A stretch of DNA of 64,000 nt from Sclerodactyla briareus (taxonomy: Eukaryota > Echinodermata > Holothuroidea > Dendrochirotida > Sclerodactylidae), in contig JAODTK010004888.1 in NCBI GenBank assembly GCA_026419785.1, positions 617,238 to 681,237 on the forward strand, given 5' to 3'. Below the pieces are notes generated by a model. That model was not told where the DNA came from. It did no database searches and saw only the letters and a list, made by a program, of their open reading frames with translations. Of this stretch, positions 1 to 64,000 are shown in pieces. The translations under genes were made by a program, and so were the position numbers. Positions within the stretch are counted from its first letter, which is position 1, and the number at the start of each line of letters is the position of its first letter.

Positions 1-3000
1 GGTAAGCCTTTTTTGCTCTGCAGGCGAAGACACACCGTGATGAAGGAAGCCACACCGATACCAGCACGCCCCCGGAGAGTCTCGAGATTGAGGTCAACAA
101 CCTCGAGTCACCAAACAGACAAGAGCCTTTCCCCCCTGGATGCAGCATTCAGCGTGACGACGATGAGGAGAAGAAAAGTAAGGCAGGGCCTCCCGCAGTC
201 ATCAAACCTGGAATAAGTCTTGGAATTTCATCAATAAAAATCCAGGCCTGGAGAAGTTTTCAAATGCAGTGAAAAGTTGCTGAGTCATGGAAAAGTCAGG
301 GAAATTTTCATGAAGTGATGTGGTTACTTCTCACAGCTGCTTGCTGTTGTTGCTTTGGCTCTTTTTTGGACTTCAGTTGAAAATTGTGCAAAATGTCATA
401 GAGAAAGTTCATGGTAATCCTATATTTGGTCATGAAAAAGTCATGGGAAGACTGGAAAGACTTTCTAGTTTATGGGAAAAAAAACTGTAGCGATCAGCTA
501 AAAGTGATGAAGTTCTTGCCATTAAAAGTCGTCTTAATCTTTCTTCTTGATGGATAAGTTATTAAGAGGCTAATGTAACAGCTAAGGAAATTTTATATGT
601 GTGAGTTCAAACCTCTTGTTCATACAAGATTCCGCTTGTTATTGGCCTTGTTTCTACATGTGTTTTTTTTTCCAAGATTGAATAGCCTCCCAACACCAGT
701 TAAAATTTTTAAAAACCACGTCAATTACAAGTATTCTTTATTTTACCATTGAAATTTACATGTCAACTCCAACGGGATTGATTAATCTGTGAGAGGCGAT
801 TGCTGTCGTGGGTTGGTTATTTTCGTAAGATAAAGGCAGTAGAATTGCTGCAGAATGTTTGAATTATTTAAAACAATAAAACGAATAAATGCATTAGGAA
901 ATCTCCCTGATTTCTATGCACAATGAACCAAACTCAGGAGTCAGTACCTTAATGTAGGAACGGCTCTGTTATAGCCTATCCTGCAGTGTCCCTTGAATCC
1001 TTGTTTTCAATAGCCCAGCAATGCAGTGAGGAATGTCTATACATTTGGATTGATAATATCTCAATATCTTCTGATTTCGGTCTTTCAATATCCCCCTTCC
1101 CCCTTCACAGACTCCCCAGCAAACCGCCCATAAGCCGCCGACGTGTTCTTCCTCGATCAAGGAGACTGAGGGGTTGATTATCAAGCCATTTCTTGAGCAG
1201 ATGGATGGAGACATCAAAGAAATATGCCAACATCTCCTTAACCAGAGGTGAGCTGTTCAAGCTTCTCTGGCAGGATTTCCTTTTTGATTCCTTGACGAAG
1301 TCGGAGGAATCTATCAGTCATGTCAGTGTGTGTGGACTCCTCCTTGTAACTACGATAACTCAACCCCGCTTGAATGGTCAAGTTCATACTTTGTATATGG
1401 GTTCCCCATAATGAGTACATGATCCCTATTGTTCTGCTGCGGTCCAGGTCGAAGGTCATCTGAGGTCAAGAGAGATCAAAGTTTGAATCTTGTTAACACG
1501 ATAAGTCCAGAATGCCTGGTCCGATCAGGTCGAAATTTGGTATGCAGCTTCTTATGAGGAGTACTGGAACCCTATTGTTTTCGGTGTAAATTCAGGGGTC
1601 AGATTTGGGGGAAAAATGTATCTTCGTGTGGCCAATTTTTGAGCGTCGTTACCCAACAATAACTCGACACACTTGGATGGTAAAGTGTTCATTACTTGGT
1701 ACTGGCGTTTCCCCATAATATAACATGATCCCATTGGTTTTGTTGGTCGGTCAAAGGTCCATCTTAAGGTCAAGAGAGGTTCAAAATCTGAGAAAAATCC
1801 TTGTCAACATGATACGTCCAATGCCTGGTCCGATCAGGTTGAAACTCGGTGTGCAACTTCTTATGAGGAGTACAGAACCTTATTGTTTTATGTTTTAAAT
1901 CGTGGGTCGGATTGGGAAAAAAATTGGGAAATTGGGAAAAATTGATAATTCTGCAAATTCTAGCTCGTTAACAAAATAACTCAGCAACCCCGCTTGGATG
2001 GTTCAAGTTCGTACTTTGTATATTGGTTCCCCATACTGAGTACCATGACCCTATTGTTTTGAGTTAGGAGGTCGAAGGTCATCTGAGGTCAAGAGAGGTC
2101 AAGTTTGAAAATCTTGTTAACACGAAAAATAATCCAGAATGCCTGGTTCGTTCAAGTTCAAATTTCGGTATGCAAGCTTCTTTTCTTCTTATGAGAGTAC
2201 ATGAAACCTATTGTTTTTGGTGTATTAAATCAGGGGTCAGCCAGATTCGGGGAAACAAAATGGGAAATGTGAGGAGGAAAGAGGTATTGATAATTTGGCA
2301 AAATTTAGCTAGTACACGATACTCAACCACTCTTGGATGGTCAAGTTCATACTTTGCGATATTGGGTTCACCCTAATGGGACATGATCCCTAGTTTTGGA
2401 GTCAGGTCGAGGTCATCTGAGGTCAAGAGAGGTCAAAGTTGAAAATATTGTTAACACGATAAGTCCAGAATTGCCTGGTTCGATCAGGTCGAAATTGGTA
2501 TGCAGCTTTCTTATTGAGGAGTTACATGAAACCTATTGTTTGTGGTGTAATTCAGGATAGGATTCGGGGAAAAATTGGGAAGGAATGTGGAAATTGAAAA
2601 TTTTTTAATTTGGCAAATTTTAGCTCGTACACGATATAAACTCAACCCCGATTGATGACAAGTTCATACTTGGTATATGGGTTCCCCATAATGAGTACAT
2701 GTCCCTATTGTTTTGGAGTCAGGTCAAAGGTCCATATGAGGTCAAGAGAGGTAAAAGTTGAAAATATTGTTAACACGATAAGTCCAGAGAAGCCTGGTTC
2801 AATCAGGTCGAAATCGGTATGCAGCTTCTTATGATGAGTACATTGAGGAAACCATTGTGTTTGGTTTGTAAATCAGGGAGTCAGTCAGATTCGAGGGGGG
2901 AAAAATTGGGAAATTGTGTGAAAATTGATAACTTGGCAATTTTAGCTCATTAACACGATAACTCGACCAACTCCTTGAAGGGATAAAGTTTCATATTGGA

Positions 3001-6000
3001 TATGGGTCCCAAATGATAAACATGCTCCGATTGTTTTGTGTCAGGTCAAAGGTTCGTCTGAGGCTCAGAGAGGTCAAAGTCTGAAACATCTTTTGTCAAA
3101 ATGAACGTCCAGAATGCCTGGTCCGATTCAGGTTGAAACTCGGTAGAGGAGTACAGGAACCCTATAGTTTTTAGGTAATCGGGGGTTCAGATTTGGGGGA
3201 GGGAAAATTTGGAAATTGTGAAAAAATTGATTAATTTTTTTTGGGGTTGTGCAAATTTTAGCTCGTTAACACTGTAACTCAACCCACCTGGATGGATTAA
3301 AGTTTATTACTGGATATGGACGTTATGTTGCCAATGAGCTGGTGCAATCTCTCATTTGTCTGTGTCTAGCTATAGCTTGTCAGAAAGGAGTCAAGAATTC
3401 ACTGAGCCTTTTGGCTTCTGTTTTAATAAGTGGCGGGGAATCTTGTATCTCTTGTATGATTTTCCTCATATCCAGACTGCGTGATCGGAGGATTAACTTG
3501 CACCTCATTTGTAAAACAAGTAATGAGGGCAGATGTAGCCATGGTAGATAGGTGATTTGCACGCCTAGCACAATGATATTTCTTTAATGCTACTCCTTTT
3601 GGCAATAGGGTTTGTCTCCCTGCATCATAGCTCAATTGGCAGGTTGCTTGCACGTAAGGCAAGAGTTCCGCGGTTGCCCACATAGGGTGTCACGTACGCT
3701 TCTTCAAATTATCTTATATATATAGAGATCTCCATCTATTGGGACATTGCCTATATTTCCTATCAAAATTTGCGATCTTGGTCAAAGTACCACATACATA
3801 TAACTCATTGTGCAGGTTTTCGTTCTCATCTGAATGGAATTATTTCTGCCAAATTTCTTGTTTTTTCAGGGTGTGATGAGAGGAGCAAGTGTGGGAAGGT
3901 TGATAGCCTCTGTGCTGTCATCTTAAGAATGGATGTTTATTGGAAATTACTATGCGGCTTGTTACCGGTTTTGTGTGAAGAAATAGTGACAATTATTACC
4001 TACTCATTTTTTCTGGTTTCCAGCATTTTGATCGGCAAAAGAGTTGTGTGAAGTGTGGGTGACCACAAAGTTCAATTTGCAGAGTCTGCTAGAAATCTTT
4101 GTGTTCTGTCCCATTCTGAACTGACTTCAGAGAATCAAACTGAAAATATTGTAGGATCAAGCTACTTCAATCTCGGGCGTATCAGGTCCATACGATTTTT
4201 CCTTTTTGACTACATCACTTCACTGCATCATTGGTGACCGTTGGCAGGATTGGTATCTAATGCCAGGGCTATCAGGGAGGTGATATTGTTAGAGGTAGGC
4301 TGCCTGATTCACAACTGTCAAGTGGGTTTCTATGGCATATGGCGTGCCTCCCGGCGTGCAATAGCTGCCCACCGTTTTCTGTGTGAACAGGATCCGGTGG
4401 GCTGTGGCTACAGGGCAGGATGCCCCCATAGCTCATGGTTGGCGCAGCTTGGCCGGTACTCAGGGAATTGTTGAAATTGTTGGGGCCCATGGCGAGGACA
4501 GGCCTGATCCGTTGCGTTGTGAGAAGGTTCTGGCGATCCAAGGTGAAAGCGCCAGGTGTGATGTGGCTAGGTCCCCCCCCCCCCTCCCCCAGGCATGTGC
4601 TCCCATAGTGAGTGAAAGAGTTGAATCGAGACTGGTATCGAGGGTAGGTGCTTTGAATATCTGCCTGAGGAGAATTTTGGTTCTCTGAATATGGTTGTTC
4701 ACCATAGTGACCAGTCGTGTGGACTTTACTTAAAAACATAGTAGCCTCTCATTTTAGATATTGCTATGGTGACATCATTCCAACGATGCAAGTCCTCTTA
4801 CGTAGCGCGCCCCACACACGGACCACTGTACATGCGGACTAAACATAACTGTTACCTATTAAACATTATTGCGTATGTGTTCGTATGATACCTACCTAGC
4901 TCCTCGCGCACACACTCACAATACTGCAGCCTGGCTCACAAGGATAGGCCATGCCATCTCTCCAATTTCAGGTCTAACACACGAATACTATGCTAATAAT
5001 GAAACATATCTCTTGCATGGCAATTTCTCTAAACGTATCAAGCAGCCTTCAGGAATAGGGTTATGTTTTGCCTGGCACCGACTATTGGAAAGGGATACAT
5101 TTCCTCTCAATCCTTACAAAAGTTCGGCTACACAGATTGTCGGAGTGCAAAATTAGTTAACCTTGCAAATCGTAAGAAATACATCACCTCCATCCAACAG
5201 AAGTGACTGTGATGTTCGGGGTAGCAAATGGGAGTTATCTGTGCTGGGAATAAGGTGTGTGTTGTTGTTTTGTTGTTGGAACATTGATGGTGGTTTCTAG
5301 ATCTAGCTGCTCGTCAGGTTTACCTTCCCTCCAGAAGTTTGATAGATAGTTCAGCTCTCCAAGCAAAAACAGTGTAGAAACGGCATACGGGGGTTATGCT
5401 GTATGTTGTGAGAATATGCCTAGACACCTTCTGCTTCGAACTACAAGGTTTGTATTACTCTATGTAAAACTGGAGGATTCTCTATCAGGAAGATAGGGAG
5501 ACTGATTCTTACATAAAAAATTAAAAAAAATCATCTTTTTCTTAGTTCTTTTGATAATTTTTCAAGGTGCTTAGGTGTTTTTGAGCTCCTGCGATGACGT
5601 TATCATCATGTCATTAATGCAATAAAAAGGCCTCGGCATCCTCGTATATATCCTCTAAATATTACATTACATCTTTCATCCGAGCAAATATTACAACACC
5701 TTTTCCAACTTCAATCAGTGTAGTGAAACAAACTAAATACCTTTACCCCTTGAGAAAGCACTTCGACACATTCAACACCTTGCCTTCTCAGAAAATAAAA
5801 TTGGGTTAACAAGAAGGACCATTATTCGCACAAATAACCAAAAAAAAAAAAAAAGTCCAGACCAGAAAGAAATATTTAAATGTCAGATGATTGGTAGTGA
5901 TCATAGCAGGTTTGGTTGTAAAGTTAAAGATTATCATTTATACAATTGCTAAGTGGCAATTTGCCAAAATGGCAACATTTGATGAGATTTATGTCTACCA

Positions 6001-9000
6001 AGTTTGAGAACCCAAATTTTTTAACTTTTCCTTATAATTGGTAGATATGACATCATGAAAAGGTTGCAGTTGCCCAAATAACAAATTATATGGGAAAGTG
6101 GAGGGAAGTTCCAATCTTATTCAATTCTTTTCCAAACATGCTCTTAAAACCTGGAGCAAAAGTTAAATTGAATGATTTTTTATTCTCAACATTATAATAC
6201 AAAAAGAGTATTAATTTGGCTGGACTTTGCATTTAAGGACCCACTTGTTCACCCGATGTTATTCATCAGGTCAGATTGGAGTTTTCAGTACATAGTAGAA
6301 TAATTGTGGAAAAAAAAAAACTTGATTAAAAAAAAAAAGACACTACCACAACCTTTACGGAGGATTTTTTCCTCTTTTCTCTCTCAATAGGATTGATTTG
6401 ACGCGATGAGCTGAGCATAGCTCAGTTCCGTGGTGGGCTGTACAGCAGTCACTTAGACTGGTCAGATGTTACCCGATGAAGTCAACACAGAGTAAGTATA
6501 ATGGAGCATAGATTTTGTGCCACTGGTAAGCTTGTTTCACTGACATTTGCGAATGAAGCCAATAATATATTACCTTCGTTGATATTTTAACCACCTATTG
6601 TGTTTTCCTTCATAGAAGGTTTTAGCAAGCACTAGTGCTTCCCATAGCATTCAGATGTGAGAATAAACAAAGGAGTCATTGTCATGGGCATATGCATTCA
6701 TACAGTTGGGGACACTGTATGAATTTCATCTTTTCAGCTTATTGATGACGAATAATATATTTCGCACTGTTCTCCTGGTCTAGGTAGTAAATTATATTTC
6801 TCAAGCTTGTACTGCTCCAAGAACAACATGTAAGCTGAAGGCGGTTGTCAAAGCACTTTTGACATTTAGCAAAAGCTACGTCTTATGAAAATGGAAAATC
6901 TCACTAGTATATGGGGTGGTATTCACCTACTTTCTAGCAATTTTCTCAGAGCCTGATCAGTTGATGATTATTCATAAGCATCTTTTGAATGTATTCCAGT
7001 GCATCCAGCCTGAAAACACACGCATCATGGAAACCTAGTTAGAATGAAATCCTATGGTCGTACGAATATGTATGCCCCCAACATATATCACGGATGTCAC
7101 ATAGGATATCCTCAGATTTCTTCCTTGTGAAATAGGCTCCATTTTCCCTGTATTTACCTGTCCATCTGTTGGAAGTTTATTCATTTCTTGAAGTTGTACT
7201 GAATTTAGCCTGAAATGTTCGCTGAATTGTCGCACCACCCTACTGCAATTGAAAGACAACTGAAGGATGAATTAACAAGGGGCCAATTTATTAGTTGGAG
7301 AAGAACTGAATGCGTCAGTCTTAAACCGAAGTTCATACGACTTTCCGTTACGGAGTAGAGTCCTTTGAAGTTTGTGCAGTGTATTGCGCAAGATAGGGAA
7401 GCATCCCATCATGCAATAATTAATGATGTCATACTGTGTCAAATGTCAAATGTTGACTTATTCAACAAAATTAAACCATGAAATACATGACATAACTTCC
7501 CGGGGTTGTCGGTCCAGTTTGTGGATGCATTATTGGGCAATTGGGATTCTCCCCAATTTCTCTGCCATAATGGACCAAACGTTGAAGGCCAATAACTCCC
7601 ATAGGAACATAGTATTGAAATAGGGTTTGGACCTATATATAGAGTTTTCCATTTTCAACGATATAGCCTCTGTGGTATCCAAGTCTGCAGTTGTCCTTTA
7701 AGCTGGAGTTGTGCATCAAATGTTGACCTTCCACACCTTTTACTGGGAATTCTACAGCTAACCACCCTATTCTGGACATCACTGAGACCTCTTAGTTAAG
7801 CCAGGACATTTCATGGACCCTTACTAGTACAGCCAGGACATAAATAGCACCCATGCTAGTTTAGCCTGTACATTACTAGTACTTGCTAGTTTAGCCAGGA
7901 CATTACTGGACTTATGCTAGTTAGCCAGGACATTAACAGGACCGATGCTAGTTCAACCAGGACGGTACCAGGACTTATGCTAGTTTTAGTAGTTTAGCTA
8001 TGACATTACCAGGACCTGTACTAGTTTAGCCAGGACATTACCAGAACTGGCTATTTACCAGGACAATACCAGGACTCAAGAATTACAATTGACAATCCTA
8101 TTAACTGTCCCAGCCTATACATGGAAGACTTTCACATATTAGGAACATTAAAAGACACGCACGAGCAGGATGTAATCCATGGAGAGTTTCACGAATTTTT
8201 AGCCACCTCACTACGGGTTATGCCTTGTCATGTTTAGTGAGGCTGCACTTCTAATGTTGCTTTTTTTTTAGGAAGGTGCTGTAATCCAGGAATTACTTTT
8301 GTGGATTTCCTCTGAAAATATTTCGAGCAAATCGAATGGCTTTTTTGTCGTTGCCTGCAATGAAATTCCTAGGAGGATACTTGTGGTCACTATGGCGTGT
8401 GTGTATGTGTGCATGGTATGTGTGTGTGTGTCACACTTTCTCGTGAGCAGGATATCTTTCGAACGGCAAGTGCAATTGCAACAAAATTTTCAGGTAGCTT
8501 CGGGGTTGGGTGACACGATCTGATTAGATTTTGGGCACACAAGTCACTAATTAAGGTAATTAGCCTATTTTATGTAATTTATTGTTTAGGCTCGTGAGCA
8601 TTTTCAGTGTAAAATATGGTCATCAAAGGTCTCATTCGGGGTTTAAAAAACGAATCAAATTTTTCGTGGCTATTTCGGATCTCAAAGGTACCATCCTGAT
8701 CGAAATGGACCATAATTTGACCCCTGTGACTGTGTGTGGTGCCGATATCAAGTCACATTTGAGGATTTGGGGACAAAAATCACTAATTAAGTAAGGTAAT
8801 TGGCCTATTTTATGTAATCTATTGTTCAGGCTCGTTAGCATTTTCAGTGTAAAATATGGTCATCAAAGGTCAATTCGGGGTAAAAAACAATCAAATTTTT
8901 CGTGGCTATTTTCGGATCTCAAAGGTACCATCTGATCGAAATGGTCCAAAAATTGACCCCATGTGAACCTGTGTGTGTGAAATAATCAGAGGTCAATTTT

Positions 9001-12000
9001 CAGGATTTGGGGAACAAAAATCACTAATTAAGTAAGGTAATTGGCCTATTTTATGTAATCTATTGTTCGAGCAGGCTCGTTAGCAAGATTACAGATGAAC
9101 CGTAGGTGCTATGGTGACTTGGTTTGGCACATAGATGTGGGATATGAAGTAGATGTACTGATTAGATTTTCTCATCGTCAAATGTGGTAATTGAGAGTCG
9201 TCTAATTTTTGCATAATTTATGCAAAATTCAAAAGTTTGTCGGATTTTTTTCATTACACAGAACATCAACCTTGATTATTCACTAGTAAAATTGTATTAT
9301 TCAATAAGGTTGGAGGACACTGGAGGTCATTCAGTGTGTCTATTTCGCATGGTGTTTCCCAAATTTCAAAGTTGGTTTGATTTTCCTGAAGCAGCTTGAT
9401 TGGTATGGTCTACCTTAGTTTAGTCCCCCAAAATGTTAACATAACATTGACTCGAGTCACTGGGGGTTATGCCGTGTGTATAAATTGTTCCATTCATACA
9501 AATGTTCAAGTTTGTTGAATTCCCATGAAATGTATTAAGTGTGGTCTTGAGATATTGAAAATGAGCATATGGGTCAATAGGAAGTTGAATATTGTGTCTA
9601 ATTTGCATAATTTAGGCGGTCTTAGTCACATTTCCACAAAACTTATACTTTTTAACTACTTCATTAGACCATTGTCAAGTAATCAGTCTTTACGAATTTG
9701 AAATTGATCACTGATTAGTAGGGTGTTGAATGCTATACCAAAATCATAAAGCACCATGAAATGCCTTGTACTTGTTTCATGGTGACTATTAAATGGAAAC
9801 ACTGATCGTGCAACCAGCGAGACACCTGGGGCGATCGCCTTGTCTTGGTGGACATTCAATAGAATACTTCATTCGAGGCTGTAGGGCCCTGATTGGCCGC
9901 ACTGGTGAAAATGGTAATTTTGCATATGAAAGCAAACCAGTTACAGCTTATACTCTTCCCATGTATTGCTTTGCTTGTGTGAATCTGACCGTTATGGTCT
10001 GATGCTGCATTTGCATCCATGCCTATGATATTTAGCCTAACAGGGTGAAACTATCCACAGTGATGATATAGTTCTTACTTTCTCATTACAGATCAATGGA
10101 GGATTCATTAGGGAAACCTTTATTTGTAATCTTCAGGGTATGTATCGGTCTACAGTTATGCATTCTTCTTTTTTCAAACAGTACACTATTCGTGAATCTA
10201 CGACTTGCATGCATTTTGCAACCATTACCTTGCATAAATGAGAGTTATCATCATGTGAAGTTATCATGGGGATGATGATTCATCTTTATAATACGTTATA
10301 TGTTGTGGCTGTCAATCACATCGAATGCAGCAAATCCTCCGCTCCTAACTGTAGTGGTAATATTTTTTAGCTTCATCTGATCAGTGACAATTTAATTTAC
10401 TGTTTATCAGATCAATAGTAAGCATTAGAAGATTGTTTCTTGTAATAGCATGAATCTGATGAAGGGTCAGACAGTGTTTATCTTCCCTTACTGGTTGAAG
10501 AAACCAAGTTGGTTAGTGTATCGCCAATCAGAGGTCAATCAGGGTGTAAGCGTCAAACATTCCATCTATGCGGACACGGTTACAATATTTGAAGCGATGG
10601 TTCAAGATAGTGCAGGCTATCTACAAAACATGCGCATATCATCTGGATATTTTTTTGTTGTTCAGGATTCAGCCAGTGTACGGATGAAGGGACTTGTCCC
10701 GTGCAGCTGTTGACGTTAGTTTGTGGTTATGTATGAAAACACACAAACACCGGCTATAGTCTCCTCTATTACCTACATGGAAGGTGAGATTACTTTCTTT
10801 TTTACTTATTATATGTCGCCGCAGAACAAGTTGGGGGATATCAATCTCGTTGTTTATAATAATAATGTACCGTTATTATATAGCGCTTTAATATACCGAA
10901 ATACGGTCTCAAAGCGCTAAGGCCATTTACCCGACCCCCTGGTCATGTAACTTTTTTTCGGCCCGCGCCAAGTGCACATCTCGAGCTCTACCTCCTGGAA
11001 CCACCAATGGTTGCCCCCCAACACACGTCACCCCCTCCACCATGGCCGCCGTAATCAGCGCACTTGTGATTACAAGTAACCTCTCAGAGGTCCCAATAAC
11101 GCCTGGGTAGGGTGAAGCAACGGCGATTAAAGCGCCTTGCCCCAGAAGAACCGGAAAGGCCCAACGGCCGGGTTTCGAACTCATAATCTTCCAAAAATTC
11201 ACGGTCCTAAGCTATACCGAATTGAGCTATCCAATCTCCTTCTTGTCGTGTTAGCTGCGGTCTCTGTTGAACGCCATGCTGCTGTCTCTTGCTGGGAATT
11301 AGCGCAATATCTATCCAAGCTTGGTTTTGAAAGGCCTGAAATTTGGTTGCATGTCCGCCGATAGGAGAAATCTTTGATGGGTTCGAAAGTGGACTTTGAC
11401 ACATGAATCCACAGGCTCTGGTTTTCTGACTTTTCTGATTTCTCACGTTCGTTGGTTTTGGAAAAAACTCGGTGAAGAAGATACCTCTGGTCCTGGCACG
11501 AGGGAGGTCAACAGAGGTCAAATTTGCAAACTTTATGCAATTTTCTAAATTTGAGGGATTGAAGGAAATTTGGGGGATACCGACTACATTTGGTCCCTAC
11601 AAAAGTTGAGGTGTTTTTAGGTCATCGGAAGTCAAATTTGTAAAATTTATGTATTTTTTTTTTAAGTTTGGACAGAATTCACATGAAAAGCGTGGATGTG
11701 GACGCATTTGATCTAACAAAAGGTAAGGTCATGGAGGTCCCCAGATCCTCTGATCGTGGGATATTAAGAGGAGTGTGGAGCCTCATTCCTCTTCTAGTTT
11801 CCAATTTATGATCACTACATGTAACTAGGATTGTGCTGCACCCCATACAGATCCACACCAAGAAACCACCAGCGGTATGTGTCAGCGCTATTATTCAGGT
11901 GTCATTCAATGATCATAAACCGGCTGATTAAAGCGATTTCATACTTTACTAATCCACAATGCTTCTGTGATGTTAAACAACAGGTTGTCTGTCTGTTTGT

Positions 12001-15000
12001 AGATTTGAGTGCTACACTTGTTGGCACACACGTGAAGATATCTAGTTAATAAATGTATTAAAATCTGGTAAAATCTTACAGCGTAAACCACTCGCCTTGG
12101 AGGCATACTTATAGGGTTTCAGTTCCCCAAGCAAATGCGGGTACAATAGGTACCTCACAGGTGGACACTCCGTGCCTTTGGCATAGTCCGGGTGGCCCCT
12201 GGGCACGGCTAGCACCTGTTGCCCTCATGGCAGGGTGACGTCCAATGGGGAGGTGGGGCTCCTTAGCAAGCGAAGGCATTCCATGCAGGAGACGGCAACT
12301 CGATTGCAAATGCTTGGAGGGTGGATGAGGCTCTTCAGCCTTGGTCGGTGACTCCTCTAGGGCGGTACCACGATAAAGTATCCAGCTCCTGGTCTGTGAA
12401 ACAGGTTGACCATTAGGAAGGGCATCCAGTGTAAAAACACTGTTTTTAATTTTTCTCCAAAAAATTCCTTACGAGATGGCAACGAGGTATTCGGTCCGTG
12501 TAAAAGGAATCCGGCAACCCTCGCGTCGGGGACAACACCGGAGTAAAACTGGCTGATGATGAGTACACAAATGTGCGAATGAAAGTGAAATGTATGTAGA
12601 TGACACCCCTGTGCGCGAATGCTGCACTGAAACCACAGTGCTTGTACGTAAGGGATGATGGATTCCAGGCACTAAACTACTGGATAATGAGGCTGAGATA
12701 GTGAACCACGTCGTCCGGTACGAGAAGCGAAAGCGCACTGATTGACCGAAGCGCGGTGCTAACTCATTCGGTCCCGGTAGTGTAGCAATGAATCACTTAT
12801 AAAAAACTCTGCAAACAATGATGCAGCAGGTTAAGGATCCTGGGTAGAATAAAACGTAGCGAGGCGGATGCTCAATGGTATGTCATTGGTCGATATTCAA
12901 TTGCTACCAGGACACTGGTTGAGTGTAGTACGCGTTGTCTAACCAAACAGGCCCCAACACCGGTAACAAGGGTCTCATGATAAAGACATTCCATGAACAT
13001 AGTCGTTTTCCACGGTTGTGAGTAGAGATCCCATGCATATTTCACAATATCACAAAAAAATCCTATCGATGCAATAATCTGTATGTGCTGCGGCACCTGA
13101 ACAAATTCCACGTTTCATATTGTTTTCAGTGTTTGACAAACTGTTCGCTGAAGCTCCGACAAGTTTTCATTCACAGATAAATGGCACAAATATTCGAGGA
13201 ATAAACTGCAAGGGGTAGACTTTTATGGGAATAAACAGTCGAGAGTATGAATTTAGGTAAATAACAGTGTAATTGCGGAAAAAAAGCAAACTGACCACAA
13301 TATCTCATGCCAGGCCAATGAGATGAAAAGGCTTGGCGGTAGGGAGTAATCTTGCAATATGATATGAAATACATATGATCACAGGGAGCAGCTATTTGAT
13401 AAGATCTGCAAAAAAAAAACGAGAACTTTGCGAAATAATCCCTCCACTTTGTATGAAGGGCTGATAATGAAGTCAATCTGGCAACAGGACGGCAACCGGA
13501 AGTTGACTAAATAAAACCCAATGTATGCATTGACCCCGCAGCTCTCTCCTCAGAGAAGGGAACAAACTGCACGTTTATGAAGAGGTCGCAAGAAACAAGA
13601 GTGCGGTGACTGATCAAGTGTCTCGGGAAGGATTCAGGTGAGTCACATCGGTGTCGTTTGAATGAGAGTGGCTGAGTATATTTGTATGAATAGGAGTGTG
13701 CTCTGTTAAAATAGGAAGGGTGTGTTAAATAGGAGTGTAGCCATGAATGTACAAGTTCAAAAGAAAAAAGGGAATATAGGAATGTGTTTTGATATGGTCA
13801 CGAATTCCTATATTGTGAATTCTTGCAACTCACTATACCAGAAAATATTTTAAAGAAATCTCTTTTGGATGCTGATGGTGTTGTTAATACTTAATCCAAT
13901 CGTTTTCCATATACATTATGATTCTGATGTGTCGTTGATAACTGTACCAGTTTGTAGACCTATATTCTATTCTCTGCCTAATTTTAGCGAGAGCGCTAAT
14001 CATACATACCTCACTTCAGACGGCTTATGTTGTCCATTTTTGTGTTCTTGCAAAGATTAGAGGCAGATCTTGTTCCCTGTATACTTCGGAAAGAGATCAT
14101 TTCCTAACGAAGGGTTATGCAATATTATCGGATTCAATCAATGTGACCATACTGCCACATAACGCAACTATGTGTTGTCCTTCAAATGACCGCTGACGAT
14201 ACATGCAGGAGAAGACATTTCACCCTCAACAACAACTGTCTTCAAAAGAAGAGACTAGTTGGGGCCTCAATTCTTGCAGAGGCAGCAAGTCCGCAATACA
14301 GCACTTCAAATATTTCTGCTAAAAGGCATTATACATTAGGACATAAATAAATCCAAACATGTTCATATAGCCTCTTAGATCACATCCATCAGTTATATAG
14401 GTGATTTGTATTAATATTGTTGTTTCGCATGCTTTCAGTTATGCAGGGGTTTAGTCTGTTAATTAGCTTTCTTAAAAAAAAATGACAATGATGTCAGACA
14501 TGATGTCACGGTGAATATCACCTCTGTGTAGTTCGATATGAATGTATCGTCACAATAATATGTAAAGTACATTAGTTCGACTTACCGTGGTAACAATGTT
14601 ATTGGGTGCGGTCATTAAACAAGAAAACAGCACTGTTCATCAGTTTGTGGGGTTGTGAGACAATATCATATCTTTAGACATAGATAAAACATAAAAGATT
14701 CATGTATCGCTGTACAGCAAGCTGATCAAAAATATCTTTGTGGTTCACCATGATGTTTTGTCTTCTTTTAGGCTTGAACAAAGAGGAGGATGTTATACTT
14801 TGCTTACTGAGGTCCGCGTGTACACCCAGGTAATTATTCAGCATATTGTTGGTCGAAGAAAAAGTCACGTCAATGTGAATAATTTCATTTATTTATTGAA
14901 GCCAAGGTCGATAGGCTAGTATATCATAACTCATATGATCAGGCCAAATTGTGTTTGGAACCTGGAAGAGTTGAGAAGTTACAAAAAAAAAAACTTATGC

Positions 15001-18000
15001 ATAGGTACATTTGCTAGGATGCAGTTGCGTTGTAAGTTTTTATCCCGCGATCGGATTCTAAGGTCAACTTTTGTTCTCATAGTCACTACACAGTTAGCAG
15101 TCACATTTTTATGGCTGCTGCCAGGGCATACAGTTTTGCATTTATTTTTAGGCCAATTGGCTGAATGAATCCACTTGAATTTCTGGAGCAATGGAATGGC
15201 GGCTGCGGTCTTCGAGCGTGGACTCCAGTCACTGTAGAGATACCTACGACAGTCATCGTTCTGGACAAAGACTAGTTTTGGGGAGACGCTGCAGTTGATG
15301 TCCAAAAAAAGCTGGCAGCAACAAAGACAATGGGAGGCCACTGTAACCAGATGTACCGCCACCATAGGATGGTAAATGGCATGCCCAGCTTGTCTATCCC
15401 AATGGCCTGCTGTCGGGGTTGCCCCAGTCACTTCTGTCGTTATCCAGCGAGTACAGAGCACTGCTGTGCACTCGGTTACAAGATAAAACGCAGAGATATC
15501 TCACCCTATTTCCGGATAGTCCATGGTTCTGTTGATCGCCGTATTTAGTACAAAACTCTGACCCTAAATACATAAACACCCCCCCACCAGGCTTTCACCA
15601 GGATATGGTGACATGATCACTTAATAGTCCTAAAAGCAACCTAGGGTCCGGCAGCCAGGTCTTGATATGTGTGCCAAAGATGCGCTCAAAGTATAACGTT
15701 TGTAGGGGTTTCAGAGTGCTGACACCTGCATGTTGGAACTCTATTCCGCAGAGCATTCGAGACGCGCCAATTTGGGTCATTCAAGTGTAGCGTTACATTG
15801 TCTTGTTTAATCATGAGTTGTTGTAAACACTTAGAGCAGTCTTTGACTGATTAAGCGTATATAATACTGTATTCTCTACTATTCTGTAGAAAGAAAAACT
15901 CTCAGAGCAACTGTGGGTATTCAAAATTAGGATACCTGGTGGGGCGGACCACTGCAGTCTCTCTCGATTTTAAGATTCTACGCCTGCCGTAACCTAGCCA
16001 TAGAGCAAATGTGACTGGGTGTTACACCGACCGTACAATTTGGAATAAAACTTTTATGTAAGGAGGTGACAATACAGTGAAACACCTGGAAAATTATTTG
16101 TTCAATCATTTGTTTCGTAATTTTGACTCAAATGCAACTGAAATCAGTGTTCTGTACTTCTGTGTGTTTTAAATTGAAACGTTTTCAGTATTTAAACCCC
16201 CAAAGCATCTCGAAATAATGAGGATCTCAAAATTAGATGGAAATGAAGTGAGTTGATCACGGACTCCAGTGAAAAATTTTCTTTTTTTGGGTGTTTTGCT
16301 GATTATACGGCTTTGTCACAAAAAAACTGAACCATTTCAGTCATTCAATCCCCAAATAGCTTTAAAAGCTACTCCGAAATTTGGCTGCAGATGTCATTCC
16401 CTCTGAATACTTCCAAACTAGGAAAAACCCATTACAAAATCTGACAGAATCCAACGCACATACGCACTCAGACACACAAAGATAATGGTAAACAATTTCG
16501 AGTGCACCTCATTGCTGCGGACCACAGCACCCACGGTACCCACCATAGGCTAACGGCTGATGTAAGTGTCAGTATTGCGATGCTCATCTCCAATTCAATA
16601 ATTGGCTGATATAATTTCTTTTACATCACAAACATAAGATTTATTATGTCCCCATTTTGTTCTGTCTTTCCCAGTTTGCAGAGGCTGCGATACCCAACAC
16701 TGATTTGTTACAGAGATGTATCCTGTATGAACTCTACAAAGGTAGGTTATGCTGCGGTAGAGTTTGTGCAAACTCTTCATGTTGTCCAGTTGATTTGTAC
16801 GAGTATGGATTCTGTATCGAATCTACCCAGGTAGGTTATGCTGCATAGGGTTGGTGCAACTCTCATTGTTTGTCAGTTATTGCTACTGAGTATTGTATAC
16901 TGTATCGACTCTACATAGGTAGGTAATGCTGCACAGAGTTTGTGCAACCCAATGGGTTGTCAGGTTGATTCGCTACGAGTATTGCATCCTATATCGAAGC
17001 TACACAGGTAGGTTATGCTTGTGGGTTTGTTGCAACTCTCATTGGTTTTTGTCAGTTGCTTTGCTATCTGCGTATTGGTATCCTGTAATGACTCTCACCG
17101 TAGTTATGCTGTGCAGGGTTGTGCAACTCTCATGGGTTTGTCAGTTTATTTGCTACTGGTATTGTATCCTGTATCGACTCACATAGGTGGTAATGCTGCC
17201 CAAGATTTGTGCAACTCCCATGGGTTGTGTCAGTTTATTCGCTACTGAGTATTGTATCCTATATCGAAGCTACCCAGTAGGTTAATGCTTGGAGGTTTTG
17301 TGCAACTCTCATTGTTGTCAGTTGCTTTGCTACTGCGATTGTATCCTGTAATGACTCTCACAGGTAGGTTATGCTGTGCAGGGTGTGTGCCACTCTCATG
17401 GGTTTGTCAGTTTAATTTCTCCTGATTATTGTATCCTGTATCAAAGCTACACAGGAAGGTTATCTGGTAGGTTCTTTTCAACTTTATGTGATTGTTGTTG
17501 TCAGTTGATTTGCTACTGCGTATTGGTTATCCTGTCTCAACTATACACAGGTAGTTATGAAGGTATCTTCATGACTGTAGTTGTCCCAGTTCACTTCACT
17601 TCCAAATCGATTTGCTGCCTGTCATATCTCTGCTCTGTTTCACACTTTTTCATGTTGTGATAAATTGTCACCCCTGGTGGTTCAGTCTATAATGGTGGTG
17701 TAGATGTACTGTCATCAATTAGGAAGCCCTAACGCCCTAACAGATTTTAGATTGGAGTCGTTATGAGAAAGCTGCCAACCCATACTATCGGCTCCAGCAT
17801 GAAAGTCATATTATAACGAAGAAAAATATGAGTGCAATTCTGTACCCAATTATCATCATCTAAATTTCCATCTTTATCCATATCAACGAGGGTGGGATGC
17901 AGGCAACTTTCTTCCAAATGCATTCGTTCCTTGAGAGTTATGACTGGAACCTCTGCAATAATTCTTCTGGACTAAACTCAGTCCACATTTTCTTGGCCTC

Positions 18001-21000
18001 TTGTCGCCTCAATACCAGTTATCTTACTACCCATTTATCTTTCTTCATCCTCTCTAGTCAGTGCATATCAAGCTGGATGGGAGGGGGGGGGGGGGGTTGG
18101 GGTGGGGGGGGGTTGTTTGTCACCCCATGTGGGCCTAACAATTTCTTAACACAAAAAACCTCCTGTCACTGTTTCAGTAGGTGATACAGCTGTTTTCAAC
18201 TATAAGACAGCATTTCTAGGGCCCATAAATTGCATTTATGTGCCAATATAGAGAGGGTGAGGCTATGATGAGGGCAACTTCCCTTGAAAAATGAGCCGCT
18301 AAGACGAATCTCTCAATATGCCACTGTCTCTATCTAGGGCCCAGAACCACAACAGTCTTCTTTTTTTTCCACAATAACTGATCCTACTAAACTTGGCCAA
18401 TTCCCAAACCCCTCTCATGACTCCCACATGAATTTAGGTGTTTCTTTCAGAACAGCCCATAGACCTTTTTGCAAATAGCTTGTTGCGTTGCACCGTGGGA
18501 TAGTTTCGATGCATGCTGGGATACTTCAGGGGGCATTTTGTGTTATCATGTATTGGAGAAAACTTGTAAATTCTAATAATTTTCCCATTCTTGTGTGCCT
18601 AATTCTCCTCTCAACATTTAGTATGTTCTCTCCCCAATAAATTTTGGCACATCTCTCTCGTGACAAATTTGACTGAAATGTGTTATTTCTCTCTCGCCAC
18701 GAAAAATAAATTTTATCCACTGAAATTCCTATTGGCCTTCCATAGTTTGCCTAATTTGCCCCCTGAGCTAGACCACAATGCATTGTGCAAGGCTTTTTGT
18801 AAGGTACTATGTTGAGTCCTAAGCTAAAATTGTTCTCTTTGCAGTTGCAAGCACTGATCTGTAGAATAATGCAGGGGGATGTGAGTTATCAGAGGATCAT
18901 TGGCCAAGGTTGTAGGTAAGAGTTTCGTCTATTTTAACCTTATTGAATAGTTTTCCCTGCCAGGGTAGCAGTGTTCTCCTACTGTTGTATGATAACATGG
19001 TTTCCAGCTTTACCTAAAAAGTCCTGGAATTTGATGAAAAATGCTTTGAATACTGGAAAAGTCATGAAATTCAGGTCAAAATGCTTCCATTCCGAGAAAA
19101 ATCATGGGAAATGATCTCTTGGTACCACCTTGCCAAAACTACACATCCCACCAGCACAAAACTTTCCAGATCCCCCGCCCCCCCCCCCATACATATCAAC
19201 AATAACATCGGGAAAATATGGAACAAATTAGTTGCGTTCTCACAGGGTGGGACAGTTTGAAAATTGGCAGTAATAATGTAGCTATGAGGATAATCTCATC
19301 TGATCCCTCCGAGTTGTCTTTGTTAAGCACGTGCAACTAAAATCCATGAAAAGGCCTATTTTAGCTCAAGCCAAACTTTCTCATTACTCCAATTGTACCC
19401 ATATGAGCAAGTAGCAATGTTTTTGCTGATTGAAGGTGCATCGTTATCTCTCAACACCAGCCAATGATGGACGTTGCCGTTTACATTACTTCATGACAAA
19501 ACTTTTTTTTCCATCAGAACTAATTTTACATTGACATTGTGGCTATTCATCTGCACTGGGACCATGTAAGAGGTAATGTTCCAGACATGGCCATCGCTTT
19601 TCTGCTATTTCTCCTAGTCGCTTTCTGACGCAGTGCCCCCTTCGAAAACCAATTCGAATCATGATCTATATTCTGATTATTCCTGTACAGAGGCGACCCT
19701 GAGATGGGAGACATTTGAGCAGTATTGTGTCTGGCAGCTACTCTCCGCTCATGACATTGAAGTGGAGCATCTCCTCCCTGTAGTCTCCAAGCTCAAGTAT
19801 AGAGGTTTGTAACTCCATCAAAGATTCCTCCTGAACCCCTTCCCCGGTACACTTGATGATTTACCCCAAGCCCATCGTGTTGAAGTGGAGCATCTCTTCT
19901 CCCTGTAGTCTCCAAGCTCAAGTATAGAGGTTTGTAGTAGTACCACCATCAAAGATTCCTCCTGAACCCCTTCCCCGGTACACTTGCTGATTTACCCCAA
20001 GCCCATCGTGTTGAAGTGGAGCATCTCCTCCCTGTAGTGTCCAAGCTCAAGTATAGAGGTTTGTAACTCCATCAAAGATTCCTCCTGAACCCCTTCCCCG
20101 GTACACTTGCTGATTTACCCCAAGCCCATCGTGTTGAAGTGGAGCATCTCTTCTCCCTGTAGTCTCCAAGCTCAAGTATAGATAAAGGTTGTATTTTCAT
20201 CAAAGCTTCCTCCTGAACCCATTCCCCGGTACACTTGCTGATTTACCCCAAGCCCATCGTGTTGAAGTGGAGCATCTCCTCCCTGTGGTTTCCAAGTATA
20301 GAGGTTTGTAACACCATCAAAGCTTCCCTCTCAGGCTCCCCCCAGTCTACTTGCTAATTTCCCCTCATCCCACCAGGTTTTAGTGGCAAGCCCTCCTCTC
20401 TGTGTACCCCAAGCTCGAGTACGGAGGTTAGCTCCAGCGAAGCCCCCCTCCCCCGTTCCTTGCTCCCTAGTCCACTCGCTGGTTTGCCCTCATGTTGGAG
20501 TTATACACCTTCCTCCCTGTGGTCTCTGAGCTCAAGTATAGATGTCACATAGCTGACAACCCCCCCCCCCCCCCGCCCCCCACTCCCTTGTCTGGACCAC
20601 AAGCCTACTCCACTAGCTCTCATACGATAATGGTCTGTATGTGCCTATAGTTCAGTGGTTCCCAACCAGGAACTGTGGAAACTCAGAAGTTTTAACTGTA
20701 AACCCCTCCTCTGCTGACCCTGACACATATATATGGCTGTACATGGTTGTACTGTCTATTCTGTCCTGACTGCATTAAAACACATACACATTTTTACCAT
20801 AACAAATATATTCTTGAGGGAGAACAGCTAAAAATTCTGATTGGCAAAGAAAAACTGAAAAAACTGGTCAAGACCCCTTGATATAGGTGTTTCTCCTACA
20901 CCAGATAACATGCTCCATGGATTGGCATGGATTCAAGCTCCCAAAGGCAGCTAATACATCTCCCAGTCGTGCTTGATATCCTCGCGAGTCCCAAATTGAC

Positions 21001-24000
21001 CTTGGGTAGTGAGGAGTATTGGGGATGAGGCCCAATGTACTAACATGTACTATACAGAACAAGTTTGATGGGTCACTAGTTAGCAGGATGGGGGGAGGGG
21101 GGCAGGGGTATCTGCAGTACATGGGAGCTTGCTCATTACCATATCACTTTATCTCTCAATCTGTCCCGGGGCTCTGTTAGATACTGAACTAAGACTAAAT
21201 AATACCCAAAGTATGACAGTATACTTGAAATAATGGCTGCTGGAATAATCAACTATGTTAACCAATATGCATGTTCCTAATTGAAATGCTAAAAAAAAAT
21301 GAACAATTCATTCATTAGCTGTTACTGGTGCTGTATTGTCATATTCCAACCAAGAGCCGATCTATTCCTGTGACCTGTCTCTCCGTAGATCACCCAGAAG
21401 CCATCGCAAGTCTCCTACTAATGCTGAAAATGGAAAGGTATGGTGACCATTCCACCTCTTTGTGCATTTTTCTCAGGTGGTAAATAACAGAACTAATTGC
21501 TCATTTGTTGCAACACATTCCATGGTGACAGTCAGTTGCTTCTACAAGCTGCTTACTTTTTCAGACATCCACCAACTGATTGACCAAACAAGAACTGTGG
21601 TATACCCCTCCTCGAGCACTACCCCCATCCCTAGACATTAGTGACAATTTGGTCCTAAGATTGACGGGAAGGCCCCTTACCGAAAAAAGTTACTGTCTGA
21701 AAAAATCCAAGTCAATGGGCCATTTTCCGAATGGAGCATGGGGACCTGTGCGGTTCTCCACCCAATCTGGGAGGCATTGCTAGCTGGGAACTAAATGGGA
21801 GATAGATATTAAACATTTTATACTTCAACATTTCGGGTAGAGTATCTCTCCGGTGGAATAGGTCCCTGTATATGGTAAGAGGTGATCAACAGGGTGGACA
21901 TACACCTTCCGTCAATAAATTAATCAAACCTATATGTGCATGATTTTTGCGCATTGTAAAACATCTTGTTGTGGAGCTGTATCGGCCAATTGGGCAAAAC
22001 TAATCAGAGAAGCTGGTCTGACACATACCTGGCAAAAATGGTGCACTGTGTCTTCTGTCACAGGACATTAAATACTAGTTTGTCAATTTGAAGGTCCGTG
22101 GAAGTGAATACTCACATTTGTCAGATTGCATGGGATTGCGTTGAAACTAGCATAGATGAAAAGGGCATGTTTGATTACCCCAAATCCCAGGTTTGGGATT
22201 CCAAACCCCTCTCATTTTTGTGTTATCTACGTCATGAGGCGAACCAAATGAATGTCGCCCTTCAGTTTTTGCTTATTCTTTACCCCTTCCTAAGTAAAAA
22301 GTGCACGTTATTGAATGAATGCTTGCATCTACATATTCTTAGTAATTGTGTGCATATACATCCAGATCAGGTTCTCCACGCTGCTCCCGTAACAGAGATT
22401 TAAAGTGAATTTTGTGTCAACTTTGCATTGAGCAGTATTTCTCTTCCCCCTAATGTCATAAGGATGTTGGACAATAGGAACTTTCTCAAATTCCAACTGC
22501 ATTCAGTTTTGGGTATGGATTCTCTTCTTATACTTATCAGAATGATCCACATTCTAAAATAATATTAATAATAATGTATCGTTCTTATATAGCTCTTTCT
22601 ACCTTAATTCGTCTAAAAGCGCGGAGGCATTACTTCTGGTCAATGGTAACTTGTTTGGCCCGCACAATGAAGACACATCTCGGGCTATACACTCCTGGCA
22701 ACCGCCAACGGTTGCAGCCCACAGCAGGTCCTCAGGACATTCAGCACATGGCTGCCATAATTAGTGCACTTGTAGATTACAAGTAACCTCTTAGAGGTTC
22801 CCAATGACTCCTGAGTAGGACGAGGCAACGGAGGTCGCACCGGAAAGGCCAACCAGCCAGGTTCCAAACTCGGAACCTTTCGATCACAGGTCCTAAGCTC
22901 TACTGGCTGAGCTCATCCGATCTCCGAGTAATAGAATCATCCTCTATTGACTACATTGGATTCTGGGTTTTTTTCCAGGGCCTCCCCTGAACTGCTTAAG
23001 CCCATGCTGCTGAGGAGCTTTGACAACTGTGACCAGTTCACCACATCCCTCCTCAGCCACTGGGTCACACAAGACGAGCAGCTGCTGGCTGAAATCTTCA
23101 AGGCGATGCTCATGAAGTCACCATCAGTGCCAAGAGGTTAAGACAGAGGTAAGCTCGTAAAAGTTTTGTTTAATAATAATAATGATAATAATGAAAATGA
23201 TACTATACACAAGAATACAGTGCCCTAATCAGTCAAGATTGCTCTGAGGCACTTCACAGACTAAAAAACCAAAACAAGAATTAATAGGATTTAGGATTGC
23301 ATTCAAATCTGTCCAAGGCCCAAAATTCTGTGTTCAGTTTTGATAAGTTATAAGGAAATGATCAAATAAAAAGACCAGTCAGCACATTCAGCTAATTACC
23401 CTCTAAGCAGTACAAACAATAACATAAGGCAAAAGTGTTCATCTCCATGGCTGAGATCAGTGTGCCCTGCAGCTGACAATGAGATAGTGTGTTATGAACA
23501 GATGCAAGGCATTCAACTAATTGCTGTCAAATCCGGTATCAATCAAGTACAATGTTTGACACTCTAGCCATGCTGTGACAATCCCTCATTAGAATCAATT
23601 CAACTATTCTTATCCAAGTCAACAGTTGTGCCTCTGTTTAAGTAAATGTTGTGAATGTAGTTGACCATTTGATAAATACTCACTCCTAATTGAGAGGATA
23701 CTGGAACAAGCTACATATTCAGGGTGATGTCATATCCAAAAACTAGAGAAGAAATCGGGGTAGGAACTTCGGTAATTCTTGGCCTGTATAGGTAGAAAGT
23801 ATTGACTGACATCGCTCCTTCTTTCTTCAACGGCAGACAAACACCAAAGCATCCCACACCAGAGCAGCTCCTTGGTCACCTGAATAACCTGAGGCTGACA
23901 GCGGCTATCAAACAGACCATGTGTAAGTTACTGTCAGAGAAGGAGGGGGGGGGGGGGGGGGAGGGGGGGTTGGGGGGTTAGAGCAGCTTCTTGGTCACCT

Positions 24001-27000
24001 CAGTAACCCAAGGCTAACAGCGGCCATCAAATAGACCATGCGTAAGTTACTGTCAGAGAAGAGGGAGGGGGGGTTGGGGGGGGGTCAGAGCAACTGCTTG
24101 GCTACCATGAAAACCTGAGGATAACAGCGGCCATCAAACAGGACTATATATAAGGTACTGTCAGAAAAAGGGAGGGGGTGAGTTGTTGGGGTGAGGGGGG
24201 GGGGGTTAGAACATCTGCTTGGTTACCTCCATAACCTCAGTGTAACAGCGGCCATCAAATAGACCATGCGTAAGTTACTGTCAGTGGAGGGGGGGGGGAA
24301 CAGCTGCTCGGTCTCCTCGATAACCTGAGGGTAACAGCAGACATCAAACAGGCGATGTGTAAGTCTTTGTCATGGGGGAGGAAGGGAGGAGGGGGGAGGG
24401 GGGCTGCTTGGTCACCTCAATAACCTGAGGCTCACAGCGGCCAACAACAGTCCTTGTGTAAGTTACTGTCAGGAGGGAGACAGGTATCTTTTGTGTCTCG
24501 AAGAACCGAATCCGGAACAGTTGAGGCTTCATATAGTTTCTACTTCCCTATCAGTACACATCCAACTCATGTGGAAAAAAGGAGACTCAATTTGGTGTCT
24601 GGGAGTAGGATGTAGTTGTGGGGTTCCCATGGCAGATTTGAAGCATAATTGACTTCTTTATCTGTTTGCCTATAGGCATACCAGTCAAGTCCAGATACAA
24701 AGAGTGTTATGTCATACATACAGAGTGCCCCTTAGCCTATTATGTCTCATTCTTGCAAATTCGAGTCTACAATATCCCAAACTGGCAACCCCCATGATCC
24801 TCTTCATCATCAGAAACAGAGTTCAATAGTTGCACAGTTATACCAAGATTTTTTTCGAGAGTATCCTACCATTCCTATTTATCGACACTGAGAAGAAGAA
24901 TCATTGCAAGAATTTGTCCTCTAAACAAGGACTGGGTATGTGTTTTCTTTCTTTGCATTAAAATAAAAGCTAAGACGAGATAGCCAACATGCTACATACT
25001 AATGTAAAAATGCATCAAAATAAATGCATCAAAAGGATCCAAAGAAACAACTGTCTTCTTACTTTAATCAAGCATGGGGAAAGGGCAATAGGTCTGGATT
25101 TAGATTCGCTAACATGCCAGGTTACAAGTGACAGAGCTGTTGCCAAGTCACTTTTAATTCAAGTCGCAAGTCATTTTTTCCAAGAGTCAAGCCGAGTCTC
25201 CAAAAAGTGCAGTCAGTTCCAGAAAATACTCTCAACAACACTGACATGTGATTAATCAATCAATCTGCTGACGCAATTTTAAGTATTCAAAATCCTTTAT
25301 AATCTTGATCTACAGTTTTCAGTCAGGAGCTCTCCTGCAAGGCTTGCAACACCTTCAACATTCCTGCAGTGATGCACAGAAGACCAAGTAAGTTACCATC
25401 TAAACTGGCCATCTATATCAGTGGCATGACTACTGACATGACATGACTACCATTTTCTCATTTGGATTCTTTTACATTTTTATTAGACTATTTAAAGATT
25501 TAATTGAATACTTCTGTGGCCATCCAGTGTTGTGCCTGTTTCTATGTTCATGTCTGCTTGTCTGTTCTAACTTTTTCTCAATGGTCTATAGTTCTTATCT
25601 AATTATGTGCAAGTGTGAAATTTCAAAAAGGTTATCTCATCTTATCTTGCAACATATATTGGATGTTTATAAACCTGTGTGCAATAAATTGAGTTGAAAG
25701 GACATTCTTCTTCAATGAGGTGCACAGGTTGTTGAATGGACCAAGTGTAATCTTTCATTAAATAAAATATTTTGAACTATCGCACGAAAAGAGAGAACTC
25801 ATTATCTGTTTTTATGTCTCGCCTGGCATGAATTCAGGAAAGACTCAGTGGTCGTATGGCGTGTGTGTGTCCACTTTCTGTCATCAAGGATTTGCACAAA
25901 ACCATGATGCCTGATTATGGCGAAATTTTTTGTGTAGGCACCGGGGTTGGTGGCACAATCTGATTAGATTTTGGGCAGCCAAATCATCTAATTAAGTTGG
26001 GTAATAAGCACATTTTATGTAAATCATTGTTTGAAGCTCGTTAGCGAAATTGTGCAAGAACCGTATGTGCTACAGGTATGAGTTTGGCATTTGGGACTGA
26101 TGACATAGGGTAGATGAACTGATTAGAATTTCAGCCTGAATAATGCTAATTAAGTGGTTCTAATTTCATAATTTATGCAAAATTTTCCAATTTTCAGATT
26201 TTCAATTTTCACGAAACTGGTGGATGTGTCTACCACCTGGTTCCCGAGCAATTTCAGGGTCACTGGAGGTCATTTAATGTGTCTAATTTGCATATTTTTA
26301 TGGCATTTTTGAAAGTTCGTTGGATTTCCACAAAACTCGGTCGATGTGACCCACCTTTGATCCAGATCATTTTGAAGGTACAGCTGGGGTCAGTAGAGGT
26401 CATTGTATGTGCCTAATTTTGCATCATATACTCCATTTCCAACTATAGTACGAATTCCGCGCCAACTCAGAGGTAAGGGGGGGGGGGGGGTGTGGTGAAC
26501 ATTTGCTGAATCTGAATGTTTCATGTTAAGATTTTGTTGGATCCCATCTTGTAAAATCTTGGTAGATAAAGCACGAGGAATGAAGTAAAACCATATCTCA
26601 GGGGACAATTGTGGCGTAACAGCTGTCCACAAGCAAACCCTCTCTTACCCAACCAATTTGATTTAGTTGATTAGACATGCAAAAAATACATAACCATTTT
26701 TTCCCCTCTCTTCTTGCCTGGGGATTGGGGACAAATGTGGAGGTTTCATGAAGATATATTTTGGGACATCCTTGAACTGCTGCGTGGGAAGTTTTTGTTG
26801 GTTGTGTGGGGGAGGGGTGGGGGAGGGTGTTTGGCTCGCTGGCAGGGAGGGGGGGGATGGCATTCCTGGCTGCTTGGAAAATAGAAGGCCAATGAATAAT
26901 GAAGGAAATGATTTTAAAAGGCAAAGAAGCCCAGGCTGCTAAGGGGATTTAGAACATTTCAAGATGGATTTTGGGTCAAAGAAGTGAGTTGACTGAGTGA

Positions 27001-29785
27001 TAAAACTTTATTCAAATTTGCGGTATTTAGGGAGGAAGAGTGGGGGGGGAGGCATGAGGAAGAAAAAAGCAATTAAGGGACTTTCATAATAAGAGTCAAA
27101 CTTATTGGTCAGTTATTTTAGGAATTTTTATTGTTATATGTGAAAATATGTGAGTTCCGTTGACATGACGATGGTCTGCATGAACTAGTTGTTTGATAGT
27201 GTGTGTAGTGTTGGGAATGATAGAAACCACAGACGTGCAACCAGGCGAGACACTTTTTTCGGATTGCCTTGTTAAAAAATATCAACAGGATTTGGGAACT
27301 TCTTGAGGGTATTTATAGGTCCGTGTAGCCAAAACTGTCTATCAACAAACGTGTTTTACACATTACGAAAGGAGGCACGTTTCGGTGGGTCTATTTACTT
27401 GCCCTGCACAATGATGTATATACTTGCCATTATTTAAAGTTTGACGTTTGCTTAGAGCAAGGGCCATGGAAAGGGCAACCATCCAGCAGGGATGGCATAG
27501 GCAACCTACAGCAGGCAGGACTAAATTCTAGCCCGTGAAGCTGCTTGTTCTGACCTGCTCGATGGAATACATGTTAGGGCTTGCTTCTCTCCACTCAAAA
27601 GAGCAAATCAAGTTGGGCAGTAGAGGCACCTTTAGAAGAAAACTACCTTGCACTTGAAACTGCCTTACATCCAAGCGTCAATTTGATCCGGGATGCCACC
27701 CAATAAATACTCCGGATTAAGAGTCATGTGAATGGACTTGATTACCTTCATTGTAGTAGCATGGTCCATCTTCAATTTGTGCACCGAGCACTCTTAATGC
27801 AATATTTCTTTTTTATGAACTCCGATTCCAAATAATAATAAAACCAATAGAATCACTTTCTCATGCTCTTCAAAATGATACAAGTAAAAATTTGTTACAT
27901 TTTCTTTTTCTCAGGAAGTATATAAACAGGGTACCAGGAGATATTCAATTTCCACAACAAAAGTGCATTTTGAGAACGCTAAAAACTATGGGACGGTGCC
28001 AAGACTAAAACCAATTATCCAATTCCGAGTTAGTCTACCACTTAGGGGCTATGAATCAGTGTTGCTAGGTATGGGACAGGTGCGCAAATCGAAGTGGGTT
28101 GACGATATACATTGCTAGTCCTGTGAGCTCCACGGGAATGCTCACTGCTGGTATGTTGTGTTCATGCATGCCTACTAGAAGGTTGTGGTGTGCACATCTG
28201 CAGAAGGTTCCACATACCTGCTTTACTTAGGGCATTGTTAGTCCTGTGAGCTCCACAGGAATGCTCACTGCTGGTATGTTGTGTTCATGCATGCCTACTA
28301 GAAGGTTGTGGTGTGCACATCTGCAGAAGGTTCCACATACCTGCTTTACTTAGGGCATTGTTAGGCCTGTGAGCTCCACAGGAATGCTCACTGCTGGTAT
28401 GTTGTGTTCATGCATGCCTACTAGAAGGTTGTGGTGTGCACATCTGCAGAAGGTTCCACATACCTGCTTTACTTAGGGCATTGTTAGTCCTGTGAGCTCC
28501 ACGGGAATGCTCACTGCTGGTATGTTGTGTTCATGCATGCCTACTAGAAGGTTGTGAAGTGCACATCTGCAGAAGGTTCCACATACCTAGAGCATTGAAC
28601 CTGTGAATTCTCCTGGCTGGCTGTCTCCTGCCCCACAGTAATAGTTTAAATGACTATTTTCAGCCAGACAAATTTTAGCTACATAGGCAGGTCATTCTCA
28701 TTGGGTCTATTATCTGTGCCAAACTGAGTGGTTGGCACAGTTGGTAGAGCGTCGACCTTCTACCCGGGAGACCGGGGTTCGATATCCCGGTCGGGTCATA
28801 CCGAAGCGACTATAAAAATGGTACCGTGTTGCCTCTCCCTGATGGACGCTCAGCACAAGGAATTGGAGCAGGGACAAACCAGGGGTAGGCAATTTGCAAG
28901 TTGCCGTCTGCATGTGATTACCCCACCCCCACATAAGGTACCACCCTTGCCAAAGAGGCAATATTGCCTTATCCGTGTTACCCTGGTGGGATTCGCCATC
29001 GGATCAAGGTCGCAGTATCCAGGTCTGCATTCTTGCTGGGCCTTGAATAGGAACGATCCTCTACTAGGCCAAGTAGACCACAAAAAATAAAAGGTTCAAA
29101 TCTAGAATTTTAACAAATTCTCCAGGTGAAATAATGTTTTCATGTCAAATTCTTATGACCCTCATTGTTCAATCCACACTCCCATGTTATGAGATGGTAT
29201 TTGTTGTTGCAAACCATCCAGTTCAGTGACCTATTTGAACTGTTGGAGGTTATCGAGGAACCTGTCGAGGACCACTAGAAGCCGGGTCGCAAAGAGGTCA
29301 CCAAGCTACTCATCAAGTCCCACGAAACCCAAGAAACAGTCATCACTCTTGGAGACTCTCTCCTCAGAATCTGATCAGGTATGTCCATTGTCACCTGGGA
29401 CATTCTTGACCACTCAAGAGTGGAAAATAGCAGAGGGGTATCAGTGATGCTTAGAGCTTTGTCTATCCTTGGGCTTCATCCTTGTCTTTGTTGATGTAAG
29501 GTGCTCCAGAGTGGGATAGCCCTCCTGAAAATGTTTTGTCTAAGAGTGGTAATGCTCTGAAGAAAAAGGCTTGACTTGTTTTCCAAGGGAAGTAGACAAA
29601 GTTTTTGTTTGCTTCAGCACAGGTCCATTATTTCTTCTGACCTACTTACCTGATACTGCACAAGCGTGGTCCATAATAGGATGCCCTTACCTCTTGTCTT
29701 CCTACCCAACAGATGATGATGATATGTCCCAAGCCAAGGCAGGATGAACGGAGAAGAGTCAACAGTTGGATCCTACAGCGACTAG
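1..29785 (+). CDS. INTS3: Integrator complex subunit 3 gene, 3' half (spliced, 5' end outside window)
   Basis: INTS3 is a helical-repeat scaffold of the nuclear Integrator complex, which cleaves nascent snRNAs and attenuates transcription; it also nucleates the SOSS complex that binds single-stranded DNA at breaks. I recognise the gene from ordered peptide blocks matching my recollection of vertebrate INTS3, from the acidic mid-protein linker to the last residues: SIKETEG, GKPLFVIF, EEDVILCLL, LQALICRIM, WETFEQYC, DHPEA, DQFTTSLLSHW, EQLLGHLNNLRL, LQGLQHLQ, FSDLFELLE and a terminal GSYSD followed by TAG. Each block sits between AG and GT borders. I place 16 exons; the exon expected between 10.14 and 11.85 kb was not found. 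Several exons need a one-base frame change, so either the assembly has indels or the copy is decaying. Introns are 0.3-4 kb and full of repeats. The protein name is certain to me; exact exon ends are less so. Confidence 0.9.
24..177 (+). CDS. INTS3: INTS3 exon, acidic linker region
   Basis: The exon follows a TTTTTTGCTCTGCAG acceptor and ends before GTAAGG. Reading from base 24 gives AKTHRDEGSHTDTSTPPESL, then a stretch ending NRQEPF. After the C run near 130 the frame moves so that DAAFS is read, then returns to DDDEEKK. Vertebrate INTS3 has AAFSDDEED at the matching place, so two one-base indels are likely in this exon. The segment is low-complexity and acidic, joining the N-terminal helical repeats to the C-terminal half. 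Confidence 0.7.
178..1110 (+). other. INTS3 intron
   Basis: This intron is AT-rich and unique in the window. It contains a phrase built on 'catggaaaagtcagggaa' that recurs loosely near 420-470 and 19.02-19.10 kb ('gtcatgaaattcagg'), so a diverged dispersed repeat may be present. I see no coding block. Confidence 0.5.
1111..1247 (+). CDS. INTS3: INTS3 exon (IKETEG block)
   Basis: The acceptor is CCCCCTTCCCCCTTCACAG and the donor is AG|GTGAGC. The 45-codon open frame ends SIKETEGLIIKPFLEQMDGD and then IKEICQHLLNQR, which parallels the vertebrate sequence IKETVVEEPVDITPYLDQLD. The first 14 codons (TPQQTAHKPPTCSS) are not conserved. The phase does not join cleanly to the preceding exon, so one base may be missing or extra in one of them. 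Confidence 0.8.
1352..3320 (+). repeat. Tandem array, about 7 copies of a 300-340 bp unit
   Basis: The anchor 'ggatggtcaagttcatactt' recurs in variant form near 1369, 1669, 1992, 2332, 2648, 2970 and 3287. Each unit carries a 'gggttccccata' block, an AGGTCA-rich block, 'cacgataagtccagaatgcc' and a 'gggaaaaattgggaaa' block. Copies are diverged with many indels. Two more distant copies lie at 34.88-35.29 kb, so the unit is a dispersed repeat that expanded inside this intron. Unlike the arrays at 16.7, 19.8 and 23.9 kb, this one contains no exon sequence. Confidence 0.85.
3628..3690 (+). repeat. tRNA-like segment, probable SINE head or tRNA relic
   Basis: 'tagctcaattggcaggttgc' resembles an A box, followed by a possible anticodon arm (CTTGC loop GCAAG) and 'agagttccgcggttgccc' at the place of a B box. 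The T loop lacks a clean GTTCGANNC, so this is unlikely to be a working tRNA gene. It may be the head of a decayed SINE in this intron. Confidence 0.35.
3870..3934 (+). CDS. Weak candidate INTS3 exon
   Basis: A good acceptor (TTGTTTTTTCAG) precedes an open stretch read as CDERSKCGKVDSLCAVIL. Vertebrate INTS3 has GSDTEAQCEVMQEIVDQVL at the place expected between the exons at 1111 and 6391. Similarity is slight, the donor GTTTAT is poor and the phase does not match the upstream exon, so this could be chance. Confidence 0.3.
6391..6491 (+). CDS. INTS3: INTS3 exon (LPDEV block)
   Basis: The acceptor is CTCTCTCAATAG and the donor GA|GTAAGT. One frame gives AEHSSVPWWAVQQSLRLV and the next frame gives QMLPDEVNTE, matching the order SEQLSV ... 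GEVLPEEITEE in vertebrate INTS3. A stop early in the exon and a frame change before QML show two indels. The 3' phase (GA plus A) joins exactly to the exon at 10092. Confidence 0.75.
6492..7775 (+). other. INTS3 intron segment
   Basis: I see only unique AT-rich intron sequence here, with no coding block or repeat array before the minisatellite at 7776. Confidence 0.4.
7776..8085 (+). repeat. Minisatellite, unit about 33-37 bp
   Basis: The unit reads roughly 'tagccaggacattaccagga' followed by 'cttatgctagttt'. About eight diverged copies are present, with the 'agccaggacatta' core recurring most faithfully. It lies wholly in the intron. Confidence 0.8.
8390..9823 (+). mobile_element. Non-autonomous element, copy 1 (CCAGCGAGAC end)
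   Basis: This region shares order and sequence with 25816-27251: a GTGTGT tract, 'gattagattttgggca', 'ctaattaagt', 'ggctcgttagc', 'gaaccgtaggtgcta', 'cataatttatgcaaaatt', ending in 'gtgcaaccagcgagacac'. The left terminus is not clean here, so this copy may be truncated. No transposase frame is visible. It contains an internal tandem duplication at 8545-9080. Confidence 0.65.
8545..9080 (+). repeat. Internal tandem duplication, unit about 225-235 bp, 2.3 copies
   Basis: 'taattggcctattttatgta' followed by 'atctattgttcaggctcgt', 'agcattttcagtgtaaaata' and 'tcatcaaaggtc' is repeated twice with high identity and begins a third time at 9030-9080. The duplication is local to this transposon copy; the copy at 25.8 kb has the segment once. 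Confidence 0.75.
9824..10091 (+). other. INTS3 intron end
   Basis: Short unique stretch leading into the acceptor TTTCTCATTACAG at 10091. Nothing further is seen. Confidence 0.4.
10092..10137 (+). CDS. INTS3: INTS3 exon (GKPLFVIF block)
   Basis: This 46 bp exon lies between ATTACAG and GTATGT. Joined to the preceding exon in phase it reads ESMEDSLGKPLFVIFR, very close to EESVGKPLYLIFR in vertebrate INTS3. It ends on a codon boundary. The next expected block, beginning NLCQ in vertebrates, was not found before 11.85 kb. Confidence 0.9.
10850..11225 (-). mobile_element. tRNA-derived SINE with L2-like tail, copy 1
   Basis: Read on the minus strand, the head near 11230-11150 contains 'gatagctcaattcggtatag' (A box-like) and GAGTTCGAAACCC (B box). 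The tail near 10850-10900 reads 'gcgctatataataacggtac' then 'attattattata'. The same family occurs at 22565-22925 with about 75-80% identity by eye. The ATT-rich tail resembles the 3' end of the L2-type LINE at 59.06-59.17 kb, which suggests mobilisation by it. Confidence 0.75.
11851..11898 (+). CDS. INTS3: INTS3 exon (small, YVSALLFR)
   Basis: A 48 bp open stretch lies between CCCCATACAG and TTCAG|GTGTCA. In the frame that joins in phase to the exon at 13554 it ends RYVSALLFR, at the place of GYHLLYYLRAS in vertebrate INTS3. The preceding residues (STPRNHQ) are not conserved, and another frame gives TKKPPA, which resembles QKQPKI, so an indel is possible. Confidence 0.5.
12060..12475 (+). 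mobile_element. LINE 3'-end remnant (RTE-like)
   Basis: The segment ends 'accattaggaagggcatcca' plus 'gtgtaaaaacact'. This wording is familiar to me from the 3' ends of RTE-type LINEs and their SINEs in many animals. No reverse transcriptase frame is readable upstream, so only the tail was copied or kept. Confidence 0.4.
12476..13553 (+). other. INTS3 intron segment
   Basis: Unique intron sequence. Minus-strand open frames at 12469-12738, 12872-13111 and 13171-13476 have no splice context or family match that I can see. Confidence 0.4.
13554..13637 (+). CDS. INTS3: INTS3 exon (KLHVYEEVA block)
   Basis: The acceptor is CTCTCTCCTCAG and the donor CAG|GTGAGT. The frame reads EGNKLHVYEEVARNKSAVTD followed by QVSREGF and aligns with GKMNLYESFAQATQLGDL of vertebrate INTS3. 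Its phase joins exactly to the exon at 11851. Joining to the exon at 14772 is off by one base. Confidence 0.75.
13638..14771 (+). other. INTS3 intron
   Basis: Unique sequence with no repeat array. It ends in the acceptor GTCTTCTTTTAG. Confidence 0.4.
14772..14829 (+). CDS. INTS3: INTS3 exon (EEDVILCLL block)
   Basis: This 58 bp exon lies between TTCTTTTAG and CAG|GTAATT and reads LNKEEDVILCLLRSACTP. The vertebrate protein has CQEDDVRLLCHLTPS at this point. The frame is open throughout. Confidence 0.8.
14830..16674 (+). other. INTS3 intron
   Basis: No array or transposon is recognised. The minus-strand frame at 14979-15461 (160 codons) is the longest here but lacks any conserved motif. The intron ends in TGTCTTTCCCAG. 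Confidence 0.4.
16675..16741 (+). CDS. INTS3: INTS3 exon (LLQRCILYEL), 3' end captured in array
   Basis: The exon follows TGTCTTTCCCAG and ends AAAG|GTAGGT. It reads IPNTDLLQRCILYELYK, matching in length and pattern PDETLRSGELLNMIVAVI of vertebrate INTS3, directly before the LQALIC block of the next exon. Its last 40 bases and the donor are repeated in the adjoining array, which supports the exon end. Confidence 0.65.
16702..17560 (+). repeat. Exon-junction minisatellite ('mirage' type) of INTS3, about 9 copies
   Basis: The unit, about 85-105 bp, starts with the last 40 bases of the exon (consensus 'gatttgctactgcgtattgt' plus 'atcctgtatcgactctacacag'), crosses the 5' splice site (GTAGGTTATGCTG) and continues with about 45 bases of intron ('tttgtgcaactctcatgggt' plus 'ttgtcag'). 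The junction recurs near 16830, 16918, 17008, 17098, 17187, 17277, 17363 and 17455, sometimes with a damaged GTAGGT. No acceptor or 5' exon part is copied. Confidence 0.9.
17561..18844 (+). other. INTS3 intron with G-run
   Basis: Contains an interrupted G tract at 18079-18112 ('tgggagg' then long G runs broken by TT and T). No coding block is visible. It ends in the acceptor TTCTCTTTGCAG. Confidence 0.5.
18845..18915 (+). CDS. INTS3: INTS3 exon (LQALICRIM block)
   Basis: The exon lies between CTCTTTGCAG and TAG|GTAAGA and reads LQALICRIMQGDVSYQRIIG then QGCR. Vertebrate INTS3 has LQELVCHVMMGNLVMFRKDS here, with the hydrophobic positions shared. Confidence 0.9.
18916..19690 (+). other. INTS3 intron
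   Basis: Unique sequence with a C run at 19178-19190. A short phrase at 19.02-19.10 kb resembles one in the first intron of the window. It ends in ATTCCTGTACAG. Confidence 0.4.
19691..19804 (+). CDS. INTS3: INTS3 exon (WETFEQYC block), 3' end captured in array
   Basis: The exon reads ATLRWETFEQYCVWQLLSAH then DIEVEHLLPVVSKLKYR and ends AGAG|GTTTGT. WETFEQYCAWQL and a following PILQHLKYK are signature blocks of INTS3. The phase joins exactly to the exon at 21389. The last 46 bases (from GAAGTGGAGC at 19759) and the donor are the start of the adjoining array. Confidence 0.95.
19759..20545 (+). repeat. Exon-junction minisatellite of INTS3, about 7 copies of 123-131 bp
   Basis: Copies of 'gaagtggagcatctcctccc' plus 'tgtagtctccaagctcaagt' plus 'atagaggtttgta' begin at 19759, 19882, 20013, 20136 and 20264, then in diverged form near 20377 and 20495. 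Each contains the coding end of the exon, the 5' splice site AGAG|GTTTGT and about 75 bases of intron ('ccatcaaagattcctcctga' ... 'gatttaccccaagcccatcg'). The first five copies are nearly identical, so expansion is recent; some carry a TTC insertion or a small insertion before the junction. Confidence 0.95.
20546..21388 (+). other. INTS3 intron
   Basis: Starts with a C run at 20560-20580. The rest is unique and has no coding block. It ends CTGTCTCTCCGTAG. Confidence 0.4.
21389..21437 (+). CDS. INTS3: INTS3 exon (DHPEA block)
   Basis: This 49 bp exon reads DHPEAIASLLLMLKMER in phase with both neighbours. The vertebrate equivalent is EHPEALSCLLLQLRREK. It is bounded by TCTCCGTAG and GTATGG. 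Confidence 0.95.
21438..22564 (+). other. INTS3 intron segment
   Basis: Unique sequence before the SINE at 22565. The frame at 22098-22403 lacks splice context. Confidence 0.4.
22565..22925 (-). mobile_element. tRNA-derived SINE with L2-like tail, copy 2
   Basis: The minus-strand head 'ggatgagctcagccagtaga' is an A box, and GGTTCCGAGTTTGGAACC stands where the B box should be but is damaged. Middle blocks such as 'taagaggttacttgtaatct' and the tail 'gagctatataagaacgatac' then 'attattattaatattatt' are shared with 10850-11225. Both copies lie antisense to INTS3. Confidence 0.8.
22979..23148 (+). CDS. INTS3: INTS3 exon (DQFTTSLLSHW block)
   Basis: The exon reads ASPELLKPMLLRSFDNCDQF then TTSLLSHWVTQDEQLLAEIF and KAMLMKSPSVPRG before a TAA. 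Vertebrate INTS3 has DDQFTTSILRHWCMKHDELL, then LLIKNNSLPRKRQSLR. The TAA is removed by a one-base shift that yields LRQR up to the donor AGAG|GTAAGC, so an indel is the simplest explanation. Confidence 0.95.
23149..23836 (+). other. INTS3 intron
   Basis: Unique sequence with a short AATAATAATG microsatellite at 23172-23195. It ends TTCTTCAACGGCAG. Confidence 0.4.
23837..23922 (+). CDS. INTS3: INTS3 exon (EQLLGHLNNLRL block), 3' end captured in array
   Basis: The exon reads QTPKHPTPEQLLGHLNNLRL then TAAIKQTM before the donor ATGT|GTAAGT. The vertebrate block is LTLEQILEHLDNLRLNLTNT. The second half of the exon and the donor are repeated in the array that follows. Confidence 0.95.
23871..24475 (+). 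repeat. Exon-junction minisatellite of INTS3 with G-run spacers, 6 copies
   Basis: Six copies of the exon end ('agagcagctccttggtcacc' plus 'tgaataacctgaggctgaca' plus 'gcggctatcaaacagacc') followed by ATGT|GTAAGTTACTGTCAG start near 23871, 23980, 24090, 24208, 24299 and 24409. Each is separated from the next by a G-rich spacer with G runs of 7 to 18. The donor GTAAGTTACTGTCAG is perfect in three of the five extra copies. The exon part keeps recognisable codons (LLGHLSNPRLTAAIK in copy 2). Confidence 0.95.
24476..25315 (+). other. INTS3 intron
   Basis: Unique sequence; the open frame 24989-25255 has no recognisable motif. Ends TTGATCTACAG. Confidence 0.4.
25316..25387 (+). CDS. INTS3: INTS3 exon (LQGLQHLQ block)
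   Basis: The exon starts FSQ and, after a one-base frame change near 25330, reads LQGLQHLQHSCSDAQKTK up to ACCAA|GTAAGT. The vertebrate sequence is FFSQTPILQALQHVQASCDE. The frame change falls in 'gctctcct' and is probably an indel. Confidence 0.85.
25388..25815 (+). other. INTS3 intron segment
   Basis: Unique sequence before the inverted-end element. Nothing else is seen. Confidence 0.4.
25816..27251 (+). mobile_element. Non-autonomous DNA element with 11 bp inverted ends, copy 2
   Basis: The element begins GTCTCGCCTGG (25816) and ends CCAGGCGAGAC (27241-27251), a perfect 11 bp inverted terminal repeat. Inside it shares blocks with 8390-9823. It has no transposase frame. G-rich runs occur at 26468-26490 and 26808-26856, the latter giving spurious proline-rich frames on the minus strand. 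Confidence 0.7.
27252..28120 (+). other. INTS3 intron segment
   Basis: Unique sequence between the element and the 123 bp array. No coding block is visible. Confidence 0.4.
28121..28600 (+). repeat. Near-identical 123 bp tandem repeat, 4 copies
   Basis: 'ctgtgagctccacgggaatg' recurs at 28121, 28244, 28367 and 28490, exactly 123 bases apart. Differences between copies are only a few substitutions. The unit contains 'catgcatgcctactagaagg' and 'tctgcagaaggttccacata'. No exon sequence is included. The array ends in the fourth copy, where 'ctgctttactta' is lost. Confidence 0.97.
28728..29095 (+). mobile_element. tRNA-derived SINE, second family
   Basis: The head 'tggcacagttggtagagcg' is a good A box and GGGGTTCGATATCCC a good B box, with tRNA-like spacing. 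It is followed by a 270 bp body and an A-rich end ('cacaaaaaataaaagg'). It inserted shortly upstream of the penultimate INTS3 exon. The sequence differs from the two minus-strand SINEs. Confidence 0.8.
29222..29378 (+). CDS. INTS3: INTS3 exon (FSDLFELLE block, Ser/Lys-rich tail)
   Basis: The exon starts FSDLFELLEVIEEPVED, then needs a one-base shift at 'gaccactag' to continue TRSRVAKRSPSYSSSPTKPK and KQSSLLETLSSESDQ. The vertebrate sequence begins FSDLFSLAEEYEDSS and goes on to a Ser/Lys-rich disordered tail, so the match holds on both sides of the break. The donor is CAG|GTATGT. Confidence 0.92.
29379..29712 (+). other. Last INTS3 intron
   Basis: A 334 bp intron with donor GTATGT and acceptor TTCCTACCCAACAG. 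Nothing else is seen. Confidence 0.7.
29713..29785 (+). CDS. INTS3: INTS3 terminal exon with stop codon
   Basis: The exon opens with DDDDMSQAKA and, after a frame change at 'ggcaggatg', reads NGEESTVGSYSD followed by TAG. Vertebrate INTS3 ends GSSAVGSDSD, an excellent match for both sequence and position of the stop. The last 10 bases including the stop resemble the unit of the array that follows. Confidence 0.85.
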
Positions 29786-30665
29786 TTGAACCTCCATCTT
29801 AATCTGAGCAGTCCTGTGGGTCCTGGCTGGATTTGTACCTGTTTGCAGCTGAATTATAAGACATACTGTCTGATAGCGACTAGAACCTCAGCTGTCTCCA
29901 GTTGAGAATCATCACCAGGTGGCTTTAGGATCAACTGTTGATGGATATGTACTTTTCCGAGTTGAAATGTATGACATACTGTCTGACTGGCGACTACAAC
30001 CTCAAACTGTTCTCAGTTAAATCACCACAGGGGTCTGTATGAGGTCAACGTTAATGTATTTGTTCTTTTCCCAGTTGAGATATGACTTGCTGTCTGACAG
30101 TGACTATAACTGCAACCGAATCGATATTGTCTGTCTAAAGATCAATGTTTGATAGATTTTACTCACCTCAGTTTTGAAATATACTGACATACTGTCTGAC
30201 AGACTAGCACCACAATTGGCTCCAGTTAACTCCAGTGGGTCGTATTAGATCAACTGTTATGAATATGTACTTCCCTGAGTTGAAATATATGAACAAACTG
30301 GCCGACAGCAATTATTACAACTGTCTCCAGTTGGTAATGTATGAGACACAACTGTAACGGATGTGTACTTTTCTGAGTGAAATATATGACATACCGTCTG
30401 ACTGCGATAAAACTCAACTCTCACAGGTGGTCCGTATGGGATCAACTGTTAACTGATGTGTACTCTCCGCAGTTGAAATATAGTACTACTGTCTGACAGA
30501 CTAGAAACACAACTGCCTCCAGTTGAATCCAGGGGGTCTCTATCCTCAACTGTGATGGATATGTACTATTCTGTCTGACTGTGACTAAAAAACCACAGTT
30601 GTCTATCGGGCTCAGTTTAATCCTAGGAGTCTGTATGAGATCAACTGTTATTGGATGTGTGGGCT
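29770..30665 (+). repeat. 3' UTR tandem array starting at the INTS3 stop codon, about 8 copies
   Basis: The motif 'acagcgactag' of the last codons is followed by copies of a 105-120 bp unit: 'gcgactagaacctcaactgt' plus 'ctccagttgaatc', 'ggatcaactgttgatggata', 'tgtacttttctgagttgaaa' and 'tatgacatactgtctgacag'. The units are diverged. The array covers the likely 3' UTR; I find no AATAAA close by. Confidence 0.85.
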
Positions 30666-32465
30666 ACTGTTGAAATGTGTCTAGTTGTCCAGGTGTTCTT
30701 GTCGAGAATAACAGTTTACTCCTGTCTGAATGACTGTGACCGGGTGTCCTTAACGAACAAGCTACCAAGTTTGTTGGCATTCAGAGTGACATTTTGAGAG
30801 GATCGTGCTGATACGTTCTCTAGCCGATCAAAGTGAATAAGCAGGCTCTCATATCAGAGTATGATGGCTCTCAATGAATTGGTGTGGGGGGGGGGGGGGG
30901 TTCATCATCCTGCAGAGAAGTCAGAATTATATAAATGTCCTTTAGCCATGACAGATTTTTCATTCAGCACCAGCCAAAATTATTTATGCTATAAACCAAA
31001 TCCATCCTACAGTTTGAAAGGGATTCTGTAATGATACCTCAAATACTTGACTGAGGATGCTATTGGCAGGGGGATTCCTTTTGGGGCATTTCACACTGGA
31101 ACCAGTAGTTCCACAGTGAAATAGGGTGGGATGACCCAGTCCTAGCAGTTAAATACTCCGTACCAATTGATTTGAAGGAAGAACATGTAAGAATATTAAC
31201 ATAACTTGAGTGCACCCCATCATACACCACTGCAGCATTGCTTTGGATTGGATCAAGGAAAGCTGCCGTGCAGGCTGTGCTTTGCTGTAACTTTAATAAG
31301 AAAAAATTAACCGGTGAGCCACGGAGGTCTAATTATCATGACTGAATATGGCAGTAAAGTGTTTTTGTATATTGTCCTAGTTTCCTATTATCTTGTATAA
31401 TTTGTAAATATGTCAGAATATCATTTTTGGAGAATTGCCATCCTGTTTCAAACTTATGTGTCATCTCTGAATGTCAAGCTGATTCAGATTTTTGTTCTCT
31501 CTGTGAAATTTTATCACTGATTTCTTTGCAATGTGTATACATACAAAAGACAAAGTACCTGGCTGAAGGACAAATTATCTTTACCTGGCACCCACAATCG
31601 ATGCAATGCCTGTCTCCGCTGTCGCCATCCCATTGGGGGTATACTTCATCACCAAGCCAATGGTGGTGATGATCTCTAGCCATCTCAATTACTTGTGGAG
31701 TTTGGCTGCCAAGGTGTGGGCAGATACACCATTTATTGTCAGCAAGTGATGTTGTAGACTCCTCTCGCTATCTTGGCGACCCATTAGTGGTGGCTGCATT
31801 GATGCCGCTACAAGCCAGATATGGTTTGGGTGGTCAAAATTCTAAGACACACTGCCTGTCCTCAAATGCACGTCATTGAAAATGTGTGGCTCTCTATTTA
31901 ACACCTTTGTGGGTAGTTTCATGCCAGTGAGTGTTGGGCACCTAAGATGGAAGACATTAGAAGAATGATGGGAATGAGCATTCCACGCAGAAATTGTTAT
32001 GTTGCCCAGATCCGATTATAGGAATAAGACTGGGTGAAGCATACAGGTCATGTCGTCCTTGGGCTACCAATAGATGGCTTTTCCAGCAACCTCCATGTCA
32101 CCATTGCCACACCACATGATACAGACAAGTTAATCTACAGAAGTCAAATTAAACAAATCACCTCAGTACTATCTGAGAACGATGATGCCCTGGTTTGGTT
32201 CCTGTATGAAACGCCCTCCAGAATCATCAGTGAGTGGTGCTAGCCTGCTGTAACAGCGGATCTATAATGATATAAAACCCTTGTCATTTTGATGTATCAG
32301 CAACTCATAAAAAGTAATGTTATGCAATACCGTTTGGTAAGTCAGAGGTCATTGCCGCACACCTCTGTGAAGAACGTTGGAGTTCTTTGAGCTGAAGTGC
32401 AAATCTGCTTGCCTATCATCTTGCACCATCGGTAAAATACAACCTTATCTTAGTAACCAAGTCAT
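30666..32465 (+). other. Intergenic or 3' UTR remainder
   Basis: Unique sequence with a 15-base G run at 30886-30900. The open frames at 31427-31669 and 32034-32243 have no recognised motif. Confidence 0.4.
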
Positions 32466-32995
32466 TGAAGGCAGCTGGGACACTGCATTTGTGTAAACTA
32501 CCATTGATTACTGCAACTCTGTTGTGTGGACTGCTGCAGGCTGAAAAATAAAACTGCAGCACATACAGAATTCAGCAGCTCGGATTGTGACCAGCAGGTC
32601 CGAGCGTTCCAGCGTAACTCTTTGCTGCAACCACTCCGAAGGCTGCCTGTTGAGCAGAGAGTTACATGCAAGGTTCTCATGATTTGGATTTTGTGCTCAT
32701 TTTTATAACACTGCTCCCCCCTCCTACATCAGAAAGTTGCTTTGTCCCTACAAACCGTTAAGACGTCTCTATAGTTCTGATCAAAATCTCCTTGTCCCAA
32801 CTACCCTTCCCGGAATCCTATGGTGACCGGTCATTCAGTAAAGTTGCTTCACATTATTATTGAATGCTCTACCCGTCTTTCAGACGTTCTGCAACTGTCT
32901 CTCTCTTCAAGTCGTGACTGAAGACTTATACTCTTTAATCATGCTTTTCCAGAATTTTTCCTATAATTTATAAAGCGCTTCAGATCGTTGTTTCT
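32466..32995 (+). mobile_element. L2/CR1-type LINE, reverse transcriptase C-terminal fragment
   Basis: Across several frames the segment reads TIDYCNSVVW, KLQHIQNSAARIVTSRS, PLRRLPVEQRVTCKVLMI, PPSYIRKLLCPYKPLRRL and SSDQNLLVPTTLP, in the order typical of the C-terminus of L2/CR1 LINE polyproteins (DYCNSLL, LQRVQNAAARIV, LHWLPV, SADQNLLVVP). Frame breaks are frequent, so it is a dead 5'-truncated copy. No ATT tail is evident. Confidence 0.85.
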
Positions 32996-34433
32996 CATGA
33001 GTTATATAAAACATTATACATGATTTGCTCTACAGGTAGAGCAACATGCAATAGTCTTATCATATCTGATCCGCCATTAGATTATCATATCTGATCCGCC
33101 ATTAAGGAAAGTATATTTCAGCCAAGCTTTATTGTGGCACTTATGCAAGCACCACACTACAGTTTGGTTTATAGTAGGATTGCTGTTTTTTTTCCAAAAC
33201 GACAAAATGAGGTTCCACATGTGCTCTTCCTCAAAAACCCCAGTCTAAAATACAACAGACAACTACCAATATGGAGTTCTGCATACATTATATTTCACTA
33301 CCAAAATATCCACACCTGTCACATTCGTATGGCTGAACTTATCACACTTTTCATTTGGAACTAAAACTAAGCAACAAGAGCAGCGCCCCCGTAAGACGAA
33401 CAATTACTCAACACTAACTGTCCTACAATACGAATCCAATAGAGAAAAAACTTCACAGGTTTTTTTTACGGTCAGTATGTATGCCAAGCAATAAGATACA
33501 TGTTGGGGCGAGATAGGAATGACTAAGTCACAATATGAATGACAACAATGGAAATTTATTTCCTGATAACACACTAGATAAGCTATGTGTTCACCTGGAG
33601 CGGTGTCCACTGCCCGATACTCTGATGTTAGCATCAAGGTGTCAGTATCAAACTATTGGAACCCTAACATGTGTTAGCTGGGTCTAGGCAGCCATTTATT
33701 ATTAATCATAATACTACAGTACCTGGATAGATCAGATTTTGAACATGCATCATAAAGATTGGGCCAAACATTGTTGAATCTGGTTATTTTGCCTTTAACA
33801 ATTCATTCACTGAACAAACTTGGCCCCCATATGGTGGTAATATCCTCTCAGAAGATGTTGTCATGACTTGTTCTTCCATTTTGAGCATCTTACACTCGGG
33901 ATAATTCCTTTTCGGTTCCTGTGGATATACAGTATGGGTCATCAAAGAGGATTCCAACCTCCCTACAGTAACCTTCAAATTGAACTGAACAAGTTTGAAA
34001 TTACTTAAGATTGCTACAGTTTGGATTTCCTTCCCCATCTGCCGGATCGGAATTCTGTATGCAAGAAATTGTGGGGCACATCGCTTGCTCTAAGCGTGAT
34101 TGCCCTGTTGGCACGTAACATCAGCATATGGCGCCACATTTTCCGCTAGAGATGGGAAGATAAATAATAGCCCCCCCCCTCCCTTTTGGCGATACCCTAT
34201 TGACTTCAACGTTTTCACATAGTAATTTCTGATTCAAAAGCCCATCTTCCGCCTCCCACTTTTTCATAAGGACGTGGCACCACTGGTAGCTGTCATCCAT
34301 TAGAGAGAGTGAGGAAGAGGAGTTTGAAAATTTGGAAAACCCTCGATTAGCAGTCACTTACCTATTATTGTCACAGGTGACCAGGCCTGCCAGGTCACTC
34401 TTCTTATCTGACTAACCACGGTTGTGAAGGACA
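32996..34433 (+). other. Intergenic, no recognised gene
   Basis: Minus-strand open frames at 33404-33637, 33784-34038 and 34121-34357 run 77-84 codons in series, but none shows a known motif or matched splice sites. A C run lies at 34169-34180. They could be parts of an unrecognised minus-strand gene. Confidence 0.35.
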
Positions 34434-34604
34434 TCAGAGAAATTCTTCATTGAAAACGTTTTCTTCAACCCTCTTCTTCTTTCGCCTCCTCTGCCTGTTT
34501 GCTGCCTCTGCCGCCATTTTTTCAATCGTCGCTTTCTTCATCCTCGCTTCTCCTGCCGTACATAGCTTGTTGGATGCACTGGCAACAAACCGCCTGCCCT
34601 GATC
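34434..34604 (-). CDS. Candidate terminal coding segment with basic tail, unassigned
   Basis: On the minus strand an uninterrupted 56-codon segment runs to a TGA at 34434. From the first ATG (34541) it reads MKKATIEKMAAEAANRQRRR then KKKRVEENVFNEEFL. The RRRKKKR run looks like a nuclear localisation signal. The codon use looks protein-like, but I do not recognise a family. An AAAATGGCGGC context inside it could instead be a first-exon start, so direction of the exon within a gene is uncertain. Confidence 0.3.
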   Translation of the reverse strand, partial: DQGRRFVASASNKLCTAGEARMKKATIEKMAAEAANRQRRRKKKRVEENVFNEEFL

Positions 34605-34879
34605 TTACATCATTGCAAGTAGTAATAAAGAACAGTAATGTATCATCATTCTACAATCATTGTCCTTTTTATTCCTTGACGGATTCAGAGAATCTATTCA
34701 GTCATGTCAGACAGTGTTGTGGTTCTGTGTATGTGTGTTGTGACAATCTGTAAACATCAGTCAACATCTTAGCTTGATCAGGTCAGGATCTCAATGAGTT
34801 CAAGGGATCACTAAGCTTTTGGCTTTTTTATTCTTGACTAACGTCAGTGGAATCTAGCAGTCAAGACAGCATGTGAGTG

Positions 34880-35290
34880 ACACCAGCCGTGTTAACATGA
34901 TACCTCGACCCCACTGGATGGATGAGTCATGCATACTCGGGATATGGATTCCCTTAAGGAGTACATTACCTATTGTTTGTCAACAAGAACGTCAAAGTCT
35001 TAAAACCTGTAACATTATAATTCAGAATGCTTGGTCCAATGAAGTTTGGAATTTGATGTGGCAGTGTTTCTTATGGGAGTACAAAAACTCTATTGGTGTG
35101 TAACCTTGGGGTAATTTTTTAGATAAAAAAAAATGGAGAAAAAAAAAAGAAAAATATATATATAACCGCAATCCCAGCCATGGATGGATCAAGCTCATAA
35201 TGTGGTTTCCCAATAATGAGTATGTGAACCCTAATGTTTTGGTTCATGTCAACAGCCCTGAGGTCAACTGTGGTCAAAGTCTGAAACTTG
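34880..35290 (+). repeat. Dispersed copies of the 300-340 bp intronic repeat
   Basis: 'cactggatggatgagtcatg', 'gggatatggattcccttaag' and 'ccagaatgcttggtccaatg'-like text repeats the unit found at 1352-3320; a second partial copy begins near 35175. They show that the unit is a repeat family of wider distribution. Confidence 0.7.
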
Positions 35291-36892
35291 TGAACATGAT
35301 CACTAGAACAGTGCATTTTCGCACAAATTCAGTTTGCTTCGAGAAGAATCTACAGTGAATGCCAGTAGTACTCCTTGCAATAAACATGATGAAATGTGAT
35401 TTGGTATTGTTAAAATGGACATTAATGAATCAAACTTGATAGAGTAATGGAACATATGCACTTGCAATAACAATCTCATACTACATTTTCTAAGGGCAAA
35501 CAAAAGCATGAAGAAATGTGTTACTCTAGTAACATTTTCACACTGACAATGTACCAAAATTTGCAGAAAAAAAAGTAACACATACAATGAATGTTCTCCG
35601 ACCTCATGGCAGCAATTTAATACCTGTGCAGTGCGCAAGAAACTTTTCGTTACTTTTCTCAATCCTCATGCAGTAAATAATGACAATCCCCCAGTGGTTA
35701 GGACTAGGAGTTTCACATAGCCTACTACAGTGCCTGGCCGATGCCGATGGCTACTGGCTGCACTCCACACTGCATCTCACAAATGTGGGTATATTTTCGA
35801 GTTTCAGAGATGAATGAAAACATACCGTTGTTGTTGATTGTAACATGGAATTAATGTATGGTAAAGAATTAACTGCATCAATGATCGGCTCTTGTAATTT
35901 CCATTTTTGAATTTATTCTGCTTCTTGTTGCATTTTTAACAGGACTAATCACCATTTCAAGGACCAAGTCAGAATGCTGAACAAATTGAAAAAAAAAAAA
36001 AAAAAAAACGAGACGACAAACCTGTAAGACCTTCATTCAATTTAGAATCACCAAATTGCCCCAGGAGACTTGGCCAAGAAATTTCACACTAAACCTAGGC
36101 TTCTGCTGCAACTGCACACTTGTACAGGTAGTTGTAGAAAACTGTGTGTTTAGACATCTAACCAAGCGATTTATGCCGTATATACTGAAAGTTAATCATT
36201 TGACACACGTCTGATCGACTCCTTAGAACGATTTGACTCAGGATAACTAACGCTATAGTATAGTATACTGTAGTTAATAGTATACTACGGCAACGTGCAA
36301 AACTATTTTCTCTTACAGGCACTTTGTATACATTCAAAATGAGCCAGCCAGAAAAATCACAATTTTTCACTTATTCATGAGTGTAATGCACCAAATTGTG
36401 ATTTTTTTTTCCGCTATTCTACTTTAACCTAATTTTTTTTAATTTAACTAAACTGAAATTCATACCATTATTAGTAAAATCTATTTGTTCCAAACTCAAA
36501 CGAGCCCATTTTTCCGACTCTAAACACAGCCTACTCATGGATACCAGAGGTAGGCTTTACCAATGGAACCATACTTGATAGCCAAAAACCAAATGTTTGA
36601 GTAAGAAAAATCAGATTCAAATCAGAATTTCTCTTCTGCATTTTTTAGGTGAAGTAGAATAAACAAGAACAAAAATAAATCATGATCTGGTAGTCGACCC
36701 AAACCACGAATGATGGAATATGTGATTTTTCACAAAGCTCACCCAGTATGAAAGAGTTTTCGCACGTTTGCCTATGACATGTGTATTGGCGCCTTGAAGG
36801 CTCGGATACCAGTTCTGCGAAAATAGTGCGAATGGAAGTTTGAACATTTACAAGAAATACGAAGAAACAAAAGACACAAAAGTGAACCTTAC
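35291..36892 (+). other. Intergenic, AT-rich
   Basis: Contains an A run at 35988-36008. The 119-codon minus frame at 35303-35662 is hydrophobic and Cys-rich but looks like AT-rich noise. Nothing else is seen. Confidence 0.4.
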
Positions 36893-36989
36893 CAAGAAGC
36901 ATTGCAACTGCTTTGACCTTTTCTGCTCCTCTAGCTAACCAACCGTATTCCTTTCCAATTAATACTGACGATTGTTTCAATTGGATCAT
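36893..36989 (-). CDS. Candidate first coding exon on the minus strand, unassigned
   Basis: From an ATG at 36989 the minus strand reads MIQLKQSSVLIGKEYGWLAR then GAEKVKAVAMLL and meets a consensus donor (TTG|GTAAGG) at 36892. Another frame from an upstream ATG reads MPNDPIETIVSINWKGIRLA, so the start is open. No downstream exon was matched and I do not recognise the product. Confidence 0.3.
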
Positions 36990-38569
36990 TCGGCATTGGA
37001 ATCTACGTTCCTAATTGTTCCAGATAAGCAAGACTGTCGGCCCTCCTTTTCCGTGTTCGATTGCTACGAGATGGAAAAATGATCGGTTGGTGCACCCAGT
37101 CGGCCAATCGTAAAACGATGCCCATCTTGAAACTGGCCACAGCCGGATGTTCTTATGCTACAATGTACAAAATTCTTCACGAATCGTCCGTGCACTGCGG
37201 ACGGGCATCGAAGTTTTATTTAGTTCACATGACTTGTTTCCCCCTAGATTGGGAGAAAAGGCTGATAAATACTGCAAGTATTTAGGTCGTGTTCATATTT
37301 CCCAGACTTTTGCAGCGATCTAGCACATTTCTGTACTGTTTAATTCCCGAACGATATTCCACCTGAACCGTTCATCCCGATAAATGCTCTTTTTTCGTGT
37401 ATGTGTTCATCAATATACCCACGGTTTTATTTTTCATTTAATTTCGACTTCTCTTTTGATTCAGGAATAAAAATCATGGACATCGCGCAGGCATGATTGA
37501 TTAGTGCTTCCAGTAGGTGAAATTCCAATTTCTTGTCATTTCATCCAAGTGTGAAAGAAATGTAATAGGGATTGAGTCTGTTGGGGACTGAGAAGACAAA
37601 ATACCCATAATGCCGGTTCTCTCTTTTAACTAAATTAGTCCTCCATTTGGGGTGTTGCACATGCACATACTAGTGCGAAGCGCGCCCAAAACTGTTGCAC
37701 AATTTTTGTGATATTTGATAAAAAAAATTACCTTCGCCTCATTTTTTTTCCTGACGTTCGCATTTTTTGGGGGGGTCGAGAAATCATTTTCATCAAATTC
37801 TCCCAGATATTCTTTCTCAAGTGCTTTTATATCTTTTCGGCTGTCTCATTTTGGACCATTTGTCAACTTCTTATGTCCGAATGGAGGGCTAAGAAGGAGG
37901 GGTCGGAACGGGTGCTTCCTCCTGTATTCGCAGGCCTCAGCTGATGCCTATCCAGTACGCCATTTGTATATTTATACAAATGTCTACGAATCGGAAGGGT
38001 ATTTCAGACTCGAGGAGTGTGGGGGGGGGCGGATAGTATTCCGCTCCCCACATTTTCAATGGGGAGCTGGCGCGCCCAGCCCCCGGTCCCAATCTCCCCT
38101 TGACCACCATAACTACCACTAGGGGAGAGCGGGGATGGAAGTCACTAGTCACAAATGCCAGAGCGCAAAACTTCATTGAATAGGTGGGAGCTGTGGTGGT
38201 TTGTTGAACTGGTATGCTTGCAAACAGGGACGTCGCGAGTGGGTGGGGGTGGGGTGGTGTCTCGACCCCCCAAAAATGGTCATGCACTGGGCGAACCTTG
38301 CAGTTAGAAATTTTTCGAATAATCAGTTGGAATTTCTGACAGATTCGTCAGATTATTGTATATTTTACGACTGAGCCGCGAGCCCAGTCAACGTTTGTGT
38401 TAATTTTCCAACTCAACCAAAAGGAACATTTTCATTCAATATGCAAAAACGGGAAATACAATTACAATCAAAAGATTGTAATAAATCATTTTCTAAATCA
38501 ACATCCAGAAATGTCCAAAATTTTGCGCGCATAATATTACTTCTTACCTTCAATAATTTACACGCTTAT
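36990..38569 (+). other. Intergenic with transposon fragments
   Basis: From about 37.98 to 38.29 kb the text ('gtggggggggcgg', 'ccccacattttcaatgggga') resembles ends of MITE-like elements seen further right. No gene is recognised. Confidence 0.4.
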
Positions 38570-38820
38570 TACAACGACCGCCGTGATTGACTGTCCGGTA
38601 TTGTATGGCAAATCACTTGTGGTCTGTTGTTATGATTAAGAATTGGGTAGAGATTAGATTCACGTACAACTAATACGGAAAAACAAATTGCTAATCTATT
38701 TCAGATATTCACCTTACCCCATATTGGACCCTCAACCCCCCCCCGCGCCATTGAAACATCTGGCAATACAACAAAAGTCCTGGTTGGCTACCCCCCATCG
38801 CCCTTCTCTTTTTGGCAGAA
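38570..38820 (+). mobile_element. MITE-family fragment, direct and inverted relatives nearby
   Basis: 'acaacgaccgccgtgattga' plus 'ctgtccggtattgta' recurs at 53219 ('acaacgaccgccgggcttgg'). The block 38702-38818 ('ttaccccatattggaccct' ... 'ccccatcgcccttctctttt') occurs inverted at 45838-45955 with about 85-90% identity. These mark one repeat family flanking the GC-rich block. Confidence 0.75.
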
Positions 38821-39179
38821 CGTTTCGTCTACACATTGAGCACTTGCTTAGAATTCGTCAAGAATTTCACAACCCTTTTAGATTTAGTCTTTATACGGCT
38901 CCAATCATCGTTTTATCATTTAGATCACCTGTCTACAGTTGATTTTTACCACCTATTCCACAACGATTTTTCTGGCGGATTTTCTTTTTTGAAGGGATTA
39001 TCCTCTCTTCTCTCTCCACAACCGATCTCAATTGGCGTAAGTCCTTTTGTTTAGCCTAAGCTGGCACCTAACACAATATTCTTGTAACGGTTTCCTACTG
39101 CCTAACGTCCACGTGCGTTTGACTTCGGCCCGTATTGTGTTACGTGCCGCCGGGCTGGGACTTGTTGTCCGTGTGCTCT

Positions 39180-39295
39180 CCCTGCCTGTCTTGCCCGCCC
39201 CTCTTCCCTCTCCCCCTTCCCCCTTCCCCCTGGGTCCCCCCCCCCCTACCCTTCCCTCCCCCTCCCCGTCCTGGTTTGGGGTGTCTCCCCCCCCC
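39180..39295 (+). repeat. Pyrimidine-rich tract at the left edge of the GC block
   Basis: More than 100 bases almost purely C and T, with long C runs. It separates AT-rich sequence from the GC-rich block. On the minus strand it is a polypurine G-rich tract. Confidence 0.8.
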
Positions 39296-39739
39296 GCGCG
39301 CAGCGCTAGGGATTTTAGTTACGTAAATCGCGTGAGAGAGGGGGAACGGGAACTCGGAGTAAGTACCTTTCGCCTTTAGTATTTATGGTTTTTTTCATGC
39401 ATGAATATCGGCTCGTTGCCATTACGTGCGCGCCTTATTACTGTGATGTTTAAACTGCCCATATTTTCCACTGTTTCTTGGATGGGTTTCCTTGCATGAT
39501 TATCGGCTCGTTGCCTTCGGATGTGAGCTGTAACCCTCCGCAAGTTTTGGTGTGTTACGACGCAGTTTCTACGTTTGCTTATATTGCTTTATGCCCGTTG
39601 GTGGGGGCGTCGGTGGTCCCTAGATACCCCCTCCCTGCAGCGGCCTCTTCCCAGTAGGGATAAAGTGGGCGTTTCCATCTCCGATCGTGGTGGTGTTACT
39701 TATGCAACCACATTACCACTTCTCCCAGTTATGGAGACA

Positions 39740-42480
39740 TGGGATGCTCACACTTTTGAACGCCGATATTTTTAATGTGGTCCTTATGTAATGCACGCTA
39801 CCATGCATTGACTCTATGGTCCGTGAACGAGGTTCTGGACGTAAGACTTCTCAAGCGGCCTTTCTCTCCGGTATGGAGAATGTGCCGTTTGTAGGCTCAT
39901 CAAGCTGTCCCCGCTGCCTGGCCGACTCAATAGGTAGCGGGTATGGTCATTGTTGCGCCGAGGCCCCGAGAGCCCGGTGCGGACATCACGACGCACGGCG
40001 TCGACGTGAAGAAGGCAGGATCGTTCTCCAGAGAGGATGTCCAGCGTCTTCAGTGTCCTCGGGAAAGACCCCTGGGAGGAAAGGGAGAAGGTCGGTCACC
40101 AATGAAGACTTCAAGCCGGCCCCTTCGGGGGCAGGGGTGTATAAGCCCGGTGAGGCCGGCTTCCCCCCGGCATGGAGCTCTGATCATCCCGGTCCAGGGC
40201 TGGGCCGGGGATCCTAAAAGCCCGCGACTCGGCTTTCGGCTTCGGCTGTCCGCACACTGACTTGTCGGTGGTCCGGTTCTGCTCGGGTTTCCGTAACACC
40301 CCCGTTCCGGGCCGGAGGCCCCCTCCCGCGTGGCGGTCGCCGACCCAACCGGGCCCGCCGGGGTGATCCTCCGTTGAACTGCGGTAACCGAAGAATGGGA
40401 TGCTCACAACGACCTTTGATCGCGCCGATATTTTTAAACTGTGTCACTTATGTATGCACTCTACCATGCATTTGACTCTATGAATGTCCGTGAACGAGGG
40501 TTCATGACGTGAAGACTTCCCAGCGGGGGCGGGCCTTTCTCCTCGTATGGAGAAATGTGGCCGTTGTTGTAGGCCATCACAAGCTTCCCCGGCTGCCTGG
40601 CATACTCAAGGTAGCGGGTATGTCATTGTGTGCCGAGGCCCCGAGAAGCCCCGTGCGGACAATCACGGCGTCGGAATGAAGAAGGCAGGGATGTCGCCAG
40701 AGAGGATGTCGGTCTCGTGTCTTCGGGAAGACCCCCTGGGAGAAAAGGGAGAGGGTCGTACCAAGAAGACTTCAAGCTCGGCCCCTTCGGGGGCACGGGT
40801 GTGTTAGCCCGTTGGAGCCGGCTTTCCCCCCCTGGCATGGAGCTCTGGGGATCATCCGCGGTCCTAGGACCTGGGCCGGTTCCTAAAGCCCCTCGATTCG
40901 GCTTCGGCTGTCTCGCACACTGACTTTGTCCGTGCCGGTTCGGCTCGGGTGCCGTAACACACCCGTCCGGGCCGGAGGCCGTCCTCCCGGCGTTGGATTC
41001 GCCGACCCACCGGGTCCGGCCGGGTGTCCTCAGTGAACGCGGTTACCCGCCCGTCACGGGGCTGAGTCCCCCCCCCCGGCGCGGAGGGAGCCGACCCACC
41101 GGGTCCTTCCGGGGTGATCCTCTGTTGGACTGCGGTTACCCGACCGTCACGGCCGGGGCCCCTCCCGGCGTGGAGGGTAGCCGAGGGTGCGGCCCGTGGT
41201 GATCCTCAGTTGAACTCTGCGGTAAACGCCGAAGAAATGGGATGCTCACACTTTGGATCGCCGATACAGTTGAACTGAACTGGCGGTTACACCCGCCCTC
41301 ACGGGCCTTATGCCCTCCCCACCCCCCCGGCGCGGAGGAGCCGACCCAACCGGGTCCGTCGCGGGGTGATCCTCGTTTGACTGGCGGTTTACCCTCCCGT
41401 AAGGGCCGGGGGCCCTCCCGGGCGTGGAGGGAGCCAACCGGGTCCGCCGGGGTGATCCTCAGTTGAACTGCGGTAACCCAAGAAATGGGATGCCACACTC
41501 TTTGATCGCCGATATTTTTAATGTGTTCACTATGTATCCACTCTACCATTCATTGACTCTATGTCCGGAACGAGGGTTCCTGGACTGAAACTCCTCGCGG
41601 CCTTTCTCCTCATGGTATGAGAAATGTGCCGTTTTAGGCTCATCAAGCTGTCCCCGCTGCTGGCCAACTCAAGAGGTAAGCGGTAGGTCATTTGGCCGCC
41701 GAGGCCCCTAGAGCCCCGTCGGACAATCATCACGGCCGGTCGGCAGTGAAGAAGGCAGGGATCTCGCCGAGAGAGGGATGTCAGGTCTTCAATCAGTGTC
41801 CTCGTGAAAGACCCCCGGGAGAGAGGGCGAAGGTCGTACCAAGAAGACTTCGGGCTCGGCCCCTTCGGGGGCGGGGTGTATAGCCCGGTGGAGCCGGCTA
41901 TCCCCCGGATGGAGCTTCTGGATCTCCCGGTCCTAGGACCTGGGCGGGTGTCCTAAAAGCCCGCCGATTCGGCTTCGGCTTCTCGCACACTGACTTTGTC
42001 CGTGCCGTTCCGGCTCGGGTGCCGTACCACCCCCGGTCCGGGCCGGAGGCCCCTCCCGGCGTGGAGGTAGCCTGACCCAACCGGGTCCGCCGGGGGGATC
42101 CCTCAGTTAACTGCGTTACCCCCGCCCGTCCGGGCCTGATAGCCCCCCCCCCCCCGGCGCGGAGGGAGCCGACCCAACCGGGTCCGTCCGGGGTGATCCG
42201 CGTTTGACTGTCGGTTACCCGTCCGTCAAGGGCCGGGGGCCCCCTCCCGGCGGGAGGAGCCGACCCAAACCGTACCCGGCCGGGGTGATCCTGCGTTTGG
42301 AGGACTGCGGTAACCCCCCGCACGGGCCGGGGGCCCTCCCGCGGGAGGAGCCGACCACCGGGTCCGGCGGGGTGAGCCTCGGTTGGACTGCTGCAAAAAC
42401 CCGCCGTCCGGTCCGTGGCCCCTCCCAGCCCGGAGGGAGCCGACCCAAAACCGGGCCGGCCGGGGTTCAGCTCGGCTGAG
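39740..42480 (+). repeat. GC-rich nested tandem repeats, spacer-like block 1
   Basis: A long unit is anchored by 'cgccgatatttttaatgtg' plus 'ccatgcattgactctatg' at about 39757, 40420 and 41503, followed by 'ccgtgaacgagggttc', 'gtgccgttttgtaggctca' and 'tcggccccttcgggggc'. Between anchors lies a variable number of 100-115 bp subunits: 'ggccggaggcccctcccggc' plus 'gtggagggagccgacccaac' plus 'cgggtccgccggggtgatcc'. Long units with variable subrepeats are how animal rDNA intergenic spacers are built, but satellite DNA could look the same. All long open frames here are composition artefacts. Confidence 0.85.
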
Positions 42481-43800
42481 ACTGCGTGAACCCGCCCGAC
42501 ATGGTCGGTGCTTGGTGCACAATCCGGCCGGCGGGCCTGGACCGGGCGGGATGGCGGCTGGATATGACCAACATCCGGCCGCCACGGGGTGCGTTCAGAC
42601 CCAATTGCTGGCCCGGCAGCCACGGTCCTTGGGGTTGCGGCCATACCCCGGGACCAGCAGGTATCACAGGCCCATCTGTATCCGCGCTCGGCCGGCGCCT
42701 CTTCTTCACATCGACCATAGCGAGTTGGAAGCGGCACAAGACCTCCTAGAGTCCCCTACCCCGGAGGTACAGAACCTTTCTCCCTCTGCCTCCTCGGACC
42801 GTTAACGGTCCCTCGACAGGCCGAGAGCCATAAAGGAGCCATAAGGGTTTTGTCGTCGTAGATCTCCTCGTCCTACGCTTGGATAGCGACGCATCTCCGC
42901 CGCGGAAAAAGTCGAAGCATCGCTGAATACAGACCAAGGAGGAGGGCATGCCGCCGACTTAGCCGTGGCCCAGCATGGGTGCGTGACACTCCAGGCGCGA
43001 AGGGTGCCGAGCGGGCCAGTCCGGCGCTTTTGCCGTATCTTCTCCCTTCTGAATCGGAAGGCCCCTCCACGTGTGAGAGAGCCTCACGAACTCGGTTCCG
43101 GTGTCGGATGCTGTAACACCCCAGAGGCCTCTCCCGGACGCGTTGGGATCGACCCGTCATGGGCCGTTCACGGGCGTCCCCCCGTCACGGCGGGGATACC
43201 CTGCTCTAGGCGACAGTACCTCGATTTTCACAACCCACACGGTTGAGGGAATCGACCGGCCTGTCCAAGTCACCTTCACAGGGTTTGCTTAAGGTCTGGG
43301 ACAGCGGTTTGTGAAAACGACGATAAAGCTTCTCCTGCTTTCTGCCTCAGGGGACAAATTTCCAGCTGACTATGCCGCCGGGGCCTTGACGTCTTCCCCA
43401 ATCGATGACCAGCCGGATCCGCATTGGAGGCCTCTGCGCCTGACTCGGGGACAAAGCGACCAGTCCTCGACAGGCTCAGGGTCGGGATTGACTGAGCAAA
43501 TAGCGGTCAGCTCTACCTATTCTACGCCGACCGCGGCTTCCCTCACTGGTCCATGTCTCCAGCACAAGCCCAAGTGGCGAAGAGCATCCTCTCCACCATG
43601 CCCGTGCCGGCTCGCTCGCAACACCCAACCGCTCCTAACTAACGGCAGAAACCCGGGCGCGGGCACTCCAATCCAGGCCCAGAACCGAATTGGCCGTGCC
43701 AAGGCCCCCCCCGGTAAGCGCCCGGCGGGTTGGGTCCCAGCCTTGTCCTAGCTCACTAGACCACTAGAGCCGAAGGCCGCCTCTCTAGAAGAGTCGGAGA
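42481..43800 (+). other. GC-rich non-repetitive segment, possible 28S rRNA 3'-end or spacer relative
   Basis: Text at 42850-42995 ('ggatagcgacgcatc', 'gtcgaagcatcgctgaatac', 'cccagcatgggtgcg') has the flavour of the variable 3'-terminal domain of invertebrate 28S rRNA, but the universal 28S core just upstream of that domain is absent. It is therefore at most a diverged fragment. No coding evidence. Confidence 0.3.
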
Positions 43801-45400
43801 TCCGGCTCTCCGGAGTCCGTGTATCGTCCTTTCCCCGGCCCCACGACCATTTGTTCTGCTCCCCGAGCCAGGAGTTGGCCCCTCTTTCCGTCATCACCAA
43901 GAGCCGCGTCTGCTCTCCACACGGCCGCCGCCACCTCTTTCCAGGCCATCCAGAGCCGTGGACGGACTCTCCGGCCCTCTACGGCTTGCCTGAGCTGTGG
44001 ATTGGGCCCATCCCGGCTCTCCAGAGCTGCGGGCCAACTCGTTCCGCTCTGCGAAGGCGAGAATCGCTGCTACAGAGCTTCGCCCGACTCGTCCGATCCT
44101 CGGAGCCCGATCGGCTCTCCTGAGCCTTAGGTCGGCCGCCCGGCTCTCCTGACTCCTACGATCACCTCGTTTTGCCCGAGGCAAGATCGTCCTCCGATCC
44201 GTGAGCTGGCTCGTCCGTCTCTCTCCCGCGCAATGGGTTGGCCCTACGGCTCTCCAAGCTGCAGTCCGACTCCTCCCGGCACGCCGTGACATCGGCTCTC
44301 CGAGCCGAGGGAGTCGGCCTTCCCGGCTCTCCGGGGCTCTGGGCCGACTTCTGGACCTCCTAATATCGTCTCTCGAGACTCGGTCTTCCCGGGCCGAGGA
44401 GTCGGCTCTCTCCCCGTCTCTCCGGAGCCGTGGGCCGACTCTTCTGACCTCCTTATCGGCTCTCCGAACGGGCCTACTCCCGAGCCGAGTGAGTCTGCTC
44501 TCCGGAGTCCGTGTGCTGACTCTTTCGTGCCTCCAATCGTCTCTCTAGACAAAAACGGTCGGCTCTCCCGGCCAAGGGAGTTCGGCTCTCCCGGCTCTTC
44601 GGAGCCGTGGGCGACTGTCCGGCCCGCCGGCTCGCTCTTCCGCGTGGGTTGGCTTCCCGGCCTCTTCGTAAGTGGGGCCGACTCTTCTCTTCTTGACCTC
44701 CTTATCGGGGCCTCTTCCGTCGTGGGTCGGCCTCTTCTCCGGAACCGTGGGCCGGGGGCCCCTCCAGGCCCGCGCAGGGAGGCCGACCCAACCGTGGCCG
44801 GTCGACTCTTCCGGCCCCCCGTATCGGCTCTCTGTCGTGGGTCGGCTCTCCTGAAGCCAGGGGGGACGACTCTCTTCCCGGCCCTCCGGATCGCTTTCGC
44901 CCTGGCCGACTCTCTTCCCGACCTCCTGATGTCTCTCCTGGAGCCGCGGGCCGACTCTCCCGGACCCCCTGATCGGCTCTCCAGAGCCATGGGCCGAATC
45001 CCCCTGACCTGATCGGATCTCCAGCCCTGGCCCGACCTGCCAGTCTTCTTCTTCCACGCACGCCGGCGCAACTGAGTTGCGTGTCGGTGTTCCAGCTTGT
45101 CACTATGCCGCGGACCGGACTCTTCAGGAGTTCTTCGATCATGGGGGTGCCGTAACACCCGAGCCGCGTACGTAATCAGGATCACGCCACCAGCCGTTAA
45201 AACGGGCTCGGGGTGGACGGCTCGGAGCCTCGGACGGCCCTCCACAGAGACGTTGACCGACTCTCCAGTTCCGGCTCTCGGACCCGCGTCCGTCTCTGCC
45301 GGGCCATCCGGAGCCTGATCGGCTCTCCGAGGCTAAGGGTCGGCTTCTCCCGTTCTCCAGAACTTGTCAACCGTCTCTCCGGAACCGGTACGGCCTATGT
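43800..45400 (+). repeat. GC-rich tandem repeats, spacer-like block 2
   Basis: Variants of 'cggctctccggagccgtggg' plus 'ccgactcttctgacctcct' recur roughly every 80-110 bases. The unit is unlike that of block 1. Copies are scrambled and diverged. Minus-strand frames of 146-333 codons across this block are artefacts of the repeat. Confidence 0.85.
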
Positions 45401-45692
45401 CGGAACAAGGGAACCTATCCAGGGCCGTGTGGCTGGGCCGCACGGCATGTCGGCACGTCGCAGGGGCTGTCCGCATGCTCGCAACGAGCTCTGGGTAGTA
45501 TGGGCCTACCCTCATGGCAAGGATGGAACCGCTGAAGGAGTCTTCACGAGATCTGTCCCGCCATCGTCTACCACCCATGTCGAATGCACACCGTGCATGG
45601 CACGGCCAACCGCTAGTGGCCCTGTGCTAGTCTGGTGCATTGTCCGGGGCCAATATGGGTAGTGATATCTGAAATAGATTTCACCCAAAAAA

Positions 45693-45974
45693 TTCACTGG
45701 GTTTGTGAATTGCTGAACGTATGAATACTTACCCAATATGGGCACTCCCCCCAACCGTCAACCACTTTCCGGGCCATCACGGGCGTCCGCTTCTGTCGGA
45801 TTGCGGGCCTTCGCCCCCAATTCTAGACGCCTTCGGCTGAAAAAGAGGAAGGGCGATGGGGTGGCCAAACCGGACTTTTGTGTTATTGCCTGATGTTCAA
45901 TGGCGGGCGGTGGTGGGGTGCAGGGTCCAATATGGGGTAAGTATTCATACTTCACAGATCACAAACTCAGTGAA
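45693..45974. mobile_element. 282 bp MITE-like element with long terminal inverted repeats
   Basis: The left end 'ttcactgggtttgtgaa', 'cgtatgaatacttacccaat' is the inverse of the right end, whose complement reads 'ttcactgagtttgtga', 'agtatgaatacttaccccat'. Arms are about 60-70 bp. The interior is GC-rich. An inverted relative of the right arm and interior lies at 38702-38818. Confidence 0.8.
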
Positions 45975-46019
45975 GTTTTGTTGAGTTGACCCTCAAGCAT
46001 TATTTTCAACATATGCTAG

Positions 46020-47160
46020 TGCAATTCTGTGATTCTGCATGGGACTAAAATATCTAATAGGCGTCCTGGTAGCCATGCTGAAGGCCGTGGACATACGAGA
46101 TCCTGTTTTTCTCCTTTTCCAGAATGTGCGGGAAAACCCCAAAAATAGCGCGCTTCGCGTGCACTGGTGAGAAGTAATATGGTCCACAAACTGTTGAACA
46201 TTCTGGCCAAAAGTTTAAATCTGTCGGGGGGCAGCGAAAAACGAGGTCTGACAAAATGTTTCACATTTTCCATCGATTACCAAAATTTTTGATCACAGGT
46301 GGGGGTCAATTCCAGTTTGGAGCCTGTGCAGCCCAAAACTCCTGGGAGAGTTCATTTTCCTGCCATCTGGAGGCTTGCGGCCAACAAATGTGGCGCTCGG
46401 CCCACTTAGGATAGAATTCTTGTGCCCCCTGAGAACTGTCTTTCTGCCCCCTTGTGACACCCAGTATGAAAAGTCTGTCGACGCCACTGGTTTGACTGAT
46501 GACACCAAAATTTTGACCAAAATGACCAAAAGGCCAAAATGGGCGCACTTACCTTCTTCCGGTGATCCACTTCAAAAATTCGGGCAAAATTTTTTCGGCC
46601 CCCTCGAAAGGAAATGGTCCCTTATGCCTGTTGGCGGTCCGCTGTCAGGAAAGAATTACACCAACCCCAACAGAAGAGCCACTTACTGCCCATGGCCCGT
46701 ACAATTTGCAAAAAAATCACAAGTTTTCCTGAGTAGCAAACGTCGCATTAAGCACTTGAAAATGCAAAATTATTTCTGGAAATAAGTGAATATTTAGGAT
46801 GCCATAACTGCATCAATTTGCAATCTAAGGCCATCTTTGAACATGCAATTCCTCTAGAGTGGGAGGAGGGGCTTCGGCGGTCCTCTGAAAATCGGATCTC
46901 AAGTTACTAAATCTTGCTGCCCTCGAGTCGATTGACAGAGAAAAGCCAAGATTCTGAGCACAAATCGCATCTATGACATGTGAAAATTCGAAATTATTTC
47001 TGGGAACGATGTTAGTGTTTTGGAGTTATATTGCACCAAATTGCATCTGGCGGTCCAACCGGAAAATGCGAAAATGTTTTGCCAAGAATTTAGACTCCCC
47101 CTCCCCCAGATCCATTAACAAACTTCACACCACCCCAATCAACTACATTCTTACGCGCCA
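46020..47160 (+). mobile_element. Degenerate repeat sequence
   Basis: Phrases such as 'ggcgtcctggtagccatgct', 'gaaggccgtggacatacgag' recur at 53415-53440, and 'tttcctgccatctggaggct' recurs near 48850. The segment is a mosaic of old transposon pieces. The 136-codon frame 46375-46785 has no recognised domain. Confidence 0.55.
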
Positions 47161-48514
47161 CTGATTGTTATCTCATTTCACTGTCAGTGATGTGTGTCAG
47201 TTCGTGACTTTGGGGCTACCATCCGGCCACTACCCTCCTAGTCTTGTGTTAAGAGACAGATTTTCATTTGATTCCCACTCGTTGTTACCTTATCTGCTGC
47301 AATCAAAAAAATATGCACTTTGATTGACAACCACAGCTCTGTTTAACGTGTTGTCCAATTTGTCTGGGGGTGTGTACTCTATCTGTTCCGTGAGTGCTCC
47401 CTCACTTATAGGAAGCATTGTCTATAAGAGCCGCTGGGGGCCTTGACCTTGATCCTTGATCTTGGGGGGATAAGCCTGGCCGACGTCCCCGTGGAAACCA
47501 GCGGTACAGGAATAGGTATGGTTGTGCATGCGGAAGAAACAGAATTAGTCATGATTGGCAAAGGCGGCGCCAGCGGGGGTCTGTGGGGGGGGGGCGAGAC
47601 CCGCCGGCCCCCCCCTCCAAAAAAATCAATAAGTGGGGGGTGGGGGGTCCCGTCCCCCCTGAAATGTGGACCAAATAACCATTTGAAAATGAACAACCAA
47701 ACATCGACAATTCACTCTCATTATTACGATCTGCGGACATGAAGGAATAAGACAATAGATTATTACAGCCCTAAAAAGTGAACTTGTATCTTTTCTATTC
47801 AACAAATGTTGCCCGTACCGAACCTATTGCCGCTTGGTTCCTGCGCATATTCGCAGCTTGTAGCGAAATCTGTAAGCGAATGGGAAGTATTACACTCCGC
47901 GAGGCAATGGGAACAAAACTAGAAAAGACGGAAACCGAGACAGCTTTTTTGGCAATACGGTGATGACCGACTGACTGATGCGAGTCTCTTGACTAGGGGC
48001 TTGCTAGATTATTCAAGATTGGACACTAATCACCGCTGTATCCGGTACAAGGCCACAATACTCGGTAACAAAGTGGGACATTTGAAGAAGAAAAAATATT
48101 CCTAGATTAACATAGACAGTGGATGCTTGGCTTTTTGCTCACTTTATGATGAACTGAAAATACCCAATGACATGTCTGTGAATGACTTTATCATTTACTA
48201 TCTGCAGTAATGGCTTTAGGGGTACGTAACGTTTCAAATTAAAAAGACACCAAAACAGCCTGATTGGGTATCGAACTGTATACTGTAAAAGTGCTATAAA
48301 TTGCTTTACAGATATGTGGCGATACAAACATAACATATTTTTAAACCGTGATTTCCCTTGTTTGTTACAAACAACCTTCACCACCAAGTTGAAAAAGGTC
48401 TTACGTACGTTTCAATGACACCACTTTTGGTGTCTTCTAAACGTAAGTAATAAGTTTCTTCTCACTTAGTTGGTCACTATGTAAAATGCGAGGAAACCCA
48501 AGTGTAAAACTTGT
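47161..48514 (+). other. Intergenic with a C/G-rich transposon end
   Basis: At 47573-47665 G and C runs surround 'aaaaaaatcaataagtgggg', like ends of the MITE families at 50-58 kb. The remainder is unique with no gene recognised. Confidence 0.4.
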
Positions 48515-48605
48515 TAATCTCTCAGTGTTCGGTTCGTCCCACCTACGGGATCGCCTAAACCCCCTACCAACTGCAAGTCTGATACGCTAACCACGTGACC
48601 ACAAA
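48515..48605 (-). repeat. tRNA-like segment on minus strand
   Basis: The minus strand reads 'ggtcacgtggttagcgtatc', 'agacttgcagttggtagg', then 'ggtttaggcgatccc' where a B box would be. Loop sizes are near those of tRNA with a TGC anticodon position, but the T arm is degenerate. It is probably a SINE head or tRNA pseudogene. Confidence 0.4.
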
Positions 48606-49039
48606 AAGTGGGATGGCCGACTAGGGCGGGAAAGTGTGAATACTGGGGAGGCATCATAATACTCAATCTCGATCATGGCACTGGGAATTCACTGTAATGA
48701 TCGCAGAAGTGTGTGTGACTCCCTTCCCTGGCTCTCCCTCAGCGGGGAATTCTGTCTCCTCCAACCCATCTGATATGCAATTCTCCATTCTTCCTACACC
48801 ATTTTTTCTCCCAGTTTATAACTGGGTACATACAGCCTCATAACGCCTCAGGAAGTTTCGTTTCCGGCCATCTGGAGGTTTGCAAAAAAGCCCAAACTTT
48901 TCGGACACGCCCGCCCCATCCGATTGTGGCGCTTCGCTTAGATATGTAACATGCATCAATTCAGTAAAAGTTTGATCTGCGTCCCCCCAACCCCCCTCCC
49001 CCTATTTTTAGCTTTTCCGCCGCCACTGAGATTGGCTTG

Positions 49040-49250
49040 CGAGATGAGCTCTGACTGCCGCTTGGAACTTTTCACTAATCGTTTATGTTCCCCGATAGCT
49101 TCAGGTAAATTGTTCCACTCTCTGATCGTTCTCGGGAAGAAGGAACACTTGTAGCAGTCTTTATTTCTTGCTATTGTTGAAAGAGCTCTAGTGTTGGCAG
49201 CCCGTTGAGGGCGATTAAACAGGTGAACGTGATGGCAATAATGAGAATCG
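49040..49250 (-). mobile_element. LINE reverse transcriptase C-terminal fragment (CR1/Jockey-like)
   Basis: On the minus strand the frame reads NRPQRAANTRALSTIARNKD, CYKCSFFPRTIREWNNLPEA, then IGEHKRLVKSS. The pattern YKxSFFPRTIRxWNxLP is typical of the C-terminus of many invertebrate LINE reverse transcriptases. No further upstream domain is readable. Confidence 0.75.
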
Positions 49251-50013
49251 AAAGGTGACCATTGATTGCCTCATAAAAAAAGTCCTGAATCTGGACAAGA
49301 CGTTGTTACGGTTGTGAAACCTGCAGAAGTTGCGGGCGCACCTCAGGAATGTGAAAAGGCGTACACAGAAAAGAAAGCGCAAATCGGGCAGGTTCAGGTT
49401 GTCAACAACGTCTTAACTCAAGACTACTTACTACCCCTCGGCCAACTTCCAAATAACGATACAGTGCGACTGAGGCCATCTGAATGCACTATAATAGCAC
49501 TGGCATAGAAAGTACAGTTATATGAGTTGTGTTACTTGTGTATCTTACTCGCGCTTTGATGTGCCCAGTCGCCATCTCCGTGCATTAGGTTGATAGAGGT
49601 GTCTACAGTCCCATCCACGAAACCAGTCTCAATGAGATGGGCCTCAATTGACTCACTAAACACTACCATATCTGTGAACTCTCGGTTGATCCATTTCAAC
49701 AAAGTTCACAAAACTAAAAAAGGGAGCCCCCAAAGGACAAAAAACGAGAAAATGCCAACAAATGCACCTCGGAAAATGCACAGTGGAAAAAATGCATCTA
49801 TCCGGGTGGAATTTTTTTACTTCTTCAAATTCTTCACCCCAACCGCCATCATAGACCTATGACCCTATCTCCCCAATCCCTCTTGAAAACCAGATGTGTC
49901 CGTCATGAGAAAAAGGTCTATAGCCTATTTGGTTTTGAAAAATGATAATAGATTGACCCACATTGTTGCGGTAAAAATGTCCTGAAATTACACCTTATTA
50001 GTAGCCTAGAAGT
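49251..50013 (+). other. Intergenic; one unassigned frame
   Basis: The + frame at 49266-49508 reads SPESGQDVVTVVKPAEVAGA ... LRPSECTIIALA. It could be coding by codon texture, but no domain or splice signal is recognised. The rest shows nothing. Confidence 0.25.
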
Positions 50014-51002
50014 CATGGGCGTCAACAGGGGGGACGGGGGGACATGTCCCCCCCCCCACTTTTAAAGTGGGGGGATATATATCGTTTGCCCCCCCCCCAC
50101 TTTTCCGACCGTAATAGAAAATATAGCACATGCCGATTTTGGATCACTCTAAACTGATTCAATTGTGTCTAACCAAACAATAATCGCGTTGGGAAATTGG
50201 CTCACGTCCACTAATTCAGGTGCGGACCCCCAGGGGGAAGGTCTGGACCCGACAGGCCGAAGCGGAAGGATTACCCATGTTTCATAACCGAATTCTCGAA
50301 TTTTTAAATCGAATAGCCAAAAGTTCATAATTTTTCAAGAGTTTCGCGTTTCTCGTCAGGCGTTGTAGGCTAAATATGCGATGTAATGCTTCGACTCATT
50401 TTGTTCACTCGATTAATTCCGGAAACCTTGGGGCAGACTGCCCCCCCCCCCCCCATTTCTTGAGATGAAAATCGGCCAAAAATTCGTGGAAATTTGAAGG
50501 AAGAAAAGCTAATAAATAAAAAATGCCTGATTTTTTGCAGACTTTTTCCGATAAAATGCCGGAAAAATGATTTTTTTTTCCGCTCGCCGCGCGCGGAGTT
50601 TCCAATGACTGACGTGTAAAATTCGGGTACAAAATTTTCTGCTCCCAAATTGGAGTGGTCCCGTACGCCTATGGCTTTTCCTGTCGATACCACCAGCGAC
50701 CGTTCGGTAGACGACTGGATCCACGCAAAAAAAGCTAGAGTAGAAAAGATAATAAAAAATACATGTGTGATATTCGGGGTAAATCCGCTTAGTATGCACA
50801 AGACAGCTTTTTGGTCTGCTTGTACTCCAATCACACATGTAGGTGGGTGCCTATGAGGCTGGCAAGTGCGTTCGTTGATCTGGAGGGTATTAAAATCTGA
50901 ATTTTTTTTGTACGCTTCGCGCCAACCGATGATGGGCGCTCGAATTAGATGGTCATTGCATTCGACGTTGTCCCCCCATTGTCAAAACGTCCGACGCCCC
51001 TG
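50014..51002 (+). mobile_element. 1 kb non-autonomous element, copy A
   Basis: The element begins 'gggcgtcaacaggggggacg' and ends 'aacgtccgacgcccctgct', giving loosely matched ends built on GGGCGTC and G runs. The body ('gtcgataccaccagcgaccg', 'gactggatccacgcaaaaa', 'aatcaggcatttttt' in complement) is present inverted at 55342-56345. No transposase is encoded. Confidence 0.75.
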
Positions 51003-51046
51003 CTAGAAGTGCGGAGTTTGTAACATTGCGGCGTTCGTGTATTGAG

Positions 51047-51195
51047 CAAGGGAGTCCAACAGGTGGGGGACGGGTGGAACAGTCCCCCCCCCCCTTTGTG
51101 GACAATGGTTCCCATTGACTTGACATTTTCACACAGTTAAAAATTTTTGAAATGTGGCTATATCACCCCCCCCCCCCTACACCCCCAATTGGAGA
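51047..51195 (+). mobile_element. Short G/C-run MITE end, copy B
   Basis: 'gtccaacaggtgggggac', 'caatggttcccattgactt', 'aaatttttgaaatgtggcta' plus C runs correspond, inverted, to 57957-58085. It directly follows element A. Confidence 0.7.
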
Positions 51196-51289
51196 GGGTG
51201 ATGACACACTATTGGGTACCAAGTACTGAAACGAAAAACCCGTTTTTCCTGGGAGGGTGTCACTGGACGTTCGTAAACAGTTGTGAACC

Positions 51290-51575
51290 CGTGACGGGGC
51301 AAAATACCCCCCGGACATCTACCCCCCGGACGTCTACCCTCTGGATAGATACCTCCCGGGATAAGTCCCAACCGGAAAATAGCCTCCCGGACAAAACCAC
51401 ACGCGACAGTAAAACACCCGGGCAATCACCCCGAAGAAAATACCCCCCAAGGACAACAACCTCTCAGACAATTACCCTCCGGACAATTACTCCCGATGAC
51501 AATTACCCCGAGGACAACTACCCACGGACATTTACCCCCCGGATAATACCCCGAGGACGAAACCCCGGGTTATAA
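51290..51575 (+). repeat. Short-unit array, 15-17 bp unit (acaattaccccccgg)
   Basis: About 17 units of the form 'ggacaattaccccc' with variants ('ggacatctaccccccg', 'gataatacccc'). The same unit is found in the opposite orientation at 59575-60000. Confidence 0.9.
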
Positions 51576-51679
51576 ATACAACAATAGCACAAGGGAGGGG
51601 TCTATATCATTGGTACGCGTGTCGCATGGGCAACCTACTCATAAACCGACCAACGATCGATCCGGGGGTATAGGCAAGA

Positions 51680-52120
51680 AAGTAAAATGTTGACACTATC
51701 TAAGTGTAGAGCCACTACGGTGGCGCGAAGGACAAAGAACATTTTAGACTGAACGACTATGTCTTATTGTCGGGGAATGACAATACCCATGGCGGTATTC
51801 ATAGGATGTTATGGCATAAGGGTCTAAATATTCTAATTATTTCCAACTTCTCGTGGTCGGAAGCGAGAGAATCTACCCCGCTATTCTCAGGCCAGTCAAT
51901 GAGTGGTTTAGAGTCCAAACAGGTACCGGGAAAAGATTATGACCATCTGCCCCCATCGCACAAACTTTCAACAGCCGTGGCCCGCCTGGCCTATATCAAT
52001 TTTTCCGTGGGGAGAAATCCGGACGGAAGCATAACGTCGTCCTTACATCCCACATCAGAGTATCAGTGGATCACTCAGAATGATGCACGGTCTCTGTTGT
52101 TTGATTTGGAGTTTCAGTGA
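51680..52120 (+). CDS. Unassigned open reading frame, about 136 codons, intact stop
   Basis: The frame is open from just after a TAG near 51709 to a TGA at 52118. It reads YGGAKDKEHFRLNDYVLLSG, NDNTHGGIHRMLWHKGLNIL, IISNFSWSEARESTPLFSGQ and ends TSEYQWITQNDARSLLFDLE FQ. Amino-acid composition is balanced, with Trp, His and Asp/Glu well spread and few low-complexity runs, unlike the noise around it. There is no signal peptide or membrane segment. It could be the last exon of a host gene or a piece of a DNA transposon; I do not recognise it. Confidence 0.35.
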
Positions 52121-53049
52121 TCCGTCCTTTTGTTATTGCTTTCCTGTAATTGCCAATATGTAAATTTATCTTCCGATATCACGTGTACCGTTTCCGATTC
52201 CGATTTTTGTCTGCCAGTGCAAGTTCTTACAGGTGGATGTGCACAATGGTCTATGCTTGTACCACTCTTGATATTTTCTGGATGAATTGATTACAACTCA
52301 TAATTATGTAAATCTGTAGGGGAGACTGGATAGAGTCGAAGCTATATCGACGTAAATGGGCAATATAACCTGGACTATTCTGCGAGATAGCGATACCTTC
52401 CTAAAGATACGGGATCTGAAGCGAAGAATGACCGAGAATTTAACCGAACTAACGACTAAGGAATGATATAATATGTGAACATTCTAATATCGCAATCAAA
52501 CACTTATAAACGTAATAATAAGAAAACAAGCAAACGCACACATCGGAAAACAACAACACACGCTCACGCCGACAGAAACATGAGCAGAGGTCACAGTCAC
52601 ATCTGAGTCTATAAACTGTAGGTATGGCGGTCTGACCGAGACCTGTTACTCGAGGATAATCAAAGACCGGGACCGTCTCGACTACATCCTTGCCTACTCC
52701 ATTGAACAGCTTTTACTCACGTTCCAAACTTGATTAACTAAAAAACGTTTACCGACATCTTCGAATGAAAGAAATAGCGCTACCCCCCAAACAGTAACAA
52801 TTTGCAATGCGCCGATCAATTAGGGCGCGTCATCCAACCGTCCGGGCAACTAAACAGAGGCTAGATCAGTGTGTCTCCATTCATCGTTTATTACTTGCCG
52901 TATGTAAAACTGCTCAAAAGTTTGGCCAATCAAAGTCCGAATCCTAAAAAATATAGTCTCCTTTATATTCCGCTTAAATTACGTACCGTCCGTGTTCTTG
53001 GCCCGGAATTAATCAGGCGCGGTTATACCAAGGGCGTAGGAACGGGTGA
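52121..53049 (+). other. Intergenic
   Basis: Unique AT-rich sequence following the unassigned frame. Nothing recognised. Confidence 0.4.
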
Positions 53050-53470
53050 TAACCCCCCCCCCTCCACCCAGTGATAAAGGTGGGGCGAGTACCCCCCCTC
53101 TACTCCTCGGGTACCCCCCCCTTCTACTCCTCGGTGGATGAAACCCCCTTTTTTATTGTTTCAGTGCAAAATTCGCAATAATAATACTACTTTCCGTCAA
53201 TATTAAACAAACATTTTACAACGACCGCCGGGCTTGGCTGTCGGTATTGTAGACAATCAATATGGTATTGTTATGATCCGGGATTAGGGTAGGAATAATT
53301 CACGTAAAACCCAATGCGGAATAGCTTGTGTTAAAATTTGCCAAATGCTCCAAGCATTTTTTCACGATAGGCAGTGCATTTGATTAATTCTGCAGGGACA
53401 AAATAACAAATAGCGTCCTGGTATAGCTGAAGGCGTGGACATACGAGAGGAAGCACCGCTTACCATCTAG
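53050..53470 (+). mobile_element. MITE-family fragment
   Basis: Shares 'acaacgaccgccgg', 'ttgttatgatccgggatta' with 38570-38680 and 'gcgtcctggtatagctgaag', 'gcgtggacatacgagag' with 46060-46105. C runs at 53050-53155 resemble other element ends here. Confidence 0.65.
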
Positions 53471-53579
53471 CACTCCAATTCGGACAAAAGGAGTTTACCA
53501 TGGTGCCTCAATCTAGATGTTCGATTTCAGTTGAAAAAATGTTGAAAAGGTTGTCACTTTTGCAAATATATAACAAGAT

Positions 53580-53730
53580 GATTAGCAACGGTTACAGCCG
53601 ACGACACGAAGGTCCACGAGACCGAGGTCGCGAGATCGAAAAATGAAAAAAAAGGTCCACGAGACCGACAGTCGTGAGGACTGAAATCGAAAAAAGGGTC
53701 CCGAGACCGAAGTTCGCGAGACCGAAATAT
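53580..53730 (+). repeat. Small tandem motif (cgagaccgaagtcgcgagac)
   Basis: 'ggtccacgagaccgaggtcg', 'cgagatcgaaaa' is repeated three times with variation, unit about 50 bp. Confidence 0.65.
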
Positions 53731-55341
53731 ACAAGGAAAATTCTTGGACAGCTTGTTATCAGTATGACTCGATAATTGCAACCTGCCTAGTCGTATCGAA
53801 GGACTGCGGTGGAATGATTGGCCTATCTTTGTAGCTGTTGTACGAACACTTCTTTATAATCCCAAGAAAGGTGGAAGTCCTTTCACGTGGTCTCTATGTT
53901 CCTTCAGCACCTACCCCCGAGGTTGACACCTGATCACATGTACGGCTCAGGTATGAGTGAATGTGACGAGCAGATTGAACGAACTAACCTGACTAACGAA
54001 CGAACGGACGAACGAACCGACGGGAGAGAATGATGATTGTAGAGCTGCTTACCCCAGCTGACAATTACAATGAATTGAGTACGCTAATGGGTTAATGATG
54101 AGTAATAGGTTATTGATGATTTTGGTTGATCCGCCACATACCGCTATGAGGAGTGAATTGAATTCAATTTCCAAATAAATGATGTTGAAAATCCCTCGTC
54201 GAAAGTCGTGTGTACCATGATCTGCTCTCATTATTGCAGCCGCGCATGCAAAACCAATTGAAATTAGTACAACGTTACACCGCTAACAACCGGAACCCCA
54301 TTTTCAGGCCGCGGTGTACTATAGGCTCCCCGACTAATAAATTCCTTAGTACGATTCGCATCAGCAAATCGCCTGAATGAACTGTAAAATTGATATTTTT
54401 TCAATGTGTGAAGTTTATTTAATTTATAATATGAAAATAATGGTCATGGCCCTCACATTGGCGTCTACGAACATGCAATTTGAAAAAAATTGCGAATAGT
54501 AGCCTACGGCTGGGTAAAACGCACTTTCATTTGTAAAGCCTTTTTTTTACACATAAAAATGCATATCTGGCACTCAAATTTGTCATATGTAAAATCCCAC
54601 TAATGGAATCGCCTAGACTGGAGAAGAAACTAATTATGCTGCTTCGCAATTAAAGGCTCACAATTGCATGAAAATAGAGAGGCCAAGGTGGAAGGGAATC
54701 ATTATGATTTCTGTAAGTTGATTTCTGATTCAGTTATTAGAATGGCCATTGAGTTGATACGCTGCGCGGCAACCGAGGGTGCCGCTCCGCTGGATAGCTT
54801 CGAAATCGTAGGAACATCGGTGACTAAGTTGAAATTCAAGTTTTTTTTTTTTTGAGATATTACGAAAATAGCTATCTGAATTTCACCATTTGGCATTTGA
54901 GAACACCTAATTTCGAAAATTTTGCACGCTGCGCGGCAACTATGGTGGACACTTACATTAGATAGTATAAAGCCGTTTGAACATACAGTGACTAAGATGA
55001 TTCATTTTAATTTCACTTATTACATGAAAATGTCCATTGGGGCTCACAGCATCGGAGAAGACCGTTGACGTGACGTATTCACTTAAGCTTCGAGGAACCA
55101 GTGGTGTCGCTCTGCTTCATAAGAGCATATTTGTATGGACATACTGTTGGGTATATGATTTTTTTTTTTCATTTGAAAAATTCATGTTCATGTGAATGAT
55201 TTTTGACAACGGAGAAAACTTTACTTAAAAGCCGCGCGCGGCAATCTGGCCCACTCTGAACCCATCATGGAAACCCATGGTTATTTCTCTGTGATGCATA
55301 AACTAGAGAGGTGTGAAAGGAAAGAAATTATGTATCCAGAA
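53731..55341 (+). other. Intergenic
   Basis: Includes 'acgaacgaacggacgaacga' near 53996 and T runs at 54840-54853 and 55160. No gene is recognised. Confidence 0.4.
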
Positions 55342-56345
55342 GCCGTCAACAGGGGGCGTCGGACCTTTTGCAAAGTGGGGGGGGGGGCGGACATCGAAGA
55401 CAAATGACATCCTAGCGAAGCGTACAAAGAAAAATCTCAGATTTTTCTACCTCCAGCTGCAGAAACGGCATGCAGGCTCAATTAGCACCACCACATGGGG
55501 ATTTTGAGCAAAAGACGAAAAAAGTTGTCAGTGCAGACTAAGACGATTTACCGAATATCACACATGGTATTTTTTTACTACTTTTCCTACCTGGGTGTTT
55601 GCGTGGATCCAGGGGTTCTACGAACGGTGCTTTGGTGGGATCGAAGGGAAAAAGCCATAGGCCTACGGACCACTCCAATTTAGGGACAGAAAATTTGGAA
55701 CCGAATTTTACAAGTCCGACATCGGAAAATACCAGGCGCGCGGGGAGCGCGCGAAAAGTATGTATGTTTCGGGCATTTTATCGAATAAGTCTGGGGAAAA
55801 ATCAGGCATTTTGTTTTTCACTTCTTTTTCCTCCCAAATTTTCCAGGAATTTTCGCCCGAATTTGTCAATCTCAGAAAAATTGGGGGGGGGGGAGTCTGC
55901 CCCAAGGATTCTAGAATTATTCGAGTGCAAATGACTAGAAGCATTACATCGCATTCGCTACCAAAACGCCGGGAAATTGCGCGCGAAAAACACTTCATAA
56001 AAATTATGCACTTTTGGCTATTCGATTTAAAATTCGAGAACTCGGTATGAGAACATGGTAATTCTTACTTCGGCCATATAGTCGGTCCAGCTCCTACCTG
56101 GTCCTTACTGCGTGGAATTAGTGGAATTAAGACAATTCCCAACGCGGATTATGTTTGGTAGACAAAAATTGAATCAGTTTAGAGTGATACAGAAATCGCG
56201 GCATGGTGCCTATTATTTTTATTACGTCAGAGGAAAAGGTGGAAAGTGGGGGGGGGGGGGACAAAACGTATGATGTCCCCCCCAATTTTGAAAGATTTTG
56301 TCTCCCCCCCCACCCCCCCGTCCGCAACCTGCTGACGCCCATGCT
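55342..56345 (-). mobile_element. 1 kb non-autonomous element, copy A' (inverted)
   Basis: It begins 'agggggcgtcggaccttttg' and ends 'cctgctgacgcccatgct'. The complement of this interval follows copy A from end to end, including 'cattttatcgaataa', 'gaattttcgcccgaa' and the G/C run. A and A' are about 1 kb each with many indels, so they are old relatives in inverse orientation 4.3 kb apart. Confidence 0.75.
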
Positions 56346-57400
56346 ATCAACACTGAATATTTGAGGTGTATGTCAAAAGGAGTGATTGTAGCCAGGAATT
56401 AGGACTATCACGAACATTTTCGGAATATTCCCGGCAATAAAAAAAAAATTTGTACATGTTAGGGGTGTTATTGCTTTACTTCCAAAGGCACGGACAGTGG
56501 GAAGTGCCTTTTCCTGCTATCTCACGAAACATTTGTGTATAATGATGTTGCGCCGCGCACAAACGTGGTGGCGCTGCGGCTCAAAAAGTATCACCTGCTG
56601 ATGGGCCCCCCAAAATTCACTTTTGCACGATTGCCCCGGCCCCACCCCTCTTCCCCAGCGGCCCCACTGAAAATTATAGCTCGCTACTGGAGGGTTAAAG
56701 TACCAAAAGTACTCTTTCCTGCATTTGAGTGACCTATTTCTCTCGAACTTTCTCAGCGATACGTACACGCGGGGATGATTGGGCTCCCGCTTAGGTACCC
56801 GGCCAAAATAACTCCCACATTGCACAAAGGGTGTTGTACATTATTAATTCACAATATTGTCACTTCGCTAATCAGATATTAATGAGGTGTTGCTATATTT
56901 ATCTGGGCCTATATGCTGCAGAGTGGGGGAACAACATCTCAACCTACTTTACTACTAAAATCGCAACATCCAGATTTTTGCAATAGGCCCGGCAATGCAA
57001 TTTCACGGCGATCTAAGAGGTAGTAAAAAGCTAACATTTTCTGAGTGCGCCTACGCGCCAACCAATAGTGGCGCTCCGCTAGTAAAAATAAATTGCAGTC
57101 AACATCGTCCCTGTTCGTGCATACAAAATACCTGTCAGAAAGAAACGACAGAAAAAAGGGCTAACCGCAGTATTCCCAAAAAAAAAACCCATGCATGATG
57201 TTTCCAGGCGATGTTCTGTTTCTTCCATGCATTGTTAGCGCAGTTCACAGCTCAGTGAGATAAGGCCGTATTAAATGTGCATCAATGATCTCGATCAGCT
57301 GATATGAATGTGTACGTTTATGAAGGAGAAAATGCACATGTCAATACACTAACCTGCTAACACATCAGTTAGTCAAACATGAAACGATGGTCACTTCCAT
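56346..57400 (+). other. Intergenic
   Basis: Contains further fragments of the 'ccgcgcacaaacgtggtggc' and 'gcgcctacgcgccaaccaat' type seen in degenerate elements. No gene recognised. Confidence 0.4.
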
Positions 57401-57446
57401 TTTTTTTTTTTTTTTTTTGTTTTTTTGCGAATGTGAGTTTGTTCAG

Positions 57447-57656
57447 TGTCGGGCATACACGTATGGGACCCTGACGGGCAGAGGAATCAATGATGTAACT
57501 CGTATGGCTGGTTATTATATACTTGAATATGTATGGGGAGAAGGGAAAACCCAACCCTCAACATTAGATTCACATATATCCAGTAAGAGTGCAAAGATCA
57601 TTAATTTTAAGTGTATCCCACCTGGAGCAGGCACATTGTTTATAGCGATAGTGTGA
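57447..57656 (+). CDS. Unassigned open segment after a strong acceptor, possible terminal exon
   Basis: A run of about 20 T followed by GTTTGTTCAG makes a good 3' splice site. The 69 codons to a TGA read CRAYTYGTLTGRGINDVTRM, AGYYILEYVWGEGKTQPSTL, DSHISSKSAKIINFKCIPPG and end AGTLFIAIV. Composition is protein-like. No family recognised and no partner exon found. Confidence 0.3.
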   Translation, partial: CRAYTYGTLTGRGINDVTRMAGYYILEYVWGEGKTQPSTLDSHISSKSAKIINFKCIPPGAGTLFIAIV

Positions 57657-57956
57657 GTATGACGGTTTATCTCAGTCCCCCGAGGGGGCCATTCCCGGCG
57701 CTCTAGGGAGGTGTTAAAACCAAAAATGTGCTGAGTGGCCGGGCCAACCTTTGGTGGCGCAACACCTCTTGATAGTGACCCGCGCCCCGCGGGTCGACAA
57801 ATCCAGCATGCTGATGTGGCTCAAGTAGTAAGAGGAAAATGGTCGCTGATTTTCATCATAAAAATTATTAATTCACAACTATGCAGCCATTTGTCGGAAC
57901 ATCTGTCAGAAACAGGGTCATACTAACGCCCCTTCCCCCCATGAGGTCATCAACTG

Positions 57957-58085
57957 CGTAAAAGTCGGTGGGGGGGGATATGGCAACATTTCAAAATTTT
58001 AAATGTTAAAGTCAATAGGAGCATTGTCAAAAAAGTGGGGGGGACATGACCTGTCCCCCCCAGTCCCCACATGTTGACGCCCATG
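57957..58085 (-). mobile_element. Short G/C-run MITE end, copy B' (inverted)
   Basis: The complement reads 'atgggcgtcaacatgtgggg', 'gacaatgctcctattgactt', 'aaattttgaaatgttgccat', matching copy B at 51047. Confidence 0.7.
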
Positions 58086-58149
58086 CTTCCCCCTAACAGT
58101 TATGACCGATTTACCTTCCACCAGGCCTATCACCATGCATGGTTAAATA

Positions 58150-59080
58150 CAAATTGAAGCCATACACAAATTACGCAGCCATACCAAAGACGATGATGAC
58201 GTTCAATCTATCTCCCTTGTCAACAGCTGGATCGACTCGTCAAATGTCGTCTGAGAGATGACGAAATGTAATGACTGGATGAACCAAAAATACGGCTAAC
58301 ACTCAACACCAGTAAAACTGAGTTTATTATTTTCGATGGAAAAAAGATGTTTTAGATCATAAGACGCTTTCCCTTAGATCCGGCGATTCCTTGATTACTT
58401 TCCAGCGAAGTTAGAGATCTCGGAGTTATCTTCGACTCGAAAATGTCAATGGTTCCCCATTCAACTATGTATCGTTCAGCCGAATTCAGCTAAAAATCTT
58501 GGGAGGATCCCGTTCGAATTCAACGAAACTGCCTCCTTACATATTGCTCATGCCGTCATACCAGCTAAACTTGACTACTGTAACTCTCTCCTGTTCGGCC
58601 TACCCAATCCTCTCAAACGCTTGCAGCGGTCCTCAACTTACGCAAGGGTTGTCTGCCGAGTCGTCCATGGACAGTACACACCAATCCTGAAATCACTTCA
58701 CTGGCTTTCCATTAATGAAACGCATTCAGTTTTTAAGATTTTACTAATAGCATTTACGTCTATCCAACACGGACCCGCATACCTCCGTCATCTGCTGAAG
58801 GATTACAAGCCTCGCCGTCCATATCAGTCTGCCGACAGAAAACTCCTGATTGTTCCAACAGATCCCTCAAGACTGGCCGCGTGGTTTCTCACTGCGCCCG
58901 GACTCTATAACAGACGCCCTGAAGATCTTCCGTCATTCCATTGTCAGAACTCGTCTACCTTCAAGTTCCCCGTCTAAAAACTCATTTGTTTAATTGTTCT
59001 TATAATGTTTTTAATTGTAGCAGTTCTGTTTTTTTCGTCACGCGCTTCGAGCCATTTGGGAGAGGCGCTCTTCTATAAAT
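58150..59080 (+). mobile_element. L2-type LINE, reverse transcriptase C-terminal part and 3' UTR
   Basis: Readable blocks in order are DDDDVQSISLVNSWI (the catalytic YADD region, altered), LTLNTSKTEFIIFDGKKMF, SEVRDLGVIFDSKMSM, KLDYCNSLLFGLPNPLKRL, PILKSLHWLSINETHSVFKI, GPAYLRHLLKDYKPRRPYQS and ADRKLLIVP, then a stop and 'cgcgcttcgagccatttggg' with 'aggcgctcttctataaatg'. This is the standard end of an L2 element. Frame breaks and missing segments show it is inactive. Confidence 0.93.
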
Positions 59081-59082
59081 GT

Positions 59083-59101
59083 GTTATTCTTATTATTATT
59101 A

Positions 59102-59146
<45 letters not shown>

Positions 59147-59166
59147 ATTATTATTATATTCATTAT
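59083..59166 (+). repeat. (ATT)n microsatellite tail of the LINE
   Basis: About 26 mostly perfect ATT units directly follow the LINE 3' UTR, as expected of the L2 clade, whose copies end in short repeats rather than poly-A. Confidence 0.95.
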
Positions 59167-59574
59167 ATAGTAATTACAGGTCAATCAGTCCATTTTAATC
59201 TCCAACATTTTTCTTTCACATGGAGCAAGACGGATTTCAACACCAATGAATACTAATTAAAATTAAATATGTGAAATTATTTCGACTTGTAGGGTACAGA
59301 CACGGCTTCGGTTGAAAAAGCAGCAACTTCAGAGATAAAATTAATCACTATCATGAGGATATGTTGTAATTATTAGTGGGTAGGGTATGGTAAGGACACA
59401 CATACAACAATGATCATCACAGTCGCGCGGCACGGCGCCGGCTGTTCACAGTGATTCGCGGCGTCGAATGTAGCCAACCTCGGATTGATATTCCGGAGTC
59501 TTCTGCAGACAATCTGAATTTGGTTCAAAAACGATTTTTCCAAAAAACGTTATTGCACAATTATCTATGGGCAT

Positions 59575-60000
59575 TCTGTTCCGGGGGTATTCGTCCTGGA
59601 GGTAGTGAGTAGTCCCAGGATGATAGTCCCGAATGATAGTTATCCATAGTACTTGACTTCGGGGGTACTTGTCCGGGGGTAAAAAATGTCCGGTTGGTAG
59701 ATGTCCCCGGGGGTATTTGCCCTCGGGGTATTTGCCCGGGGGGGTGATTGTCGGGGAGGTAGCTTGTCCTCGGGGGTGGATTGGAGTCGGGGGTAATCTG
59801 GGTAATTGTCAGGGGGGGGGTGATTGTTTGGGGGGTTAGTTGCCTCGGTGGTATTGTCTAGAGGGATTCCGGGAGGTAATTGTCCAGAGTGTAATTGTCC
59901 GAGGGTATTTGTCCAGGGGGTTTGTTGTACCTCGGGGGGTGTTGTCCGATGGGGGTGATTGTACGGGGGGTTGTTTATTGTCCGGGGGGGGTAGTCCCCT
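59575..60000 (-). repeat. Short-unit array, inverted relative of 51290-51575
   Basis: 'gggggtaattgtcc' and variants ('cgggggtatttgcc', 'gggggtgattgt') recur about 25 times. The complement is the unit of the 51.3 kb array. Confidence 0.9.
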
Positions 60001-60929
60001 AGCACCGTGCCAACCTGCAATGCAAGTGTGACAACCATCCCGAACAATGTCACAATGGATTTCCCCTCCGTATGTGAAACCAGCCCCATACCAAGTGGAC
60101 AACCTACCACAGGCACGGGGCAATAGGTCACAACAATTTTTCGAAAAAAGTGCTGAATTTCTTATGCCCATACAAATGTGTTTGGATTAGTTCCCTATCA
60201 TGGTTCACTTAGCTACAGTCTTTTCTGATCTTGCATACCATAGTGAATCTGTAGTTTCTAAAAAATCCTTTGACTTTTCATCTCCAGTCTCATCCCCTAT
60301 TAACATTTAACACCACCACCACTACCTCATCACCAACCGTCCCACCGGATGGTGCTTACGGCCCTGGCCGGGAATGCCCTTCCCAGGCGGAAATCTGAGG
60401 GGTCTGTAAATGGACAATTTTCTAGTACGCAGTACGCTACGCGTCACCGATGGTGACTCGAATTGTAAGGAATAAACACGATTCATTTTCTTCAAGCACG
60501 TTTTCTTTCTGAAATTTCGGAAATTCATGCCATTTTAGAGATGTTGCAGTAGGCCTTATGCCATACGACCCGTAATTTTCGTTTCCTGCAAGCTTATGCC
60601 CTCCCCCAATATTCAACACAGATCGCTTCCCCTGCCTCTGCAAACCAATTGCTGCACATTACTGCACGCTTCCTCTTTTAACTAGCATTAAGTCCGCATG
60701 TATGGTGTTTTGCTCCCTCCATATCGATGTGATTATACAACCGACATCTGTGACTCCCCATCTTGTCGATCCTTCAATTCTCTATGGGAGACAACTCACT
60801 GCTGGCAACACGGATTGTTTTTTTCTACGCTCCGCGCATTTTATTATAATAGCTCCATTCTCCAGCCTGCTCCCGGGGGGGGGGGGAGATTTATTTTTAC
60901 GAAACCTGGCGGCATATCGTCCATCGCCA
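60001..60929 (+). other. Region upstream of AK6
   Basis: Unique sequence with an 11-base G run at 60875-60886. The promoter of AK6 should lie here, but I see no TATA box or other clear element. Confidence 0.4.
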
Positions 60930-60964
60930 TCTACAACTTTTAAGCCAAACATTCTAGTTAACAG
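60930..60964 (+). CDS. AK6: AK6 exon 1, 3' part (PNILVTG)
   Basis: 'aagccaaacattctag' reads KPNIL; with one T of 'gttaacag' removed the text becomes V-T-G split after its first base, and the phase then joins exactly to exon 2. The donor is ACAG|GTTTGT. As written the frame gives VNR. The start codon is unclear: no ATG is in frame nearby, though 'gccatctacaactttt' could hide one (ATG) through an error. Only seven codons are certain. Confidence 0.65.
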
Positions 60965-62186
60965 GTTTGTCATATTGTCACCGTGGAGAATTCCGTCTGT
61001 TCCTTCTTGTAAGACATTTGTGCACAACCAATTGCGTCATCGAGAATAGTTGGCAATTAACGCAGGGACTAGATCCACGACGAAATTACTGCTGTAGAGT
61101 CACCACACCGCTTAATACCGGCCCATTGACTCACACACGAAATTGATCCCTCGAGGGGCGCCATGGCAGTAGAAGTTTTCGCCAGGGATATCCCACCCTC
61201 CATTTTGAAAGCTGACATTACAACTGTCATGGCAACTTCCAATTCAATGAACCTGACCGTTTAGATTTTCGTCGGGTCTCCCGGTTCTTTTGCTTTTTTT
61301 CAGACCGCAGGGTGGGCAAGCCGGAAAACAAGTTTCCATTCATTTTCCACTAATCTAGAAAATGGCCCCAAACCTTCGCACCTCAGACATACCAAAACCC
61401 GCCTTCTCAGGTGCTTTTCCGAAATGGTCTTTATAACACAGTAAACATTAGAGCGACAGGGTCCAGAAAGTCGCTCAGAATGGGGTTTAATGTGATTTTT
61501 AGGGACCTCTGTTTTGACGGGTAACTCATTCGCGGAACGGACATAGCTAATAGTGGCCTGGACCTGAAGAGAGAGGTATTGGTCATTTTTCCCCGAAATC
61601 AGGTCAGTCATGGTGTAAGCAGTTTTGAGTACAAAACCAATGCCCCCACCCAATGGTGCCTTCACATGCCATATTCTGGCATGCAGACGCGTGTGAACAG
61701 TGCTCATCTCAGTGCAGTAGGCCCATAGGTGTGTGAGTGGCAGCATAGGTTCAGGGTTGTTGTTAGGGCTATGGGACAGGTTTCTATCATAATTTCCCTG
61801 TGACAGCTGTAATGATACTCACTTCGCTTGTTTTTCACCAAGATGCTCCAATCACCAGGAAGCCGCAGACAGTGCCTCCTCTAGTTCAGGCACCCAGTAC
61901 CTTCTCTTGGAATAGCCGGTTTCGGACTAAACAATGGTCGCAGTGAGTCCAATGGCCAGTACCATCTTGAATTATGCAGTTCCATTCTGAGTCTGAGTCT
62001 GAAAAACCAGAAGAGGACGGAGGAGGCCTTAGATACATTTAAGACAAACAACGCAGAATGGGAACACTCACAAAAGAACCCAATAGAGATCAAACTATGT
62101 CATGCTTATAGCCTCAGTCTAATGTACGAAAATTGCGACAAGGCCCCCCCCCGCCCTACCCCCCCCACCCCCCCCCCCCCCCCCCA

Positions 62187-62246
<60 letters not shown>

Positions 62247-63927
62247 ACCCCCCCCCCCCGCCTCACCCCCAGCTACAGTATCCAGACCAATTTTATACCA
62301 TGTTAATTCAGTTAGAAAAATACACACATCACATAGTGCATGCAACAGCTTTAAGCTCATTCCTGGATAGATTAGTATAGCGACCAAACCTGATGCCAAA
62401 GCGAAATGATTCGGGAACAAGTTTCACTGTCGTTTGTAGCCCGGCACTGGAGTTGCGTATGCTCAGTACATGGTCCCAGTCCACGAAATTAGGATCTCCG
62501 ACCTAGGCCTAGCCTAGGCTAGGCCGGGTTCCGACGCGTCAGGATTTTGAAGTCTCCAGGGAGTTCTTTTTCCTCCACTAAATAGGCTGAGTATCTAGCA
62601 CTATTGGCCAAATCAAAGAAAGCCGACAGGAAGATGATTGGAGTTCATTCCCGTGCTTGGATTTTGCACGGATGCTTCAACAGGCTTACATGATTCACAT
62701 TTGGCACAAGAGGAGTTATATTATGCTACGGTCACCGATAAACACACATATGGGGAATCCAGGAACTGAGTGAAGCCAAGTCGGCTCCAGTCGCTCAGAT
62801 CATCTAAATTATTACCATTTTTTACCAAAAAAATACATGTTTTGCCCCCAAAGCCAAACAAATGAATAAGACTTTAACCGTTTCAAAACATTTTTGTGCA
62901 ATACCAAGTACATTGTACACGAAAATCACAGAATTGCTTTTGAAATATTTTTTCTGAAATCGCATTCCGGTTCAAACACACCGCTAATAGCCGGCCCATT
63001 GACTTCACACACTAAATGACTCCCTTCGAGGGGGCTGCCTGGCCAGTAGAAGTTTTCTCGCCAGGATGTCCCACCCACCAGTTTGAAGCTGAAATGCCAC
63101 ACCTGTCATGGCACTTCAATTCACTGTACCTTGACGTTTAGATTTTCGGCTAGGGTTGCCCGTTGTGTTCTTTGCTTTTTTCCGACGGCCCGGTGGCGCA
63201 AGCGGAAAAATCAAGTGACCAACGTCATTAACTAATCTTAGAAAATGGCCAAATTCGATCAGACATCCCAAACCAGCCTCTAGGTGCTTGTCGGGGGGGG
63301 GGGGACCCCCCCCCATGGGTTCTGTCTAACACAGTTAACATTAGAGCCGACAGGGGTCCAGGAAGCGCTCAGAATTGGGGTTTCAAATGTTGAGTGTTAG
63401 GGAGGACTCTCTTTTTGGAAAGGGTACTCATTCCGGCGGAAACGAAAACGAACATTAGTAATAGTGGGTGAGGTGAGACCTGTATGTAGGGAAGACGCGA
63501 AACACAAGCCCAAGGCGGGCGCCTAAGGCGGAGTTATTGGCAGGTGCGATCTTGATCTGTTCACACAAATCGCCCAGTGGGTGTGGGACGTGTGGTGGTC
63601 CTTTGTCCAGGGTAGATGTAATTGTCCAGGAGTGCTTGAAGAAGAGCACACTAGGAGCAGAATTGAGCTCTGCTGAAAGTTATTCACTGGGGGATGGTGC
63701 GGTGGATAGAGCGAGTCACTTATAAGCAATCTTTCTGACTTTTTGATACTCGAACTTTACCATTCACAGGGACTCCAGGAACAGGGAAGTCTACCTTGTC
63801 CCAGGAACTGGCTCAGAGGTTGTCGCCTAAACCTACCTGAGTGTTGGTGATGTGGCCAAAGAGAAGGGAGCTCTTTGAGAATGGGATGCAACAGAAACAA
63901 CTGCACCTGTACTGGGACGAGGACAGG
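60930..63927 (+). CDS. AK6: Adenylate kinase 6 gene, first two coding exons (3' end outside window)
   Basis: AK6 (CINAP, yeast Fap7) is a small P-loop nucleoside monophosphate kinase/ATPase, mostly nuclear, needed for late small-subunit ribosome maturation. The split P-loop is diagnostic: exon 1 ends PNILV plus TG and exon 2 begins TPGTGKST, together giving the GTPGTGKST Walker A. Exon 2 continues LSQELAQRLSPK, YLSVGDVAKEKG, EWDATETTAPVL and DEDR, parallel to vertebrate AK6 (ELASKSGLKYINVGDLARE ... CPILDEDR). The remaining exons (the NMP-binding and LID parts) are off the right edge. Intron 1 is 2.8 kb and holds a direct duplication and a long poly-C tract. Confidence 0.9.
61108..61560 (+). 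repeat. Direct duplication, copy 1
   Basis: 'aataccggcccattgactca', 'cagtagaagttttcgccagg', 'gtcatggcaacttccaattc', 'aaacattagagcgacagggt' and 'cgcggaacggacatagctaa' recur in the same order and strand at 62975-63470. Identity by eye is near 80% with many indels. Confidence 0.9.
62144..62260 (+). repeat. Extreme poly-C tract (poly-G on minus strand)
   Basis: About 115 bases of almost pure C, with an uninterrupted run of 59 C (62188-62246). The glycine- and proline-only frames over it are artefacts. It lies within AK6 intron 1, between the two duplicated segments. Confidence 0.97.
62975..63470 (+). repeat. Direct duplication, copy 2
   Basis: Second copy of 61108-61560, about 1.87 kb downstream. 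It carries a G-run/C-run palindrome insertion at 63291-63313 absent from copy 1. Confidence 0.9.
63770..63927 (+). CDS. AK6: AK6 exon 2 (Walker A to DEDR)
   Basis: The exon follows TTTACCATTCACAG and ends GACAGG|GTAATT. It reads TPGTGKSTLSQELAQRLSPK, then in the next frame YLSVGDVAKEKGAL, EWDATETTAPVL and, after one more base, DEDR. Three one-base frame breaks fall at 'aaacctacctg', 'ctctttgagaatggg' and 'actgggacg', all short homopolymers. Walker A Lys and Ser/Thr are present. A possible next acceptor, TTCCTCTCAG, ends at 63996. Confidence 0.93.
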
Positions 63928-64000
63928 GTAATTTCCCACTGCTTACCAAAAAAAAAAACTATGGCAAGAGGTCATCTAATTGGCTGTTCCTCTCAGGATA

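Follow-up and report, generated by a model that had tools for sequence, protein, structure and literature searches.

Tandem arrays over exon ends and their donor sites in the INTS3 gene of Sclerodactyla briareus, with a fourth case in CCT1

The window, i.e., the whole 64-kb stretch of Sclerodactyla briareus DNA analysed here, carries exons of INTS3. When compared with PDB, the joined exon translations match human INTS3 (E = 1e-37), and within Pfam they match PF24566 (HEAT_Ints3_C, E = 5e-47), which confirms the identity that an earlier note on this DNA had given to the array-bearing gene. Using the human protein as query (its sequence checked against PDB entry 8rbz), we placed 20 INTS3 exons, some of them from weak matches combined with exon order and splice signals. 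They form one gene on one strand over about 47 kb. Throughout the 319-Mb assembly, the HEAT_Ints3_C domain gave matches nowhere but at this locus (2 of 3 candidates), and the INTS3 N-terminal domain nowhere but on the same strand of the same contig, 12-14 kb upstream of the window (2 of 3 candidates). A pseudogene or lone fragment is ruled out by these upstream N-terminal exons and by the restriction of both Pfam domains to this locus. The exons discussed below are listed in Table 1 together with the three arrays A1, A2 and A3.

Table 1. Positions of INTS3 exons and tandem arrays within the window.
Feature	Coordinates	Strand	Content	Support
INTS3 exon upstream of A1	10092..10137	+		tblastn E = 0.06; 3' end read by eye
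INTS3 exon before A1	16675..16741	+	apparent frameshift	Pfam extension, AG/GT context
Array A1	16701..17562	+	10 copies of ~89 bases: exon end, donor GTAGGT, ~48 intron bases	TRF, edit-distance scan, self-BLAST
INTS3 exon	18845..18915	+	edges array-free	PDB match, self-BLAST, AG/GT context
INTS3 exon before A2	19691..19804	+		tblastn, 56% identity to human INTS3 800-835; AG/GT context
Array A2	19757..20545	+	7 copies of ~123 bases (4 young, 3 older): exon end, donor GTTTGT, intron	TRF, edit-distance scan, self-BLAST
INTS3 exon	21389..21437	+	edges array-free	PDB match, self-BLAST, AG/GT context
INTS3 exon	22979..23148	+	edges array-free; in-frame TAA at 23139	tblastn to human INTS3, self-BLAST
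INTS3 exon before A3	23837..23922	+		PDB match, tblastn to human INTS3
Array A3	23861..24471	+	6 copies, ~76-base core: exon end, donor GTAAGT, intron start; variable-length G-rich spacers	TRF, edit-distance scan, self-BLAST
INTS3 exon downstream of A3	25316..25387	+		tblastn to human INTS3

The exon before A1 is the weakest supported of the tested exons. Taken alone it has no match in PDB. When added to the gene model, it improves the Pfam score in two frames, by 7 and by 10 bits, as would be expected if this assembly had a frameshift within the exon. Apparent frameshifts were seen in at least 3 INTS3 exons, i.e., the exon at 22979 and two upstream of the window, which suggests an assembly with many indel errors; the in-frame TAA of the former exon is probably an assembly frameshift. 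Self-BLAST found no tandem repeat at the INTS3 exons 18845, 21388 and 22979, and the upstream flank of the last one shows a dispersed match to 11150-11239. No match was obtained by phmmer for the 15-kb single-frame read-through, and no family by Pfam for the plus-strand read-through frames of 1-10, 11-19 and 25-30 kb, an insensitive scan that missed INTS3 exons lying there.

Within the window, TRF, an edit-distance scan and self-BLAST concordantly identify the three tandem arrays, which are thereby confirmed as a real feature. In each of them, the unit starts with the end of an INTS3 exon, crosses the 5' splice site (donor) and continues into the start of the intron, as had been claimed for 16.7, 19.8 and 23.9 kb. 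The exon contributes about 41 (A1), 48 (A2) and 62 (A3) bases per unit. Given the copy spacings, the intron contributes about 45-55 bases in A1, 68-83 in A2 and 27-59 in A3, such that the earlier figure of 45-80 does not hold for A3. Copies of A1 are spaced 86-96 bases apart, and the left edge of the array (16701 by self-BLAST) lies 26 bases into its exon. For A2, the self-BLAST matches start at 19757, or at 19737 where they involve the two oldest copies, both inside the exon; A3 likewise starts within its exon, at 23860/23861.

In all three arrays the first copy runs on unbroken from the 5' part and the acceptor of its exon. At E up to 0.01, all self-BLAST matches stop short of the acceptors and 5' parts of the three exons, i.e., the statement that they are never copied was borne out. 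For A1, the best TRF row starts at 16734 (others at 16703 and 16717), and because of this A1 missed by one base the cut of the automatic test for array/donor overlap, which flagged A2 and A3 only. Long G runs stand behind several A3 donors; the units of A1 and A2 have none.

A fourth, similarly built array was found in CCT1 (TCP1-alpha), on the minus strand of another contig, within a 10-kb stretch taken for its chaperonin family match. There, an exon ending in ENLATSL is followed by about 5 copies spaced 110 bases apart, whose unit consists of the last ~21 exon bases, the donor GTGAGT and the intron start. This shows that the array type is not confined to INTS3. The other 4 tested CCT1 exons revealed no repeats at their edges; the 5 exons in the counts are represented by tblastn stretches plus flanks of 150 bases, with exact donor placement for the array exon only, and a sixth, gapped match is left out of the counts. 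TRF reported no array at the loci of three other chaperonin matches, which are outside the counts as well. A survey of ORFs at array edges, away from the INTS3 arrays A1-A3 and from the part of the window past 40 kb, covered 199 ORFs, of which those with scores of at least 3.5 were read by eye. When 10 such ORFs were compared with Pfam, one proved to be CCT1 (E = 1e-8) and the rest gave weak matches at most, and 10 further ones, mostly GC-rich, gave no Pfam match.

BLAST between the four arrays (six comparisons, E up to 0.01) yielded a single match, 14 bases long and on opposite strands, between A2 and A3. Since the units have no sequence in common, a mobile-element origin is ruled out.

Within the arrays, copies diverge by up to ~40%, mostly by 10-40%, with the exception of the first four A2 copies, which are 87-98% identical; the last three A2 copies are older. 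The donor GT is lost in 3/9 (A1, tenth copy left out), 1/7 (A2) and 1/6 (A3) aligned copies, i.e., it is retained in 17 of the 22, real donors included. Ranked by conservation within the unit, the donor hexamer takes place 42 of 84 in A1 and 46 of 118 in A2. Most copies thus look unconstrained, judged by a hexamer that is conserved no better than the rest of the unit in these two arrays. Selection on the copied donors is rejected for A1 and A2 on this ranking, A3 excepted, where the hexamer is well conserved (rank 5 of 114).

We also scored the copied donors of A1-A3 against CAG/GTAAGT, taking the best GT no more than a few bases from its expected position and leaving out the CCT1 copies. At least as good a match as that of the real donor of the same array was found for 13 of 20. 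If splicing moved to the next donor, the reading frame would run into a stop in A2, A3 and CCT1; for A1, a stop lies just behind the second donor and the extra 89 bases would cause a frameshift. A longer product made via the next donor is rejected on these grounds, and a productive form of the alternative splicing that had been suggested for the tandem donors appears unlikely. As second-donor use would have these consequences, splicing very probably takes place at the first donor.

To relate the donor-spanning arrays to the overall array density, we considered the 12 TRF arrays (unit of at least 25 bases, 4.9 kb in total) in the gene's 47.8 kb; the 297 kb analysed, which include most of the INTS3 gene, hold 42 arrays. 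Random placement of the gene's 12 arrays, with unit lengths kept and the basic units of 89 (A1) and 110 (A3) bases substituted, gives an expectation of 0.22 donor-spanning and 0.20 acceptor-spanning units. The probability of at least 3 donors is about 0.001 and that of at least 3 boundaries, donor or acceptor, 0.006, both to be read as post hoc values for a finding picked by eye. Three arrays in one gene are striking. Among the placed INTS3 sites, arrays cover 3/18 donors and 0/16 acceptors (Fisher p = 0.23), where 2/20 donors and 4/20 acceptors that could not be placed are left out. With CCT1 included, the numbers are 4/23 donors versus 0/21 acceptors (Fisher p = 0.11; sign test 4 to 0, p = 0.125).

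For the 319-Mb assembly, we counted a pattern of three copies of a donor 8-mer with gaps of 60-90 bases and used the reversed pattern as control. The periodic donor motif AGGTAAGT shows 8 matches (about 5 separate sites as judged by eye) versus 47 of its reversed control, and AGGTGAGT shows 44 matches (about 15 separate sites, likewise by eye) versus 15 of its control. The periodic acceptor motif TTTTCAGG was found 0 times in the whole assembly, as was its control, which is uninformative on side bias. As single motifs in the 297 kb, we observe 10, 8 and 19 occurrences, with 15, 9 and 12 for the controls. This count is crude, i.e., matches are counted instead of arrays, a satellite can inflate the control, and A1-A3 and CCT1 have no motif in the form required, such that the count would not catch them. 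By this crude test there is no consistent genome-wide donor excess. With p = 0.11 for donors versus acceptors and no consistent motif excess, the earlier idea of a mechanism aimed at exon/intron junctions is not supported.

We consider it probable that the arrays are ordinary tandem duplications that caught an exon end and are tolerated since the true donor comes first. Such an array would start when some 90-125 bases, by chance reaching from within the exon into the following intron, are duplicated in tandem. Unequal exchange or slippage would then raise the copy number, while point mutations and indels would erode the copies; in A2, the first four would have been homogenised recently. Being continuous with the first copy, the real exon would persist. 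Geometry, exon-continuous first copy, decay and unrelated units are seen directly in the arrays. As read from the sequence, this is the life course of a minisatellite, i.e., one duplication, expansion presumably by exchange, and decay, given four arrays without common sequence, widely differing copies, and old copies beside young ones in A2.

The real donor would probably be chosen for being transcribed first and for its adjoining acceptor (exon definition). That position decides is probable because many of the copied donors equal or surpass the real one in their match to the consensus. An array over an acceptor would place decoys ahead of the real site and should be less tolerated; if donors are copied more often, such lower tolerance would yield a donor bias without any targeting. 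The abundance of tandem arrays in the gene and in the 297 kb supports an origin by ordinary duplication, and the post hoc probability of about 0.001 for at least three donors speaks against it. Both the well-kept A3 hexamer and the CCT1 case, i.e., a fourth donor and no acceptor, would fit targeting too.

A mutational process at exon ends, in which for instance transcribed 5' splice sites or G-rich intron starts would be prone to breaks or template switching that seed the duplications, is in our judgement improbable. It would account for four donor-side and no acceptor-side arrays in two genes, for a count of at least three in one gene that uniform placement makes improbable (about 0.001), and for the G runs of A3. 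However, such runs are absent from the A1 and A2 units, the donor/acceptor contrast reaches only p = 0.11, the periodic donor motifs show no consistent excess over their reversed controls, and PMC3087553 describes an acceptor-side case in the amphioxus globin BflGb6.

Pure coincidence, i.e., arrays falling anywhere in introns with three at donors by luck and no bias, also strikes us as unlikely. Arrays are indeed frequent here and the finding was picked by eye from the whole window, but the random-placement values for donors and for any boundary are low and the one other exon-mapped gene, CCT1, contributes a further case. We regard it as very improbable that the copied donors are functional as U1 decoys, as a guard against early polyadenylation or for the tuning of splicing: the retained GTs, several copies that make good donors and an A3 hexamer among the best-conserved parts of its unit would fit, while the A1 and A2 donors lack extra conservation and the copies decay by indels. 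An assembly artefact from collapsed or falsely repeated reads is hardly credible, since the copy differences of mostly 10-40% (first four A2 copies apart) exceed the indel noise suggested by the frameshifted exons, and since the four arrays lie on two contigs.

Beyond the origin by ordinary duplication, a wider reading is conceivable and is offered tentatively. A sizeable share of introns (4/23 donors) may open with a decaying array of exon end and donor while acceptors are spared (0/21), perhaps outside Branchiostoma, and the bias might arise via donor-seeded duplication or transcription order. If true, the arrays would supply new donors throughout introns and thus feed intron and exon evolution. 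INTS3 with three arrays and CCT1 with one offer specific loci for studying how the first among similar donors is selected in splicing, and a test ground for whether exon-end duplications arise at a higher rate or are just retained at a higher rate. The published model in which mirages, i.e., the boundary-spanning minisatellites of amphioxus, feed intron gain is testable on arrays of different age, and A2 provides young beside old copies.

Introner-like elements are repeated sequences with splice signals. The arrays resemble them in carrying such signals in repeated sequence; in contrast, the copies here form local tandem runs, and no sequence is common to the arrays of different exons, i.e., nothing is shared between sites beyond the one 14-base match in six BLAST comparisons. 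The model of Rogers, as cited in PMC3087553, explains intron gain by tandem duplication over AGGT, likewise a tandem duplication that includes a splice signal. Here, however, an existing donor is part of the unit, its copies follow within the intron that it opens and no new intron position was observed: A1-A3 are located in introns and each is followed by a further INTS3 exon instead of bounding a new intron with duplicates.

The closest likeness is to the minisatellites termed mirages in amphioxus genes, reported for Adh3, the globins BflGb6 and BflGb9, PGBD5 and troponin C (PMC3087553, PMC3902484). A literature search joining INTS3, amphioxus and 'tandem' found no paper. For the assembly itself, searches for GFP with Pfam PF01353 and with mNeonGreen gave no match, a negative that does not prove absence, and COX1 gave none either; as GFP genes are reported from Branchiostoma, and two from Asymmetron (PMC4911609), Branchiostoma is doubtful as the source of this DNA. 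The arrays of the mirage papers differ from ours in two respects. The mirage of BflGb6 repeats the acceptor side (PMC3087553), whereas only donors are copied in S. briareus (4/4), and three of our arrays, seen in one assembly, sit in a single gene, INTS3, unlike mirages. The shared build is nevertheless that of mirages (PMC3087553, PMC3902484), in which the tandem unit spans an exon/intron boundary and the authentic exon is kept. The units of A1-A3 and CCT1 all span such a boundary (self-BLAST; exons by human INTS3 and CCT1), and the real exon stands beside A1-A3, that of A1 with an apparent frameshift. The globin and Adh3 mirages are reported to be compatible with regular splicing (PMC3087553). 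The likeness to mirages noted earlier is thus upheld on the structural definition, by which the arrays of INTS3 and CCT1 appear to be further instances of this already described kind.

The array in CCT1 (TCP1-alpha), on another contig of the same assembly, is a fourth one built like the INTS3 arrays A1-A3, i.e., the exon is followed by tandem copies of its last bases together with the donor and the start of the intron. Between VVP and EAALS, the CCT1 coding sequence is broken by a G-rich stretch, which may be an error in the assembly or else a small intron rich in G. Apparent frameshifts are observed in at least three INTS3 exons (one site in the window as well as exons in L022/L023, the sequences covering INTS3 upstream of it), and the assembly seems to contain indel noise.

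INTS3 itself holds a further array, whose unit contains the donor-like GCTG|GTATGT and no known exon. The donor pattern (three copies of a donor 8-mer with gaps of 60-90 bases, counted over the whole assembly) also retrieved two arrays with units that, judged by eye, have a coding appearance as far as the donor.

Locations of arrays and other features (L031, 10-kb stretch containing CCT1, internal coordinates; G000, the assembly)
Feature	Location	Strand	Details
CCT1 array	L031 4537-5107 (G000:C219)	minus	~5 copies after exon
G-rich interruption of CCT1	L031 5120-5190	minus	~70-80 bases
INTS3 exon with apparent frameshift	window 22979-23148
Further INTS3 array	window 28110-28588		~4 copies, 123-base unit, 98% alike; between exons at 25316 and about 29222
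Donor-pattern array	G000:C2735:156232-156978
Donor-pattern array	G000:C440:256634-256786
SINE-like element	window 28728-28840
GC-rich stretch	window 40000-45500		~90-base units repeated
C run with mismatches	window 62144-62270		~127 bases; TRF

The GC-rich stretch contains long open frames, for which Pfam gave no match. Judged by eye, translations from L016 and L027, two of the stretches examined, resemble each other.

ARAGORN calls no tRNA genes in the window. The element downstream of the further INTS3 array has a tRNA-like head followed by GGTCATACCGAAG; it looks like a SINE and may resemble MetaSINEs.
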